From a virus, in the IMG/VR virus record IMGVR_UViG_3300030419_003351, positions 1 through 52,864 of that record: a DNA stretch of 52,864 nt. One strand, given 5' to 3'. The notes under the pieces are model-generated. The model saw only the letters and a program-made list of their open reading frames with translations. It had not been told where the DNA came from and searched no databases. The position numbers were made by a program, and so were the translations under genes. Positions 1 to 52,864 of this stretch are shown piece after piece; within the stretch, counting starts at the first letter, position 1, and every line of letters starts with the position of its first letter.

Positions 1-96
1 GCACATGCCACCTTCAATGACTACTGTGATTTCGTGATGTCTGTCCACTACCATCTCATGCTTGCTTAAAGTTAATGTTCTATTCTCATATGACAT
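1..96 (-). CDS. Hypothetical protein, 3' end cut by window edge
   Basis: The first 32 codons are visible, starting at the ATG at 96-94 with a GGAG site upstream inside the preceding gene. The visible protein begins MSYENRTLTL and shows no motif I recognise. It is the fourth and last visible gene of the unit that begins at the promoter at 800-827, and it starts just upstream of the neighbour's stop region, which suggests translational coupling. Its length and function cannot be judged because the gene runs off the left edge. Confidence 0.6.
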   Translation of the reverse strand, partial: MSYENRTLTLSKHEMVVDRHHEITVVIEGGMC

Positions 97-220
97 GACT
101 AACTCCAATCTCCCAATCTAAATTATCATTTTCCATTAGCTCGTTTAGATATTCGTATACATCTATGTCATCAATATCGTCACGTTCAAAGTCTAAATAT
201 ATTACTACTGTACTACTCAT
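86..220 (-). CDS. Small acidic hypothetical protein (44 aa)
   Basis: An ATG with an AGGAG site in the end of the preceding gene opens a 44-residue, strongly acidic protein rich in Asp and Glu with a hydrophobic start (MSSTVVIYLDFERDD). The start overlaps the stop of the gene at 213-347 by eight bases, and its end overlaps the next start, so the three are packed like a translationally coupled operon. It shares the MSS- start with its neighbour but I see no wider similarity. Function unknown. Confidence 0.6.
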   Translation of the reverse strand: MSSTVVIYLDFERDDIDDIDVYEYLNELMENDNLDWEIGVSHVI

Positions 221-347
221 CTTCAAGTTCTCCTACAACATTTGCTAAAATCATAGCGATATGGGTTGGAATTGGTGCTTCAACGATCATTATGTTTAGA
301 TCACTGATAACGTCCTCAACAGTTTTGTATTCTCCTACACTACTCAT
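213..347 (-). CDS. Small hypothetical protein (44 aa)
   Basis: An AAGGAG site at 355-360 precedes the ATG at 347-345 with good spacing. The product is 44 residues (MSSVGEYKTVEDVISDLNIM...) with an acidic C-terminus ending GELEDE. It is the second gene of the operon driven from 800-827 and overlaps the next gene. No recognised domain; a small regulator or adaptor is possible but nothing shows it. Confidence 0.6.
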   Translation of the reverse strand: MSSVGEYKTVEDVISDLNIMIVEAPIPTHIAMILANVVGELEDE

Positions 348-358
348 CTTCAATCTCC

Positions 359-766
359 TTACCACCAAGAATTATAAACTACTGTGTAACCTTGTTTGAT
401 TGCCGCACGAGCCTCACGGATAAACTCACGGTCTTGCTCTGCGTAGTGATCGTCAGAGTTTGCACCGAAGAAGAATCCTACTGTCTCTGGTAGTGCTGAC
501 TCGTCCAAACTCTGCTCAAGACAGTCCAAGTCACTCAGTGTCAACTCTAAGTCAACACAGTTGAAGTCACTACCAAACCCAGTGTTAGTGGTGTCAGGAT
601 TGCCGTCAGGACAACCCTTCTCATGCCAAAGGTTTTCCATCCACCCTTGCAGGTTAGGATGCTTACGCCAGTAGGCTAACTCCATGCTATCTTCGTAGTA
701 AGTGTAGCCATCTTCGTCCTTTGATGGTTCGCCCTTGCGGGCTGTTGCGTATTGATCTAGTCCCAT
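359..766 (-). CDS. Conserved phage hypothetical protein, MGLD...YWRK family
   Basis: This 135-residue protein starts MGLDQYATARK and contains ELAYWRKHPNLQGWM at about residues 29-43. MGLD plus a YWRK-type stretch recurs in hypothetical proteins of phages and bacteria; to my knowledge no function is established. The ATG is preceded by GAGGAG and lies about 30 bases below the -10 of the promoter at 800-827, so this is the first gene of a four-gene operon. The C-terminus is aromatic (VVYNSWW). Family membership is from memory, not a search. Confidence 0.75.
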   Translation of the reverse strand: MGLDQYATARKGEPSKDEDGYTYYEDSMELAYWRKHPNLQGWMENLWHEKGCPDGNPDTTNTGFGSDFNCVDLELTLSDLDCLEQSLDESALPETVGFFFGANSDDHYAEQDREFIREARAAIKQGYTVVYNSWW

Positions 767-799
767 TTTAATTCTCCTCGTTTGGTTGGTTGTCCTTTT

Positions 800-827
800 A
801 TTATAACATCTATCGACCCAATGTCAA
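800..827 (-). promoter_or_regulatory. Early sigma-70 promoter with CGATA spacer
   Basis: Minus strand TTGACA at 827-822, 16-base spacer containing TCGATAGATG, TATAAT at 805-800. It drives the 766 to 1 operon. Confidence 0.9.
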
Positions 828-850
828 GAGGTGCTTTAATAAATTTTCAA

Positions 851-1207
851 TTATTTCCTAAGTCTTCCTAGTAAATCTTTATGTTTATCAACAGGTTCTT
901 CTGTCTTATTCACAATCATCTGTTCATCTGGATAGTAGAAAACAAAATATGAATGTATAATCTTAGTGTTAGGACAGAATTGCCCCATCTCATACGTTGT
1001 TTGCCACACGTTAATTCTATATCGTTGAATGTTACCCTTCTGCCATAAAAATCCAGCACGAATCATTGATATATCTTTTAGCGTACTTAATTTACATTGT
1101 TCCTCTAAAAAATCTCTTAATATTTTATCTGGAATTTGTGGTTTTTTAGGTTCTGGTTCTGGCATTTCTGGTTGTCTCTTTTTTCGTCTTTTAGTTTTGG
1201 TCTGCAT
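851..1207 (-). CDS. Basic hypothetical protein (118 aa)
   Basis: The protein opens with a very basic stretch (KTKRRKKR at residues 3-10) and a Pro/Glu-rich linker, followed by a mixed region rich in aromatic residues (YFVFYYPDEQ near residue 87-96). The start overlaps the end of the rIIA-like gene by 17 bases, so the two are probably cotranscribed from 3182-3209 and translationally coupled. The basic tail would suit nucleic-acid binding, but that is inference; no known domain is visible. Confidence 0.65.
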   Translation of the reverse strand: MQTKTKRRKKRQPEMPEPEPKKPQIPDKILRDFLEEQCKLSTLKDISMIRAGFLWQKGNIQRYRINVWQTTYEMGQFCPNTKIIHSYFVFYYPDEQMIVNKTEEPVDKHKDLLGRLRK

Positions 1208-3128
1208 CTCTTACACATCCTCCAATGTAGTTTGCGATTTTTGTTTGGTATTCCTTATCAGTTGAAGTCATCTCCCAGTCTGACAGGAATGTGAGCATCT
1301 CGTACTTGACGTAAAACTCGTCCATCATGTCCTGAATCATGGTGTCCTTCTCCATCTCGGCTAGAGGCTCGACACGATCCTTGTTGAGAGCAGATACCCA
1401 GTCAGCTATCTCACTGTTGCTTTGTTCCTCTACAAGTGCCACCATGTCACTGATGTCGTCATGTTGCATGTGTTCGTGCATCTTCTTGAATACACCAAAC
1501 TCACGAACATTGTAGTCGTAGTAGGTCTTGGGTGAACGTGCAATTAGCTCACGCTCGACGTAATCTGCAAAGTCGATGAAGTTACCGTCCTTGAACTGCT
1601 TGGTCTTGAGAAACGCTGACTTCAGGGCAACAACTTTTGGTACGTCGATGCCACACTTCTCCAGACGATCCAATGCTCGCATAATGTCTCTGTTGGAGTA
1701 GTACACACGCTTGCCGCCCTGTGGTTGCCAACGGCTGATCTCGACGTACACTATCTCGTCGCCATCAATACTTAGCTCGGCCTCGTCGAAGTAGTCTTTG
1801 TCTGTCCAGCCAGAGTGGTTGCGGTCAAACATAAACGTCTTGACTGTGCTACCTGCTTTGGCGTAACTCTGACGCACAACTTTTGGCAAGTCCTCTAAGT
1901 CTAGCAATACATCCTCGTCGATCAAGCACTCTTTAATCTGCTGGTCTGTCAGGATGACCATTGTTAGCTTGTTCTGGTCTTTGAGGTACTCTCTGATACG
2001 AGTCTGCATACGGTCTTTGTGGCGGTAATATTGAATATTTTCACCTACAGGCACACGATGAGATGTTGCCTTATCTGTACTACGCCAGCTACGCTGGAAG
2101 TAGGTGAACTCTTTGCTTGTCTCTGGCAGATCGTACTGCTCAAGGTCTGCCTTGACATGCTTGCCAAGATTACCTTGACGTAGACGGTTAGCAAGAACGG
2201 CCTGCTTGAACGGAGTGTCCAACTCTGCAATTTGCTGACTCGCTTCGATTGCTAATTTATCTTTTACTTCTTGGAACTTATCCTTGATGGCCTGCTTGGT
2301 CTTGTCGTCCATAGCAAGGTTCTCACGGGCTGTGTCGAAGCTCAACTCACCCAGATTAAACTTTAGGTATCCCTTAGTGTTGAACTCATCTAGCTCATCG
2401 GGAATCTTGTAGGCAATGTTTCCCATGAGAGCGTACATGCTACCCCAACCAGCGGTCAGGCCAAAGTCATCACCCTTGAAGGCATATTCCTCACGGGTTT
2501 CCTCGATGGTTTCCATGACACTCTTATCGTTGATTTTTGGTACAGTACCTTCCCAGAACCGGAACACGTTAGCCGCTTCTTCCTGCCACTCCCAAACCTT
2601 GCCCTGTACAGAGAGACTGACCTTTAGACCATTCTCGCCACCCCAACCACACTCTGACAGAAGTGCAACCACTGGCTTTCGATCCTCGTCACGGTAACAG
2701 GTGTATGTACGACAAGTCCCGTCGATATAACTTTCTACGGTAAAACTATCTGTCATGGAGTAGGGCGATAGACTGCCAATGCCAAAGCAACCAATGACCT
2801 CGTTGCTGTCACGCTTGGTACTGATACCAATACCAGCAAAGATGTTACGCACCTCGTCGTCTGTAAGTCCAGTGCCATAATCACGAATGGAAAAGTATGG
2901 CTCTAGCTGTGTGGGTAGATGCACTTCAAACGGAATGTCTGTAGTGCCAGCCATAACCTGACTGTCATGTGCATTGCAAGATAGCTCACGGATAATCGCT
3001 CGCTCTTTGTGAGAGTACACCTTGTCAGCGAACATATCTACGATAAACGCAATGTCGCCAATAGCAAAGTCAGATGTCTCGAAATCGCCGTGTACTGCTA
3101 CGTCTTGATCTTCTGTGTAAAGTTTCAT
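1191..3128 (-). CDS. rIIA: rIIA-like GHKL-ATPase-fold protein
   Basis: 645 residues with an N-terminal GHKL (gyrase/Hsp90/histidine kinase/MutL) ATP-binding module: the N-box helix RELSCNAHDSQ (Asn at about 52), G1 box DYGTGLTDDE (Asp83) and a G2-like glycine turn CFGIGSLSPYS (about 114-124). This is the architecture of phage T4 rIIA and many rIIA-like proteins; in T4, rIIA acts with rIIB at the membrane and is needed to resist Rex exclusion and to modulate lysis. The remaining 450 residues are poorly conserved, as is usual in the family. The ATG lies 54 bases below a consensus promoter. No rIIB-like gene is visible here. Family assignment good; role by homology only. Confidence 0.75.
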   Translation of the reverse strand: MKLYTEDQDVAVHGDFETSDFAIGDIAFIVDMFADKVYSHKERAIIRELSCNAHDSQVMAGTTDIPFEVHLPTQLEPYFSIRDYGTGLTDDEVRNIFAGIGISTKRDSNEVIGCFGIGSLSPYSMTDSFTVESYIDGTCRTYTCYRDEDRKPVVALLSECGWGGENGLKVSLSVQGKVWEWQEEAANVFRFWEGTVPKINDKSVMETIEETREEYAFKGDDFGLTAGWGSMYALMGNIAYKIPDELDEFNTKGYLKFNLGELSFDTARENLAMDDKTKQAIKDKFQEVKDKLAIEASQQIAELDTPFKQAVLANRLRQGNLGKHVKADLEQYDLPETSKEFTYFQRSWRSTDKATSHRVPVGENIQYYRHKDRMQTRIREYLKDQNKLTMVILTDQQIKECLIDEDVLLDLEDLPKVVRQSYAKAGSTVKTFMFDRNHSGWTDKDYFDEAELSIDGDEIVYVEISRWQPQGGKRVYYSNRDIMRALDRLEKCGIDVPKVVALKSAFLKTKQFKDGNFIDFADYVERELIARSPKTYYDYNVREFGVFKKMHEHMQHDDISDMVALVEEQSNSEIADWVSALNKDRVEPLAEMEKDTMIQDMMDEFYVKYEMLTFLSDWEMTSTDKEYQTKIANYIGGCVRDADQN

Positions 3129-3181
3129 GTCCTAATCTCCTGTGGTTGGTTGGTTTTGCCCGTCGATTGGGCGATACTTCG

Positions 3182-3209
3182 ATTATACCATAGTTATCGG
3201 TATTGTCAA
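3182..3209 (-). promoter_or_regulatory. Early sigma-70 promoter with CGATA spacer
   Basis: TTGACA (3209-3204), 16-base spacer with CCGATAAC, TATAAT (3187-3182). It lies just past the stop of the HAD gene and drives the rIIA-like gene and 851-1207. Confidence 0.9.
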
Positions 3210-3211
3210 GT

Positions 3212-3709
3212 CTAAACTTTATATTTTTTTATTTTTTTTCCTGTCGGTGCTAAATCTATATTTCTTTCACAGTCATCGTAGTAATATATCTTGTCATAAG
3301 ATTCCATGATAGAAAGTAAAACTTTTCTTTTGTTCTTTGCTATACTTTCTTTATCTCCACCAACACAGAACACTGTCTTTGTCTTTATATTATACTCACT
3401 TAACCATAGATTGATCGAATCTGATACATCATTCTCTCTAGCTGTAAGTATGTAGACACTATGTCCCTCCGCATGTACCTCTTTAGCGAGGTCTATCAGG
3501 AACGTAGGCTTGGCAGTTCTAATAAACTCAGAATTTCTAAATTCATCAAAGTTAAAGTATTCAAAATCTCCTAGTCTATACGAATTAAATTCTTGTGGTG
3601 TAATTTTAGCTACGAGTTTATCATGAGGCGTATGTCTCTCATATACATTGATCTTGCATGTGGTTTTAGCAAGTGTATCGTCAAAGTCAAATACAAACGC
3701 CTTTTCCAT
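3212..3709 (-). CDS. HAD-superfamily phosphatase
   Basis: 165 residues with HAD motifs in order: motif I FDFDDT (nucleophile Asp8, acid Asp10), motif II ILTAREN (Thr89), a Lys near 130, and motif IV YYDDCERN (Asp145-146). These residues hydrolyse phosphomonoesters through an aspartyl-phosphate. The compact size resembles phage 5'-nucleotidase or polynucleotide-kinase phosphatase domains, but no kinase domain is present, so the substrate is open. I start at the ATG at 3709-3707, which overlaps the upstream stop as TGATG; a TTG one codon earlier is less likely. It is the last gene of the operon from 4592-4619. Confidence 0.75.
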   Translation of the reverse strand: MEKAFVFDFDDTLAKTTCKINVYERHTPHDKLVAKITPQEFNSYRLGDFEYFNFDEFRNSEFIRTAKPTFLIDLAKEVHAEGHSVYILTARENDVSDSINLWLSEYNIKTKTVFCVGGDKESIAKNKRKVLLSIMESYDKIYYYDDCERNIDLAPTGKKIKKYKV

Positions 3710-3801
3710 CAATCACAGTCCTCGCAAATTGGTGCGAACAAGACTAAATATCCAACCACAATGGCTGATGCTATCCATCCTCCTATAATTATATTTAACA
3801 C
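3709..3801 (-). CDS. Single-span membrane microprotein (30 aa), GTG start
   Basis: A GAGGAG site five bases before a GTG opens a 30-residue protein whose residues 2-24 form one hydrophobic span (LNIIIGGWIASAIVVGYLVL), ending CEDCD. The GTG overlaps the end of the upstream gene and the stop overlaps the HAD start, so it fits exactly into the operon. The strong ribosome site and the overlaps argue it is real despite its size. Function unknown; small phage inner-membrane proteins can act in lysis timing or exclusion. Confidence 0.6.
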   Translation of the reverse strand: MLNIIIGGWIASAIVVGYLVLFAPICEDCD

Positions 3802-3938
3802 TCGATCTCCTCGATTAACATTAGCTGATTAACTTGATCTATTTCAATTATCTCATAGGAATGAACACCAACCGTGATGATGTCTCCTATATCATAACCA
3901 TCTCTTAGACCGTAGTAATATCTTACTGGTTCGCACAT
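3795..3938 (-). CDS. Small hypothetical protein (47 aa)
   Basis: The protein (MCEPVRYYYGLRDG...) contains a YDIGDIITVGVHSYEIIEI segment that looks like a short beta-barrel strand pattern. The ATG sits five bases after the upstream stop and lacks a strong Shine-Dalgarno site, so it probably depends on translation of the gene before it. Operon from 4592-4619. No recognised family. Confidence 0.5.
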   Translation of the reverse strand: MCEPVRYYYGLRDGYDIGDIITVGVHSYEIIEIDQVNQLMLIEEIEC

Positions 3939-3942
3939 TTTT

Positions 3943-4140
3943 CTAAATCGTAAAGGTATTGTCTAACCTACTCCAGAACTCCCTATCAATATACTTGGAT
4001 AGCTCCAGAGAAATATCTTCTACTGTCCAATCTTTAGCCATCTCAAACTTATCCAGATCATCAAAGTCTTCTGTCTCTGGGTTTTCCGATATGGTTTCGA
4101 GATTCAATCTCATAGCGTGTTTAATCTTTTCCTCAAACAT
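3943..4140 (-). CDS. Acidic hypothetical protein (65 aa)
   Basis: A 65-residue acidic, probably helical protein (MFEEKIKHAMRLNLE...). The start overlaps the upstream stop by eight bases, implying coupled translation in the five-gene unit 4552 to 3212. I see no metal site, membrane span or known motif. Confidence 0.55.
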   Translation of the reverse strand: MFEEKIKHAMRLNLETISENPETEDFDDLDKFEMAKDWTVEDISLELSKYIDREFWSRLDNTFTI

Positions 4141-4552
4141 TGTTTAATCCCACTTCCTTTTTTAATTTGGCGACATCCTCTATGGAAAAGTCAATAGCTA
4201 AATCCCATATTTCTTCAACGTAAGAAGCTCTCCAGAAAATATCGTATGTTTCCGTAGGTGAGTCACCCCAACTCATACCTCCTGTAACAAGAATTTCGTA
4301 CTCTTTTCCTTCGGGAGTATAGGCTGTATCTGGAGCTACTTCTCTACCATATGCGGAACCGTTGGCTTCCACTACCGAATCAAGTAAGGACTGCTTAATA
4401 TAGTTTTCATCTTCGTCATCAAAAAATAAATCCTCACGGAGTTCCTCATACTGCTCCTGCGAAATATTATCAATAGTTTCTCTAAATTTTGTCTCACGCT
4501 CGCTAGTCATAGTAAACGAGGGAAACTTCTGCATCGTAAAATCAGCACCCAT
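4133..4552 (-). CDS. Hypothetical protein (139 aa)
   Basis: I start at the ATG at 4552 because GGAG lies six bases upstream; a TTG four codons earlier is a weaker choice. The product is acidic, with EEQYEELRED-type helical stretches in the first third and a VTGGMSWGDSPT segment near residue 90. That segment resembles a hypothetical phage family with a conserved MSWGDxPT motif, which I recall only as uncharacterised. First gene of its operon, about 33 bases below the transcription start. Confidence 0.6.
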   Translation of the reverse strand: MGADFTMQKFPSFTMTSERETKFRETIDNISQEQYEELREDLFFDDEDENYIKQSLLDSVVEANGSAYGREVAPDTAYTPEGKEYEILVTGGMSWGDSPTETYDIFWRASYVEEIWDLAIDFSIEDVAKLKKEVGLNNV

Positions 4553-4591
4553 ATCATTCTCCAAAAAGTGTTAGTCGGCGGTTATACTTTA

Positions 4592-4619
4592 ATTATATAG
4601 TATATATCGTCAATGTCAA
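4592..4619 (-). promoter_or_regulatory. Early sigma-70 promoter with CGATA spacer
   Basis: TTGACA (4619-4614), 16-base spacer with ACGATATATA, TATAAT (4597-4592). It drives five overlapping genes ending with the HAD phosphatase. Confidence 0.9.
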
Positions 4620-4727
4620 GTCAAAAGTTTAGAAAAAAAAGAAAAAATCGCAACATAAGTCAAGAATAATACTATGGCTGATAAGAATGGTATTTGAACC
4701 ACTATAAAAAACGATAAAACAAAGATG

Positions 4728-4931
4728 TCATGCTTCGTCATTTGCATCCTCTATTTTCTGCAACGTCATCATTATCAAGGCAAGATCATCTATTGCTTGA
4801 TTATACTGCTTATCAGACCATCCCCATACTCTTTTTTGCACCTCATACAATGCCGTTCCTTCCGATCTATCTAGCATGTCTAGTGCTATTTGGAGAGAAC
4901 GAATTATATCCTTATTTTCACGCTTCTTCAC
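4728..4931 (-). CDS. Small helical hypothetical protein (67 aa), GTG start
   Basis: The start is a GTG at 4931-4929 with AAGGA eight bases upstream, inside the end of the preceding gene (14-base overlap). The product begins KKRENKDIIRS and reads as two amphipathic helices. Second gene of the two-gene unit from 5121-5149. No known domain. Confidence 0.55.
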   Translation of the reverse strand: MKKRENKDIIRSLQIALDMLDRSEGTALYEVQKRVWGWSDKQYNQAIDDLALIMMTLQKIEDANDEA

Positions 4932-5085
4932 CCAATAATTCCTTGTATCTACTATTTAACCGTATAATCTGTTTTTCTGCCTCCTCCGCTTCAGACTTGG
5001 CAAAAGCGTCATTCATAACCCTTTCAAAATAACGAATTGCTAGGTCGATCTGTTCCATTTCGTACTCTTTTGTGATTTTAGGCAT
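4918..5085 (-). CDS. Small helical hypothetical protein (55 aa)
   Basis: An AAGGAG site nine bases before the ATG opens a 55-residue protein that is almost entirely helix-forming and charged, with a KSEAEEAEKQI coiled-coil-like stretch. It is the first gene below the promoter at 5121-5149 and overlaps the next. Function unknown. Confidence 0.65.
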   Translation of the reverse strand: MPKITKEYEMEQIDLAIRYFERVMNDAFAKSEAEEAEKQIIRLNSRYKELLGEEA

Positions 5086-5120
5086 CCGATAACTCCTTGT
5101 TAAAAAGTAAACCGATACTG

Positions 5121-5149
5121 ATTATAAACTATGTTTCGTCTATTGTCAA
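5121..5149 (-). promoter_or_regulatory. Early sigma-70 promoter, weak spacer motif
   Basis: TTGACA (5149-5144), 17-base spacer with ACGAAACA in place of CGATA, TATAAT (5126-5121). It drives 5085 to 4728. Confidence 0.88.
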
Positions 5150-5157
5150 TGGGAAGT

Positions 5158-5535
5158 TTAGTGTTTTTTTAGGATTTTCAATAGTTGTTCTTTGCTTTGC
5201 CCTCCAGTATACCGATCCGTAACTTTCTCATCTTTTTCAAATATAATTGTAGGAATATATTTTATCTTATATTTTTCCTTTTCTTTTTTATCTTCATCTA
5301 CATCATAATACACTACATCAAATCTGCTAAGTTCTGCCTTAACTTCCTTGCTCTGAAGATTCCTCTTTGTTATCTTACAAGGAGTACACCAAGTTGCCCC
5401 AAAATATAGAAGCCGTGTTTTTTTGCTCTCGTCTTGAGATGCCTCCAATTTAATTACAGTAACTTCTCTGTGGTTCTGTATATTAGTTAAGGAACAGAAC
5501 ATTAAAAAACCAACACAAAATAAAAAACCTTTCAT
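5158..5535 (-). CDS. Membrane-anchored or secreted thioredoxin-fold protein
   Basis: 125 residues. Residues 1-17 form a hydrophobic signal or anchor segment; a thioredoxin fold follows with the active-site motif ATWCTPC (Cys50, Cys53) and a cis-proline loop KYIPT (Pro95). The domain is about 90 residues, normal for minimal thioredoxins. The signal implies action outside the cytoplasm, where such proteins exchange disulfides. There is no clear lipobox. It lies 42 bases below the zinc-finger gene and I see no separate promoter, so the two are probably cotranscribed. A phage thioredoxin with an export signal is unusual; most phage versions are cytoplasmic reductants. Confidence 0.75.
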   Translation of the reverse strand: MKGFLFCVGFLMFCSLTNIQNHREVTVIKLEASQDESKKTRLLYFGATWCTPCKITKRNLQSKEVKAELSRFDVVYYDVDEDKKEKEKYKIKYIPTIIFEKDEKVTDRYTGGQSKEQLLKILKKH

Positions 5536-5577
5536 AGCCTCGCTCCGTGTAAAATATCAGGACAATATTTATACACA

Positions 5578-5790
5578 TTACTCGTCGTAGTAGTTTAAGT
5601 TCGTATTCCTTGAATGTGGATTTGGAAGCATACTATTTGATCTTACGAGTCTGGTCATCCATAGCTCATAGCACTTGGCACACTTAACTATATGGCCTTT
5701 ATTAGTAGAAATTTTGTAATAGTCAGTCGTTTTCTCATCACAGTCTATACAGATAAGAACCTCTTTCTTTTTTTTATCTTTTTTCTCCAT
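5578..5790 (-). CDS. Small zinc-finger-like protein (70 aa)
   Basis: A highly basic start (KKDKKKKE) is followed by two paired-cysteine knuckles, CIDC and CAKC, spaced by about 20 residues: the pattern of a four-cysteine zinc ribbon. GGAG lies 12 bases before the ATG, a loose spacing. Short zinc ribbons of this kind in phages often bind nucleic acid or host polymerase; nothing here decides between those. No consensus promoter is visible directly upstream. Confidence 0.6.
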   Translation of the reverse strand: MEKKDKKKKEVLICIDCDEKTTDYYKISTNKGHIVKCAKCYELWMTRLVRSNSMLPNPHSRNTNLNYYDE

Positions 5791-6309
5791 AAAAAACTTT
5801 TTTCTCCTTTTTTGTTTAGAATAGGGGTTTTTATTTCATTGTATAATAGACTCTAAGGGACTCATATTGCACAGTATTTTGAACCTTTTAGTAATATATA
5901 ACAGCACCAAATAGGTAAGACATTACATTAAGAAATAACCTTAAAAATATGGGGTTTTACTTGACAAATACCTTTTAATACTATACAATATATATATAAC
6001 AACACATACAAAAACAATCAAGTTTAGATAGGACATTTACCGATATAGAATTTAGAGTTTAACCTCGTATACCCGCAATAAGTAATTAATGGGTCATTTC
6101 CCCACAAAGTTGTGTCTAAAAGATAATATAATGGGACAAAAAGGGAAGAAGTTAAATCTTTGTTGAGCCATTTGGGACATTTTTAGATAATATAAGGTGT
6201 ATATCCAACGGGTTCAATGGCCTTACGGCCTTAAAGCAAGAATATTAAATATAAATTAAAGTTTAGGTTAGACTAATTGTCCTACTCAAACCCCAAAAGG
6301 TAAATTAAA
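5791..6309. other. Divergent intergenic region with 320-base plus-strand leader
   Basis: This 519-base stretch separates divergent genes. It holds the plus-strand promoter at 5961-5989 and a long AT-rich leader. Within the leader AGATAATATAA occurs twice (about 6123 and 6184), and a small GGCC-TTAC-GGCC hairpin sits near 6220. TTGTGTCTAAAAGATAA at about 6111 is one base from the late motif plus its flank. A 25-codon ATG frame at 6089 has no ribosome site and is not called. Confidence 0.5.
5961..5989 (+). promoter_or_regulatory. Plus-strand sigma-70 promoter
   Basis: TTGACA (5961-5966), 17-base spacer, TACAAT (5984-5989). It is the only strong plus-strand promoter of this class that I see, and it lacks the CGATA spacer motif found on the minus strand. 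It drives 6310-7133. Confidence 0.75.
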
Positions 6310-6708
6310 ATGCCAATACAAATAGATTCCGAACTTTTCCTGCCCAAAATTCATAAGAAGTGTGATTCTAGAATGATGGGAAACGAGAGTAAGAGATTAT
6401 CAAGTGCGGTATTAGAAATTGCACAGGGATGGTTTGATGATCCTCCATTTAAGCGTAACAAAGAAATAGATACTCAGGTCGAATGTAGAATAGACTTAAA
6501 GTATTATATACTTGAGAAGATAAAACTAAAAGATAGAAAAAGTAAATTTTTTATTCCAACTTTTGTCTGGGTATTCATCGCCCAACAAGTAATAAGTTAT
6601 ATTGTAAAGTTACTAATTGAACATTATTGGACTCATAGGGGAGCAGATGGAACATTAAATCTTCATGAGCAAATTCTATCTGAGATACATGACGTTGATA
6701 TTGAATGA
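6310..6708 (+). CDS. Hypothetical membrane-associated protein (132 aa)
   Basis: The ATG is preceded by AAAAGG. The first 78 residues are charged and soluble; residues about 80-103 (FFIPTFVWVFIAQQVISYIVKLLI) form one likely membrane span, followed by an acidic, probably exposed tail. No enzymatic motif is visible. It is the first gene of the only plus-strand unit in the left third and is followed 56 bases later by a multi-span membrane protein, so the pair may work together at the envelope. Confidence 0.65.
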   Translation: MPIQIDSELFLPKIHKKCDSRMMGNESKRLSSAVLEIAQGWFDDPPFKRNKEIDTQVECRIDLKYYILEKIKLKDRKSKFFIPTFVWVFIAQQVISYIVKLLIEHYWTHRGADGTLNLHEQILSEIHDVDIE

Positions 6709-6764
6709 ATAGATAATGTGTATAGTCCTTCATAGCAAGATAAATTCTATGGGGGGCGGCACAC

Positions 6765-7133
6765 ATGAAGTTATTTTCTTCAATAAAGAAATATCTAACA
6801 GATATGAGAACAGTAAAGTATGATAAATTTATATTATTAGGTTTTATTTGGATTTGGTTAGTTAGTATGCTAGACCATTATGCCACAATAAAATTACAGC
6901 AAACAATATTAGAAGAAGAAAGGAATCCTCTTGGTTCTTTTTTAATCAATATTGACTCTGGTTCTGTCGCTCTATTCATGACAGTTAAAATGATGTGCCT
7001 ATGGTTTATTGCCTGTATCATATTATCTATATATCAGGAAAACAAAATTAAATCATATCTTTGTATAGTTGCATTAGGTATATGCCAACTTCTCTTACTC
7101 TTTTACTTTATGTGGGGACACCATCTGCTATAA
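6765..7133 (+). CDS. Three-span membrane protein (122 aa)
   Basis: Three hydrophobic segments at about 23-41, 68-90 and 96-118 are joined by short charged loops. Between spans one and two is LDHYATIKL...EEERNPLG, a pattern like small bacterial integral-membrane families (DUF5658-like) with an Asp and an NP in the first loop; that likeness is a guess. A G-rich stretch (GGGGGGCGG) nine bases before the ATG can serve as ribosome site. Partner of 6310-6708. Confidence 0.65.
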   Translation: MKLFSSIKKYLTDMRTVKYDKFILLGFIWIWLVSMLDHYATIKLQQTILEEERNPLGSFLINIDSGSVALFMTVKMMCLWFIACIILSIYQENKIKSYLCIVALGICQLLLLFYFMWGHHLL

Positions 7134-7140
7134 ATCTCAA

Positions 7141-7320
7141 AATGGCTGACTCCACTCAATGGCACGACTCTTAGAGTATAAGGTACGACAATGATACCAA
7201 AGTCGCTGACTGTCTCTCATGGCCCGACTCTTTATAGATAAGATACGACATACTTACCAAAGTCGCTGACTACCAGCATTGGGGCGAGTCGGGAGACATT
7301 AGATATGACAATATATAGTA
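7141..7320. repeat. Three tandem 60-bp repeats
   Basis: Three units of exactly 60 bases (7141-7200, 7201-7260, 7261-7320) share GCTGACT near position 5, a CGACTC or CGAGTC near 25 and RGATAYGACA near 41. Units two and three begin AGTCGCTGACT, and in unit two AGTCG can pair with CGACT to form a hairpin. They follow the stop of the plus-strand island. More diverged copies lie at 7634 and 12979. They could be iterons, processed RNA elements or protein-binding arrays; sequence alone does not decide. Confidence 0.8.
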
Positions 7321-7334
7321 ATTATATATGTACA

Positions 7335-7368
7335 TAAAGAAAGCCCATACATCAGAGGATGCAGGGCT
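7335..7368 (-). terminator. Intrinsic terminator of 7380-7544
   Basis: On the minus strand AGCCC pairs with GGGCT (7368-7364 with 7346-7342), extended by TGCATC with GATGTA around a CTCT loop, then TTCTTT. It sits 12 bases past the stop. Confidence 0.75.
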
Positions 7369-7379
7369 ATTCGAGGCCA

Positions 7380-7544
7380 TTAGCCTTTAACAGTAGTTTC
7401 TATCCAGTAGTGATCTTCGCCAAGAGTATTAACTAAATCTTCAGCATCAGATTGTTCGTAATAAATCTCTACTAGATCATCATTCTTATTTAATACTACA
7501 TAAACATAATTGTGTGATGGTGGTGGTTGGTTTTCATATACCAT
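7380..7544 (-). CDS. Small hypothetical protein (54 aa)
   Basis: An AGGAG site six bases before the ATG at 7544 opens MVYENQPPPSHNYVYVVLNK..., followed by an acidic helix (YYEQSDAEDLVNTL) and a WIETTVKG end. The gene has its own promoter (7579-7607) and its own terminator, a complete one-gene unit. The strand-helix-strand pattern suggests a small folded domain; no known family. Confidence 0.65.
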   Translation of the reverse strand: MVYENQPPPSHNYVYVVLNKNDDLVEIYYEQSDAEDLVNTLGEDHYWIETTVKG

Positions 7545-7578
7545 ATCATACTCCTAAGTGTGGTTGGTTTATATGTTA

Positions 7579-7607
7579 ATTATACTATATACATCGTCAT
7601 TTGTCAA
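7579..7607 (-). promoter_or_regulatory. Early sigma-70 promoter with CGAT spacer
   Basis: TTGACA (7607-7602), 17-base spacer with ACGATGTA, TATAAT (7584-7579). Single-gene unit 7544-7380. Confidence 0.9.
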
Positions 7608-7633
7608 CCCTTAACTTTAATAAAAATCCAAAA

Positions 7634-7685
7634 TTGGCTGACTGGTGCTTATGGGGTGCGACTCTTTATTATTTAGGCACGACAA
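7634..7685. repeat. Dispersed copy of the 60-bp repeat
   Basis: TGGCTGACTGG..TTATGGGG.GCGACTCTTTA..GGCACGACAA matches units of the array at 7141 over about 50 bases; two further GGCTGACTCTA fragments follow to about 7717. The rest of the 7545-8010 gap holds the GC-rich element and a terminator; no gene is visible in it. Confidence 0.7.
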
Positions 7686-7819
7686 ATTGGCTGACTCTAG
7701 GAAGTGGCTGACTCTAAGGCAATACCTAACTGCTCTGAAAAGAAGGGAAGAGACAAGAACAGGGAGGATGACGGAGGGGGAAGTTGCGGCGGTAAAAGCG
7801 AAAAAATATTGGCACGTTG

Positions 7820-7872
7820 TTTGCGGGGGACAATTTTGTAGGCCGCCCGCATTTGCGGGTTTGTCAACCCCT
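7820..7872. repeat. GC-rich intergenic element, copy A
   Basis: TTTGCGGGGGACAATTTTG followed by GGCCGCCCGCATTTGCGGG and TTTGTCAACCCC. The minus strand can form CCCGC-AAAT-GCGGG. It belongs to the eight-member family described in the findings. Confidence 0.65.
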
Positions 7873-7954
7873 ATTCCCTAAAAACTTCAGAAAAAATACC
7901 AATAAAAAGAGCGACAATAAAAAGTAGAAGAAAAAACATATTTCACCCCATAAA

Positions 7955-7991
7955 TAAAAAACCCCACCGGTAGACAAGTCCACCGGCAGGG
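7955..7991 (-). terminator. Intrinsic terminator of the DUF932 gene
   Basis: Minus strand CCCTGCCGGT and ACCGGTGGGG pair around GGACTTGTCT and run into TTTTTT, 20 bases past the stop at 8011. Confidence 0.8.
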
Positions 7992-8010
7992 ATCTCGAAA
8001 GGGGTACTGA

Positions 8011-8937
8011 TTAAGCGGCCAATTCCAGTGCGAGCCTTTCAGCGTCCCGCACTTCTTTGGAATTAGAAGCCCGAAGGATTCTATCAAAGTCACCCTTGAA
8101 ACCTTCTTTGGCTTGTGCATCATGCTGGACAAATCCCTGAATGGCGTTATACGCTTCCCAAGCGGAAACAGTTTCAACCATAGCAGGACGGCCAGTGATG
8201 TTACGCTCTTTATTGAGACGCTTCCAGATTGCCTCAGTACGATTTTGGTGAGTCGTCACCGCCCGTACTGCTTGACCAGTTGCGGCTAACGCAAGCTGTT
8301 CTGGACTTGGTTGACCGTAAATCTGATTAAGAAAATCAGTCATGCGAACCTCAGTGGATTCGAGACGGTCAATAACGTCGGTCAGAGTTGACCAGCTATT
8401 TTTGAGAGTCTCAAACGTAGCGATTAATTCGTCCATGTTGGAACGCAAGCCGGAAGTGTGACGAATGGAAACGGTTGTACCGTTGACCATACGCATCATA
8501 GCAAGATTGCTACACGCATCACGGAAATAGCCCATAGTAGCGGTAAACGCTTTACCATCATAACCGGCGTTAATCATCACGCGAGGCCATACGTTATCCG
8601 TATCACGATCCTTATAGATCGACCGTCGCTGTTCAGCGGTCGGTTGAATAGAAACGTAATGCCCATTTCGGAAGTGAGTATTGCAAGCGATCTCACCGTC
8701 AAACGCTTCGCCAGCGGCATCGACTAACGCACAAACGTCATCAGTCGTATGGGGAACGTAGCGAGGTGAAACGGATTTCACGCCCTTGAGATAACCCGTA
8801 TCAGAACGGAACAAACCGTACTGATCGGTTGGCAAAACCTCCGTACCCATGACGGCGGATAGCGGATATTTTTCAACGTCGAAATTGAAGTCAGAACGAA
8901 CGGAAGCGGAAACGTCTTGTGCTTGAATGTTACTCAT
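8011..8937 (-). CDS. DUF932-family phage/plasmid-like protein
   Basis: 308 residues resembling the DUF932 / phage-plasmid-like family: an N-terminal FDVEKYPLSAVMG-type start, a middle QPTAEQR...YKDRDTDNVWPRVMINAGYDG, the conserved CSNLAMMR (about 140) and a RHTSG turn (about 160), then a helical C-terminus. The family occurs in many phages and plasmids and has no established activity. I start at the ATG at 8937, because GAAAGGG precedes it by about six bases; a start five codons earlier would put the ribosome site inside the gene. Single-gene unit with its own promoter and terminator. Confidence 0.8.
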   Translation of the reverse strand: MSNIQAQDVSASVRSDFNFDVEKYPLSAVMGTEVLPTDQYGLFRSDTGYLKGVKSVSPRYVPHTTDDVCALVDAAGEAFDGEIACNTHFRNGHYVSIQPTAEQRRSIYKDRDTDNVWPRVMINAGYDGKAFTATMGYFRDACSNLAMMRMVNGTTVSIRHTSGLRSNMDELIATFETLKNSWSTLTDVIDRLESTEVRMTDFLNQIYGQPSPEQLALAATGQAVRAVTTHQNRTEAIWKRLNKERNITGRPAMVETVSAWEAYNAIQGFVQHDAQAKEGFKGDFDRILRASNSKEVRDAERLALELAA

Positions 8938-8979
8938 AGTAAACCCTTTCAAAATTGTGAAACTAAATCTTACACTCTC

Positions 8980-9007
8980 ATTATACTATATATCGGCTAG
9001 ATGTCAA
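8980..9007 (-). promoter_or_regulatory. Early sigma-70 promoter with CGATA spacer
   Basis: TTGACA (9007-9002), 16-base spacer with CCGATATATAG, TATAAT (8985-8980). It drives the DUF932 gene. Confidence 0.92.
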
Positions 9008-9088
9008 GCGATTCTTTAATCTTTTTTGGACTTTTTTTATTTTGGACTTTTTTGGCCGATTGTAGATTTTTCCTATTGACAAACCGGA

Positions 9089-9110
9089 TTTTGCGGGCAG
9101 CCCCCAAAAT
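9089..9110. repeat. GC-rich intergenic element, copy B
   Basis: TTTTGCGGGCAGCCCCCAAA, a copy of the GC-rich family between the structured element at 9125-9250 and the DUF932 promoter. Confidence 0.6.
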
Positions 9111-9124
9111 ATTTCCAAGGTCAA

Positions 9125-9250
9125 CCGGCGACCCTCATGTTGGCGATGAGAGATCATTTATCTCCTGTTATCCCGCCGCCCTCTCTCACCTTACAGTTTA
9201 CCGCTGTTAGCGTAAGCGACGGGCAGGCAACCAACATAAAGGTCAACCGG
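9125..9250 (-). ncRNA. Structured RNA element with 15-bp closing stem
   Basis: CCGG (9125-9128), GACC (9130-9133) and ATGTTGG (9137-9143) pair with CCGG (9247-9250), GGTC (9241-9244) and CCAACAT (9231-9237). Inside, CCTG/CAGG and CCCG/CGGG make a second stem (9164-9175 with 9220-9227), and GAGAT-ATCTC (9150-9164) a hairpin. No gene fits. It lies in the 3' region of the 9976 to 9269 unit, so I assign it to the minus strand. The GCCGGTTGACC arms recur in the terminator at 10218-10250. Confidence 0.5.
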
Positions 9251-9268
9251 CATCTCTTGAAAGGAATA

Positions 9269-9499
9269 CTAGTCCTCGTGAGGCATCGTGCAATATACCT
9301 CGTAAGGTGTAGCGGCATAGGTCATTTGTGAATGGTCATCTTCCCACCATCCTACAAAGCCCTTTACCCCACCGGCAGAAGCAACTTCAAAACAGGCGAT
9401 GCGGTCGTTCGTTTGCTCCGCTAATTTACAGGTGCCTTCTTGACGAATCATTTTTTTTACAAAGCTATTAAATCTAGTAATACTTCCTACTTCGTCCAT
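9269..9499 (-). CDS. Hypothetical protein (76 aa)
   Basis: An AGGGG site precedes the ATG. The product (MDEVGSITRFNSFVKKM...) has a GVKGFVGWWEDDHSQM segment near the middle and an acidic C-terminus, with no recognised motif. It is nine bases downstream of the preceding stop, so it is the second gene of the unit from 10003-10030. Confidence 0.6.
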   Translation of the reverse strand: MDEVGSITRFNSFVKKMIRQEGTCKLAEQTNDRIACFEVASAGGVKGFVGWWEDDHSQMTYAATPYEVYCTMPHED

Positions 9500-9508
9500 G
9501 ATAATCCC

Positions 9509-9976
9509 CTAATGAAAAAATGGTGGTTTGTGACTGAAGGCCAACACCCTATTGTCAAGGATTGACAAGTCGGCATAGTCAGCGTTCTCTATTGGGCTTG
9601 CGTCATACTGCTTGATGAAGGTGTCGCAGGTGTATGGGTTGTAGTAGACTTGCTCCCATCGTGTTTCACCGTTTTCGATTTGCTGATCAGTGAGATGACC
9701 GTCAACCTTTTGGTCGGTCGTACGAGTATCAACCACATAGCCCTCAACAAACGCATGTACGTTCTTCTTCTGTTCATCCCTGACTCTCCTTTGTCCAGCC
9801 TTGGACACAATGAATTGACAACTTCTTAATGTAACATTTTCTGCATGACAGCGAACGATGCCGCCTTGCTTTACACTGTAGCAATCCCGATGCAGATTAC
9901 GATATACTCGCACCTTCTTTGTGGTGTCGATATGCTCTGCAATCTCAAAGCTCTTTTGTGTGCGTGGTTTCTTCAT
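9509..9976 (-). CDS. Hypothetical protein (155 aa)
   Basis: The N-terminal half (VRVYRNLHRDCYSVKQGGIVRCHAENVTLR...VSKAGQRRVRDEQKKNVHAFVEG) contains short beta-like repeats and basic residues. This pattern is shared by a family of hypothetical phage proteins of the type VxVYRNLHxxxxSVxxxGxV; I know no function. GAAAGG precedes the ATG and the promoter lies 27 bases above. First gene of its unit. Confidence 0.65.
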   Translation of the reverse strand: MKKPRTQKSFEIAEHIDTTKKVRVYRNLHRDCYSVKQGGIVRCHAENVTLRSCQFIVSKAGQRRVRDEQKKNVHAFVEGYVVDTRTTDQKVDGHLTDQQIENGETRWEQVYYNPYTCDTFIKQYDASPIENADYADLSILDNRVLAFSHKPPFFH

Positions 9977-10002
9977 AACTTTTCCTTTCGTGTTATACTA
10001 CC

Positions 10003-10030
10003 ATTATAATATATATATCGTCATTGTCAA
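10003..10030 (-). promoter_or_regulatory. Early sigma-70 promoter with CGATA spacer
   Basis: TTGACA (10030-10025), 16-base spacer with ACGATATATATA, TATAAT (10008-10003). It drives 9976 to 9269. Confidence 0.92.
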
Positions 10031-10091
10031 ATAAAATCTTCACATAAAACCATGTTTTTTGCCGGATTAATCTAAAAAGTTTTGGCACGAC

Positions 10092-10116
10092 TTTTGCACC
10101 CCGCCCCCAAAATTTT
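10092..10116. repeat. GC-rich intergenic element, copy C
   Basis: TTTTGCACCCCGCCCCCAAAA, a diverged copy of the GC-rich family, preceded by GGCACGAC as in copy A's neighbourhood. Confidence 0.5.
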
Positions 10117-10217
10117 ATAAAACGAACAATACAATCTCAATACACAAAACCAAAACCGGCACGCAAATAAGATTCCATAATAATATTTTATATTCTAAAG
10201 ACATAACCAACACCTAT

Positions 10218-10250
10218 AAAAAACCGGCGACCCCCGGAGGGGTCAACCGG
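10218..10250 (-). terminator. Intrinsic terminator of 10269-10547
   Basis: Minus strand CCGG-TT-GACCCC-TCCG-GGGGTC-G-CCGG then TTTTTT: a near-perfect stem of ten pairs followed by a U run, 18 bases past the stop. Confidence 0.88.
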
Positions 10251-10268
10251 CACACACAACACGAATGA

Positions 10269-10547
10269 CTAAGCCGGTAGGAACGGCGAAACCAGAGAAC
10301 CCACAAACGGGATTTTGATTCCCCAATTCTGACGCTCTTTGTAGAACGCCTTCATACCGTCACGGGTTTGCACCGTGTCAAGGTCTCTCGACCGTTTGAA
10401 CTCGGGGTCATGCTTGCGGTATGCTCCCGTGATGGTTTCCCAACTGAGCGGGTGCTTGTTGGTATTGCGTCGGGATTGTAAAACACCCCAACGAAACTTT
10501 GCACCATCAACCGGCTGTTTGTAACTAAATAAAACTAAACTTTTCAT
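10269..10547 (-). CDS. Basic hypothetical protein (92 aa)
   Basis: The protein starts MKSLVLFSYKQPVDGAKFRW and is basic, with a WETITGAYRKHDPEFKRSRDLDTVQTRDGM core and a hydrophobic end (IPFVGSLVSPFLPA). GAGCG lies upstream of the ATG. It follows the gp88-like gene by 73 bases with no new promoter visible and ends at a strong terminator, so the two form one unit. I do not recognise the family. Confidence 0.6.
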   Translation of the reverse strand: MKSLVLFSYKQPVDGAKFRWGVLQSRRNTNKHPLSWETITGAYRKHDPEFKRSRDLDTVQTRDGMKAFYKERQNWGIKIPFVGSLVSPFLPA

Positions 10548-10620
10548 CTTTGATTCGCTCCTGCAATTAAAAAACTTAAACCACTAAATAACGCTGCTAT
10601 TAGAAATAGATATAAATATA

Positions 10621-11403
10621 TCAACTCATCTTCACCTTTCTGCTATAGGAATGTTTAACCTTATCTCGTTTGAGAACCTTTAACGCTTCCGCTGCTCTTG
10701 AATCTTTTGGCTGTGTGCCATGAAGCAATAAAGCAAAATCGTTGTTTCGTAATGATGGACGGGCTGCGTGACTATCATCATGGTCGATGTCTAACCCTAA
10801 CGCTACCGCTTCCGCTTCGCTATATACTACCTTGCTTGAACGTAAATCAAACTCTTCGATTAAGTGGTCATGTGTTCCACCGTATGAAGCAGTTAAAACA
10901 AAGTTATGCAAAACAGGAAACTCGTTGATTGCAAGCCAGAACCTTAGCGATTTGGTATAGGCGTAGAATAGCGTATTAGGATTGAGTAGGGCGATTGTAT
11001 ACCACGCTTCCATGTACTGCTGATTGAAGAAATCACCCGCAACATGAATCCGAACAATACCGGCATTGGCGGGTAATGATTGATTGATAACGTCAACCAT
11101 CTCACCGCATGATAGTTTACGCAACACGTCAAAATTATGCTTGCGTAAATTGTAAACGCCGTTATACTGTACTTCCTGAGAAGCTGAGAAGCAACGGAAC
11201 TCTGTATCTTTTCCGTCTTTGATTTTACGTTTGCCGTTCGGTTGGACTACTGCCTTTGATAGGCATTGTTTGGCAAAGGGGCAAGAGAAGCCACTGAGAA
11301 GGTCAAGAGAATAAACTTTTTTCTTGTCGGTCAAATATTCCGATAGTTCGGAAACTTGTTTTAGTGCTTCGATTTTAGCATTGGCATTTGAGAATTTTAG
11401 CAT
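10621..11403 (-). CDS. gp88-family phage protein
   Basis: 260 residues with the marks of the phage gene-product-88 family: an N-terminal SLDLLSGFSCPFAKQC (Cys41, Cys47), then EFRCFSAS (Cys71), a basic QYNGVYNLRKHN, and a conserved RIHVAGDFFNQQYMEAW...NTLFYAYTKS block at about 117-152. The clustered cysteines could bind a metal or an iron-sulfur cluster; the family's function is not established to my knowledge. The start is an ATG at 11403 behind GGAGCGAATCACA. The promoter at 11439-11466 lies close upstream. The length is usual for the family. Confidence 0.75.
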   Translation of the reverse strand: MLKFSNANAKIEALKQVSELSEYLTDKKKVYSLDLLSGFSCPFAKQCLSKAVVQPNGKRKIKDGKDTEFRCFSASQEVQYNGVYNLRKHNFDVLRKLSCGEMVDVINQSLPANAGIVRIHVAGDFFNQQYMEAWYTIALLNPNTLFYAYTKSLRFWLAINEFPVLHNFVLTASYGGTHDHLIEEFDLRSSKVVYSEAEAVALGLDIDHDDSHAARPSLRNNDFALLLHGTQPKDSRAAEALKVLKRDKVKHSYSRKVKMS

Positions 11404-11438
11404 TGTGATTCGCTCCGTGTGTTGTGTGATACTTCTCT

Positions 11439-11466
11439 ATTATACTATATATTATCGGAATGTCAA
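11439..11466 (-). promoter_or_regulatory. Early sigma-70 promoter with CGATA spacer
   Basis: TTGACA (11466-11461), 16-base spacer with CCGATAATATA, TATAAT (11444-11439). It drives the gp88-like gene and 10547-10269. Confidence 0.92.
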
Positions 11467-11500
11467 GAGGTAATCTTTAACTTTTTTCCGTTTTTTTGTA

Positions 11501-11593
11501 TGGCGGACGGGGTGGGGAATCGAACCCCACACATGTAGGCACTGAGTCGGATTAGGTCTGAGCAACCCCGCAACTTTCTCGCCCATCGCGTCC
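11501..11593 (-). ncRNA. tRNA-like RNA with canonical T-arm and encoded CCA
   Basis: The 3' end shows a T-arm (GTGGGG-TTCGATT-CCCCAC, 7-base loop), an acceptor 3' strand CCCGTCC, G and an encoded CCA; GGACGCG at 11593-11587 pairs with the acceptor strand with one mismatch. Between them GCGA-GAAAG-TTGC and GGGTT-(10 bases)-AATCC could be D- and anticodon-like arms. The D-loop lacks GG, no 7-base anticodon loop with U33 forms, and T stem plus acceptor is 13 bp, so I cannot assign an amino acid. It has its own promoter at 11661-11688 and no gene lies between. It may be a degenerate tRNA, an unusual tRNA or a tRNA mimic. Confidence 0.55.
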
Positions 11594-11660
11594 GATAGCC
11601 TTTACTCGTTGTCAATCCTGTCAGTGTCTCATCCTACAAGACCACTTCCCGAACACTTCC

Positions 11661-11688
11661 ATTATATATTATATCGGCTATTTGTCAA
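11661..11688 (-). promoter_or_regulatory. Early sigma-70 promoter of the tRNA-like RNA
   Basis: TTGACA (11688-11683), 16-base spacer with CCGATATAA, TATAAT (11666-11661). Predicted start near 11654, about 60 bases before the tRNA-like 5' end; no reading frame lies between. Confidence 0.88.
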
Positions 11689-11728
11689 GGGGAACTTCAG
11701 TATTTTCTCAAAAAAAAGCAAAAAAAAA

Positions 11729-11766
11729 TTTTGCGGCCCGCCCACAAAACCTGCTTTGTCAACCCC
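11729..11766. repeat. GC-rich intergenic element, copy D
   Basis: TTTTGCGGCCCGCCCACAAAA followed by TTTGTCAACCCC; the GC-rich core and the distal GTCAACCCC are both kept. It lies between the terminator of 11845-12048 and the tRNA-like promoter. Confidence 0.65.
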
Positions 11767-11784
11767 AAAACCTTAAAAAAATCG

Positions 11785-11813
11785 TGAAAAAGGGAAAGGG
11801 GCATTGCTGCCCC
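11785..11813 (-). terminator. Intrinsic terminator of the 12422 to 11845 unit
   Basis: Minus strand GGGGCA-GCAA-TGCCCC (11813-11798) followed by TTTCCCTTTTT: a GNRA-capped hairpin with a U-rich tail. Confidence 0.75.
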
Positions 11814-11844
11814 GATCCCCCACAACACGAAAGGTTAGCTTTGT

Positions 11845-12048
11845 TTAGAGTGAAGCCACACACTTTGCAATGGACAATGAGCGAATTTGCCCATTATTTT
11901 CCTGAACGGTGATACCCCGTCCACTCGGCCCTGTAAAGCTGGCGAGCTTTTTGCCCTCAACTTTTCGCAGGACATTCTTTTTTCCTCCTACAGGATAGAG
12001 GAAAGAAACTTTGCGTTCGTTACGCTTACTATAGAGATCGTTCAACAT
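11845..12048 (-). CDS. Small basic hypothetical protein (67 aa)
   Basis: A basic protein (MLNDLYSKRNERKVSFLYPVGGKKNVLRKVEGK...) with alternating beta-like segments and a GPSGRGITVQENNG turn, suggesting a small barrel. AAAGG lies seven bases before the ATG, and the start overlaps the upstream stop. Third gene of a three-gene unit ending in the terminator at 11785-11813. It resembles its neighbour (12029-12193) in being a short beta-rich protein about internal turns, but similarity is weak. Confidence 0.6.
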   Translation of the reverse strand: MLNDLYSKRNERKVSFLYPVGGKKNVLRKVEGKKLASFTGPSGRGITVQENNGQIRSLSIAKCVASL

Positions 12049-12193
12049 TGATAAACCTTTCTACTTGTGAAAAAGAAAACTGTTTGACACCTTCCGCAGT
12101 GTCGATCAAAACATGGTCGCTCTTTATGGCAACAACCGTTCCAGCGGGAAATTTAGTACCGATTCCCACAATCGGCTTTTGACTACTACTCAT
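12029..12193 (-). CDS. Small beta-rich hypothetical protein (54 aa)
   Basis: I start at the ATG at 12193 (MSSSQKPIVGIGTKF...), which overlaps the previous stop as ATGAGTAG; an earlier in-frame start lies deep inside the upstream gene. The pattern KFPAGTVVAIKSDHVLIDTAEGVKQFSFSQVERF alternates hydrophobic residues as in a small SH3-like barrel. Operon from 12543-12570. No family assigned. Confidence 0.6.
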   Translation of the reverse strand: MSSSQKPIVGIGTKFPAGTVVAIKSDHVLIDTAEGVKQFSFSQVERFINVERSL

Positions 12194-12422
12194 CTTCTGA
12201 TGACTCCTCTTGTGCAAGTTTATGAGCTTCCTCGACTCGTGAAGCCGCAAGTTCTGTCAGCTTATCGCCCAACTTCTTGTGAAGCTGTTTCATGACTTCC
12301 TCTGACATCGTGAAGACAACCTTGTCTTCTCCTGCGTAAAGCTCTACTTCGTTGTCGGACTTCCAAGTGGAAACATAGCTGTGTGAGATCTGTCCAAAAT
12401 CTACTGTTTGTGAAATCTTCAT
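12186..12422 (-). CDS. Hypothetical protein (78 aa)
   Basis: The N-terminal half has beta-like strands (VDFGQISHSYVSTWKSDNEVELYAGEDKVVFTM) and the C-terminal half is a charged helix ending EESSEDE. GGAGAAG precedes the ATG. First gene below the promoter at 12543-12570, with about 110 bases of untranslated leader. Function unknown. Confidence 0.65.
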   Translation of the reverse strand: MKISQTVDFGQISHSYVSTWKSDNEVELYAGEDKVVFTMSEEVMKQLHKKLGDKLTELAASRVEEAHKLAQEESSEDE

Positions 12423-12542
12423 AAGACTTCTCCTTTCAAAAATGTTGCGGATGCAGTGGCTCTTAACCCTAACTCACTTGCTTGATATTATTCGCCTCAA
12501 GACGGGCGGGTGAGTTCCAGTTCCGTGTCGTGTTACACTACC

Positions 12543-12570
12543 ATTATACTATAATTATCGTCAATGTCAA
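12543..12570 (-). promoter_or_regulatory. Early sigma-70 promoter with CGATA spacer
   Basis: TTGACA (12570-12565), 16-base spacer with ACGATAATTA, TATAAT (12548-12543). The -35 contains the TGA stop of the gene at 12567-12734. Confidence 0.92.
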
Positions 12571-12734
12571 GCGGTTTCTTTAGCAATTTCCAGAATAATT
12601 TTAGATTCTTTTGCAAGTTCTGAATCTTTGTCGATATACAGAGAACCTGCTACTCCCTGTTGAGCAGCACCTACGCTTGCCGCATAACGAATTTTACTTT
12701 TAGTTTCTTTGTCTTTGAGGAATGTTAAACTCAT
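12567..12734 (-). CDS. Small hypothetical protein (55 aa)
   Basis: AAAGG precedes the ATG at 12734 by about ten bases. The protein (MSLTFLKDKETKSKIRYAASVGAAQQGVAGS...) reads as two helices linked by a glycine-rich turn, with a SLYIDKDSEL segment. Its stop codon TGA is embedded in the TTGACA -35 of the next promoter, so gene end and promoter cannot be separated. Second gene of the unit from 12913-12940. Confidence 0.65.
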   Translation of the reverse strand: MSLTFLKDKETKSKIRYAASVGAAQQGVAGSLYIDKDSELAKESKIILEIAKETA

Positions 12735-12753
12735 AACTTTCTACCTTTCAATG

Positions 12754-12906
12754 TTAAACATCTGCTTGCCACGCACGACGTTGTGCTTGGCGTGTACGGA
12801 TTCGCTTAGGCCGGTTGTCATGCACTTGATGCGTGTTGGCCTGATGGCCGACTGACGGTTTCCCGACCTTAATCTTGAGCGTTATTGTTTTCTTGTTGTT
12901 TCTCAT
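12754..12906 (-). CDS. Small very basic protein (50 aa), apparently leaderless
   Basis: 50 residues (MRNNKKTITLKIKVGK...) ending in an arginine-rich helix (NRPKRIRTRQAQRRAWQ), which would suit binding to nucleic acid. The A of the ATG (12906) lies exactly seven bases below the -10 hexamer, where transcription is expected to start, and no ribosome site is present, so the mRNA is probably leaderless. The next gene has a normal ribosome site. Confidence 0.6.
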   Translation of the reverse strand: MRNNKKTITLKIKVGKPSVGHQANTHQVHDNRPKRIRTRQAQRRAWQADV

Positions 12907-12912
12907 ACTCTT

Positions 12913-12940
12913 ATTATACTATATATATCGTCGTTGTCAA
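12913..12940 (-). promoter_or_regulatory. Early sigma-70 promoter with CGATA spacer
   Basis: TTGACA (12940-12935), 16-base spacer with ACGATATATA, TATAAT (12918-12913). The predicted start coincides with the ATG of 12754-12906. Confidence 0.92.
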
Positions 12941-12964
12941 GTCTTTTCTTTAATCTTTTTTGAA

Positions 12965-13266
12965 TTTTTTGCTGACTTTGGCTGACTGGTCTATATCTGG
13001 CGGTTCTCGGGAGAGATAGGATAAGACAAGCATCACGATGGCAGGCCATTCCATCTGCACCGTAGTTTGCTGCGTCCCTTTTTAAGTTCACTAGGAACCG
13101 GAGTTGACTTACGCCTCGATGCACCCCTAAATCGTCTTACCGATCCTGTCCTTACGTAATGGCTACAAAGGCCTTAAAGGGGTTGTGATGTTGTCTCTGT
13201 GTAAGACGCCTCTTTCGAGGAACCAATTCCAGCGGCGTAGTTCCAACTGGGTTGTAGCTGACTTAC
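12965..13266 (-). ncRNA. Promoter-driven structured noncoding RNA
   Basis: A consensus promoter at 13273-13300 points into about 300 bases without a convincing gene; a 73-codon frame inside runs across the next promoter and lacks a ribosome site. The 5' part has CCAG/CTGG interleaved with GGAAC/GTTCC (about 13244-13217), an H-type pseudoknot pattern, then a CCTC-GAAA-GAGG hairpin. Further on are GTTC-GAAC and GATGG-CCATC hairpins. The 3' end carries a copy of the 60-bp repeat element. The 3' boundary is my estimate. No known RNA family recognised. Confidence 0.55.
12979..13029. repeat. Dispersed copy of the 60-bp repeat element
   Basis: GGCTGACTGG at 12980 and AGATAGGATAAGACAA near 13014 match the two conserved ends of the array units at 7141-7320, with about the same spacing. 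It overlaps the 3' part of the noncoding RNA. Confidence 0.6.
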
Positions 13267-13272
13267 TCCTCC

Positions 13273-13300
13273 ATTATAATATATATCGGCCAAATGTCAA
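13273..13300 (-). promoter_or_regulatory. Early sigma-70 promoter of the structured RNA
   Basis: TTGACA (13300-13295), 16-base spacer with CCGATATATAT, TATAAT (13278-13273). Predicted start 13266. Confidence 0.92.
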
Positions 13301-13377
13301 GGGTATCTTTACAAAATTCTCTAAAAAAAAGAAAAATTCTTTGCGTCGTAAGTCCTTTAATAGCAAGGGTTTACAGC

Positions 13378-13400
13378 AAATTGCGGGCAGCCCCCATTTT
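13378..13400. repeat. GC-rich intergenic element, copy E
   Basis: AAATTGCGGGCAGCCCCCATTTT, close to copy B, just past the stop of 13422-13580. Confidence 0.6.
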
Positions 13401-13421
13401 TTGACTGGCTACCGATAGGAG

Positions 13422-13580
13422 CTAATTACGTTCACGGCGAACCAAACCCAACCGGCGGATAAGACGAACCATAAAACTGATTTTAGTCTGTCGTTCATTT
13501 TCCAATCTCCTTTTTTCAATATTTTCTAATCGTTGATAGTAACGTGATAATTCTACTGCGTGTGCTTTTCTCATTCTCAT
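13422..13580 (-). CDS. Small basic helical protein (52 aa)
   Basis: I start at the ATG at 13580, which overlaps the stop of the membrane microprotein as ATGA; an in-frame ATG 17 codons earlier would run through that gene. The product (MRMRKAHAVELSRYY...) is strongly basic and helical, ending LIRRLGLVRRERN. Fourth gene of the unit from 14336-14364. It could bind nucleic acid or the membrane surface; unproven. Confidence 0.55.
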   Translation of the reverse strand: MRMRKAHAVELSRYYQRLENIEKRRLENERQTKISFMVRLIRRLGLVRRERN

Positions 13581-13642
13581 ATTAACCCCGACACTATACA
13601 ACCGGCAACGAAAGCCAACAAACAAAACCATAACGCATTCAT
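13577..13642 (-). CDS. Single-span membrane microprotein (21 aa)
   Basis: MNALWFCLLAFVAGCIVSGLI is one hydrophobic helix with a small-residue face. An AAAGAG site precedes the ATG, the upstream stop is 11 bases away and the stop overlaps the next start, so it fits the operon exactly. It is too short for any family call; similar one-span microproteins occur at 15944 and 14544. Confidence 0.5.
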   Translation of the reverse strand: MNALWFCLLAFVAGCIVSGLI

Positions 13643-13652
13643 CTGCTCTTTA

Positions 13653-13940
13653 TTATATTTCATTTTTCCATTCCTTATAATCTTCAACTGTCATAAAGGT
13701 CATCTGTCCGGCGTGATTCAACAACCACGGAAAACCAAATTCATCTTCAACCCATAGGTCTAACAATTCTAAATTTCCACTCGCTGCGGTTTCTTCCATA
13801 ACCTCACTAGGCACGGCAACCTTCATAGAGCTAATCGGCCCAGAACTTTTACCTTCCCATTCTTCTTGAGGTTTTAGAATTCTTGCAAGCGTAACCATCA
13901 TCACGCCCATACCATAAACAGGACTATAATCATCGTGCAT
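13653..13940 (-). CDS. Hypothetical protein (95 aa)
   Basis: I use the ATG at 13940 (MHDDYSPVYGMGVMM...), one base after the upstream stop, with GGAGGAAG about seven bases before it inside that gene. A central SGPISSMKVAVPSEVMEE and the C-terminal DEFGFPWLLNHAGQMTFMTVEDYKEW suggest a small alpha/beta domain. No family recognised. Coupled to 13942-14307. Confidence 0.6.
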   Translation of the reverse strand: MHDDYSPVYGMGVMMVTLARILKPQEEWEGKSSGPISSMKVAVPSEVMEETAASGNLELLDLWVEDEFGFPWLLNHAGQMTFMTVEDYKEWKNEI

Positions 13941-13941
13941 C

Positions 13942-14307
13942 TTATTCTTCCTCCAAGTCATCAGCGTCAATCATACCACTATTAACCATACCGCCAACGA
14001 AAGCCATCATATTTTTATGAAGCTGGATTTCATCCTTCTCGTTTTCGCTATAGTCTAATTCACAATCAATATCACGACCATTAACCTGTTTGCGTAATCG
14101 TTCAATATTACGAGCCTTTAACGCTTTAAGTTTTTGGTGTGCGGTTTCCGTATCCGCTTCATCTTCGCACATCTCATTTAATCGTGCAAGCGTGCGACCA
14201 CCACGAACATCATCATGGAACTTTTTGGGAAGCCACTCATTAGGCACGACAATCATTTCCTGAGTAGCGACTTCCAACTCTTTCAACATTTCTTCAACGC
14301 TTTTCAT
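13942..14307 (-). CDS. Acidic helical hypothetical protein (121 aa)
   Basis: I start at MKSVEEML (14307), behind AAAGGAAATTGATT; a longer frame would begin inside the promoter. The protein is helical with an AHQKLKALKARNIERLRKQ stretch that could form a coiled coil and a very acidic C-terminus (DADDLEEE). First gene of a four-gene unit. Function unknown. Confidence 0.65.
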   Translation of the reverse strand: MKSVEEMLKELEVATQEMIVVPNEWLPKKFHDDVRGGRTLARLNEMCEDEADTETAHQKLKALKARNIERLRKQVNGRDIDCELDYSENEKDEIQLHKNMMAFVGGMVNSGMIDADDLEEE

Positions 14308-14335
14308 AATCAATTTCCTTTGTGTTATGCTTCCC

Positions 14336-14364
14336 ATTATAATATATATCGGCACATTTGTCAA
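14336..14364 (-). promoter_or_regulatory. Early sigma-70 promoter with CGATA spacer
   Basis: TTGACA (14364-14359), 17-base spacer with CCGATATATAT, TATAAT (14341-14336). The -35 includes the stop codon of 14361-14471. Confidence 0.92.
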
Positions 14365-14471
14365 GAGGTCTTAAACTCTTTTTCAATTTTTTCCAATCTT
14401 TTTTCTATGTCGTTCCATATGAACAAACCACCGAGGAAACCACCCATGAAGCAAATGCAAACTGTAACCAT
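14361..14471 (-). CDS. Membrane microprotein (36 or 41 aa)
   Basis: A hydrophobic, glycine-containing span (VTVCICFMGGFLGGLFIW) is followed by a charged helix (NDIEKRLEKIEKEFKTS): a one-span protein with a cytoplasmic coiled tail, holin- or spanin-like in outline only. An ATG five codons earlier (14486) lies only about ten bases below the transcription start and has no ribosome site; the ATG at 14471 has AAAGG seven bases upstream, so I prefer it. The TGA stop lies inside the next -35. Confidence 0.55.
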   Translation of the reverse strand: MVTVCICFMGGFLGGLFIWNDIEKRLEKIEKEFKTS

Positions 14472-14502
14472 AATTAAACCTTTCATTAATTGTTATACTA
14501 AG

Positions 14503-14531
14503 AGTATACCATAATCATCGGCATTTGTCAA
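14503..14531 (-). promoter_or_regulatory. Early sigma-70 promoter with CGAT spacer
   Basis: TTGACA (14531-14526), 17-base spacer with CCGATGATTA, TATACT (14508-14503). Single-gene unit. Confidence 0.88.
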
Positions 14532-14543
14532 GGGGTATCTTAA

Positions 14544-14651
14544 CTAATTTTCATAAATTTTTAGTATTTTTGAAACAGCCCAGCCGACTGGCAAAAGCAA
14601 CGCCGGAACGACCACGAACATCATAAACTCATCATTTTCAAATAAACTCAT
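14544..14651 (-). CDS. Membrane microprotein (35 aa)
   Basis: MSLFENDEFMMFVVVPALLL... has an acidic first nine residues and then one membrane span to about residue 27, ending in a short basic tail. The ATG overlaps the upstream stop (ATGA) and AAAGGTGAAGA precedes it, so translation is coupled. Second gene of the unit from the unusual promoter at 14820-14858. Confidence 0.55.
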   Translation of the reverse strand: MSLFENDEFMMFVVVPALLLPVGWAVSKILKIYEN

Positions 14652-14797
14652 TTCTTCACCTTTGCAAATTTAGATTGTGCTAGTTTTTTGTGTGTCTGTT
14701 TGAGAGTACCCTTTGCAAGGCATCCCGTGAATATATCCGCGTGCCGCTTGAGACTCGCGTTGTGTTTGGCTATCGCTATTTTTTTATTGTTTAGCAT
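14648..14797 (-). CDS. Small very basic protein (49 aa)
   Basis: AAAGGATAAGAC precedes the ATG. The protein (MLNNKKIAIAKHNASLKRHADIFTGCLAKG...) has about 14 lysines and arginines and a C-terminal helix rich in Lys, consistent with nucleic-acid or ribosome binding. It is one of the two units driven by the alternative promoter class. Confidence 0.6.
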   Translation of the reverse strand: MLNNKKIAIAKHNASLKRHADIFTGCLAKGTLKQTHKKLAQSKFAKVKK

Positions 14798-14819
14798 GTC
14801 TTATCCTTTCCTGCTATAT

Positions 14820-14858
14820 ATATATTATCGCACATGGGTGTGACACGTTAGGTCACTG
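14820..14858 (-). promoter_or_regulatory. Alternative promoter with 19-base dyad box, copy 1
   Basis: Minus strand CAGTGACCTAACGTGTCAC (14858-14840) contains inverted repeat GTGAC/GTCAC; after nine bases comes CGATAATATATATA. There is no TTGACA. The same box and spacing occur at 16813-16856, in front of another gene, so this is a second promoter class or an operator-bearing promoter. Confidence 0.65.
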
Positions 14859-14890
14859 CCGACTGATTTTTTCAAAAAAAAGGGAAAAAC

Positions 14891-14935
14891 TTTTTGCGGG
14901 CCGCCCGCAATTTTGTCAAGCCCCCTAGAAGGGGG
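14891..14935 (-). terminator. GC-rich element, copy F, terminator-like
   Basis: Minus strand has CCCCCT-TCT-AGGGGG directly after the stop of 14939-15127, then CTTGACAAAATTGC, then the perfect palindrome TTGCGGGC-G-GCCCGCAA followed by AAAGTTTTT. Two stacked hairpins with a U-rich end argue for termination; it is also a member of the repeat family. Confidence 0.65.
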
Positions 14936-14938
14936 AGG

Positions 14939-15127
14939 TTAGCAGAAAGCACACTCGTCTAATGTCGGCGTGTACTCTCCGCCTTGCTTGCCGCACTTGG
15001 GACAGATGTCGCTTTCATCTAGGACGATGAACAAATCATCCTCTAGCTCCATCTCCTCCTCGCACCACATCCAGTACTGCAAGGAACCGTCATCTTCGGG
15101 TTGAAAATTTTCGTCGTGATCGTTCAT
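14939..15127 (-). CDS. Small zinc-ribbon protein (62 aa)
   Basis: The acidic first 45 residues (NDHDENFQPEDDG...EEEMELEDDLF) lead into CPKCGKQGGEYTPTLDECAFC, two CxxC knuckles about 13 residues apart: a classic zinc ribbon. I start at the ATG at 15127; one four codons earlier (15139) is possible. It overlaps the end of 15090-15218 in another frame, showing dense packing. Zinc ribbons of this size often contact nucleic acid or RNA polymerase. Confidence 0.65.
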   Translation of the reverse strand: MNDHDENFQPEDDGSLQYWMWCEEEMELEDDLFIVLDESDICPKCGKQGGEYTPTLDECAFC

Positions 15128-15218
15128 GAATCCACTCATCAAACAAGCCAAGTAAAACGGGAAAGGTGACGGCGGCAACCGTCGCCCATTCCCAAAAGGT
15201 AATCATTTCGCTGCTCAT
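15090..15218 (-). CDS. Small membrane protein (42 aa)
   Basis: MSSEMITFWEWATVAAVTFPV... gives one membrane span (about residues 7-24) followed by a basic tail (HERSRRKFSTRR), an N-out/C-in topology by the positive-inside rule. The ATG overlaps the upstream stop as TGATGAG with a GAGGGA upstream. It overlaps the zinc-ribbon gene by 38 bases in a different frame. Confidence 0.6.
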   Translation of the reverse strand: MSSEMITFWEWATVAAVTFPVLLGLFDEWIHERSRRKFSTRR

Positions 15219-15502
15219 CAGTCCCAATCCCTCAAAGCGTAGTTTTCCCATTCGGCGGCGTACATATCCACCGGATCGTAGTCCGTGTAATCGTCGTCCC
15301 ACGGCTCCTGTGGGTACAGACTCGGATCTTCATCCATCTCCGCATAGAAGTCACGATGCGGATCGAAGTCCGAAGGCTCAAGCTCAGGCTCCGCAGCCTC
15401 TTGCTCCTCAAGCCAAGCGGAGTACTCCTCCCAATCGGCCTGTGTAGGCTCGTAGGAAGCAAGTTCGTCGGACTGGATAGAAGTGTCAAATTTAGAGAAC
15501 AT
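15218..15502 (-). CDS. Highly acidic protein (94 aa)
   Basis: MFSKFDTSIQSDELASYEPTQADWEEYSAW... has roughly a third of its residues Asp or Glu, with DYTDYDPVDMY repeats and no basic cluster. Such a charge suggests a DNA mimic or an inhibitor of a host DNA- or RNA-binding enzyme, but that is only inference from composition. I start at the ATG at 15502 (GAAAGG upstream); an earlier in-frame start lies inside the promoter. It shares the KGF-x-MFS start context with 16164-16445. Confidence 0.65.
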   Translation of the reverse strand: MFSKFDTSIQSDELASYEPTQADWEEYSAWLEEQEAAEPELEPSDFDPHRDFYAEMDEDPSLYPQEPWDDDYTDYDPVDMYAAEWENYALRDWD

Positions 15503-15542
15503 AGAAAAACCTTTCAAAAAGTGATGTGTTTTGTATAACCCC

Positions 15543-15570
15543 ATTATACATAATATCGGCAGAATGTCAA
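15543..15570 (-). promoter_or_regulatory. Early sigma-70 promoter with CGATA spacer
   Basis: TTGACA (15570-15565), 16-base spacer with CCGATATTATG, TATAAT (15548-15543). It drives 15502 to 14939. Confidence 0.92.
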
Positions 15571-15640
15571 GGGGTTCTTTAGAAAAAAATCAAAGTTTTT
15601 GGTAATTGAGTGATTTCGACAGAGCTTACCAAACTCCACA

Positions 15641-15653
15641 CCCCCGAAGGGGG
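15641..15653 (-). terminator. Hairpin after 15667-15882
   Basis: Minus strand CCCCC-TTC-GGGGG, 13 bases past the stop, but without a good U run afterwards (TGTGGAGTTTGG), so termination is uncertain. Confidence 0.4.
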
Positions 15654-15666
15654 ACGGTGCGATCAA

Positions 15667-15882
15667 CTATTCCTCTTCAGGAAACATAGCGTCGAAGCAA
15701 GTATCGCAGGTTTCGGAGATTAACATCTCTCGATCCTCTGCACTCAGGTACGGCATAGCCGCCTGAATTAACTCGCCCTCTTGCCAGCGTTGCCAATCGT
15801 TAGCATTGAAGCTAATCTTTTGACACTCGCCGCACAAGCGACACTGAGCGTTGACCGTCACGTTCAATCGTGTTGCGATCAT
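15667..15882 (-). CDS. Small zinc-binding-like protein (71 aa), apparently leaderless
   Basis: MIATRLNVTVNAQCRLCGECQKISF... contains CRLCGEC near residue 14-20 and CDTCF near 60-64, a split four- or five-cysteine metal site around a helical middle (NDWQRWQEGELIQ). The A of the ATG (15882) is exactly at the expected transcription start of the promoter at 15889-15917, so the message is probably leaderless. A longer frame would begin upstream of the promoter. Confidence 0.6.
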   Translation of the reverse strand: MIATRLNVTVNAQCRLCGECQKISFNANDWQRWQEGELIQAAMPYLSAEDREMLISETCDTCFDAMFPEEE

Positions 15883-15888
15883 GTCTAC

Positions 15889-15917
15889 ATTATACCACAA
15901 AAAGTTAATCTTGTCAA
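15889..15917 (-). promoter_or_regulatory. Sigma-70 promoter without CGATA spacer
   Basis: TTGACA (15917-15912), 17-base spacer AGATTAACTTTTTGTGG, TATAAT (15894-15889). It lacks the spacer motif and serves a leaderless gene. Confidence 0.82.
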
Positions 15918-15943
15918 GGGTAAAACAAAAGAATTTCAAAAAA

Positions 15944-16012
15944 TTATTGTAAAACTTCTGCACCCAAAAAACCAACAAAACAAGCCATCAACAGTAAAAC
16001 AAAAAACGTCAT
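15944..16012 (-). CDS. Single-span membrane microprotein (22 aa)
   Basis: MTFFVLLLMACFVGFLGAEV... is one membrane helix. It has an ideal ribosome site (AAAGGAGG) eight bases before the ATG and its own promoter at 16026-16054, so despite 22 codons it looks genuinely expressed. Nothing follows it before the next promoter. Confidence 0.6.
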   Translation of the reverse strand: MTFFVLLLMACFVGFLGAEVLQ

Positions 16013-16025
16013 ATCAACTTCCTCC

Positions 16026-16054
16026 TTTATATAATATATATCGGCACAAGTCAA
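16026..16054 (-). promoter_or_regulatory. Early sigma-70 promoter with CGATA spacer
   Basis: TTGACT (16054-16049), 17-base spacer with CCGATATATAT, TATAAA (16031-16026). It drives the 22-residue microprotein. Confidence 0.8.
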
Positions 16055-16090
16055 TAGCGATCTTGAGAAAAAATCAAAAAAACAGCAAAA

Positions 16091-16140
16091 AAATTTTTGC
16101 GGGCGGGGCACAATTTTGTCAAGCCCCCTATAAGAGGGCC
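16091..16140 (-). terminator. GC-rich element, copy G, terminator-like
   Basis: Minus strand GCCCTCT-TAT-AGGGGGC sits after the stop of 16164-16445 and is followed by TTGACAAAATTGTGCCCCGCCCGC and AAAAATTTTTTT. GGGGC can alternatively pair with the later GCCCC, giving two competing stems. Confidence 0.6.
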
Positions 16141-16163
16141 TGAGCTATGTCGGAATTCTTAGG

Positions 16164-16445
16164 CTACGACGGCAGGCATCCGTCAAGGATACCGCCGTGA
16201 GCGTCAAGCTCTGCCTGTACTACTTCAACCGGCACCCAACCATAAACGGTTTCGGTGTAGTCGTGATCGCCAAAGCATTCTGCATAGCTGCGTAGCTCTG
16301 CTGTCTTGGGCGTAGTAGATGGAAAGCCACACTCTACCGTAACAGGTACGCCATCGGTGTTACGCTGTGAGTATGCACCTTCGTGAGCCTGTACGCTAAT
16401 GTTGAAGCCATCGGTGCAAGTGATTCTAGGATTGTGAGAGAACAT
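16164..16445 (-). CDS. Hypothetical protein (93 aa)
   Basis: I start at the ATG at 16445 (MFSHNPRITCTDGFNISVQA...), behind GAAAGG; the longer frame upstream overlaps the preceding gene. The chain shows beta-rich segments and a YAECFGDHDYTETVYGWVP block, then ELDAHGGILDGCLPS. The HGGI(L) ending and VPVEVVQAELDAHGGI recall a domain repeated in phage hypothetical proteins; function unknown. Second gene below the alternative promoter at 16813-16857. Confidence 0.6.
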   Translation of the reverse strand: MFSHNPRITCTDGFNISVQAHEGAYSQRNTDGVPVTVECGFPSTTPKTAELRSYAECFGDHDYTETVYGWVPVEVVQAELDAHGGILDGCLPS

Positions 16446-16542
16446 ATTAAAACCTTTCAAGTTAAAAGAAAAACCGGAATCTTGAATAGCCTTAACCGGC
16501 GGGCTATGCTTGCGACTAGGGCAAGGCTTGCGGGTTAAACCC

Positions 16543-16782
16543 TTAACCACCTGAATCAACTCGGTAGGTGATACCGCACTCGTTACAAGTGTGTTGATTG
16601 TAACACGTACCAAGATTGGTACGAGTCATATTGTAATCTCTTACAATTTCCGGCGTACGAGTAATGACACCGTTCACAGTACTGCTCATGATAGTCTCAC
16701 GTTCAGTACCACACTCGGCCAAGTGCCTAGTGTATTCTTTTGGCTGTTCTTTCCAGCCATTCATAGTTCCTAAATCAATCAT
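16543..16782 (-). CDS. Hypothetical protein with Cys/His cluster (79 aa)
   Basis: The ATG at 16782 follows GAAAGGAATTGTT. The C-terminus CYNQHTCNECGITYRVDSGG has three cysteines and a histidine in a zinc-binding arrangement; the N-terminal part (WKEQPKEYTRHLAECGTERE) is charged and helical. A ribbon on a short helix suggests a nucleic-acid or protein adaptor. First gene of the second alternative-promoter unit. Confidence 0.6.
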   Translation of the reverse strand: MIDLGTMNGWKEQPKEYTRHLAECGTERETIMSSTVNGVITRTPEIVRDYNMTRTNLGTCYNQHTCNECGITYRVDSGG

Positions 16783-16812
16783 AACAATTCCTTTCTTTTG
16801 TGTTGTGTTTGT

Positions 16813-16857
16813 CATATTATTATTATCGTCTATGGTCGTGACACGTTAGGTCACTGG
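16813..16857 (-). promoter_or_regulatory. Alternative promoter with 19-base dyad box, copy 2
   Basis: CAGTGACCTAACGTGTCAC (16856-16838) then nine bases and CGATAATAATAATAT. The box contains the TAA stop of 16846-17067, so in this copy it doubles as coding sequence. Confidence 0.65.
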
Positions 16858-17067
16858 AACGTACTTTCCTACAATTTTTTTCCACTTTTTCATAACGTAG
16901 TCATATTGGCCGGTTGTCTCTGGATTGCTGATGCAGTTGCCAGCTTCGTTGACACTACTGCAAATGATGTATTTGCCGTAGGTGTTATGACGCACCAAGT
17001 ACCGCATACCGGTTGGGGTGTCTTTGATCATTCGGATCTCGTAGGGTTTCATTCCGCGTAGTAACAT
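16846..17067 (-). CDS. Small basic hypothetical protein (73 aa)
   Basis: AAAGGAAATAAA precedes the ATG. The product (MLLRGMKPYEIRMIKDTPTGMRYLVRHNTYGKYI...) has beta-like strands, two cysteines (IICSSVNEAGNC) and a basic C-terminus (KKWKKIVGKYVPVT). The last codons and stop form part of the dyad box shared with 14840-14858; the other copy may therefore descend from a duplicated gene end. Function unknown. Confidence 0.6.
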   Translation of the reverse strand: MLLRGMKPYEIRMIKDTPTGMRYLVRHNTYGKYIICSSVNEAGNCISNPETTGQYDYVMKKWKKIVGKYVPVT

Positions 17068-17092
17068 TTTATTTCCTTTGTGTTATATTTTA

Positions 17093-17121
17093 AGTATACC
17101 ATATAAATCGGCTTTTGTCAA
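17093..17121 (-). promoter_or_regulatory. Early sigma-70 promoter with CGAT spacer
   Basis: TTGACA (17121-17116), 17-base spacer with CCGATTTATA, TATACT (17098-17093). It drives 17067-16846. Confidence 0.88.
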
Positions 17122-17130
17122 GCCCAATCT

Positions 17131-17307
17131 TTATTTATTTATGGTATTTTGTAAGGTTTTTTTTCTGCCCCACAATCGTTGCAGGTCATTCATTAGACAG
17201 TTTTTATTCCACTGTCCTAATTCCTTATTGTAACGAATCAAAGTTTTTTCGATTCGTCGGTCAATTTTGAACAGTTCTAGTTTAGCGTTTTGTTTTGTAA
17301 GAGTCAT
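17131..17307 (-). CDS. Small helical protein, three-member paralogous family, copy 1 (58 aa)
   Basis: I start at the ATG at 17307 (MTLTKQNAKLELFKIDRRIEK...). The pattern AKLELFK-x-(D/N)R-x-IEK...ELGQWNKN...LQRLW-x-(R/D)KKTL is shared closely with 18429-18599 and more loosely with 17918-18115. All are predicted as a two-helix hairpin. Each has its own promoter-led unit, consistent with tandem duplication of promoter plus gene. Partner and role unknown; a coiled-coil inhibitor or adaptor would fit. Confidence 0.7.
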   Translation of the reverse strand: MTLTKQNAKLELFKIDRRIEKTLIRYNKELGQWNKNCLMNDLQRLWGRKKTLQNTINK

Positions 17308-17332
17308 TTTATTTCCTTTCGTTGTGCTTTTC

Positions 17333-17361
17333 ATTATACTATACTTATCGGCTTTTGTCAA
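17333..17361 (-). promoter_or_regulatory. Early sigma-70 promoter with CGATA spacer
   Basis: TTGACA (17361-17356), 17-base spacer with CCGATAAGTA, TATAAT (17338-17333). It drives paralogue copy 1. Confidence 0.9.
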
Positions 17362-17396
17362 GGGTATTCTTTAATTATTCTTAAAGTTTTTTTAAT

Positions 17397-17435
17397 TTAT
17401 TTTTTATTGCCGATTGTTATTTCCTTATTAATTAT
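17397..17435 (-). pseudogene. Vestigial gene behind an orphan promoter
   Basis: Below the promoter at 17442-17470 the transcript carries AAGGAAATAACAATCGGC, almost the leader AAGGAAATAAAATG of the neighbouring genes, but with no ATG; the frame then ends after a few codons (AATAAAAAATAA). It looks like the remains of a deleted small gene. A short functional RNA cannot be excluded. Confidence 0.4.
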
Positions 17436-17441
17436 ATCGAC

Positions 17442-17470
17442 ATTATACCATAAAACCTTTAACCTGTCAA
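17442..17470 (-). promoter_or_regulatory. Orphan sigma-70 promoter without CGATA
   Basis: TTGACA (17470-17465), 17-base spacer GGTTAAAGGTTTTATGG, TATAAT (17447-17442). No intact gene follows. Confidence 0.75.
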
Positions 17471-17504
17471 GGCCGATTGAGCAATTTTTTATAAAAAAGA
17501 CAAG

Positions 17505-17535
17505 ATTTTTTTTTGCGGGCGGGGCACAATTTTGC
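17505..17535. repeat. GC-rich intergenic element, copy H
   Basis: TTTTTTTTTTGCGGGCGGGGC followed by ACAATTTTG, nearly identical to copy G over about 28 bases. Confidence 0.65.
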
Positions 17536-17569
17536 TGTGTATACATACCCCCATAGCCCCTATCAGGTT

Positions 17570-17650
17570 TCTTAGGCTGTGACACACCATGTGGCCTAGT
17601 CACTCGCTCCCTAAATAGCCTAGACACTCGTGTTAGATAGGCTAAGACAA
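17570..17650. repeat. Hairpin-rich 3' region related to the 60-bp repeat
   Basis: Just past the stop of 17653-17880, minus strand TAGGCT-TGTCTT-AGCCTA forms a hairpin, then ACAC-GA-GTGT. TTGTCTTAGCCTATC resembles the TTGTC-TATCCTATC end of the 12979 repeat copy. Relationship uncertain. Confidence 0.35.
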
Positions 17651-17652
17651 GC

Positions 17653-17880
17653 CTACTCATTAGCTGTGCCGTACTTCTCGAAGTACCGAGCCATCGCATC
17701 CATCTTAGATTGTGGTACTTCCACCACACTGATAACCTCACAGCTATCATGGAAATCGTTATAGCGGAACACTGTTTCACCGCTATCATTCTGACGCAAG
17801 CTGTCGCGGCTTACGTGCTTGTGTGTAACTTCATTGCCTCTGATTGGACAAACGATTGTAACGTCAAAGTGTTTAGTCAT
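17653..17880 (-). CDS. Hypothetical protein (75 aa)
   Basis: GAAAGGGAATAC precedes the ATG. The first half is beta-like (FDVTIVCPIRGNEVTHKHVSRDSLRQNDSGETVFRYND) and the second a helix (SKMDAMARYFEKYG). The single CPIRG and scattered histidines do not make a clear metal site. It is the second gene of the unit from 18159-18187; the 37-base gap holds a TAGT/TTAG microsatellite. Confidence 0.6.
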   Translation of the reverse strand: MTKHFDVTIVCPIRGNEVTHKHVSRDSLRQNDSGETVFRYNDFHDSCEVISVVEVPQSKMDAMARYFEKYGTANE

Positions 17881-17917
17881 GTATTCCCTTTCGTTGGAAT
17901 GTTGTTTAGTTAGTTAG

Positions 17918-18115
17918 TTAGTTAAAGATAAATACGATACTATCATCACTGTGTATGATACGAAGTAAAGCATTCTTTACTTTCCATAAGTGTTCAAGTT
18001 CACCTTGAACGATTGACTTATTCCAATCGCCCAATTCATTCTTGTGTTCAACAATCTTATCTTCGATTGCTTTATCAGTTTTAGTAAGTTCGATTTGAGC
18101 CTGTGCTTTAGTCAT
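17918..18115 (-). CDS. Small helical protein, paralogous family, copy 2 (65 aa)
   Basis: MTKAQAQIELTKTDKAIEDKI... keeps the spacing of the family (E.K.D..IE ... NELGDWNKS..QGELEHLWKVKNAL) seen at 17131 and 18429 but has diverged and has a longer C-terminus (DDSIVFIFN). AAAGGAACACAAC precedes the ATG. Two helices with conserved ELG-(Q/D)-(W/F)-NK turn. First gene of its unit. Confidence 0.7.
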   Translation of the reverse strand: MTKAQAQIELTKTDKAIEDKIVEHKNELGDWNKSIVQGELEHLWKVKNALLRIIHSDDSIVFIFN

Positions 18116-18158
18116 GTTGTGTTCCTTTCAAGAACTTTTGTTTAATTGTTATACTAGT

Positions 18159-18187
18159 AGTATATACTAAGTATCGTCATTTGTCAA
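18159..18187 (-). promoter_or_regulatory. Early sigma-70 promoter with CGATA spacer
   Basis: TTGACA (18187-18182), 17-base spacer with ACGATACTTA, TATACT (18164-18159). It drives 18115 to 17653. Confidence 0.88.
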
Positions 18188-18217
18188 GAGCAATCTTTAA
18201 CTTTTTACAAAGTTTTT

Positions 18218-18352
18218 TTAGATAGCTCCAAGTAGCCAAAGCATACCATACAAGTAGCCAAGCATACCAAGCACAGCCATTGGTGAGATAACCACCAACA
18301 TAATAACCCAGTTAATAATAACATCTTTGATTGAGTTTCTTTCGCGTAACAT
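18218..18352 (-). CDS. Two-span membrane microprotein (44 aa)
   Basis: AAAAGGTAATAAG precedes the ATG. After a charged start (MLRERNSIKD) come two hydrophobic segments (about 11-28 and 29-43) rich in Met, Gly and Leu, with GMLGYLYGMLWLLG at the end. This outline is compatible with a small holin or membrane-active protein, but no lysis gene is nearby, so that is only a possibility. Confidence 0.6.
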   Translation of the reverse strand: MLRERNSIKDVIINWVIMLVVISPMAVLGMLGYLYGMLWLLGAI

Positions 18353-18390
18353 CTTATTACCTTTTGTTTGTGTTAACTTCTTATGTCTTA

Positions 18391-18419
18391 AGTATATATT
18401 GTATATCGGCTATTGTCAA
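18391..18419 (-). promoter_or_regulatory. Early sigma-70 promoter with CGATA spacer
   Basis: TTGACA (18419-18414), 17-base spacer with CCGATATACA, TATACT (18396-18391). It drives 18352-18218. Confidence 0.88.
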
Positions 18420-18428
18420 GGGGAATCT

Positions 18429-18599
18429 TTAACCATTGATGATATTTGTTAAAGTTTTTTTCCTATCCCATAACCGTTGCAGTTCATTGAATACGCAGTT
18501 CTTATTGAACTGTCCTAATTCGTTAGCGTGTTCAGCAACCTTTTTTTCGATGTTGCGATTTACTTTGAACAGTTCTAGTTTAGCTTCGTTGCGAGTCAT
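18429..18599 (-). CDS. Small helical protein, paralogous family, copy 3 (56 aa)
   Basis: MTRNEAKLELFKVNRNIEKKV... matches copy 1 (17131-17307) over the whole length: AKLELFK, IEK, NELGQ-(W/F)-NKNC, LQRLW-x-RKKTL. The ribosome site and leader (AAAGGAACACAAC) match copy 2. The conserved residues form one face of a predicted helical hairpin. First minus-strand gene after the early/late boundary. Confidence 0.7.
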   Translation of the reverse strand: MTRNEAKLELFKVNRNIEKKVAEHANELGQFNKNCVFNELQRLWDRKKTLTNIING

Positions 18600-18641
18600 G
18601 TTGTGTTCCTTTCGAGAACGTTGTTTGATTGTTATGTCTTA

Positions 18642-18670
18642 AGTATACTATAGTTATCGTCTTGTGTCAA
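18642..18670 (-). promoter_or_regulatory. Early sigma-70 promoter with CGATA spacer
   Basis: TTGACA (18670-18665), 17-base spacer with ACGATAACTA, TATACT (18647-18642). It drives paralogue copy 3. Confidence 0.88.
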
Positions 18671-18731
18671 CAGTAAACTTAAATTTATTTTAAAAAACTT
18701 TTAACTTTTGTTCTTAACTTCTTATTCTCTT

Positions 18732-18759
18732 ATTATACATAGTATCGTCAAAAAGTCAA
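18732..18759 (-). promoter_or_regulatory. Orphan early promoter with CGATA spacer
   Basis: TTGACT (18759-18754), 16-base spacer with ACGATACTATG, TATAAT (18737-18732). Only 60 AT-rich bases without an ATG separate it from the next -35; it may add transcription to the same gene. Confidence 0.75.
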
Positions 18760-18942
18760 GGGTAAAAACAGCAAATCACAGAAAATTGTCAAAAAAAGGG
18801 GGTATTTTTCTGTTCGTTTTTTTTTACTCTCCCCTATTGACGAAAGACTGGGGTGGTTCAAACAAAATTGACCAAAAATATCTGTAAATGTCTTACCTAA
18901 ACCGCACCGATTGGCCCCTATATTGTGCATTTCGTTACTAAA

Positions 18943-18951
18943 TTGTGTATA
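18943..18951 (+). promoter_or_regulatory. Late promoter motif TTGTGTATA, copy 1
   Basis: First copy of the late motif, 44 bases before the first late gene (18995) and on the plus strand. It heads the packaging operon. Confidence 0.65.
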
Positions 18952-18994
18952 TTTCTCCGCCCAACATTATAATACCGGTAGGAGGATAATAAAA

Positions 18995-19258
18995 ATGCCC
19001 AAAAAGAAAAAACCAAACAGAAAACAAATCGAATCTTTATTGACCGCTAAATCCAGCGAGCAACTAAAAAGAGAGATAGAAGAAGAACTCGCCCAAGAGA
19101 TAACCGACCCAGTAAAGTCCCTAGCTGATCTTATTGCTGAAGAAGAAGAGCGAAAGAAGGAAGACAAGATTATCGCCAAACAACGCTACAGAGAGCAGGA
19201 ATTAGAGACGATTAACTTGATGGACAGAGATGAACCAAAAGAAAGGTTTAGATTTTAA
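18995..19258 (+). CDS. Charged helical protein next to sigma-like gene (87 aa)
   Basis: AGGAGG nine bases before the ATG at 18995 fixes the start. The protein begins PKKKKPNRKQ and is nearly all charged helix (KREIEEELAQEITDP...EEEERKKEDK), a likely coiled coil. Its stop overlaps the start of the sigma-like gene (TAATG), so the two are translationally coupled, suggesting it may act with that sigma, perhaps as a co-activator or anti-sigma. Sequence alone does not prove this. Confidence 0.65.
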   Translation: MPKKKKPNRKQIESLLTAKSSEQLKREIEEELAQEITDPVKSLADLIAEEEERKKEDKIIAKQRYREQELETINLMDRDEPKERFRF

Positions 19259-19779
19259 TGGATTTCCCAGAAGGAGTAGATAAAGATGAGGCCATAGCCA
19301 CAATCATGAAAATTTCTAAGAGATTGGCCCCTAAATATGTCTTTGCCTCATATGACGTAGAAGATATAGAACAGGAAGCCTTTTTAATTGGAGTTTCAGG
19401 ACTTAAGAAATATGACCCTACTCGCCCCCTAGAAAACTTCATGTACACTCATATCAGTAATAGATTAAAGACTTTTAAACGAGATAATTATTACAGACTA
19501 GACTATGGCACCGCAGCACAGAAAATACAAGACCAAAAGAGAAAACTCCTAGAACCCATAGACATTGATGCTCTATATAATATCTGTACTACAGACCACA
19601 CACATAATGACGCTCAAATAAATGAAATGCTCACCCTAATTGATCATAAACTACCAGCACATTTACGACGTGACTATCTCAAACTTCAATCAAACGCTTC
19701 TTTGCCAAAAGGCCGTAAGGCTATTATTATTGAAGCTATAGAAAAAATTATCAACGGAGAGTATGATGAAGAAGGGTAG
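19258..19779 (+). CDS. Small sigma-70 region-2-like protein, putative late sigma factor
   Basis: 173 residues. Residues about 11-80 match sigma region 2: YDVEDIEQEAFLIGVSGLKKYDP (region 2.1-2.2, where sigma binds the beta' coiled coil) then FMYTHISNRLKTFKRDNYYR (region 2.3-2.4, promoter -10 recognition and melting). A region-4-like C-terminus is at best partial (HLRRDYLKLQSNASLPKGRKAI, about 136-157). Size and missing domains resemble T4 gp55, the late sigma that reads only a -10 type element. Position at the head of the late operon and the single-block late motif TTGTGTATA support a late role. Function inferred. Confidence 0.65.
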   Translation: MDFPEGVDKDEAIATIMKISKRLAPKYVFASYDVEDIEQEAFLIGVSGLKKYDPTRPLENFMYTHISNRLKTFKRDNYYRLDYGTAAQKIQDQKRKLLEPIDIDALYNICTTDHTHNDAQINEMLTLIDHKLPAHLRRDYLKLQSNASLPKGRKAIIIEAIEKIINGEYDEEG

Positions 19780-20563
19780 ACTATCTAAAGAGGAGATGGC
19801 ATTTATCGAGGCGAATGCCGAGGTTCTTTCTCCAGACGATATAGCATCAGAATTGGATAGAGATCCAAATAGCATCCGTGATTGGATAGGTGAAAAAATT
19901 GGTTTCTCTGCGAAGCAAAAAAAGGAAGCTGCTGTAGCTAATGAACTTAAGTCTAAACCATACTATAGAGAGTTAATTCACCAGTTTAATCCTGAAGAGC
20001 TAGAAATGTTTGAGTTCCATTTCAAGAAAATGTGGAGCCAATTTAAAGATGATGTGTTCCATACAGAAGAGATGCAAATAATTGACACTATCAAACTCGA
20101 AATTCTTATGAATCGTATCTTAAAGAGCCAACAAGACAATCAGGGGCAGATTTCTACATATGAAGCATTGGTGCGAGAAGAAAAGGCGGTGGACAAGGAT
20201 CAAAGAGACATGGAATATATTATACAACTGGAGCGTCAGGTAGCCGTTTTAAGAGCCTCTCAGGAAACCCTATCCAAAGACTATAAAGATCTCCAAGCTC
20301 GTAAGGCGACGATGCTGAAGGATCTCAAGGGCACCAGAGAGCAACGTATCAAAGCGATTGAAGACAGTAAGCAAACTTTTGCTTCATTAGTGAAACAAAT
20401 CGCAACAGATGAATCTTTTCGTCTTCAAATAGGCATTGACATGGAAAAGATGCGATTAGCTATGGAAAAAGAGAAAGAACGTTTGTCGGAATACCATAAA
20501 TACGAAGACGGTGCTGTAGACCAACCGTTTTTAACGCCAGACACCTTAATCGAAGGGGAATAA
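19766..20563 (+). CDS. terS: Putative terminase small subunit
   Basis: About 265 residues. The N-terminus (SKEEMAFIEANAEVLSPDDIASELDRDPNSIRDWI) is a helix-turn-helix of the type found in terminase small subunits, which recognise packaging sites. The middle (about 110-230) is a long coiled coil (YEALVREEKAVDKDQRDMEYIIQLERQVAVLRASQ) suited to ring assembly. It precedes the large subunit by five genes. I prefer the second of two tandem ATGs because GGAG is then six bases away. A general DNA-binding regulator is the alternative. Confidence 0.55.
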   Translation: MKKGRLSKEEMAFIEANAEVLSPDDIASELDRDPNSIRDWIGEKIGFSAKQKKEAAVANELKSKPYYRELIHQFNPEELEMFEFHFKKMWSQFKDDVFHTEEMQIIDTIKLEILMNRILKSQQDNQGQISTYEALVREEKAVDKDQRDMEYIIQLERQVAVLRASQETLSKDYKDLQARKATMLKDLKGTREQRIKAIEDSKQTFASLVKQIATDESFRLQIGIDMEKMRLAMEKEKERLSEYHKYEDGAVDQPFLTPDTLIEGE

Positions 20564-21019
20564 ATGCTTGAATTTTCTGCTTGGCTAGCAGTATGGATGT
20601 TTGTAATGGCTTTGATGGAATATTTAATCCACAGATACACTATGCACCGTAAGAGATGGTGGTTACCTAAATGGGTATGGTGGGATCATGCTATAGAACA
20701 TCATAAAAACGACAGAGACGATCTCAATATAGATCTACCACTGTATAACCATCTGATAGTTGGAAGTCCTCTTATTGTAGGGGCATACTTTATCGGATTA
20801 CCTTGTTTGTTAGCGTTACTAAGTACATTTATATTTCACTCGTACACTTGGACGAAATTACATCGAGGTATTCATGGCTTAGAACAAAACTGGCTAATGA
20901 AAACAAAATATTACGAAAAAGCAAAAAGACACCATGAACTACATCATCGAAGACCAGCTAAAAACTTTGGTGTTGTGTTCTTGTTCACTGACAATTTTTT
21001 TAGGACAAAAATGAAATGA
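20564..21019 (+). CDS. Membrane di-iron hydroxylase-like protein (fatty acid hydroxylase superfamily)
   Basis: 151 residues with the histidine signature of integral-membrane hydroxylases and desaturases: EYLIHRYTMH (His23, His28), WDHAIEHH (His42, 46, 47), FHSYTWTKLHRGIH (His92-104) and RHHELHH (His123-128), with spans at about 3-20 and 65-95. Eight or more such histidines bind two iron atoms that activate oxygen. Members hydroxylate lipids, sterols or carotenoids (CrtZ/ERG3 type). The start follows the upstream stop directly. A lipid or carotenoid target is a guess; no reductase partner is seen. It overlaps the Gmd gene by four bases. Confidence 0.7.
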   Translation: MLEFSAWLAVWMFVMALMEYLIHRYTMHRKRWWLPKWVWWDHAIEHHKNDRDDLNIDLPLYNHLIVGSPLIVGAYFIGLPCLLALLSTFIFHSYTWTKLHRGIHGLEQNWLMKTKYYEKAKRHHELHHRRPAKNFGVVFLFTDNFFRTKMK

Positions 21020-22170
21020 AAGCACTTATATTTGGAATAACCGGACAGGACGGAAGTTACTTGGCCGAGCTTTTATTAAATAAAGGATATGAAGTAACAG
21101 GAGTGACTAGACGAGTAAGTGTCAGCACTACTTCTCGAATCGAACACATCCTGCATAAAATTAAAATTGTAGAGGGCGATATAACTGATGGTTTTAATGT
21201 CAGTAAAATAATAGAAGACTCAGAGCCAGATGAGATATATAATCTTGCAGCACAATCTCATGTAGGTACAAGTTTCAAGCAGCCTAGCTTAACGTGGGAC
21301 ATTACAGCAGGAGGAGTTCTTAATATACTGGAGGCAATTAGATATAGCTCTAGAAAAGACAGTATTAAGTTTTATCAAGCTAGTAGCAGTGAAATGTTTG
21401 GAAAAAACTATACAGTCAGCAAAGACGCTTCCTTGATGCTAGATAATATACTTGGAACTGTTGTGGTTGACGATCCGGGTGGTAAGGGACTATACGACTA
21501 TAAAAAATATCAAGACGAAGAGACTCCGTTTATCCCTCAGAGTCCATATGCTATCGCTAAACTCGCAGCACATCATTTAGTGCGTAACTATAGAGAGGGA
21601 TATGGTATTCACGGAAGCTGTGGTATTTTATTTAACCACGAGAGCGAAAGACGTGGGGAAAATTTTGTAACTAGAAAGATAACAAAGTGGATTGGTGAAT
21701 TTTATAACTGGTGTGAATATCAGGGGCTGGATGCAGATCCTAGACACTTTACAGTTGAAGACGATCACATATATAGCAACAGAGATGCTATCCCATGTCT
21801 TAGGCTTGGAAATCTAGACGCTAGACGTGACTGGGGACATGCAGAGGACTACGTTGAGGCTATGTGGCTTATGTTACAACAGGAAGACCCAGACGACTAC
21901 GTAGTAGCGACAGGCAAGACCGCAAGCGTAAGAGAATTTTTAGATTTAGCTTTTGGGTTCATTGGCGTTTCTGATTGGGAAAAATATGTAGTCATAGACC
22001 CTAAATTTTACAGAGCGGCTGAAGTAGACTATTTACTAGGAATACCAGATAAGGCAAAAGAAAAATTAAACTGGAGACCCAAGATAGACCTTAAACTCCT
22101 CGCAGAAAGAATGGTAGACTACGATGTCAAGAAAGAGAGATTACAGCGATCCAGCCTACAAACGCTTTAG
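21016..22170 (+). CDS. gmd: GDP-mannose 4,6-dehydratase-like
   Basis: 384 residues of the extended SDR fold: NAD(P)-binding GITGQDGSYLAELL (7-20), NLAAQSHVGTSF (76-87, typical of Gmd), active-site Ser/Thr in QASSSEMFG (121-129) with the Glu126 usual in the family, and the YxxxK pair at Tyr178 and Lys182 (SPYAIAK). Further Gmd marks are LFNHESERRG and GNLDARRDWGHAEDYVEAMW. The enzyme makes GDP-4-keto-6-deoxymannose, the precursor of fucose, rhamnose and perosamine sugars. An extra segment of about 30 residues (131-168) lies between the Ser/Glu and Tyr motifs. No fucose synthase follows, so the end sugar is unclear. Confidence 0.9.
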   Translation: MKALIFGITGQDGSYLAELLLNKGYEVTGVTRRVSVSTTSRIEHILHKIKIVEGDITDGFNVSKIIEDSEPDEIYNLAAQSHVGTSFKQPSLTWDITAGGVLNILEAIRYSSRKDSIKFYQASSSEMFGKNYTVSKDASLMLDNILGTVVVDDPGGKGLYDYKKYQDEETPFIPQSPYAIAKLAAHHLVRNYREGYGIHGSCGILFNHESERRGENFVTRKITKWIGEFYNWCEYQGLDADPRHFTVEDDHIYSNRDAIPCLRLGNLDARRDWGHAEDYVEAMWLMLQQEDPDDYVVATGKTASVREFLDLAFGFIGVSDWEKYVVIDPKFYRAAEVDYLLGIPDKAKEKLNWRPKIDLKLLAERMVDYDVKKERLQRSSLQTL

Positions 22171-22399
22171 GTCGGCTGTTCTTAAAAGAGATAAATATAC
22201 CTGCCAAATGTGTAATAAAAAAGGAAAGCGGGTTTGGCTGAATGTCCACCATATTATGAAGTGGAGTTCTGCTAGTACTTTAAGATACGATCCTGATAAT
22301 GGAATAACGTTATGTCGTGACTGCCATAAAGAGGTTACCGGCAAAGAAACACACTACATGTCATATTTTACTGAAAAAGTAAGGAGAAATAAAAAATGA
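22124..22399 (+). CDS. HNH endonuclease
   Basis: 91 residues with CQMC (Cys27, 30) and CRDC (64, 67) zinc ligands around the HNH core: VHHI (His42-43), DNG (Asn59) and CH (His68). Size and position near the terminase genes match HNH proteins that act with terminase in packaging in many tailed phages; a homing nuclease is the alternative. It starts 47 bases before the end of gmd in another frame. Confidence 0.85.
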   Translation: MSRKRDYSDPAYKRFRSAVLKRDKYTCQMCNKKGKRVWLNVHHIMKWSSASTLRYDPDNGITLCRDCHKEVTGKETHYMSYFTEKVRRNKK

Positions 22400-22707
22400 G
22401 TTTAAAAGATCAAATTATTGATGCGGGTAAGGAGCTTGCATCTAGTGGAGAAAGTGCTTCCCAAATCGTGCCAGTAGGCAGTACCAACCCGTCTAGGGAG
22501 ATTACTGCTGCGAACGCAGAACTTGCGGCACTTGGTGTATCTTCATCTTGGGGTACTGACGAAGACGGCTTTGTTGTGAACTTGGTTAAGGGTGCAGTTC
22601 CCCCTGCTCCTGCTCCTGAGCCTGCTCCTGAGCCAGAACCAGAACCATCTGATGAAACTCCCGAAGATCCAAAACCTTCTAAATGGTCTTTTGGTGACAC
22701 TCACTAG
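22396..22707 (+). CDS. Hypothetical protein with Pro/Glu repeat (103 aa)
   Basis: Residues 1-65 are a compact region (GKELASSGESASQIVPVGSTNPSREI...ELAALGVSSSWGTDEDGFVVNLVKG), followed by a PAPAPEPAPEPEPEP tract and a short C-terminus (SKWSFGDTH). The Pro-Glu tract is an extended linker of the kind that joins domains or tethers a peptide. Role unknown; the ATG overlaps the HNH stop. Confidence 0.65.
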   Translation: MSLKDQIIDAGKELASSGESASQIVPVGSTNPSREITAANAELAALGVSSSWGTDEDGFVVNLVKGAVPPAPAPEPAPEPEPEPSDETPEDPKPSKWSFGDTH

Positions 22708-23280
22708 ATGAGCAAGTATAAAGTTATAAAAGATACCAGAGAACAAGACGGTTGGTTTTTCTCTGAGTACGACAGATGCGAAGGCATGGAAGTGGGCACT
22801 CTCCATACCGGCGACTATACCTTAAAGGGATTTGAGGATGTTGTCTGTGTGGAGAGAAAAGCTTCTGTTTCTGAAATAGCAACGAACTTGGGGAAAAAGA
22901 AGAAAGCATTTTATAACGAAATGGAGCGAATGAAAGACTTTCATTTTCGTTATATGTTGTTAGAGTTTTCCGCTTCAGATGTTATAGACTATCCACTTAG
23001 CCTATTAAGTGACGAAGAGCGAAAACTATACGAATCATATAAGGCCGGAGAAGTAAACAGGCTTCCAGATTTCAAAAGATTTAAAATAGTGGAGCAAACA
23101 AGAATAACGGGAAAGTATTTAGTAAAATCCTTAATGGAGATTAGTATACGATATGATATAAATGTTATTTTTTGTGACAACAAGAACAATGCGTTTTTGA
23201 TTTGTAATAGTATTTTCAAGCGGCTGAATGATCTTTTTAGAGAGGGTTCAGATGACAAAGGAAACCGACCGAATAGGTGA
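22708..23280 (+). CDS. ERCC4-type nuclease
   Basis: 190 residues with the ERCC4/XPF nuclease core: KDTREQ (Asp9, Arg11, Glu12), HTGDYTL (Asp36) and VERKAS (Glu49, Lys51). XPF-type enzymes use GD...ERK(x3)D; here the position of the final acid reads VSEI, so Glu56 may substitute. There is no helicase or HhH domain, as is usual for stand-alone phage versions that act in recombination or branch cutting. It sits directly between HNH and protease genes upstream of terL; a role in trimming branched DNA before packaging is plausible. Confidence 0.75.
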   Translation: MSKYKVIKDTREQDGWFFSEYDRCEGMEVGTLHTGDYTLKGFEDVVCVERKASVSEIATNLGKKKKAFYNEMERMKDFHFRYMLLEFSASDVIDYPLSLLSDEERKLYESYKAGEVNRLPDFKRFKIVEQTRITGKYLVKSLMEISIRYDINVIFCDNKNNAFLICNSIFKRLNDLFREGSDDKGNRPNR

Positions 23281-23878
23281 CATCCACTCTTACGGGTTGG
23301 ATGAGAAGAATAGGGAAATATTCCTACAAAACAAGGAAGAAACAGAAAATCCGGGCGTTGATTATAGGATGTCTCAGACGTTCTTAAAAAATATAAGAAT
23401 ATTAGAGCAGAATAGCAACGAACCGATAACTATATACATGCAGAGCGAAGGTGGATGCTGGTATGCGGGTATGGGAATTTATGATGCTATAAAGCAATGT
23501 CGATGCAAGATCACTATAGTGGCTTACAATCAAGTAGAGTCGATGAGCAGTATCATAATTCAGGCTGCTGATAAACGTATACTTATGCCTAACTGTATTT
23601 TTATGTGTCACTTTGGTAGTAGTGAGCTGTCTGGAGACTTCTTAAGTGCTCAAAACTTTGCTATGGTAGACAAAACAAATATGCAAAATATGGTAAATAT
23701 ATATGCAGAAAGATGTCATAAGTCAGGAGAATTCTTTAAGCAGAGGAAAGACTCTTTGTCTAAAGTTAAAACATATATAAAAAGAAAGATGAAAGATGGA
23801 GACTGGTATCTCACAGCAGAGCAGGCCGTACATTATGGATTTGTTGACGCTGTGTTTTCAAGGTCGTTAAAAATATGA
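23252..23878 (+). CDS. ClpP-like serine protease (S14 family)
   Basis: 208 residues from the ATG at 23252 (GAGGG upstream). The fold marks are EPITIYMQSEGGCWYAGMGIYDAI (the ClpP strand-turn with GG), the nucleophile Ser97 in VESMSS, and His120 in FMCHFGSS. A later Asp or Asn completes the triad but is not certain. ClpP-like proteins serve as prohead proteases in some tailed phages. The gene overlaps both neighbours, being four bases into terL. A second protease-like gene lies at 28809, so which one matures the capsid is open. Confidence 0.75.
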   Translation: MTKETDRIGDIHSYGLDEKNREIFLQNKEETENPGVDYRMSQTFLKNIRILEQNSNEPITIYMQSEGGCWYAGMGIYDAIKQCRCKITIVAYNQVESMSSIIIQAADKRILMPNCIFMCHFGSSELSGDFLSAQNFAMVDKTNMQNMVNIYAERCHKSGEFFKQRKDSLSKVKTYIKRKMKDGDWYLTAEQAVHYGFVDAVFSRSLKI

Positions 23879-25851
23879 AGGACAATAAACAAATTCTAGA
23901 AGACGCTTGGTTAGGAATTGACGTTGATGAATCTTCGTTGTTTAATCCTATGGATTTCGTGATGCAGGATTCTGACAATGACAAGCTACTGAAAAGACTA
24001 TCATGGCTTCTTATGCGTCCAGAGTACTTTTCGTTTGCGTGCAAGTATATCCTTAATGTTGAGCTTTCTCCCTTCCAGTCTTTATTGTTATACGAGTTAT
24101 GGAATAGAAAATTTCCAATGCTCATCGGTAGTCGTGGTATGGGTAAGTCTTTTATGCTTTCGGTATATCCTCTCTTGCGGGCGTTATTTATGCCACGACG
24201 ACAAATTATTATTGTGGGTGCTGCCTTTAGACAGTCTAAGGTCTTGTTTGAGTATATGGACACCATTTGGAAAAATGCTCCTGTACTCAGAGACTTGTGT
24301 GCTACTAATAGCGGCCCAAGGAGAGATGTGGACAGATGTGTTATGCATATAGGTCAAAGCCGCATAACATGCCTGCCACTTGGCGATGGCTCAAAAATTA
24401 GAGGCCAGCGTGCTAATGACATCATAGCCGACGAATTTGCGTCAATACCCCGTGACATTTTTGAAAACGTTGTTGCTGGTTTTGCTGCTGTCGCCTCCTC
24501 TCCTATTGAAAAAGTCAAACAAAAGGCCAAGGAAAAACGTGCCGAAGAACTAGGAATTCCTGTCAGCAAACCAGAACAAACTATGACAGACAAGTCTAAC
24601 CAAATAATTCTTTCCGGTACTGCTTACTACGATTTTAATCATTTTGCGGAATACTGGAAAAGATATCATGCAATCGCTTCTAGCGGTGGAAATATAACTA
24701 AATTACAGGAGGTTTTTGGAGGTTCTGTTCCCGAGGACTTTGATTGGACTGAGTATTCTGTAATAAGAATGCCAGTAGATAAATTGCCCGATGGCTTCAT
24801 GGATAGCGGTCAGATAGCTAGAGCTAAGGCCACAGTACACACGGGTATATATAATATGGAGTACGGTGCTATTTTTACCACAGACAGTCAAGGTTTCTTT
24901 AAGAGAAGTCTTCTTGAGTCTTGTACAACTTCTCCAACAGATCCTGCAAAGTTTCCCTCTGGCGAAGTGTGGTTTGAAGCGTCTTTAAAAGGGCAAGCCA
25001 ATAAAAAATATGTATTTGGAGTTGACCCTGCTTCCGAAGTTGATAATTTTAGTATAGTTGTTATGGAAGTTAATCCAGACCATAGAAAAATAGTACACTG
25101 CTGGACTACTACCAGACAACAACATAAAGATAAATTAAAGTCAAACATGGTTGACGAAGATGACTTTTATTCATATTGTGCTAAGAAGATCAGGAGTCTC
25201 ATGAAGGCTTATCCATGTGCAGAGATAGCATTAGACGCACAAGGCGGAGGTATAGCTGTTATGGAAGCTTTGCATGATAAAGACAAGATACCAGAAGGAG
25301 AGCTACCAATTTGGCCTGTGGTTGAAGAAAAGGCTAAAGACACAGATGATAACGCTGGTTTACATATACTGAGAATGTGTCAATTTGCTAGGGCTGACTG
25401 GTTAGCAGAGGCTAATCACGGACTAAGAAAAGATCTTGAGGATAAAATTGTACTATTTCCATATTTTGATTCAGCCAGTTTAGGAATTGCTCTAGAAACA
25501 GACAAGTCTTCAGGCAAAAAATATGACACGCTAGAAGACTGCGTGATGGAGATAGAGGAGCTAAAGGACGAACTATCTATGATTGTAATGACGCAAACAT
25601 CAACGGGTAGAGAAAGGTGGGATACACCGGAAGTTAAGACTGGTGCAGGAAGAAAAAGTAGGCTCAGAAAAGACCGTTACTCTGCTCTAATAATGGCAAA
25701 CATGTCGGCAAGACATATCTTAGTTGTAAAGGAAATGCCAGAGTACGGTGCGTTTGGTGGATTTGCTGGTGAGACCGGCTCTAGATTTAGTAGTGAGAAA
25801 TTGTTCCAAGGCCCATCTTGGTTTACAGAAAAAATGGACAATATTTACTAG
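23875..25851 (+). CDS. terL: Terminase large subunit
   Basis: 658 residues. ATPase half: Walker A GSRGMGKS (85-92), Walker B IIADEF (Asp186, Glu187), and a motif-III-like LSGTAYYD (about 247-253). Nuclease half of the RNase H fold: FGVDPASE (Asp384), IALDAQGGG (Asp454) and RKDRYSALIMAN (Asp600), the three acids that bind metal. This motor pumps DNA into the procapsid through the portal and cuts concatemers. It ends two bases before a late motif at 25853. Length is in the usual range. Confidence 0.93.
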   Translation: MKDNKQILEDAWLGIDVDESSLFNPMDFVMQDSDNDKLLKRLSWLLMRPEYFSFACKYILNVELSPFQSLLLYELWNRKFPMLIGSRGMGKSFMLSVYPLLRALFMPRRQIIIVGAAFRQSKVLFEYMDTIWKNAPVLRDLCATNSGPRRDVDRCVMHIGQSRITCLPLGDGSKIRGQRANDIIADEFASIPRDIFENVVAGFAAVASSPIEKVKQKAKEKRAEELGIPVSKPEQTMTDKSNQIILSGTAYYDFNHFAEYWKRYHAIASSGGNITKLQEVFGGSVPEDFDWTEYSVIRMPVDKLPDGFMDSGQIARAKATVHTGIYNMEYGAIFTTDSQGFFKRSLLESCTTSPTDPAKFPSGEVWFEASLKGQANKKYVFGVDPASEVDNFSIVVMEVNPDHRKIVHCWTTTRQQHKDKLKSNMVDEDDFYSYCAKKIRSLMKAYPCAEIALDAQGGGIAVMEALHDKDKIPEGELPIWPVVEEKAKDTDDNAGLHILRMCQFARADWLAEANHGLRKDLEDKIVLFPYFDSASLGIALETDKSSGKKYDTLEDCVMEIEELKDELSMIVMTQTSTGRERWDTPEVKTGAGRKSRLRKDRYSALIMANMSARHILVVKEMPEYGAFGGFAGETGSRFSSEKLFQGPSWFTEKMDNIY

Positions 25852-25852
25852 G

Positions 25853-25861
25853 TTGTGTATA
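25853..25861 (+). promoter_or_regulatory. Late promoter motif TTGTGTATA, copy 2
   Basis: Begins two bases after the terL stop, 53 bases before the glycosyltransferase-like gene that opens the portal unit. Confidence 0.65.
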
Positions 25862-25913
25862 ACAATACAATCACCAATATAATTAGTAATGTTATTGATG
25901 GACATTAATCATA

Positions 25914-26618
25914 ATGAAAAAGATAGTTAGCTTTTCACTATATGGCAATAAGCCCTGTTATCAAGTTGGAGCTGTATTGAATGTTATAGAGGCTGCTAGG
26001 CTTTTACCGGATTGGAAGTGCAGATTTTATACCACAGACAATGATACTATGTGCAGACAATTACAGTATCTTGGTGCTGAGATTGTAAGAATGGATGACT
26101 GGCCAAGAGGCAACATGTTCTGGAGATTTTTAGCTGTCGATGATGCAGACATTGCGATCATTAGAGACACAGACTCAATAGTTAGCGAAAGAGAAAATGA
26201 ATGTCTAAAGCAGTGGTTAAAAAGTGACTGCCAATGGCATGTAATGAGAGATCATCGTTTTCATAACTGCGTTCCTATTCTTGGTGGAATGTGGGGATTT
26301 AGACGTATAGAGCATAACGATCCAAACAGAATAGACTTCCGCAAAAGGCAAATGTCCGATTATATAGCGGAATGGAGAACGGGTTATAATTGTTCAACAG
26401 CTAGACATGGAAAAGATCAGTACTTTTTAAAATGGCTATATGAAAACCATATAAGAGCGGATTACGGCGATGTTTTTAGACATGGCTATCAGGGGCACCC
26501 GTTTCCCGAACATAAACAAAATAGATATACTACACATATTGGCTGTAGTTCCTTCAAGGGTAACACTTGGAACTCAGGCTGTATACAAAAAATAGAACCA
26601 CCACTGGAGTTAAAATAA
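25914..26618 (+). CDS. Glycosyltransferase-like protein (DxD)
   Basis: 234 residues. FRFLAVDDADIAIIRDTDS-type sequence (about 69-88) has the acidic DxD-like motif RDTDS of GT-A glycosyltransferases, with preceding AVDD, and later ILGGMWGFRR and HGKDQYFLKWLY, which fit acceptor-binding loops of that family. The DxD coordinates a metal and the nucleotide sugar. Similar proteins occur in marine phages near structural genes. It is a single domain without a membrane span, so probably cytosolic. Its stop overlaps the portal start. Substrate unknown; could use sugars made with Gmd. Confidence 0.65.
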   Translation: MKKIVSFSLYGNKPCYQVGAVLNVIEAARLLPDWKCRFYTTDNDTMCRQLQYLGAEIVRMDDWPRGNMFWRFLAVDDADIAIIRDTDSIVSERENECLKQWLKSDCQWHVMRDHRFHNCVPILGGMWGFRRIEHNDPNRIDFRKRQMSDYIAEWRTGYNCSTARHGKDQYFLKWLYENHIRADYGDVFRHGYQGHPFPEHKQNRYTTHIGCSSFKGNTWNSGCIQKIEPPLELK

Positions 26619-28747
26619 TGTCAGATCCTCTATTTCAAACATGGGCAAGTGATGCAGAAAAAAATAAGGTTTATGACCTTAACAATCTAGATGGCTATGA
26701 TGGTGCGGTTTACCGTTCTCAGGCACACTACCCCACAAACTACAGTAGGCAAACATATATAGACATAGAGCCTAATCGTTCTGTAAGGCCTAGTTTTTCT
26801 CGTTCTGACTACGATTCTTTTCGTCCGGGCGAGGCTATCCCAACAAAACAAAAGCGTATCATGGGAATGTGCATGAGTGCTTATGATCGGGTTGGTATCA
26901 TTAGAAACGTGATTGATCTAATGAGTGATTTTGCTAGCCAAGGATTAGTTTTAGTACACCCTAATAAAAATATTGAAAAGTTCTATAGAAAATGGTTTAA
27001 TCAGGTCAGAGGGACTGATCGCTCAGAAAGATTTTTAAATTATTTGTATAGAACAGGTAATGTAGTAGTTAAACGTAGAACAGCTAAACTAAACAAAAAG
27101 AAGGAAGCAGATTTACGTCGTGCTGCTGGGGCTGATGTCGAAATCGAAAGCATGACTACAAAACGTAGAGAGGTTCCTTGGATATATGACTTTTTAAACC
27201 CCTTAGCGGTCGATGTTAAAGATCCGGGGATGTACGCCATTGGAAAGCCTAGTTTTGTACTAAAAATTTCCAAGTATACTTATCAATCATTACTTAAGAG
27301 TTCTCAAAACAATAAAAGTGCTTTTAAAACACTTCCCTCCGACATACAGAGAAGAGTTGAGTCCGGAGATAGAACAATACCCTTAGATCCTGAGTCTACA
27401 TTCTTCTATCATTACAAAAAAGATGATTGGCTATTGTGGGCAAATCCTATGATCTATGCTATTCTAGATGATATCAGTATGCTAGAAAAAATGAAGCTGG
27501 CAGATTTAGCAGCTTTGGATGGAGCTATCTCCAGTGTGAGACTTTGGACTCTTGGTGATTTTGACCAGAAGATTGTTCCCACGAAAGCAGGGCTTAATAA
27601 AGTTAGAGATATTCTTGCTAGTAACGTTGGTGGCGGTACTATGGATTTGGTTTGGGGGCCAGAGTTGAGGTTTACAGAAAGTCAATCTCAAGTTTACAAG
27701 TTCTTAGGATCAGAAAAATACCAACCGGTTCTCACTAGTATATACGCAGGTTTAGGTATACCGCCTACTCTAACCGGTGCGTCTGGTGCTAGCGGAGGAT
27801 ACACAAACAACTATGTCTCTCTAAAAACCCTGATTGAGAGATTGGAATATGGACGCGAAGTTCTAGCTCAGTTCTGGAGACAGGAAATAGAATATGTTCG
27901 ACGTGCTATGGGCTTTAGGTTGCCAGCAGAGATACATTTTGATTCAATCGTTTTATCTGATGAGGCAGCTCAGAAAAACCTACTTATTCAGCTAGCCGAC
28001 AGAGATATTATATCTCAAGAAACCCTACTTGAAAGGTTCAGAGAAATTCCTAATATCGAAAAAGTTCGAGTTCGTAGGGAGGAGAGAACAAGGATGAACG
28101 ATTCTTCCGCACCTAAAAAGGCTGGGCCATATCACAATCCGCAGCATAGGGAAGATGTTGTTAAAATCGGTCTTACCAAAGACAAGATAGACACTGAAGA
28201 GTATTTTGAAAGACTCGATATTCCTCATGTTCCAGAAGAAGAACCCGTAGAGCCGCCAAAAGAAGATCCTAACAACCAAGTTGAGGAGGAGGTAGAAAAA
28301 GAACAGGAAAGAGTTGAAGAACCCGGAAGACCTCCTTTATCAAGAGATGTTGGGCCAAGAAAACAGAAGCGTGTTTTACCAAGAAGCGGCGAGGCTACAA
28401 GTGCTACTTTATGGGCTATCAGTGCTCAGAAGAAGATATCTGACATCATGACACCTATAGCATGTTCTCATTTTAAAAAGAAAGACGCTAGAGCATTAAG
28501 TAAAGCAGAAGTCACCCAGTTGGAATATTTGAAACTATGTATACTAACCGGAATGAAGCCATTCGTAGAAGTTACCCCTGAGCTAGTTAAAGAACTTGTA
28601 GAACAAGGCACAAAACCAAGCAAAACCTTTAATTCTTTAGCAGAAAACAATATAGAAAACTTCTCTACAGTAAACAGCAGGAAACCGAATACCTCAGAAC
28701 TTAGACATATACACGCCTCCGTGTACGCACAGTTGTCCTGTTTTTAA
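26618..28747 (+). CDS. Portal protein
   Basis: 709 residues from the ATG at 26618 (TAATG overlap with the previous stop, CTGGAG upstream). GMCMSAYDRVGIIRNVIDLMSDFA and the following QVRGTDRSERFLNYLYRTGNVVVKRR are the wing and crown pattern of phage portals, and IYAGLGIPPTLTGASGASGGYTNNYVSLKTLIERL matches the stem-clip helix region. Residues 560-610 are a Glu/Pro/Lys-rich linker. Twelve copies form the DNA channel and dock terL. Position right after terL and ahead of protease/scaffold confirms it. It is longer than average, with an extra C-terminal domain. Confidence 0.85.
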   Translation: MSDPLFQTWASDAEKNKVYDLNNLDGYDGAVYRSQAHYPTNYSRQTYIDIEPNRSVRPSFSRSDYDSFRPGEAIPTKQKRIMGMCMSAYDRVGIIRNVIDLMSDFASQGLVLVHPNKNIEKFYRKWFNQVRGTDRSERFLNYLYRTGNVVVKRRTAKLNKKKEADLRRAAGADVEIESMTTKRREVPWIYDFLNPLAVDVKDPGMYAIGKPSFVLKISKYTYQSLLKSSQNNKSAFKTLPSDIQRRVESGDRTIPLDPESTFFYHYKKDDWLLWANPMIYAILDDISMLEKMKLADLAALDGAISSVRLWTLGDFDQKIVPTKAGLNKVRDILASNVGGGTMDLVWGPELRFTESQSQVYKFLGSEKYQPVLTSIYAGLGIPPTLTGASGASGGYTNNYVSLKTLIERLEYGREVLAQFWRQEIEYVRRAMGFRLPAEIHFDSIVLSDEAAQKNLLIQLADRDIISQETLLERFREIPNIEKVRVRREERTRMNDSSAPKKAGPYHNPQHREDVVKIGLTKDKIDTEEYFERLDIPHVPEEEPVEPPKEDPNNQVEEEVEKEQERVEEPGRPPLSRDVGPRKQKRVLPRSGEATSATLWAISAQKKISDIMTPIACSHFKKKDARALSKAEVTQLEYLKLCILTGMKPFVEVTPELVKELVEQGTKPSKTFNSLAENNIENFSTVNSRKPNTSELRHIHASVYAQLSCF

Positions 28748-28774
28748 GTAAGTTTAACCTATAGTTTGCGTTTT

Positions 28775-28783
28775 TTGTGTAAT
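28775..28783 (+). promoter_or_regulatory. Late promoter motif, variant TTGTGTAAT
   Basis: Differs from the consensus after TTGTGTA. It lies 26 bases before the start of the protease/scaffold gene, which has GGAGGAA close to its ATG. Confidence 0.5.
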
Positions 28784-28808
28784 AATTTCTACGGAGGAAT
28801 ATTTACCT

Positions 28809-30308
28809 ATGAGAGTATATGATCAAGAAGTACGAGATGGCATTGGCGATCTTGTAAAAAGTAATAATACCATTGCTTGCTGTGCTGTGGCGGAGACAAA
28901 CGCTACACCATCAGCTGAAGATATAGAAAAACTTCAGAGGATGATAGCATCCGCCAAGGAGGGCGAAGACTTAGCCACCGCTGAAAATAAAAACCAAATA
29001 GACTTATATTACATTAAGTCAATTCTAGTTAGTACCGGTTGGAACAAAAATGATGACGTTTTTGACCCAAAAGAATTGTGGGAAGCTAGAAACACTCCAG
29101 AGGACAAACCTTTCAACTTCATGCATGATGAAAAGGATATCATTGGCCACATAACCGCTAATGAGGTTGTCAATTTTGATGGACAGCCTATCGCAGAAGA
29201 AGATTCTGAGGTACCCAGTCAGTTTAACATATTAACTTCGGCTGTGGTCTACACGGAGTGGTCTGATCCAGAACAAAGAGAACGGATGCACAAGATTGTG
29301 TCCGAAATAGAAGATGGAAAATGGTTCGTTTCGATGGAGTGTCTTTTCCCAGAATTTGACTATGCTTTAGCCAAAGAGAACGGTGAGACCAAAGTAATCA
29401 AGCGTAACCAAGCTTCCGCATTTTTAACAAAACACTTAAGATCCTATGGAGGAGACGGAAAATACGAAGATTACCGGGTAGGCAGGCTGTTAAGAAACTT
29501 ATCGTTCTCTGGTAAAGGCTTAGTTTCAAAACCTGCTAATCCACGAAGTGTAATTTTGGAAGGAAATGATTTTTTTGATGAATCACAGGCACAAGTTTTA
29601 ACAATATCTTCATTAAAGGAGAAAGATATGTCAGATAACTACGAAAAGCAGGTCCATGACTTGCGTGCTGAATTAGCAGAGTCTAAAGCTGCTAACGAAG
29701 CTCTAAAGGAAAAGGTTATTGCTGAACAGCAAGCCGAATTCGAGACTCAGATTGAAGCACTTCAGGCTACGATTGCAGAGCAAGCTGAAAAGATTGCCCA
29801 GCAAGAAGAGGCTGCTAAGTCTTTAGCCGAGACTATTACTGCGAAGGAAGAAGCTTTAGTGGAAGCCGCAGCTGCTACTAAGGAAAAAGAAGAAGAGCTT
29901 GCAGTAATGAAAAAGAAAGAAGCTATGATGAAGCGTAAAGCACAGCTTGAAGAAGCTGGGTTTGATGCTGAAGAAGCTGTCGCTACTGTTGAAGATTTCA
30001 ATCATCTTGATGATGAAACTTTTGACAAAATTGTAGCTGCAATGAAAAAGAAAGCTCAGTTCCCTCCTAAAAAGGATGAGGAAGAAGAGAAAGAGGAAAA
30101 AGAAGAAAAGGCTGTTATGAAAAAGAAGGCTGAACTCGAAGAAGAAGTAGATTCTGCTGAAGCGAGTGAAGAAGTTCTGGACACAGCAGAAGAACCAACT
30201 GAGGTTGCCGTAGCTGAGGCTATGGGGGAAGATGATCCCGCCGAAAGCCTTCGTACAGTCGCTAGTGAGTGGCTAGGTTCTGTTTTACAAACTAACAAAA
30301 AATCTTAA
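28809..30308 (+). CDS. Prohead protease fused to scaffold
   Basis: 499 residues. The first ~250 (IDLYYIKSILVSTGWNKNDDVFDPKELWEAR, NFMHDEKDIIGHI, GKWFVSMECLFPEFDYAL, LVSKPANPRSVILEG) resemble T4 gp21-type prohead core proteases, with a His in the HDEKDIIGHI segment and a Ser in FVSMECL as catalytic candidates. Residues 275-470 are a Glu/Ala/Lys coiled coil with KKKEAMMKRK and EEEKEEKEEK blocks, typical of scaffolds. A good ribosome site and ATG at residue 274 suggest a separate scaffold product. It directly precedes decoration and capsid genes. Protease identity is moderate, scaffold character strong. Confidence 0.7.
   Translation: MRVYDQEVRDGIGDLVKSNNTIACCAVAETNATPSAEDIEKLQRMIASAKEGEDLATAENKNQIDLYYIKSILVSTGWNKNDDVFDPKELWEARNTPEDKPFNFMHDEKDIIGHITANEVVNFDGQPIAEEDSEVPSQFNILTSAVVYTEWSDPEQRERMHKIVSEIEDGKWFVSMECLFPEFDYALAKENGETKVIKRNQASAFLTKHLRSYGGDGKYEDYRVGRLLRNLSFSGKGLVSKPANPRSVILEGNDFFDESQAQVLTISSLKEKDMSDNYEKQVHDLRAELAESKAANEALKEKVIAEQQAEFETQIEALQATIAEQAEKIAQQEEAAKSLAETITAKEEALVEAAAATKEKEEELAVMKKKEAMMKRKAQLEEAGFDAEEAVATVEDFNHLDDETFDKIVAAMKKKAQFPPKKDEEEEKEEKEEKAVMKKKAELEEEVDSAEASEEVLDTAEEPTEVAVAEAMGEDDPAESLRTVASEWLGSVLQTNKKS
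29628..30308 (+). CDS. Nested scaffold protein from internal start
   Basis: An AAAGGAG seven bases before an in-frame ATG at codon 274 of the larger gene begins MSDNYEKQVHDLRAELAES..., exactly where the protease-like part ends and the coiled coil begins. The product would be 226 residues. Lambda makes scaffold Nu3 from inside protease gene C in the same way. Direct evidence of translation is absent, but the ribosome site is as good as those of the neighbours. Confidence 0.6.
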   Translation: MSDNYEKQVHDLRAELAESKAANEALKEKVIAEQQAEFETQIEALQATIAEQAEKIAQQEEAAKSLAETITAKEEALVEAAAATKEKEEELAVMKKKEAMMKRKAQLEEAGFDAEEAVATVEDFNHLDDETFDKIVAAMKKKAQFPPKKDEEEEKEEKEEKAVMKKKAELEEEVDSAEASEEVLDTAEEPTEVAVAEAMGEDDPAESLRTVASEWLGSVLQTNKKS

Positions 30309-30326
30309 GCTAAAGGAGAATTCATA

Positions 30327-30821
30327 ATGGCTCTTAAATCAGATAGAAGTACGCTTCAAACCGACATTTCGTTCTTCATGAACGAAGCTGCTACCAGAGG
30401 TGGCGTGGTTGTGCAAAGCACGGCTGGCTCTGGAGCATCTATGGACAATGGTAATGCTGTTGTTACATACGTGACTGATCCTTCGGGTAAAGTGCCCGTA
30501 GGTCTGTTGTTGAACGATATGGTCAATATTGACTTGACTCGCCAACATCTAAATCAGCACAAAGATGAAGTCCAAAAGGGCGGTAAAGTTACATTGCTCC
30601 AAAAGGGTTATGTTGTAACTAACAGTCTGGAAGGAACAGATCCAAACGGTGGCGACACTGCTTACCTTGGACACAGTGGCAACATTGCTGCTTCGCAGAT
30701 TATCGACGATGATAGCGGTACAAACGGCAATAAAGGTCTTATTGTAGGACGGTTCTTGTCGGATGTAGACCAAAACGGTTACGCTAAAGTTTATATCGAC
30801 CTTCCTAACACCAACGAATAA
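30327..30821 (+). CDS. Head decoration protein-like
   Basis: 164 residues (MALKSDRSTLQTDISFFMNEAATRGGVVV...) rich in Gly, Ser, Asp and Val, predicted beta, with DPSGKVPVGLLLNDMVNIDLTRQHLNQHKDEVQKGGKVTLLQKG in the middle. A small beta-rich protein directly before the major capsid gene is the usual place and pattern for decoration or stabilisation proteins that bind the outer capsid. GGAG lies well placed before the ATG. Alternative: a fibre-type head protein. Confidence 0.6.
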   Translation: MALKSDRSTLQTDISFFMNEAATRGGVVVQSTAGSGASMDNGNAVVTYVTDPSGKVPVGLLLNDMVNIDLTRQHLNQHKDEVQKGGKVTLLQKGYVVTNSLEGTDPNGGDTAYLGHSGNIAASQIIDDDSGTNGNKGLIVGRFLSDVDQNGYAKVYIDLPNTNE

Positions 30822-30844
30822 ACCTTTAAAAGGAGAATAGAATA

Positions 30845-31852
30845 ATGTCAATGAAAGATAGACCCACGCCAGAATTCATCGAATTGCTTAAGCGATCTGG
30901 TGATTCTGATAAAGCAATCGCTATCCAAGCACAGCGAGAAATCGCAAAAGCTCTAGAACTTCCTTTGCGTAAAGGTGTTCTGTTTGGCGATATCGTTACT
31001 AATATCTTTGAGGCAATGCCTCTAGAACCCGGTGCAACCCCTGAGTTCCCATTGGATCTCTTGGCACCCGGCACTGAAACTGATCATGTAGCATTCACCA
31101 ATCCCGGCAATGGACGTATCCCAGAACGTCATGTCGAAGGTGACTACGTCATGATCAATACTTATGGCATCACAAGTTCAATCGACTTCTTGCTTAAGTA
31201 TGCTCGTGAAGCTAACTGGAACATTGTTGCAAGAGCTATGCAGGTTCTTGAATCTTCATTCGTGAAGAAGATCAACGATGACGGTTGGCACACACTTTTG
31301 GCCGCTGCTGTAGACCGAAATATTTTGGTCTTCGATGGCGATGCTGCTGCTGGCCAGTTTACTAAACGACTGGTTAGTCTCATGAAGACCGTTATGCGTC
31401 GAAACGGTGGTGGTAACAGTGTTACTGCTCCGGGCCGATTGACGGATCTTTACTGTTCGCCTGAAGCAGTTGAAGACATCCGCAACTGGGGTGTTGATCA
31501 ACTTGACGAAGTTTCACGTAGAGAAATCTACACGGCTTCTGATGATGGCGGTCCGTTGACCAGAATCTTTGGGGTTAACCTTCACGACCTCTTTGAGTTT
31601 GGTGACAACCAAGAGTATCAAACCTATTTCACTAGCGACCTCGGAGGCTCTTTAGCCAGTGGTGGTGACGTTGAACTCGTTATCGGTCTTGATCAAGGTG
31701 CTAACGATAGCTTCGTTATGCCTGTTAAGAAAGAAGTTGAAATCTTTGAAGACGAAGCTCTTCATCGTCATCAACGACAGGGTTACTACGGCTGGGCTGA
31801 AATCGGCTTTGGTGTTCTTGATAACCGAAGAGTTATTGCTGGTTCTTTCTAA
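30845..31852 (+). CDS. Major capsid protein (HK97 fold, likely)
   Basis: 335 residues with a helical N-terminus (EFIELLKRSGDSDKAIAIQAQREIAKALELPL), then the typical capsid region: EAMPLEPGATPEFPLD, HVEGDYVMINTYGITSSIDFLL, a long helix (FVKKINDDGWHTLLAAAV), and RLTDLYCSPEAVEDIRNW, VSRREIYTASDDGG, with QGYYGWAEIGFGVLDNRRVI at the end, matching the P-domain and A-domain pattern of HK97-like capsids. AGGAG precedes the ATG. It follows scaffold and decoration genes and is closed by a strong terminator, as expected for the most highly expressed late gene. The N-terminal helix may be removed by the protease. Confidence 0.85.
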   Translation: MSMKDRPTPEFIELLKRSGDSDKAIAIQAQREIAKALELPLRKGVLFGDIVTNIFEAMPLEPGATPEFPLDLLAPGTETDHVAFTNPGNGRIPERHVEGDYVMINTYGITSSIDFLLKYAREANWNIVARAMQVLESSFVKKINDDGWHTLLAAAVDRNILVFDGDAAAGQFTKRLVSLMKTVMRRNGGGNSVTAPGRLTDLYCSPEAVEDIRNWGVDQLDEVSRREIYTASDDGGPLTRIFGVNLHDLFEFGDNQEYQTYFTSDLGGSLASGGDVELVIGLDQGANDSFVMPVKKEVEIFEDEALHRHQRQGYYGWAEIGFGVLDNRRVIAGSF

Positions 31853-31874
31853 GAAAGAAAAGCATTATCGCTCG

Positions 31875-31903
31875 AAAGCCGCTCCGAAAGGGGCGGCTTT
31901 TTT
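31875..31903 (+). terminator. Intrinsic terminator of the capsid operon
   Basis: AAAGCCGCTCC-GAAA-GGGGCGGCTTT then TTT: an 11-bp stem with a GAAA tetraloop, 22 bases past the capsid gene stop and 7 before the next late motif. Confidence 0.95.
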
Positions 31904-31909
31904 GCTATA

Positions 31910-31918
31910 TTGTGTATA
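31910..31918 (+). promoter_or_regulatory. Late promoter motif TTGTGTATA, copy 3
   Basis: Lies seven bases past the capsid terminator and 20 before the next ATG, with GAGGAG in between. Its location between a terminator and the next gene is the clearest case for a promoter role. Confidence 0.75.
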
Positions 31919-31938
31919 TATTTTGAGGAGATATAAAT

Positions 31939-32232
31939 ATGACTTTTGGTGCTAGTTCATTCGCAGAAACTTGCTTTGCTGAGGTAGGGGGAGCTGATGT
32001 AACTGTTGTTTCTGGCAGATTTGTCATATTCCCGCTAAATGCGAGTACACTAAAAAAACCCATAAGAATAAATACGCTGTCAGATTTTAGTCTAAATTTT
32101 AGCACAACGCAGGAGTTTTTGTCTCTTCCTTTAAAGATAAATACGTTATCAGATTTTAATTTAACTGTAAATCTAGAGCAAGACCACACGGTTAAGATTA
32201 ACAAAGTTACAGAATATAATTTAAGGAGATAA
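31939..32232 (+). CDS. Small fibre-associated protein (97 aa)
   Basis: GAGGAG nine bases before the ATG. The N-terminus (TFGASSFAETCFAE) is of the FGAxxFAxxxFAE type often found at the start of phage tail proteins. Two internal repeats, INTLSDFSLNF and INTLSDFNLTV, are separated by about 30 residues, giving a beta-repeat structure. First gene of the fibre module after the capsid terminator. Confidence 0.6.
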   Translation: MTFGASSFAETCFAEVGGADVTVVSGRFVIFPLNASTLKKPIRINTLSDFSLNFSTTQEFLSLPLKINTLSDFNLTVNLEQDHTVKINKVTEYNLRR

Positions 32233-32234
32233 AA

Positions 32235-32525
32235 ATGGCTCAGTTTTGTGTTATAATTGCAGATGCTGATGTTGATCGCGTAATTACAGCTATGTGTGCT
32301 AACTACAACTACGAAGCAGAGGTCGCAAATCCTAGTTTTGACCCAAGTCAGCCTTCTGATCCGATTCATAATCCGGCAAAAATTCCCAACCCAGAAACAA
32401 GAAATCAGTTTGCAAACAGGATGACTCGTGACTTCTTGATCAATAACACAACCGCTTATGAATTGAAAAAGGAGAAAGAGGCCGTGCCTACACCGACTCC
32501 GCCGGTAATTAATGACGATAACTAA
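32235..32525 (+). CDS. Hypothetical protein in fibre module (96 aa)
   Basis: Starts one codon after the previous stop, with GGAG six bases upstream. The first 30 residues (AQFCVIIADADVDRVITAMCANYNYEAEV) look like a folded helix-strand unit; the remainder is a Pro/Asn-rich linker and a charged helix. No recognised family. The position between short fibre proteins suggests a virion or assembly part. Confidence 0.55.
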   Translation: MAQFCVIIADADVDRVITAMCANYNYEAEVANPSFDPSQPSDPIHNPAKIPNPETRNQFANRMTRDFLINNTTAYELKKEKEAVPTPTPPVINDDN

Positions 32526-32538
32526 CAGGGGTCTTTAG

Positions 32539-33387
32539 ATGGCTTTTAAATTAGCAGATAGAGTTAAACAAACAACCTCAACTACAGGCACCTCCGGTGT
32601 TAGCCTGAATTCTACCGTTAATGGTTTTCGGAGTTTTTCTTCTGTGTTGGCTAGTGGTGATACCACTTTTTATGTCATAGAAGAAAATGACAAGTTTGAA
32701 GTAGGGTTGGGTACCTATGGTTCTGATAATCTTGAGAGAACTTCCATATTCAGCAGTACCAATAGTGGTGCTAAGATAACTCTTGGTGGTAGTGGAATAG
32801 TTTCAATAACACAACCTGCTAATAACGCTGTTTATCTTAATACGGAATTTAACACGGTTGCTACGTCTGGTATTGCTTTCGATGGCACTACCGATCTCTT
32901 GAAACCGGTTAGCGGATCTTTATATTGGGGCGACACCAAGATAGGACAGGCCTATACTGCTGGAAGTGGTCTTACTCTTGTTGACCGCCAATTCAATGTT
33001 CATGGTGGTAGTGGTCATTTTATAAATCTAGAGGTCAATGGTGCTTTCACAGCAACGACCAAGTCTTTTCTCATTGACCATCCTAGTCACCCCGGAATGA
33101 AGCTACAATACGGATCTTTAGAGGGTCCGGAAAACGGAGTATATGTACGAGGAATAACAAGCGGAAACATTATTGAACTTCCTGACTATTGGCCCGATTT
33201 AGTAGACAGACAAAGTATAACCGTAAATCTAACTCCTCAAAGTCACCCGCAACCCAATCTTTATGTGGAATCTCATGATGATAATCGCGTACTAATTAAG
33301 AGCGATAGGGAAATAATGGCTCACTACACTATCTTTGCAGAAAGAAAGGACGTAGAAAAATTGGAGGTCGAACACGATGAGTCATAA
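32539..33387 (+). CDS. Tail fibre-like protein (282 aa)
   Basis: Residues 1-100 are beta-rich and Ser/Thr/Gly-rich (fibre shaft type). The C-terminal 100 residues contain FLIDHPSHPGMKLQYGSLEGPENGVYVRG, a block found near the tips of T4-like and cyanophage tail fibres (INHPTxPGxKLxYGSLEGPEHGVYxRG, from memory), then NLTPQSHPQPNLYVESHDDNRVLI. This predicts a receptor-binding or fibre tip domain. GGTCTTTAG precedes the ATG. Confidence 0.7.
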   Translation: MAFKLADRVKQTTSTTGTSGVSLNSTVNGFRSFSSVLASGDTTFYVIEENDKFEVGLGTYGSDNLERTSIFSSTNSGAKITLGGSGIVSITQPANNAVYLNTEFNTVATSGIAFDGTTDLLKPVSGSLYWGDTKIGQAYTAGSGLTLVDRQFNVHGGSGHFINLEVNGAFTATTKSFLIDHPSHPGMKLQYGSLEGPENGVYVRGITSGNIIELPDYWPDLVDRQSITVNLTPQSHPQPNLYVESHDDNRVLIKSDREIMAHYTIFAERKDVEKLEVEHDES

Positions 33388-33649
33388 TGATTTTGACCAT
33401 AGACATTACGTGATAATATCTTCTTTAGAGATAGATGAAATTGTGTTTGATCAGGTTCTTGAAAACTCTGTGGAAACTTTAAGAACAAGCGTAGACGGAA
33501 CTCAGACGTTTATAAAATATAGCGGAGATGAACCTAGCTTTTTGTCTAACTGCACCACTAAAAGCGAAGCTTACTCCCATGATGATTTCTTAGAGATCGT
33601 TTCAACTGCTACTTGGTCGAAGGGGTTACATGATGTCGATACACTATAA
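33377..33649 (+). CDS. Hypothetical protein (90 aa)
   Basis: The start overlaps the fibre gene by 11 bases. The protein (MSHNDFDHRHYVIISSLEIDEIVFDQVLENSVETLR...) is acidic, with YVIISSLEIDEIVFDQVLE early and TFIKYSGDEPSFLSNC later. It resembles neither neighbour. Small proteins at this position often serve fibre assembly; that is inference. Confidence 0.5.
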   Translation: MSHNDFDHRHYVIISSLEIDEIVFDQVLENSVETLRTSVDGTQTFIKYSGDEPSFLSNCTTKSEAYSHDDFLEIVSTATWSKGLHDVDTL

Positions 33650-34367
33650 TCCTACAATAAGCAACGTTGGTCTTGTTTTTGCTCAGGATGCAGCGTCCAA
33701 GTTTAGTTATCCGGGAACTGGATCTAACATATCCGGCCTTGCTTTAGGTACTGACGCTTCACTTGTCAACAATGTCTCCTTCTCCTCTAATAATTATGGG
33801 TATTTTTCATTAGATGGTGCTGATGATTATATAGGGACCAATAAAGTAGATCTCTCCGGCACTAAGCAGTTTACCGCCTGTATGATGCTAAAAGCAGGCT
33901 CTGTTACTTCTGCACAGGTTTTAATGGAGTTTTCTACAAATTACAATTTGGTTACTGATGGTTTTTTTGCTACTTATTACGATAATCTTTTTGGGTATTC
34001 TTCAGCGATCTTGATTGGCAGAAAGGGTGATGTAGGTAGAAACATTAGGGCATTTAACAATAACATACTTAGCGGTCAGGCTTGGAAATATCTATCAATC
34101 ATATATGATGGCAATGAACAAATAGCGGATAGATGTCAATTACATGTGAATGGTATAAAGCAGGTACCAAGTCAATCCCATAGCGGAAACTGGGACGATG
34201 ATAATACAAACAACTTAGGAAATCACAGTTTTTATTTTGGTGCCCGATCTGGTGCGGTGGCTCCTTTTTCTGGTAATATAGCGTGTTGTCATGTGTATAA
34301 CAGAGTATTGTCGGAAAGAGAGATGCAATCAAATTTTTTAGCAATCAAAACAAGGTTTGGACTGTAA
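33630..34367 (+). CDS. LamG/concanavalin-like lectin-fold protein
   Basis: 245 residues with the LamG-3 pattern: YFSLDGADDYIGTNKVDLSGTKQFTACMMLKAG, a central AWKYLSIIYDGNEQIADRCQLHVNGIKQ (the typical W...VYD...LYVNG stretch), and SFYFGARSGAVAPFSGNIACCHVYNRVLSEREM (the FxGxIAxVxxYNRxLSxxEI end). The jelly-roll domain binds glycans or other surface ligands. In phages it occurs on fibres and baseplates. Overlap of 20 bases with the previous gene. Two start codons in tandem; either is possible. Confidence 0.8.
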   Translation: MMSIHYNPTISNVGLVFAQDAASKFSYPGTGSNISGLALGTDASLVNNVSFSSNNYGYFSLDGADDYIGTNKVDLSGTKQFTACMMLKAGSVTSAQVLMEFSTNYNLVTDGFFATYYDNLFGYSSAILIGRKGDVGRNIRAFNNNILSGQAWKYLSIIYDGNEQIADRCQLHVNGIKQVPSQSHSGNWDDDNTNNLGNHSFYFGARSGAVAPFSGNIACCHVYNRVLSEREMQSNFLAIKTRFGL

Positions 34368-34380
34368 ACTGGAGAAATAA

Positions 34381-37300
34381 ATGGCACAAGACATACTAAT
34401 AACCCCCGGAAGCGGAGAACCACAGATTTTATTTCGTGGTTCCGGTGTTAATGATACTCCAGTAGAGCTGAACACACTGTCTCATTTTAGTGAAGCCCAC
34501 GCTTCTGGAACATCTTTAATGTTCAAAGGTAATGAGGGCACATTACTTACCATAGCCGACAATGTTTCTAGCGGTACGATCTTTTCTGTTGCCGATATTT
34601 CCGGACTGCCTGTTATAGAAGTCGATGCTAGTGGTTTTGCTAGAATAGGTAGACACGGAAACAAAACTGCATTTGGAAGCACATCCCAAGATCCTGAACA
34701 TACTTTTGATGTATTTGGTAGTGGTAATTTTAGACAGGGACTAATTATACCTTCGCAGCAACCGGCCACCACAGGAAATGCGGTATATAATATTGACGGA
34801 ACTCTTTATTTTAACGGAGCTGCCATTGCTGCTTATGATGACACTTATGTTTCTGGTGTTGCGACCTATGCTTCTGGACAAACTATTGCCAATGAAATAG
34901 ATATTGTTGCTAGTTCTGGTATAGCTAACTATGCTAGTGGTCAAGCTATAGCTAATGAAATAGATATCGTTGCCGTATCAGGAATAGCTAACTATGCGTC
35001 CGGACTTGCTATTACAAATGAGGCTAACGTTGCTTACGCTTCTGGTCAAGCCATAGCAAACGAAGTAGATATAGTTGCGGTATCTGGGATTGCTAATTAC
35101 GCTTCTGGACAGGCGATTGCCAATGAAACAGATATAGTCGCTGTATCGGGAATTGCGAACTACGCTTCCGGATTAGCTATAACAAATGAGACCGATATTG
35201 TAGCCACATCAGGCATTGCCAATTACGCATCGGGTCAGGCTATAGCGAATGAGACCGATATTGTGGCTACATCTGGAATTGCTAACTACGCATCTGGTCA
35301 GGCGATTTCTAATGAAACCGATATTGTTGCGACTTCAGGTATTGCTAATTACGCCTCTGGACAAGCCATAACGAATAAGTCTAACATCGCAACAAATACG
35401 TCCAACATATCTACAAACACATCCAACATATCGACCAATACTACAAATATAGCGACAAATACCAGCAGCATAAATTATGTTTCTGGGGTTGCTACTTATG
35501 CATCCGGTTTGGCTATAACTAATGAAGGCAACATTGCGTCTAATGTGTCTAATGTATCATACGTCTCTGGTGTGGCCACATACGCATCTGGTCAAGCTAT
35601 AGAGAATGAAATTGTTTCCGTGTATGCTTCTGGTCAGGTTGATGCTAGTAATCTTCAAAAGGTTACCGATAGGGGTGCGACCACCACTAATAATATAACC
35701 GCCAACAACCTCATAGTTTCAAATGGGGGTAAGGTTGGATCTGCATCAAAGACTGATGCCATTACAATAGCTTCAGATGGTAGTGTTACATTTGTTTCGG
35801 GTGTTGTTGTTGATGGTAACTTGGTCGTTAATGGTGCGGAAGTTATTATTGATGTTGAAAAAATAGAAGTAGAAGACAACATTATCCTGCTTAATAAAAA
35901 TGTTACAGGCACACCGTCATTAAACGCTGGAATTGAGGTCGAGCGTGGATCATCTCCCAATACAATAATTAGATGGAATGAAGCCAGTGATATATGGGAC
36001 TTTACTGAAGATGGAACTACTTATCACGAAATAGGAAAACATGACAATATTGTTTTAGTTTCTGGTATCGCTAATTATGCTTCTGGTCATGTAGAAACAA
36101 ATATAACGAATATAAACTATGTATCGGGCATTGCCGCATACGCATCTGGTCAGGCGATAGAAAATCAAGGGGTTGCTAATTATGCCTCCGGTCAAGCGAT
36201 TGCCAATGAAACAGATATTGTAGCCGTTTCCGGAATCGCAAATTACGCTTCCGGTCAAGCAATAGCTAATGAAACAGACATCGTAGCCGTCTCCGGAATC
36301 GCAAACTACGCTTCTGGTCAAGCAATAGCTAACGAAACAGACATTGTGGCCACATCGGGCATAGCCAATTATGCTAGTGGTCAAGCGATAGAGAATGAGG
36401 GTGATATTCTGTCGCTTATGGCTGCGTCTGGTCAAGCCGTCTATGCTTCCGGACAAGCGGTCGAAAATGAAACCGATATTGTGTATGTTTCGGGAATAGC
36501 CGTATATGCCTCTGGCGAAGCCGAAAGTAAGGCTTCGGTATTGAACGATCTTACTGACGTTTCTTATGGTGGGACTAATCTAACGGACACGCTTCTTATA
36601 AATAACAGACCCGGATTGACTCCACAGCACGGATCTCTTACCGCAGATTCAACGGACAATATAGGTATTGGTTATCATGCGTTGTCAAATATTAGAGATG
36701 CAAATGATAATATTGCATTAGGGATGCAGTCTCAAATGTTTAATTCTGGCGGTAGTAATAATATATCCCTTGGGACTATGTCTCTAGGTAAGCTTACGGA
36801 TGGTGACAAAAACGTAGCTATAGGATATCGAAGCCTAGATGACGCCACCATTGGAACAGCTAATGTTTCAGTGGGACACGACAGTTTAAAGGATCTTACT
36901 GAAGGTAACTACAATATTGCAATAGGGCACCGTGCTGGGTGGGCCTTGACCGATGATGATAGCATGTTGTATATTGCTGATGATGCACCTACCTATGATG
37001 GTACTTTAATTAAAGGCGATATGGCCAATAAGTACTTGGCTGTTGGTAAGGCTGATGTTACACTTTCGAGTGATCCCGCTACGCTTCAGGTCTACGCGAA
37101 AATTTCTACACACAAGGGTACAATCGTCAGGGGTGCCGCATCTCAATCAGCAAATCTACAAGAATGGCAAGCAAATAACGGTATAGCAGTTGCTTTAGTT
37201 ACTGCGGACGGTAGTATTGCCAGCAGTGGAGACATTAGTACTAGCGGTAGTCTTATTGCTGGTTCTCACAATATATCCAGTATTGTTACGGCTGGTACTG

Positions 37301-40300
37301 CTTCTGGTGTTGCATATTATGGTTCCAACGGTGTACTAACCCACGATTCAAATCTAAGATATAACTTTACTGGCGACATCTTGGAAGTTAATGGGGCAAC
37401 ACCCGAAATACAGCTATATGATAGCGAAGGCTCGGAGACCAGAATTTCATTAGGGACTACGGGTACAAACGCTGGAGACCCTTCTCTCGCTATTAAGATT
37501 ACCAACGACGGAAACGGCGAAAATATTGACGAGGCGGAAGTACATGTATATCCGGGAACCACAGCACAAAAAACCACTAGACTAGATGTTGCTACAAACG
37601 GTGGTGCGTCTAGTGCAACCAAAAAAATGGGTATAGAGACTAGAATTGATGCTGTTCAAGCCACCGGTGTTCTATATACAGCAATAGCTGATTTGAGTAC
37701 TGGCGATATCCCTATGTTAATTACGACAAAGGGAAAACATTCTGATCATCATGGAATTTTTATTGATAAGCCTGCTAATTATGGTCGTGTGGGCGTAGGA
37801 AACGATGCACCTAGTGCTCAACTTCATGTTACCAGCAGACAGTCAGCACAAGAGGGAATAATAGTACAAGGTGCCGTGTCCCAGTCTGCTAATTTACAAG
37901 AGTGGCAAGCTAACAATGGTATTACTGTTGCCCATGTTGCAGGGGACGGTAGTATAGCTACTAGCGGAAATGTGAGTGTTAGTGGTGATATAACTAGCAA
38001 TGGTAGAATTTTTCTTCCAGCAGGATCTGTTGGTTCCCCCAGTATTACTTTTACAGGAGGTGCAAGTAACCGAGTTGGGATTTATGAACCTGTTGCCGAT
38101 ACTACCATTGGGTTTGTCACTGGGGGTGGAACTAGGTTTGCGATCAGAACAAAGATAATGACCGCCACCTCAGCTGGTGGCTTCGCTTTTACCGATAGCA
38201 GTAGCAACCCTCATTCTTCTACAATAGATACTTACCTAAAACGTTATGCTGCTGGTCAAGTTGGAATATACGATGACAATGGAACAACACTTGGAGACTT
38301 AGTGGCTAGCGGCGTTTACGCAAGTGGCGTTACTCTTGCTAATCACGTCCCAGCTAGTACGACTAACGCCCTCTACAACGACGGAGGAACCCTTAAATTC
38401 AATGGCTCTGCTGTTGGTGGTGGTGGTGGTGGTGGAGACGTAACTACTGCACAGCTTAATTATGTTTCCGGTATTGCTGTTTATAGCTCTGGTGTAGTTA
38501 GCGATGTAGACGTTATTATTGGTCAGCAGTCAACCACTGCTGGAACAGGTATAGCGATAGGCTATGGAGCCGGTCTTGACTCCTCACTCGATAATACCAG
38601 TGTATCTAATGGATATCAAGCCTCTGATGTTCTTATTGGACATTTTGCTGGTTCTGGATATATTCATAAAACTCCGGGAGTAGCTTTTGCTAGTGCTCAA
38701 CTGAACACGATGATTGGCTACAAGGCTGGAGCCAGCTCTATTGATTATCTAACAGGTACCCAGTCGATTGGTTATAACGTGTTTGTGGGACATCAGGCTG
38801 GGCATAGTGCATCTGGTTATCAGAATACATTTATCGGAGAATCGGCAGGTTATCAAGGTAGTGGCATAAGAAATATCGGCTTAGGACATGATGCTCGTAA
38901 GCGTTCTTCCGGTGAAGACAACATTGCTATTGGAAGTAACGCTGGCTACGATCACTACGGTAATCATTCTATATATATAGGATACCTTGCAGGAGATGAA
39001 AGTGTTGGCAACAACAATATAGAGATAGTTACGGAAGGTTCTAGCCCTAGCAGCATAGGCAGCAATAGTAACAAGCTGAACATTGAGCACACTATTATCG
39101 GTGATACCTCCGCTAAAAAACTAGCTATCGGTAACGTTACTTCTAGCGATCTGACTCCAGATGCCACGCTTGAAATCAAGCCAAAGGTTGCAACTGATAT
39201 TGGTGCTATAGTTCAAGGTGCAGCCGCCCACTCAGCTAGCCTGCAAGAATGGCAGTCTTCCAGTGAAATTCCGGTAGCAACAATCTCTCCCGATGGAAGT
39301 ATTGCTAGCAGCGGCACAATATCGGCAAGTGGCGGTATTCTACTTGACAATATCGTGCCATCAGTAACCACAAATAAATTGTACAACGAAGGCGGAACTC
39401 TTAAGTTTAACGGTTCTGCCGTAGGTGGTGGTGGTGGTAGTGGAGATATTGAAGGTGTAACGGCTGGTAATGGTCTTAGTGGAGGAGGTACTTCCGGTAC
39501 TGTTACACTAAATGTAGAAGCAGCACAGACTGTAATCACGTCACTCTTTGCTACCGATATTAAAATCGGTGAAGATAACGAGACAAAGATTGACTTTGAA
39601 GACGCTGACACCATTAACTTTTATGCGGGAAATGAAAAACAATTAATACTTACTGACGGGGCTTTAACACCGGGGGCTGATAACATTTTAGACCTTGGTA
39701 GTAGTAGCGTGGAGTTTAAGGATGCGTACTTTGATGGTACTGTAACTTCCGATGCTTTTGCTGGGCCATTGACCGGCGACGTAACTGGTAATGCTGATAC
39801 CGCTACGGCATTAGCAACAGGAAGAACCATTGGTATGACCGGGGATGTCGTATGGACATCTGCCAGCTTTACTGGTGCGGGTAATGTAACTGGCACATCT
39901 ACTATACAGGCAGATGCTATTGAAACAGCTATGATAGAAGATGATGCTGTTACTTACGCCAAAATTCAAAACGTCACCGACGCCAGAATGTTGGGTAATA
40001 ATGCTGGGTCAGACGGTGTTGTTACAGAAATGACAAAAGCCAATGTTTTATCGTTCCTGAATGTTGCCGATGGTGCAGACGTAACCACTTTTACTCTAGC
40101 TGGAGACGGTGGCTCAAATCAAACAATTACGGCTGGAAACACATTAACGGTGGCCGGTGGAAATGGTATCACCACTACTGGAGCGGCTACTGATACTGTT
40201 AGTATAGCTGTGGACGCAGCACAAACCACAATAACATCTATCTTCGCAACCGATCTTAAAATTGGTGAAGACGACCAAACCAAAATAGATTTTGAAACCG

Positions 40301-41883
40301 AGAATGAAATACATTTTTATGCTGATAATGCAGAACAAGTGTATGTTGCTGATGGCGTGTTTGGCCCACAAACAGATAGCGATGTTGACTTGGGTACTTC
40401 TAGTGTACGCTTTAAGACTGCTTATTTTGATAACTTAGATTTGTCAACAATGAACCCCTCCGGTTTATCGTTTTTCGCTGGAGATGCGAATAGGGGTCAA
40501 TTAACTAGTCTTTCAGAACTTATTATAGAAAGTGGTCAAAATAGAATCTATCAGTTTCCCAAGGGCGGCAGTGCAGAACTAGTCAAGCTTGGCTGGAATG
40601 CTGCTGGTGATGAATATTTAATCAACACTGTGGCCAATGGCGGAACCGCTAGAAACGTCTCTTTCGCAGTTGGTGGAACCTCAGTGTTTACGTTGAACGC
40701 AGCTAACTCCAGAATGGTAATTGCTGGGGATATGTATCCTGACAATGACGCTGGCAGAGAACTGGGGTCTAGCACAAAAAGATGGGAAAACATATACACT
40801 GACCAGCTTAACGCTCACTGCCACACAGGGACTGATGTTTGTATTCAAGTAAAAGCTCATTCATCCCAATCTGCCAATGTTCAATCTTGGCGAACTAATG
40901 GTGGAACCGAGTTTGTGGGTATTGGTCCAGATGGCGGAGTGGTCTTACCAGATAATGCTCCTAACTCTACTACAAACAAGCTGTACAACGATGGAGGCAC
41001 GCTGAAGTTTAATGGCTCCGCAGTTGGGGGTGGGGGTGGTGTTTCGGGTGACACCTTTGCAACAGACTTAAAAATAGGTAGAGACTCTCAAAATCTAGTT
41101 GACTTTGCTACTACAGACAATAAGATTATATTAAGGGCGAACAACGTTAATCAAGTTAGCTTAATTGATAATGTGTTTGGGCCAGAAGCGGACAGCGATG
41201 TTGATCTAGGTACTACTAGTCTTCGCTGGAAAGACGCATATGTTGACTCAATTACAGTAACCGGAGAAATTGATGGTGATTCGCTAGATATAGAAGGTGA
41301 TGCCGACATCAACGGTACAACAAATCTAGATGCTGTAGACATTGACGGTAATGTTCAGTTAGATGGAACCCTTACTGTGGGCGTTGACGATACTGGACAA
41401 GATGTTAAATTCTTTGGTGCTAGAAGTGGCTCTTATGTAGAATGGGATGAAAGCGAAAACAGACTCCACTTAGTACAAGGAGCATATGTTAATCAGCCAG
41501 TTCCAGCTACCGGAACCACAACAGAAGACGCTACATTGCAGATAGACCTAAGCAAAGGTAATTACTTCAACATACTCTTAGGTCAGGATATCTCAGCTGT
41601 GCAGTTTGAAAATGCCACAATAGGGCAAAAGTTTATTATCCGATTTACCCAAGCTACTAGTGGTACTGGACACGGAATAAGTTGGTCAACAGTGAGAATA
41701 GATGGAAGTACTGACGCTGAGTTAAAATGGGCTGGAAATATTGCACCAACGATGACTGGAAACGACGGAACTTCCCATCAGGGGCATAAAGATGTATATG
41801 GATTTTTATGCACGGCTACCGGAGGTAGTGACAATGATACTAAATTTGATGGCTTCATCATAGGACAAGATATACCAAACTAA
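34381..41883 (+). CDS. Giant repeat tail fibre protein (2500 aa)
   Basis: GGAG precedes the ATG. The N-terminal 160 residues are a likely attachment region (DTPVELNTLSHFSEAHASG...). About 20 copies of a 21-residue repeat, VSGIANYASGQAIANETDIVA type, follow in two blocks, probably a trimeric coiled or helical shaft. Next are YadA-head-like repeats (NIAIGxxA, NVSVGHDS), repeated GAVSQSANLQEWQANNG blocks (four), several NKLYNDGGTLKFNGSAVGGGGG blocks and a C-terminal GKNYFNILLGQDISAVQFENA-type tip. A low-complexity adhesin of host receptor binding is the expected role. Confidence 0.85.
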   Translation: MAQDILITPGSGEPQILFRGSGVNDTPVELNTLSHFSEAHASGTSLMFKGNEGTLLTIADNVSSGTIFSVADISGLPVIEVDASGFARIGRHGNKTAFGSTSQDPEHTFDVFGSGNFRQGLIIPSQQPATTGNAVYNIDGTLYFNGAAIAAYDDTYVSGVATYASGQTIANEIDIVASSGIANYASGQAIANEIDIVAVSGIANYASGLAITNEANVAYASGQAIANEVDIVAVSGIANYASGQAIANETDIVAVSGIANYASGLAITNETDIVATSGIANYASGQAIANETDIVATSGIANYASGQAISNETDIVATSGIANYASGQAITNKSNIATNTSNISTNTSNISTNTTNIATNTSSINYVSGVATYASGLAITNEGNIASNVSNVSYVSGVATYASGQAIENEIVSVYASGQVDASNLQKVTDRGATTTNNITANNLIVSNGGKVGSASKTDAITIASDGSVTFVSGVVVDGNLVVNGAEVIIDVEKIEVEDNIILLNKNVTGTPSLNAGIEVERGSSPNTIIRWNEASDIWDFTEDGTTYHEIGKHDNIVLVSGIANYASGHVETNITNINYVSGIAAYASGQAIENQGVANYASGQAIANETDIVAVSGIANYASGQAIANETDIVAVSGIANYASGQAIANETDIVATSGIANYASGQAIENEGDILSLMAASGQAVYASGQAVENETDIVYVSGIAVYASGEAESKASVLNDLTDVSYGGTNLTDTLLINNRPGLTPQHGSLTADSTDNIGIGYHALSNIRDANDNIALGMQSQMFNSGGSNNISLGTMSLGKLTDGDKNVAIGYRSLDDATIGTANVSVGHDSLKDLTEGNYNIAIGHRAGWALTDDDSMLYIADDAPTYDGTLIKGDMANKYLAVGKADVTLSSDPATLQVYAKISTHKGTIVRGAASQSANLQEWQANNGIAVALVTADGSIASSGDISTSGSLIAGSHNISSIVTAGTASGVAYYGSNGVLTHDSNLRYNFTGDILEVNGATPEIQLYDSEGSETRISLGTTGTNAGDPSLAIKITNDGNGENIDEAEVHVYPGTTAQKTTRLDVATNGGASSATKKMGIETRIDAVQATGVLYTAIADLSTGDIPMLITTKGKHSDHHGIFIDKPANYGRVGVGNDAPSAQLHVTSRQSAQEGIIVQGAVSQSANLQEWQANNGITVAHVAGDGSIATSGNVSVSGDITSNGRIFLPAGSVGSPSITFTGGASNRVGIYEPVADTTIGFVTGGGTRFAIRTKIMTATSAGGFAFTDSSSNPHSSTIDTYLKRYAAGQVGIYDDNGTTLGDLVASGVYASGVTLANHVPASTTNALYNDGGTLKFNGSAVGGGGGGGDVTTAQLNYVSGIAVYSSGVVSDVDVIIGQQSTTAGTGIAIGYGAGLDSSLDNTSVSNGYQASDVLIGHFAGSGYIHKTPGVAFASAQLNTMIGYKAGASSIDYLTGTQSIGYNVFVGHQAGHSASGYQNTFIGESAGYQGSGIRNIGLGHDARKRSSGEDNIAIGSNAGYDHYGNHSIYIGYLAGDESVGNNNIEIVTEGSSPSSIGSNSNKLNIEHTIIGDTSAKKLAIGNVTSSDLTPDATLEIKPKVATDIGAIVQGAAAHSASLQEWQSSSEIPVATISPDGSIASSGTISASGGILLDNIVPSVTTNKLYNEGGTLKFNGSAVGGGGGSGDIEGVTAGNGLSGGGTSGTVTLNVEAAQTVITSLFATDIKIGEDNETKIDFEDADTINFYAGNEKQLILTDGALTPGADNILDLGSSSVEFKDAYFDGTVTSDAFAGPLTGDVTGNADTATALATGRTIGMTGDVVWTSASFTGAGNVTGTSTIQADAIETAMIEDDAVTYAKIQNVTDARMLGNNAGSDGVVTEMTKANVLSFLNVADGADVTTFTLAGDGGSNQTITAGNTLTVAGGNGITTTGAATDTVSIAVDAAQTTITSIFATDLKIGEDDQTKIDFETENEIHFYADNAEQVYVADGVFGPQTDSDVDLGTSSVRFKTAYFDNLDLSTMNPSGLSFFAGDANRGQLTSLSELIIESGQNRIYQFPKGGSAELVKLGWNAAGDEYLINTVANGGTARNVSFAVGGTSVFTLNAANSRMVIAGDMYPDNDAGRELGSSTKRWENIYTDQLNAHCHTGTDVCIQVKAHSSQSANVQSWRTNGGTEFVGIGPDGGVVLPDNAPNSTTNKLYNDGGTLKFNGSAVGGGGGVSGDTFATDLKIGRDSQNLVDFATTDNKIILRANNVNQVSLIDNVFGPEADSDVDLGTTSLRWKDAYVDSITVTGEIDGDSLDIEGDADINGTTNLDAVDIDGNVQLDGTLTVGVDDTGQDVKFFGARSGSYVEWDESENRLHLVQGAYVNQPVPATGTTTEDATLQIDLSKGNYFNILLGQDISAVQFENATIGQKFIIRFTQATSGTGHGISWSTVRIDGSTDAELKWAGNIAPTMTGNDGTSHQGHKDVYGFLCTATGGSDNDTKFDGFIIGQDIPN

Positions 41884-42305
41884 TGGCTAATTTAAGAAAT
41901 CACATTGTTGTAATAAGCTCGTTAAGCTGTGCCAATGACGGATCGGTTAGCGGTTCTGGTCCTAGCTATACAGTTACGTATGATACCGGTGAAGATGTTT
42001 CTGATGCTAAGATAGGACAATTTGTTTATATAGAAAAAAGAGAAGCCGGAGGAGGAACTGGTAGCTCTGTACTGTCTACATATGTTTACCTTATAACGGC
42101 AGTTGTTTCTGGCAGTGGGGGAGGTGGACCGGGGATGGGCGGGAATGATCAATTAACGATGAAATATATATATGACACAGCAGGGACTGGCGACGACTCT
42201 CCCGCCGACTTACCTAGCGGAGGTGGTAGTTCTGGCTCTCCAGAACGAGCCACCCATAAGGTCGTGGCGGTATTAGGATCGGCGTTTGAAATGTTTGCGG
42301 AGTAA
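41883..42305 (+). CDS. Beta-rich hypothetical protein after fibre gene (140 aa)
   Basis: The start overlaps the fibre stop (TAATG). ANLRNHIVVISSLSCANDGSVSGSGPSYTVTYDTGEDVSDAKIGQFVYIEKREAGGGTG is beta-strand-like and rich in Gly and Ser, with poly-Gly segments (GGGGPGMGGN) in the middle. It may be a tip or fibre accessory protein; no family recognised. Confidence 0.55.
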   Translation: MANLRNHIVVISSLSCANDGSVSGSGPSYTVTYDTGEDVSDAKIGQFVYIEKREAGGGTGSSVLSTYVYLITAVVSGSGGGGPGMGGNDQLTMKYIYDTAGTGDDSPADLPSGGGSSGSPERATHKVVAVLGSAFEMFAE

Positions 42306-42308
42306 ATA

Positions 42309-43340
42309 ATGGAAGCTAAGGAATGCATATGCCCGCAAGCAGGATTTTGCGAGCTTTTTAGACAGGAAATGACATACGACCCACCCAACTGGCAATGGTG
42401 TCAAAATGCAACGCCAGAGGATAGAGAGTGGTATGTAAGACAATGCGAAAAGAAAAAAGACAGAAAAGAGCAGGAGAGGAGATTTTTTTTGGCCGGTGAA
42501 TACATAACTACCTCTAGAATGATAAAAGATTGTAAAGACCTACTCCTGCCACAAGTTGCGAATCTTAATTTAAAGGGTGTCCTCGGTATTCCCAGATCCG
42601 GTATGCTTCCAGCAAGCGTGTTAGCCATGTGGTTAAATCTTCCACTGTATGGTATAGATAGCTCAGGCAAAGTTGGTATACTTTCGGCTGCTACTGAATT
42701 TGGTGGCATAAGAATGAAAAGCTATACAAATAATAAGGATGCTTTATTGGTAGTAGATGACACCATCTACGCCGGAACAGCCATAGATGATATGAAAAAA
42801 AAGATAGACGGAGAAGCGTTTTATGCCGTTGTTTACGCAAAGCCGTCTGCTAGATATAAAGCTGATTTTTTTGGTAGACAGCTTCCACCCCCTCATTTAC
42901 TAGAGTGGAATCTTTTTAACTGTACGTACATAGAACATGCACTTTTAGATTTTGATGGAATTTTTTCCCCGAACGTTCCTTACGAAGCATGTCAGGATGA
43001 AAATAAATATATAGACTATATTAAAAATGTAAAACCCTTTTACCATAGAATACCAAAAACTTTTTGTAAAGGTATTGTAACCGCTAGACTTGAAAAATAC
43101 AGAGACATTACAGAAGAATGGCTAAAAAAACATGGAATAAATTATGGATTCTTAAAAATGTACCCAACAGAAGATGAACAAAAGAGGAACAATAATCACG
43201 TAGAAGAAGCTTCTACCTTTAAGGCTAATGCGTTTATTGATTCTAGTGCCAAGTTTTTTATTGAAAGCGAAATAGCTGAAGCTATTTTAATAAGACAAAA
43301 GAGTGGCAAGTTTGTCATCTGTCCACAGGAGGACGAATAA
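42309..43340 (+). CDS. Phosphoribosyltransferase-HAD fusion
   Basis: 343 residues with two domains. Residues about 60-200 form a type-I phosphoribosyltransferase: GIPRSGMLPASVLA (92-106) and the PRPP-binding loop ALLVVDDTIYAGTAI (146-159). From about 205, YIEHALLDFDGIFSP (Asp214, Asp216) starts a HAD phosphatase-like domain, with CKGIVTARLEKYR as motif II. The N-terminus carries six cysteines (CICP, C14, C31, C46), perhaps a metal site. A PRTase that also dephosphorylates suggests nucleotide or sugar salvage; substrate unknown. Similar fusions exist in phages; I cannot cite one. Confidence 0.7.
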   Translation: MEAKECICPQAGFCELFRQEMTYDPPNWQWCQNATPEDREWYVRQCEKKKDRKEQERRFFLAGEYITTSRMIKDCKDLLLPQVANLNLKGVLGIPRSGMLPASVLAMWLNLPLYGIDSSGKVGILSAATEFGGIRMKSYTNNKDALLVVDDTIYAGTAIDDMKKKIDGEAFYAVVYAKPSARYKADFFGRQLPPPHLLEWNLFNCTYIEHALLDFDGIFSPNVPYEACQDENKYIDYIKNVKPFYHRIPKTFCKGIVTARLEKYRDITEEWLKKHGINYGFLKMYPTEDEQKRNNNHVEEASTFKANAFIDSSAKFFIESEIAEAILIRQKSGKFVICPQEDE

Positions 43341-44315
43341 ATGAAAATAGAAATGTATATAAACGATACACTTCACGAAAGACCGCCTATGGGACACATA
43401 GAAGCCAATGTGAATGCGTGGGGTAAAATTTCCAAAAAACGAATGAAAAAGTATTGCGAAAACTATGATATTAAACTTTCTTACCATAATGAGGAAGATT
43501 CTTATCACGGAATCTTAGATAGTTTTTATTACAAGTTTTACCAAGACGAGCTTTTACGTTTTAGATCAAACGAGTGGTATCAGTCCCTTTCTGGATTTAC
43601 ATACTGGTGCTGTGCTACACTTAAGAAAATCGTTAGATGGTATCGCTTCGCTGAGAGCGACAACGATACAGCACTATTTGTTGATTTAGATATACTGCCC
43701 CTTAAATTTGTAGATATAAGAGATTACATTAAACCAGACCAATTAGGAATTTCCTACGCCCCAAAAAACGCTAGTAATCGCGTTTACGGCTGGTACGACG
43801 AAAACTGGTATGACAATCAATGGTTAATGGCTTCCGCAAAACACCTGTCTACCAAAAATAATAATATAATACAATCGTCTTCTATGGCGATAGTAAATAA
43901 AGAACATGCCATCAAGATGTTAAAGATTCTTGAAAAGGAAAAACTAAACCCGCTTACGGAAGCAGGGTATAAGAATATTATAGAGTTTTCTAGAAATTCG
44001 CCTCCGTCTGTAGCGGAGGTAGAAGATTATGTAGGTCTTCCATATGACGAACTACTCTTGAATATGGCTATGAATAGCGATGAGTTTACAAAACCACAAG
44101 CTAAGGCAGGGCATGTTGGAGTAGACACATCAGACAATCCATCTATATACAATCTAAATAAAGATCTTTTGTTTGACATATGTTTTCAGCAAGTATTTTC
44201 TCCTGACCACGCTGCGGAAATAGTGGATGTTCATGACATGCCCTTCTGTCATTTTGGCGGTGCTCCTGCTAAACAGTACATACAACATTTAGATGAGCTA
44301 TATCCATATGAATAA
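43341..44315 (+). CDS. Glycosyltransferase-like protein (DxD)
   Basis: 324 residues. FAESDNDTALFVDLDILPL (Asp115 and Asp117) is the DxD of a GT-A glycosyltransferase, with preceding WYQSLSGFTYWCCATLKKIVRWYRF and a later NNNIIQSSSMAIVNKEHA segment as in capsular and O-antigen transferases. It starts directly after the previous stop and overlaps the cytidylyltransferase gene by eight bases, so the three make one operon. Sugar donor unknown. Confidence 0.7.
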   Translation: MKIEMYINDTLHERPPMGHIEANVNAWGKISKKRMKKYCENYDIKLSYHNEEDSYHGILDSFYYKFYQDELLRFRSNEWYQSLSGFTYWCCATLKKIVRWYRFAESDNDTALFVDLDILPLKFVDIRDYIKPDQLGISYAPKNASNRVYGWYDENWYDNQWLMASAKHLSTKNNNIIQSSSMAIVNKEHAIKMLKILEKEKLNPLTEAGYKNIIEFSRNSPPSVAEVEDYVGLPYDELLLNMAMNSDEFTKPQAKAGHVGVDTSDNPSIYNLNKDLLFDICFQQVFSPDHAAEIVDVHDMPFCHFGGAPAKQYIQHLDELYPYE

Positions 44316-44739
44316 AGTTTTATATACCGGTGGAACTTTTGACATTTTTCACTCTGGACATGTTAATTTCTTAAAAATGTGTTCTAGGCTTGCTGACGAA
44401 GTGGTAGTATGCTTGAACACAGACGAGTTTATAAATACCTTCAAAGGAGCAATGCCGGTTATTAGCTATGAGGATAGAAAAACCTGTCTAGAGTCGTGTA
44501 AATATGTGGATAGGGTAATTAAAAACACAGGCGATCAGGACAGCAAATCCTGCATTTTATCTATTAATCCAGATATACTGGCTATTGGAAGCGACTGGTG
44601 CTCAAAAAATTACTATCAACAGATGGGCTTCACTCAGGATTGGCTGGACGATAATAATATCGTTTTGGTCTATCTGCCGTACACGCAAGGTATTAGCTCC
44701 TCAAAAATCAAACAGGATATTTTTCAAAAAAGCACTTAA
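44308..44739 (+). CDS. Cytidylyltransferase-like (TagD/glycerol-3-phosphate type)
   Basis: 143 residues. YTGGTFDIFHSGHVNFL (residues 6-22) has the HxGH signature (His15, His18) of the nucleotidyltransferase superfamily; SDEFINTFKG, PVISYEDRK and ISSSKIK near the C-terminus are the other usual elements. Size and GGTFDxFHxGH are typical of TagD/RfaE-type enzymes, which make CDP-glycerol or ADP/CDP-sugars. Start is the ATG at 44308; a longer frame begins 15 bases earlier. It follows a glycosyltransferase, consistent with making an activated alcohol or sugar for it. Confidence 0.85.
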   Translation: MNKVLYTGGTFDIFHSGHVNFLKMCSRLADEVVVCLNTDEFINTFKGAMPVISYEDRKTCLESCKYVDRVIKNTGDQDSKSCILSINPDILAIGSDWCSKNYYQQMGFTQDWLDDNNIVLVYLPYTQGISSSKIKQDIFQKST

Positions 44740-44740
44740 C

Positions 44741-44749
44741 TTGCGTATA
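44741..44749 (+). promoter_or_regulatory. Late promoter motif, variant TTGCGTATA
   Basis: One base off the consensus, two bases after the cytidylyltransferase stop and 41 before the BppU-like gene. It lies at the boundary between the sugar block and the neck/tail block. Confidence 0.5.
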
Positions 44750-44790
44750 GTTAATAGATATGTACGTTATTAGCAAATTAGGAAAAAAAT

Positions 44791-45120
44791 ATGGCATTTG
44801 TAGAACAAGCACACGTTAATGACATAGGTACCGTTTTTCGGGTTACTGTTTATGATACTACCTCTACAGGTGGATCTGAAGTTGCAGATATAAGCGGTGC
44901 AACTACAAAAACGATAATATTTGGAAGACCTGACGGCACTACGTTCACAAAAAGTGCAGTTTTTACAACTGATGGAACCGATGGAAAAATAGAGTATGCA
45001 TCGGTAGACGGGGATCTTGATAAAGCGGGGACTTGGTCTATTCAGGCGTATGTAGTTACTTCCGCTGGAAATTGGAATAGCTCAATAGGTAACTTTCGTG
45101 TGTTTGAAAATTTATTATAG
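44791..45120 (+). CDS. BppU-like N-terminal domain protein (109 aa)
   Basis: The pattern RVTVYDTTSTGGSEVADISGATTKTIIFGRPDGTTFTKSAVF-TTDGTDGKIEYASVDGDLDKAGTWSIQAYV matches the Ig-like domain of BppU-type baseplate proteins (DUF2479), with the PDGT and DxAGxW landmarks. Such domains attach tail fibres to the tail or head. GGAAAAAAAT lies before the ATG. Short for the family, since only the N-terminal domain is present. Confidence 0.65.
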   Translation: MAFVEQAHVNDIGTVFRVTVYDTTSTGGSEVADISGATTKTIIFGRPDGTTFTKSAVFTTDGTDGKIEYASVDGDLDKAGTWSIQAYVVTSAGNWNSSIGNFRVFENLL

Positions 45121-45130
45121 GTGATACATT

Positions 45131-45634
45131 ATGGCTTGGAACATAGATTTAGTATTAATGCTTAGATCCCTAATAGGGGATTTAGACAAATCAAAATACA
45201 CCAATGAAAGACTAAAGCAAATTCTATCTATTGGTGCATACAATGTAAATAATGAAGCCAGCTTCGTAAATACATACACAATAGATGTTGGTGAAGTTAC
45301 AATTAGCCCAGATCCGCTAGTCAACGATCCTGACTTTTGTACCCTGACAGTTTATAAGTCTGCCTGCATACTTTTAGGTAGCGAGGTTAAAACCGAGTCT
45401 GCTAATGCTATAGCTATTAAAGATGGGCCGTCTTCTATAGACTTGCGTGGTGTAAGCAGTAGCTTATCTTCTATGTATCAAGATCTATGTACCAAGTATG
45501 AAGAAATGATGACAAAATACAGATATGAAAAAGGAAGCGGAAGCGGCACTCCTACTGGTGCTGCCGTACTTAGCCCCTACAGTCCTGCGAGTTGGGGCGT
45601 TGGCTTTAACGATGGTGGACACAGAAACTTCTAA
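45131..45634 (+). CDS. Putative head-tail connector protein (167 aa)
   Basis: The N-terminus MAWNIDLVLMLRSLIGDLDKSKYTNERLKQILSIGAYNVNNEA has the LRxLIxDxDxxKYTDExLxxLL pattern of head-tail connector and gp6-like proteins, with a middle DFCTLTVYKSACILLGSEVKTES and a Gly/Ser-rich tail. These proteins sit under the portal and hold DNA in the head. AGGTGATAC precedes the ATG. Confidence 0.65.
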   Translation: MAWNIDLVLMLRSLIGDLDKSKYTNERLKQILSIGAYNVNNEASFVNTYTIDVGEVTISPDPLVNDPDFCTLTVYKSACILLGSEVKTESANAIAIKDGPSSIDLRGVSSSLSSMYQDLCTKYEEMMTKYRYEKGSGSGTPTGAAVLSPYSPASWGVGFNDGGHRNF

Positions 45635-45663
45635 TTAAATAAAATTTAACTGGAGAAAGTAAA

Positions 45664-45903
45664 ATGGCAGTCGTACAAAAAATAAAATCCGGAAATTCTC
45701 AACCCGCTGGTGGGCGTGCTATTACCAGTATCGCCGGTGCTAGAGGATTAGCCGCTACTGAATGGAATACTTCTAAGAACACTCAAGAACCTTGGCTTAG
45801 TACACCGGTTCCTTCTAGCATTATTGATCAGCCAATCGCTGATATAAATGGAAAACTGGACGCTAGATTCGACAGCCCAGATCCAAGTATCTGCTGTAGC
45901 TAG
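45664..45903 (+). CDS. Small hypothetical protein in neck region (79 aa)
   Basis: CTGGAG precedes the ATG. MAVVQKIKSGNSQPAGGRAITSIAGARGLAATEWNTSKNT is Gly/Ser/Thr-rich with low complexity, ending in ARFDSPDPSICCS. It sits between the connector and zinc-motif genes, in the head-completion region. No known family. Confidence 0.55.
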   Translation: MAVVQKIKSGNSQPAGGRAITSIAGARGLAATEWNTSKNTQEPWLSTPVPSSIIDQPIADINGKLDARFDSPDPSICCS

Positions 45904-45912
45904 GAGCTTTAG

Positions 45913-46428
45913 ATGGCTATCAACATACCTAGTAGCGTTTTCACCACATACAACGAAGCTGTTCTTTTGTTTACGAGAACGGCTACGTTAGTTTATCCCG
46001 AGAAAAAAGAAGATTGCCCTAACTGTATCTTAGATACAATGGGTACTAGAACAAGGTCTATTAGTAGATATCAGCCCGGAGGCCCGTACCCTTTTGAGCG
46101 TGGAATGCCTTGTCCGTATTGTAATGGACAAGGGTATAAGGCAATAGAGACTACAGAGGATATAACCCTAAGAATATACTGGGATAGAAAGTTCTGGGTT
46201 GATATAGGTGCGTCCATAGACATTCCAGATGGTGGTATACAAACTATATCTTACATGACAGATCTAGATAAGATTAAAAAATGTAAGTATATGATACCAA
46301 AATACGATGGCATTGAAAACTATGATACTAGTGCTAAGTATGAAAAAGCAGGTTCTTCATATCCACAGGGCTTTAAGCAAAATGAAACAAAATATGTGGT
46401 TACCTTTTGGAAGAGAATGAATGGTTAA
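45913..46428 (+). CDS. Neck protein with DnaJ-like zinc motif (171 aa)
   Basis: CPNC (residues 37-40) and CPYCNGQGYK (about 66-75) give four cysteines with a CxxCxGxG like DnaJ zinc-finger repeats, separated by about 26 residues. The rest is beta-rich (EDITLRIYWDRKFWVDIGASIDIPDGGIQTISYM). Phage proteins of this type occur between connector and tail-terminator genes. The start is right after a short spacer; it overlaps the next gene by eight bases. Confidence 0.6.
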   Translation: MAINIPSSVFTTYNEAVLLFTRTATLVYPEKKEDCPNCILDTMGTRTRSISRYQPGGPYPFERGMPCPYCNGQGYKAIETTEDITLRIYWDRKFWVDIGASIDIPDGGIQTISYMTDLDKIKKCKYMIPKYDGIENYDTSAKYEKAGSSYPQGFKQNETKYVVTFWKRMNG

Positions 46429-47026
46429 GATAACACTAGTAGATAGCATTAGAGAAGTCCAAGAGAAGGTAACAAAAGCCTTAGCTAAGGATATGAATCA
46501 GAGACTAAACCGGGCCGCTAAGAATTTAGAACAAAGAATTAAGCCAATTTTAGAGGGTGCATTATACTCCAGCCCAGAAATAGGCTCGCTTTCCGGAGGA
46601 ACTCTAGCGGCTGAATTTGGTTTAGAGTCCGATCCTACCGGCAGCTTGGTGCGAGCTATTGTTGCGTCTATAGAAGTTAGGGTTAGTAAAGCCACCCCTA
46701 AAAGTCTCGGTGGATTCGAGTTGGTGATGCAGCCTACTAACTTTAACAATTTATTAGGATTAAGCGTAGCCGAACAGCCAGTAAGGGGAGGCTCGATACC
46801 TTGGCTAAGATGGTTACTAACCGCAGGGGATACGGTCATTATTAGAAATTTCGGTGTGGAGTATGGCCCATACGGTAGAACTGGAGAAGCTAGAATGGTG
46901 CCAGATTTTGCACCATATAAGGTGAATAGCATGTACTCAGGGACTGCGGAAAATAATTTTATAACTAGAGCAGCCAGTAGAGTTAGCAGTCAAATTGAAT
47001 ATGAAATGAAGAAGGCAATCCAATAA
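46421..47026 (+). CDS. Putative tail-completion/neck protein (201 aa)
   Basis: A helical N-terminus (REVQEKVTKALAKDMNQRLNRAAKNLEQRIKPILEGALYSSPEIGSL) is followed by a beta-rich core and WLRWLLTAGDTVIIRNFGVEYGPYGRTG. This arrangement is like HK97 gp10-type and tail-completion proteins, which act between the neck and the tail tube. It overlaps the zinc-motif gene. Assignment from position and pattern. Confidence 0.5.
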   Translation: MVKITLVDSIREVQEKVTKALAKDMNQRLNRAAKNLEQRIKPILEGALYSSPEIGSLSGGTLAAEFGLESDPTGSLVRAIVASIEVRVSKATPKSLGGFELVMQPTNFNNLLGLSVAEQPVRGGSIPWLRWLLTAGDTVIIRNFGVEYGPYGRTGEARMVPDFAPYKVNSMYSGTAENNFITRAASRVSSQIEYEMKKAIQ

Positions 47027-47041
47027 CAAGGAATACTAAAT

Positions 47042-48013
47042 ATGGTAGGTAAACCTAATACAAAATTAAGATTCCCTTCTGGCGTCAAGGCTAGTGACGC
47101 TAGTCTAACAGAAATATTGATGGAAAACTTTGTTGGCTTCTATGATTGGGGCTTGTTGGATGCTGGTCAATACTACAATATACACGCACCACAATCAGGC
47201 ATATACGGAGGAGATAGGCATAAGTTAAGAATCGTTGATGATCCTAATTATTCTTCGGGGCAGATTTGGGAGGGGTATCGTCAGAATTGGGTTTGGGAAG
47301 GTAGTGGTAATATAGATGGCACTACAGAGCAACCTATTGATATCTCTGGCGTTTATGTAGACAGCACATTCTATGCAACAGGAAATGTAACAAAGCCGTT
47401 TTATATAGATTATACTAATGGTAGGGTTATATTTGACTCATCTGTCCCATCTACGAGTTCTGTTCATTTAGAATATAGCCATAAGGCCGTTCAGGTTGTA
47501 CCAGCAAAAGGCGTTCCTTGGTTTAGACAGATACAGCAAGGATCTTTTAGAAGCGACAAGGGTTTCCAAGTTGCCGCATCAGGTGGTTGGGCACAGCTTG
47601 GACAGACCAGAGTACAACTCCCCGCTCTGGCCGTAGAGGTTGTTCCTGCTACATCGTTAAAACCATATGCGTTAGGCGGTGGTCAATGGGTCCATAGTGA
47701 TATAGTATTTTACGTCCTTGCCGAACAACATTGGGAATGTACGAATTTAATGGATATAGTTATCCATCAAAACGACAGAAGCCTTGATTTATTTGACCCT
47801 ACTCAGGTAGGATTATCCGGTGCTTTTCCATTTAACTATAGAAATGAACTAGTTGGACACGCTAATCCTAGTGGTTTATACCCTAATTTAGTGGCTAATT
47901 ATCATTATAAAAGATGTTGGGTTTTTGACTCTAAAGGTGCTGGTGTTACACAATTAACCCCAGAATTATATATTGGAACAGCACGCTGTACAACCGAAGT
48001 TAAACCCATATAA
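47042..48013 (+). CDS. Tail- or neck-associated protein (323 aa)
   Basis: GGAATACTAA precedes the ATG. The protein (MVGKPNTKLRFPSGVKASDASLTEILMENFVGFYDWGLLDAGQYYNIHAPQSG...) is beta-rich with WGLLDAGQYYN, RVIFDSSVPSTSSVHLEYSHKAVQVVP and PALAVEVVPA segments. Located just before the tail tube. A tail terminator or baseplate-like hub is possible but I see no decisive motif. Confidence 0.55.
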   Translation: MVGKPNTKLRFPSGVKASDASLTEILMENFVGFYDWGLLDAGQYYNIHAPQSGIYGGDRHKLRIVDDPNYSSGQIWEGYRQNWVWEGSGNIDGTTEQPIDISGVYVDSTFYATGNVTKPFYIDYTNGRVIFDSSVPSTSSVHLEYSHKAVQVVPAKGVPWFRQIQQGSFRSDKGFQVAASGGWAQLGQTRVQLPALAVEVVPATSLKPYALGGGQWVHSDIVFYVLAEQHWECTNLMDIVIHQNDRSLDLFDPTQVGLSGAFPFNYRNELVGHANPSGLYPNLVANYHYKRCWVFDSKGAGVTQLTPELYIGTARCTTEVKPI

Positions 48014-48021
48014 TGCTATTT

Positions 48022-48030
48022 TTGTGTATA
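48022..48030 (+). promoter_or_regulatory. Late promoter motif TTGTGTATA, copy 4
   Basis: TTGTGTATA followed by AGATAACG, 46 bases before the tail tube gene, with a 40-base leader ending in AGGAGAATTTCA. Confidence 0.65.
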
Positions 48031-48075
48031 AGATAACGCCCTTTACCAGAGGACAATCATACTAGGAGAATTTCA

Positions 48076-49107
48076 ATGGCAAGAAATAATAGAATATTTT
48101 ATGCCTGTCAAGCTGTGATCATTATGAAAACCGGCCACACTGTTTCAAGTGATGGATCGAATATCGTACGTGGTCTACAGAGTATAGGCATGAATTCAAA
48201 TTTCACGCTTGACCAAGTGTTTGAAATTGGCCAGTTGGAGATTTATGAAAATATCGAAGACGTTGCCGATATCGAAGTTTCGCTTGAGAAAGTTATCGAC
48301 GGTGAAAAGCTTATTTACAACCTAGCTAGTAATGGCACCTGTAAAACCAGCATTGTTGCCGCATCTAAAAACAGAAGTGATGTCTACGTTGCTATCTTTG
48401 ATGATAGTCAAGACAACGCTACTGGTATTCCTCTCAACGTATGCTGGAACTCGGGGATGTATACATCTTCCGTTTCCTATAGCTACAGTGTAGATGGAAG
48501 TGCTACAGAATCTGTTACCCTTGTTGGTAATGACCGGTTCTGGAACGCTGACCCTGCAAGAGGTGCTGGCGATGGTACTGCAAAAGACAGATGGGGTACG
48601 ACGCCCGGAACTGCACCTACCACAGGTAAATTCGACGGTACCGACTCACCAAGCTCTGGTGTTGTTCGACGTGTAGACGTTGACCTTGAAGGTTCAAGTC
48701 TACCAAGTATCGTTAAGTCTCAACTTGGAGATGACGCTACTGGTCTTGGTGGTGGTTACCATGTTCAAAGTATCAGCGTTAGTGCTGACTTTGGTCAGGA
48801 AAACATTACAGAACTGGGTCGATTCTCACCTTATGCTCGTTATGCTACCTTCCCAATCGAAGTTACTTGCGAGTTTGAAGTGATGGCTACGTCTGGTGAC
48901 CTGCAAACTGTTTCTGGTGTTGGTACTAACCTATCAAACGAAACTATCCTAATCAAGGATACTGCCGGTACTCAGCTTGACCTTAAGGCTAAGAACAAGC
49001 TTTCTTCTGTTTCTTACTCTGGTGGAGACACTGGTGGTGGAAACGCAACTGTCACTTATTCATATAGTAACTTTAACGGTCTGACCGTTATTGATGGTGG
49101 TGGTTAA
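48076..49107 (+). CDS. Putative major tail tube protein (343 aa)
   Basis: MARNNRIFYACQAVIIMKTGHTVSSDGSNIVRGLQSIGMNSNFTLDQVFEIGQLEIYENIEDVADIEVSLEKVIDG has the early beta-hairpin and QSIGM..N(F/L)xxxQVFEIGQLEIYE-type start found in long tail tube proteins. Later repeats such as FSVSYSGGDTGGGNATVTYSYSNFNGLTVIDGGG suit the beta sandwich of a tube. It has its own late promoter, as expected for a highly expressed gene, and stands two genes before the chaperone-like region and tape measure. Confidence 0.6.
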   Translation: MARNNRIFYACQAVIIMKTGHTVSSDGSNIVRGLQSIGMNSNFTLDQVFEIGQLEIYENIEDVADIEVSLEKVIDGEKLIYNLASNGTCKTSIVAASKNRSDVYVAIFDDSQDNATGIPLNVCWNSGMYTSSVSYSYSVDGSATESVTLVGNDRFWNADPARGAGDGTAKDRWGTTPGTAPTTGKFDGTDSPSSGVVRRVDVDLEGSSLPSIVKSQLGDDATGLGGGYHVQSISVSADFGQENITELGRFSPYARYATFPIEVTCEFEVMATSGDLQTVSGVGTNLSNETILIKDTAGTQLDLKAKNKLSSVSYSGGDTGGGNATVTYSYSNFNGLTVIDGGG

Positions 49108-49133
49108 TAGATAACTTTTTCGGGAACTAGGAT

Positions 49134-50186
49134 TTGGACGATATTTATTATGAAAAAGTTCTGAATAGAATAATACAAGGTCGTCTTCGCATTAAGCTGG
49201 GCGATCTTGTTTTATATATTTACGAACCTTCTAACGACTTAAAAGAAGAATCATTTGATGTTTATGATGAGGCACTAAAAATTGCCTACTTCAACGGATG
49301 TTATGTGCAAAGAGAAGTCGATGAGCTTTTAATAGATTTTGATTTCTGGAATCCTATTGATGAGCAAAGGCTAAAAGATCTAGAAGATAATCAACTTGAG
49401 GACGCCAAAGTAGAGGCGTATAGAAACTTTTTTGATAAAAGAAAACTGTCAACAATAAAAAGAAAGATTAGACGCATAGAGTCAGATATATACGGACTAA
49501 GAGCTAAAAAGAAACAACTCGATCATTTGACTTGCGATAGTATAGCCGCTTTTACGAGAAGGGTGTGGTTATTTGAACGGTGTACAAAAAACAAAGATAA
49601 TGAACCTTATGATTTTAAACAGATCTCTGTGAGTAGGGTATTGGACCTATATGCTGAAAATCAGATACCTGTAGACGTTCTAAGAAAAATAGCCAGATCA
49701 GAACCTTGGAGATCTATGTGGGCAACATCAAGAAAAAGAGGAAATGCTTTTAAAGGTAATTCTTGTGATTTTAATGACCTACAGCTAGGATTATCTTCTT
49801 GGACAATAATGTACGAAAACCTATCTGAAAACCCAGATCAACCTAAAGACGAAATAATAGAAGATGACGATTGTTTAGACGGTTGGTTTATATTAGAGAA
49901 ACGAAAACGAGAAAAAGAAAAGAAAGAAAAAGAAGTTGAGGATCTTTTGCAAAATCCCAAGATAGCTAATTCACAAGAAGTATTTTTAATGGCTAACAAT
50001 CAACAACAAGCGAAGGATATTATGTCACTTAATGATGTGCATGGACAAAATATCATACGACAACGTAATCAACAGATAGCGAACCACGAGGGGGATATGC
50101 ACTTTAAAGATCTAAAGGATGTCCATCAGGACAGAATGATTAACGCTGCCCAATCTAATATAGCAGCAACAAAAAGGAGGAATTAG
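49134..50186 (+). CDS. Helical tail-region protein, TTG start (350 aa)
   Basis: The first codon is TTG (49134); no ATG in frame lies before the middle of the gene, and GGGA and AGGA lie upstream. The protein is strongly charged and helical (KLSTIKRKIRRIESDIYGLRAKKKQ, KRKREKEKKEKEVEDLL) with a C-terminal glutamine- and asparagine-rich part (NNQQQAKDI, NIIRQRNQQIANHEG). It lies between the tail tube and tape measure, where tail-assembly chaperones are encoded, but I see no slippery frameshift site. Function inferred. Confidence 0.5.
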   Translation: MDDIYYEKVLNRIIQGRLRIKLGDLVLYIYEPSNDLKEESFDVYDEALKIAYFNGCYVQREVDELLIDFDFWNPIDEQRLKDLEDNQLEDAKVEAYRNFFDKRKLSTIKRKIRRIESDIYGLRAKKKQLDHLTCDSIAAFTRRVWLFERCTKNKDNEPYDFKQISVSRVLDLYAENQIPVDVLRKIARSEPWRSMWATSRKRGNAFKGNSCDFNDLQLGLSSWTIMYENLSENPDQPKDEIIEDDDCLDGWFILEKRKREKEKKEKEVEDLLQNPKIANSQEVFLMANNQQQAKDIMSLNDVHGQNIIRQRNQQIANHEGDMHFKDLKDVHQDRMINAAQSNIAATKRRN

Positions 50187-50191
50187 GAAAA

Positions 50192-50593
50192 ATGACAGAA
50201 GACGAAAACTATAACGCTTTTCTTCAAAAGTCTCTAAGCTTAAAACGGGTTAGGGAAGAAAGAAGTAAGGAAGTATCTAAGGATACTTTGTTTAGGGCTG
50301 CAAAAAAGAAAATTCAAACCACTATGATAGGTGCTTTATCTACATTAGAAGAGGGGTTCGGTTTCTTGTGGGGCTTTAACGAAAGTGGCGAGGAGTTATC
50401 TCAGGAGCAACAGCACCTTAAAGATATTTATGATGAAGTGCGTGCAAAAATACTAGATAGAGGCAACACGCAAATTAGGAACTTAGAAGCTGAGTTCGCT
50501 CAGTACGAAATAACATCTAAAAGACATAATTACAGCATTCCGGTTAAAAGTACCGACAATTCTTTAAAAGGAGAAGAAAAAAATGACGGATAG
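50192..50593 (+). CDS. Tail-region helical protein (133 aa)
   Basis: AGGAGGAATTAGGAAAA precedes the ATG. The protein is helical and charged (LSLKRVREERSKEVSKDTLFRAAKKKIQTTMIGALSTLEEGFGFLWGFNESGEELSQEQQHL). The FLWGF patch and the Glu-rich helix suggest assembly. Between tube and tape measure, overlapping the next gene, so possibly a tail-assembly chaperone. Confidence 0.55.
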   Translation: MTEDENYNAFLQKSLSLKRVREERSKEVSKDTLFRAAKKKIQTTMIGALSTLEEGFGFLWGFNESGEELSQEQQHLKDIYDEVRAKILDRGNTQIRNLEAEFAQYEITSKRHNYSIPVKSTDNSLKGEEKNDG

Positions 50594-51578
50594 AATTATC
50601 GAAAGTAAAAACACAGATGGAAAAGAAGTTAAGGTTAAGCTCAAAACTCCCGGACCATCAGAATATAGAGACTCTCAAGTAGAGTATAACAAAGCATTTA
50701 GATCGGCCCTAGATTCTGGTGCTCTTCTCAGGCAGAAACTTTCTGATTATATGACAGAGCAGGGAATATGGAGCGAAGAAAAGCAAAAAAAGAATGACGA
50801 ATTTGTGGAAAAAATTAATGCTAAAGAGGAAATGCTAAAAATTGGCGGTATTAAATTAAGTGAAGCGAAAGAAATAGCACTGGAGCTTAGGGGTTTACGT
50901 GTTCGGTTTAGAGATTTTCTTGCTGAAAGAAATGCGTTAGATCAGAATTCCGCTGAAGGTCAGGCTGATAACGCCAGATTTAGCGAGCTTGTTAGACTTT
51001 GTATGCTTAATCCAAATACCAATAAACCCTATTTTCCCACGCAGGAAGATTACGATAAATCAGCAGATCAACCTTGGGTTGTAGAGGCTGCTGGTGAGTT
51101 GGCTGGTATGATTTATGGTTTAGATCCTAATTACGACAACAAGCTTGAAGAGAATAAGTTTCTCAAAGAATTTGAGTTTGTAAATGATGATCTTCGTCTT
51201 GTCAATGATGATGGGCATCTGGTTGACACCGAAGGAAAGCTGATTGATGAAGACCATAGATTTGTTGCTTATCACACGGATGAAGGCTACAAAAATCAGG
51301 ATGTTGAAGATCGTTACTATGTGAATAGGGATGGTGAAGAGGTTATCAAAATAGAGGATGAAGACGGCTCTGTTACTTGGGTCAAGAAGTCTATGGCCGA
51401 AAGAAAGCCTTTCTTGGACGATAGTGGAAAGCCTGTAATAGTGGCAAAGAAAGAAGATGCCGAAGATGAAAAAGACTTAGTTTCTGAAGATAAAGCTGCG
51501 GCTGAGGAAAAAACTGCCTCAAAGCCTAAAAGAAGGAGAAAAAGTACTAAGACAGAAACTGACTCAGAAACCACTTAA
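50583..51578 (+). CDS. Tail-region acidic protein with repeats (331 aa)
   Basis: GGAG lies close before the ATG. The N-terminal half is helical (KVKLKTPGPSEYRDSQVEYNKAFRSAL...). Then come acidic, beta-type turns with a short repeat (LVNDDGHLVDTEGKLIDEDHRFVAYHTDEGYKNQDVEDRYYVNRDGEE) and a Glu/Lys-rich tail ending KPKRRRKSTKTETDSE. Its position directly before the tape measure promoter suggests a tail assembly or tip protein; function unproven. Confidence 0.6.
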   Translation: MTDRIIESKNTDGKEVKVKLKTPGPSEYRDSQVEYNKAFRSALDSGALLRQKLSDYMTEQGIWSEEKQKKNDEFVEKINAKEEMLKIGGIKLSEAKEIALELRGLRVRFRDFLAERNALDQNSAEGQADNARFSELVRLCMLNPNTNKPYFPTQEDYDKSADQPWVVEAAGELAGMIYGLDPNYDNKLEENKFLKEFEFVNDDLRLVNDDGHLVDTEGKLIDEDHRFVAYHTDEGYKNQDVEDRYYVNRDGEEVIKIEDEDGSVTWVKKSMAERKPFLDDSGKPVIVAKKEDAEDEKDLVSEDKAAAEEKTASKPKRRRKSTKTETDSETT

Positions 51579-51587
51579 TTGTGTATA
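51579..51587 (+). promoter_or_regulatory. Late promoter motif TTGTGTATA, copy 5
   Basis: Begins at the T following the previous stop codon; the tape measure start is 60 bases further. A stem (51594-51599 with 51614-51619) sits in the leader. Confidence 0.65.
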
Positions 51588-51593
51588 AAGATG

Positions 51594-51619
51594 GGGAAAT
51601 TCCTTGGGGTGGGTTTCCC
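51594..51619 (+). other. Leader hairpin before the tape measure gene
   Basis: GGGAAA pairs with TTTCCC around a GC-rich 14-base loop, followed by TATTCTTTAG. It lies after the late motif, so it could be a leader structure or an attenuator rather than the terminator of the preceding gene. Confidence 0.45.
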
Positions 51620-51647
51620 TATTCTTTAGATCAAAAGAAGGTAGACA

Positions 51648-52864
51648 ATGGCAGGTTTTAATTTAACGGCACAGTTACAGCTTCAGGCACCTACAAATAC
51701 ACAACAGGTAGTATCTCAGATACAAAAAAGCCTAAAAAACGTAAATGTTAATCTGAATATTCAGGCTAATAATCGTGCTATCGCTGCTGCCAATAAGCAG
51801 CTTAGTGGTGTAAATAAAGCCGCCCAAAACTCCTCCAGATCTATAAGTACCCTAAACAGAAACCTCAGTGAAGCTGCCCGTAGATTTAGTGTTATAACTA
51901 TAGCTACGGGTACTTTCATTTCTCTAGCTAGAGCGATTAAAAATTCTATTGGTGCCGCAATCCAGTTTGAAAGAGAGCTTGTTAAGATATCTCAGGTTAC
52001 TGGAACTTCTGTTGGTCAGCTAGGTGGCTTATCAAAAGAAGTAACTAAACTATCTACAAATCTAGGCGTTGCTAACCAAAGCCTTTTAGAAACAGCCAGA
52101 GTTCTTTCTCAGGCCGGTTTATCTGCTGTTAAAACCAAACAGGCACTTGAGGTTCTGGCTAATACTACTTTAGCACCTAGTTTTGATAATATCATCGACA
52201 CGACAGAGGGTGCTATTGCTATTCTTAATCAGTTTGGTCGAGAAGCCGCCAAGACTGGTCAAGACATTAAATTCTTGGAGCAAAGCTTAGATGCCATCAA
52301 TGCTGTTTCTAAGAACTTTGCGGTTGAGTCTGCTGACTTAATTGCTACGATTAGACGTACTGGTGGTGTGTTCCAAGCTGCTGGTGGTAATCTTAAAGAA
52401 CTGATAGCGTTGTTCACATCTGTTAGACAGACAACTCGTGAATCTGCTGAGACTATTGCTACTGGTTTTAGAACCATCTTTACCAGATTACAAAGAGCAG
52501 AAACTATCGACGCTCTTAAAGAGCTTGGTATAGCCTTGACCGATGCCGAGGGCAAGTTTGTTGGGCCAATGAAAGCTATCGAAGCACTTTCTGTTGGTTT
52601 GGCGGGGTTAGATCCGAAAGATGTTAGATTTAATGAGATCGTGGAACAGCTTGGTGGTTTCCGTCAAATTGGTAAAGTGATTCCTCTTCTCAAGCAGTAC
52701 AGTGTCGCACAACAGGCGTTAGCTATTGCAAATAACTCTGCTGGATCTACAGCTAAAGACGCTCAAACAGCCCAGCAGTCACTTGCGGTACAGTTCTCCA
52801 AAGTTAGAGAACAGTTCGACGCTTTAATGCGTAAGTTTGCAGATAGTGAGACATTTAGAAGTCT
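51648..52864 (+). CDS. Tape measure protein, 5' part, cut by window edge
   Basis: The frame is open from the ATG at 51648 (GAAGG upstream) to the window end, about 405 residues. The N-terminus (MAGFNLTAQLQLQAPTNTQQVVSQIQKSLKNVNVNLNIQ...) has the TMP-type helix and QL.....L..VN pattern; a hydrophobic segment (FSVITIATGTFISLARAIKNSIGAAIQFE) at about 80-110 follows, then ISQVTGTSVGQLGGLSKEVTKLSTNLGV, the TP901 core (TMP_3 type) tape measure domain: QAGLSAVKTKQALEVLANTTLAP and FGREAAKTGQDI. Tape measures set tail length and are injected. It follows tail-region genes and is the largest expected gene, so it will continue beyond the window. Confidence 0.85.
   Translation, partial: MAGFNLTAQLQLQAPTNTQQVVSQIQKSLKNVNVNLNIQANNRAIAAANKQLSGVNKAAQNSSRSISTLNRNLSEAARRFSVITIATGTFISLARAIKNSIGAAIQFERELVKISQVTGTSVGQLGGLSKEVTKLSTNLGVANQSLLETARVLSQAGLSAVKTKQALEVLANTTLAPSFDNIIDTTEGAIAILNQFGREAAKTGQDIKFLEQSLDAINAVSKNFAVESADLIATIRRTGGVFQAAGGNLKELIALFTSVRQTTRESAETIATGFRTIFTRLQRAETIDALKELGIALTDAEGKFVGPMKAIEALSVGLAGLDPKDVRFNEIVEQLGGFRQIGKVIPLLKQYSVAQQALAIANNSAGSTAKDAQTAQQSLAVQFSKVREQFDALMRKFADSETFRS

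Follow-up and report, generated by a model that had tools for sequence, protein, structure and literature searches.

Small stable RNAs of undefined function, RNAs C and D, are encoded among the tRNAs of phage T4, and 5'-terminal stem-loops, such as that of the ompA leader, shield mRNAs against 5'-end-dependent decay. GOLLD and ROOL, which occur in phages and prophages near tRNA islands, are ornate RNAs of several hundred nucleotides that form multimeric cages, and GOLLD can harbour tRNAs in its linker (PMC12286853). The manA and wcaG motifs are structured RNAs of marine phages that were recognized from covariation and mostly reside in the 5'UTRs of metabolic genes (PMC2864571). A tRNA gene has been reported within the intervening sequence of a permuted tmRNA (PMC11915505) and this segment is therefore known to host other RNA genes. 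The element described in the following, composed of a 5' module (D1) and a larger module (D2), is probably a free-standing phage RNA, judging from its sequence and that of its relatives; a description of the D2 fold was not found in the literature searched.

The locus and its early promoter

The window, the whole stretch of DNA that was analysed, is a virus record of 52,864 bases. It represents part of the genome of a marine phage; the terminase shares 89% identity with that of other environmental contigs, and the kinship to named phages is distant. Its early region is read leftward: 17 perfect TTGACA-TATAAT promoters (0.06 expected in the window) are found at 800-17470, and 17/17 lie on the minus strand. 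The promoter at 13300-13273 (-) reads into some 300 nt without a gene (13266-12965), and was kept in every homolog that bears D1 as well as in eight loci without D1, in which the closing stem P1 of D2 begins 37-44 nt past the start of the consensus -35 box. The first-pass annotation had claimed a consensus promoter that fires into a stretch with no plausible gene, and both parts of that claim stand: the stretch is crossed by spurious ORFs only, and a conserved reading frame is excluded because the homologs differ by indels of 1-3 nt. No intrinsic terminator was found after the window copy of the RNA. An RNA read from the plus strand was considered and rejected (folding no better than shuffles; promoters all on the minus strand). 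The features of the locus are as follows.

13273-13300, minus strand: sigma-70 promoter of the RNA gene, TTGACA-16-TATAAT (12/12 consensus matches)
13201-13266, minus strand: D1, 66-nt 5' module (R1 model, 7 loci)
13025-13195, minus strand: D2, structured RNA with closing stem P1 (R2/R3 models, about 20 loci)
13195-13185 with 13036-13025, minus strand: P1, closing stem of D2 (R2/R3 models)
13170-13174, minus strand: 5' strand of the D2 pseudoknot, AGGCC (pairs with 13047-13043; covaries G-C/A-U/C-G)
13129-13146, minus strand: P4 hairpin with the invariant loop GUAAGA (two-sided changes in 3/6 pairs)
13056-13123, minus strand: optional peripheral arm of D2, 68 nt, with a GGUUC/GAAC hairpin (covaries UU/AA to CC/GG)
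13043-13047, minus strand: 3' strand of the D2 pseudoknot, GGCCU, in the P5 loop (covariation with 13174-13170)
13037-13055, minus strand: P5 hairpin GAUGG/CCAUC with the pseudoknot strand in its loop (two-sided changes in 5/5 pairs)
12965-13024, minus strand: variable 3' flank that runs into the next promoter (homolog comparison)

The 60-bp repeat that had been assigned to the 3' part of the RNA was not found: the repeats are the promoter regions themselves (12902-12970), and within the RNA only short matches of 11-18 nt to the rest of the window were recovered. A real tandem 60-nt repeat (72% identical) lies at 7159-7278, with GTCAGCGACTTTGG on the minus strand, and is perhaps the one that was meant.

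Three further observations concern the early region at large. A basic peptide of 50 aa (MRNNKKTITLKIKVGKPSVGHQANTHQVHDNRPKR...) is encoded at 12906-12754 (-), begins 7 nt past the -10 box (promoter at 12940-12913) and is conserved in L094, L095 and L096; its ORF has the appearance of an early gene that escaped annotation and has almost no leader. The stretches 14816-14858 and 16814-16856, 81% identical and carrying a GTGACACGTTAGGTCAC hairpin, are possibly another repeated leader element. Finally, the 25-nt G+C-rich motif TTTTGCGGGCNGCCCCCAAAA occurs at 9089-9113, 10092-10116, 11729-11753, 13379-13403 and 14892-14916, in early intergenic DNA close to TTGACA-like boxes without TATAAT.

Folds of the two modules

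Compared to shuffles, the folding energy of the whole region was not above chance (z = -0.41), and the values for D1 (z = -0.57) and D2 (z = -1.55) were ordinary; folding energy is thus uninformative here and the structural support comes from the comparison of homologs. These were gathered by pattern scans of viral contigs. Model R2 was built from close relatives and was then used, together with short patterns, to reach divergent members (L111-L120, L125) that exposed the core. The pattern matches L087, L092, L093, L097, L118, L121, L123, L124, L148, L150, L151, L154 and L155 were judged to be chance.

D2 measures 171 nt in the window and about 95-175 nt across the family, around a core of ~95 nt with a fixed order: P1 closes the element, P2 (CCC/GGG) encloses P3 and P4, P5 lies outside P2, and the consensus ARGCC directly after P2 pairs as a pseudoknot with GGCYU in the P5 loop. 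In this pseudoknot two of the most distant members have C-G in place of the G-C or A-U of the others. The sequence of P1 has changed wholly between members, reading GAGUAG/CUACUC in L113, CAGAGUAG/CUACUUUG in L115 and AAUAUUGG/CCAAUAUU in L149. The invariant bases are spread over junctions, pseudoknot and hairpin loops and do not form one open stretch.

The pairing was quantified on three alignments. With 15 cores (A7), 95% of the cells were paired and 11/30 pairs showed two-sided changes (0/500 shuffles), and with 16 cores (A10; four still more distant members added, near-duplicates left out) 94% of the cells were paired with two-sided compensatory changes in 19/30 pairs (0/500 shuffles) and a covariation score of 0.469 (0.142 ± 0.017 shuffled, ≤ 0.125 slid), values that favour pairing in P1 and P5 because in both alignments the arms were excised and a few loop bases trimmed or padded by hand for the register of these two stems. 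Alignment A6, from which only the arms and module M (see below) were taken out and in which the register was not edited, retained two-sided changes in 4/21 pairs, with a score reached in 0/500 shuffles. We consider it practically certain, from this comparison, that the covarying fold is that of a real RNA. A structured RNA with its own promoter had been proposed in the first-pass annotation, with compensatory changes in homologous loci named as the test, and the homologous loci proved rich in them. The proposed likeness to RNAs of other phages is borne out by relatives in other uncultivated phages, and the further hairpins placed after the GAAA hairpin exist and are conserved. What had been missed is that the stretch falls into two modules that are independent of each other, the larger of them held together by a second pseudoknot; this predicted pseudoknot (13174-13170 with 13047-13043) is previously unreported.

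The periphery of D2 is exchangeable. The 68-nt arm is absent from L111, L112, L115, L116, L120 and L125, and a different insertion, module M (GUGAGUCCGGUGAA...CGCGAUUGAAAUAGCGGCA), is present in P3 of L111, L115 and L120 and stands alone within its own stem in L113 (3482-3430, -) and L114; the window copy lacks it. By its distribution M is a predicted exchangeable RNA sub-domain.

D1 contains a terminal helix (GUAAG/CUUAC), a potential H-type pseudoknot (CCAG/CUGG and (GG)AAC/GUU(CC)) and a GNRA hairpin. The interleaved strands noted at first inspection are present (CCAG 13250-13247 with CTGG 13232-13229, GGAAC 13244-13240 with GTTCC 13223-13219) and make such a pseudoknot possible, as is the GAAA tetraloop hairpin (CCTC-GAAA-GAGG, 13220-13209). 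This hairpin shares the last two bases of GTTCC, and hence only AAC/GUU is compatible with it. Among the 7 homologs 18/18 pairs were kept and 2 were changed on both sides, one in the terminal helix (C-G/U-A) and one in the hairpin (U-A/C-G), falling to none when the partner strand was slid; the hairpin loop is GCAA instead of GAAA in L091, still GNRA. Both pseudoknot helices are invariant across all homologs, so that the comparison neither supports nor refutes them, and we regard them as plausible. D1 is absent from L094 and L095, in which the promoter leads straight into D2, and occurs alone in L011, as a 5'UTR located after a promoter and before an ORF of 86 aa; the two modules are therefore separable. 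Taken together, the comparison describes D2 as an RNA with a pseudoknot, in which the core is conserved and the peripheral arms can be exchanged, and D1 as an optional 5' module that can front an mRNA.

Genomic carriers of D2

The genes that follow D2 vary, and most of them are served by a separate promoter 74-91 nt downstream. No promoter was found directly upstream of D2 in L113, L115 and L125, and in L125 the element is followed by a strong terminator. Proximity to tRNA genes was seen in three carriers, with none in the window fragment, where no tRNA was found anywhere. In L149 (R3 E = 1.9e-10) a D2-like element takes up exactly the intervening segment, from CCA end to 5' end, of a permuted tmRNA (RF01849, 75 bits; RF04321, 62 bits); in L153 (R3 E = 1.4e-6) the element ends at 2635 and tRNA-Trp starts at 2636; and in L156, the weakest member (R3 E = 0.006) with P1, P3, P4 and P5 well formed, the element begins directly after the CCA of tRNA-Glu. 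An acceptor piece with CCA and a 5' piece flank the element in L149 only, and the window gave no tmRNA match. Each record holds one real copy of D2, the weak second matches being partial re-matches inside the same element. The carriers differ in their neighbour genes, which implies that the element is not restricted to one phage lineage.

Permuted tmRNAs with long, stem-closed intervening segments were also encountered in L157, L158, L159, L160, L162 and L163 (about 1530-1650), which belong to the roseophages/rhodophages DSS3P8, V10, MAL1, MD18, RcXuper and RcSimone-Hastad; several share GGAAGAGGC-like motifs and the segments are possibly another hidden RNA family. As candidate relatives of D2, the tmRNA intervening segments of seven named phages were rejected (no R3 match).

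In the scan of cellular genomes the only record with the element was a SAR202 MAG (VFHP01000007.1), with two D2 copies (L122, L128; G058 C7 and C13) on two different contigs; the neighbourhood of one copy matches L116 and that of the other L090. A cellular origin was rejected, as both contigs are phage-like and 293 other genomes of the same class gave no match under strict filters; SAR202 as the host is at most a hint.

Possible roles and nearest described systems

Every carrier would yield an RNA whose ends meet in P1; D2 is hence likely to be a discrete, stable RNA, as opposed to a leader in cis. In the proposed course of events the transcript would begin at D1, or directly at D2, and its first bases would be locked in a helix that blocks 5'-end-dependent decay: by inspection of the sequence, the predicted first transcribed bases GUAAG have a possible partner in the CUUAC of D1 and, in phages that lack D1, in the 3' flank of D2. 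Whether D1 serves as such a 5' shield is, in our estimate, close to evenly balanced, with the scale tipped slightly against it. Trimming or processing of the 3' end back to P1 would then leave a stable RNA, and where D2 is part of a tRNA or tmRNA transcript it would be freed, closed by P1, in the ordinary course of tRNA maturation. Early in infection this RNA may act in trans by binding a host (or phage) protein or RNP as a decoy or modulator, the partner most likely coming from the RNA-processing or translation machinery. Conserved junctions and a conserved pseudoknot, with no constant unpaired seed of the antisense type, suggest such a trans-acting binder, an assignment that draws on form and context and that we make tentatively. 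The joint reading, a two-module free-standing RNA gene encoding a trans-acting binder with D1 as its 5' shield, is the one towards which we lean by a small degree.

In the main rival reading D2 would be a new kind of self-cleaving ribozyme, with the task of trimming tRNA, tmRNA or early transcript ends. In favour of it are the compact pseudoknotted fold with invariant junctions, the exchangeable periphery, a P1 that varies freely in sequence and length, and the flush contact of D2 with mature tRNA and tmRNA ends. However, the flush neighbour is on the 5' side in L156, on the 3' side in L153 and on either side in L149, and one cleavage site cannot account for all three; host tRNA-processing enzymes already produce these ends, the copies with their own promoter would have no obvious gain from cleavage, and the known self-cleaving ribozyme models of Rfam do not match the element. 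We hold the ribozyme to be unlikely. A stable antisense or sponge RNA that pairs with host RNAs, or a mimic of a CRISPR repeat, appears quite unlikely as well: the strong early promoter would suit this reading, and module M resembles a CRISPR repeat very weakly (15.4 bits against a cut-off of 35, E = 2.7), but this likeness is sub-threshold, at chance level and confined to a module that the window copy lacks, and conservation in junctions, pseudoknot and loops instead of one open stretch argues against a simple antisense RNA.

Control of the next gene in cis by D2, or by D1 and D2 together, as a leader, riboswitch or attenuator would agree with the position of the element upstream of early genes on the same strand, and D1 is truly a 5'UTR element in L011. 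We nevertheless give this reading little weight: there is no constant downstream gene, most downstream genes are served by separate promoters, D2 is also found flanked by the two parts of a tmRNA or next to tRNAs, and no competition of P1 with a terminator or ribosome site is seen. An RNA antitoxin, another of the initial suggestions, gained no support: the tandem short pseudoknot repeats of a ToxIN-like type III system are lacking, D1 is present in one copy per record, and the adjacent genes encode small early proteins, not the same ones from phage to phage. Conservation of a DNA site for replication or recombination, finally, is hardly credible, since compensatory changes in several helices, a pseudoknot among them, are the signature of a single strand that folds, and the promoters are directed into the element.

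Beyond the preferred joint reading of a trans-acting binder with a 5' shield lies a wider and more speculative one, which we hold to be rather unlikely: D2 would represent a class of phage RNA that is new, widespread and mobile between carriers, with exchangeable sub-domains (D1, the arm, M), and would have a defined activity, either catalytic or in binding the tRNA-processing or translation machinery, with tRNA/tmRNA maturation doubling as its own. Phage RNAs with strong covariation and without a known family are uncommon, and for D2 there are a sharply defined structural model, about 20 members and natural variants that lose each peripheral part. Its placement in the segment of a tmRNA that is discarded during maturation is unusual, and it opens to testing how phages carry and mature non-coding RNAs and what purpose these serve.

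With respect to known families, the search of the window against Rfam 15 (4227 models) gave no match anywhere in it, in answer to the initial suggestion that a known class might be recognized there, and a search at E ≤ 5 with the window stretch, L116, L120, L153, L156 and L113 returned chance-level matches only. BLAST of D1, D1 with D2, and the divergent members against named phages recovered only tRNA, tmRNA or chance pieces. A likeness of the loop GGUAAGA to the specificity domain of RNase P was considered and dropped, as it had no Rfam support.

The nearest described systems can be compared as follows. T4 RNAs C and D are likened to D2 by description, as small stable phage RNAs encoded amid tRNAs. 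GOLLD and ROOL are, like D2, structured RNAs encoded by phages, with undefined function; they often lie near tRNA genes, which holds for D2 in L149, L153 and L156 and not in the window fragment, and they are far larger than D2 and unrelated by model search. The manA and wcaG motifs are likewise marine phage RNAs revealed by covariation, whereas D2 is not bound to one gene and has no match in cmscan. D1 resembles the 5' stem-loop of the ompA type in that it pairs the predicted first transcribed bases and fronts an mRNA in L011; it differs in being a highly conserved, pseudoknot-capable module of 66 nt with a putative protective role, and is a candidate for a transplantable 5'-end protector. As to the permuted tmRNA, the likeness lies in L149, whose D2-like element coincides with the intervening segment; in the window and in most relatives D2 has its own promoter and no tmRNA parts, and in the seven named phages the segment holds other sequence.
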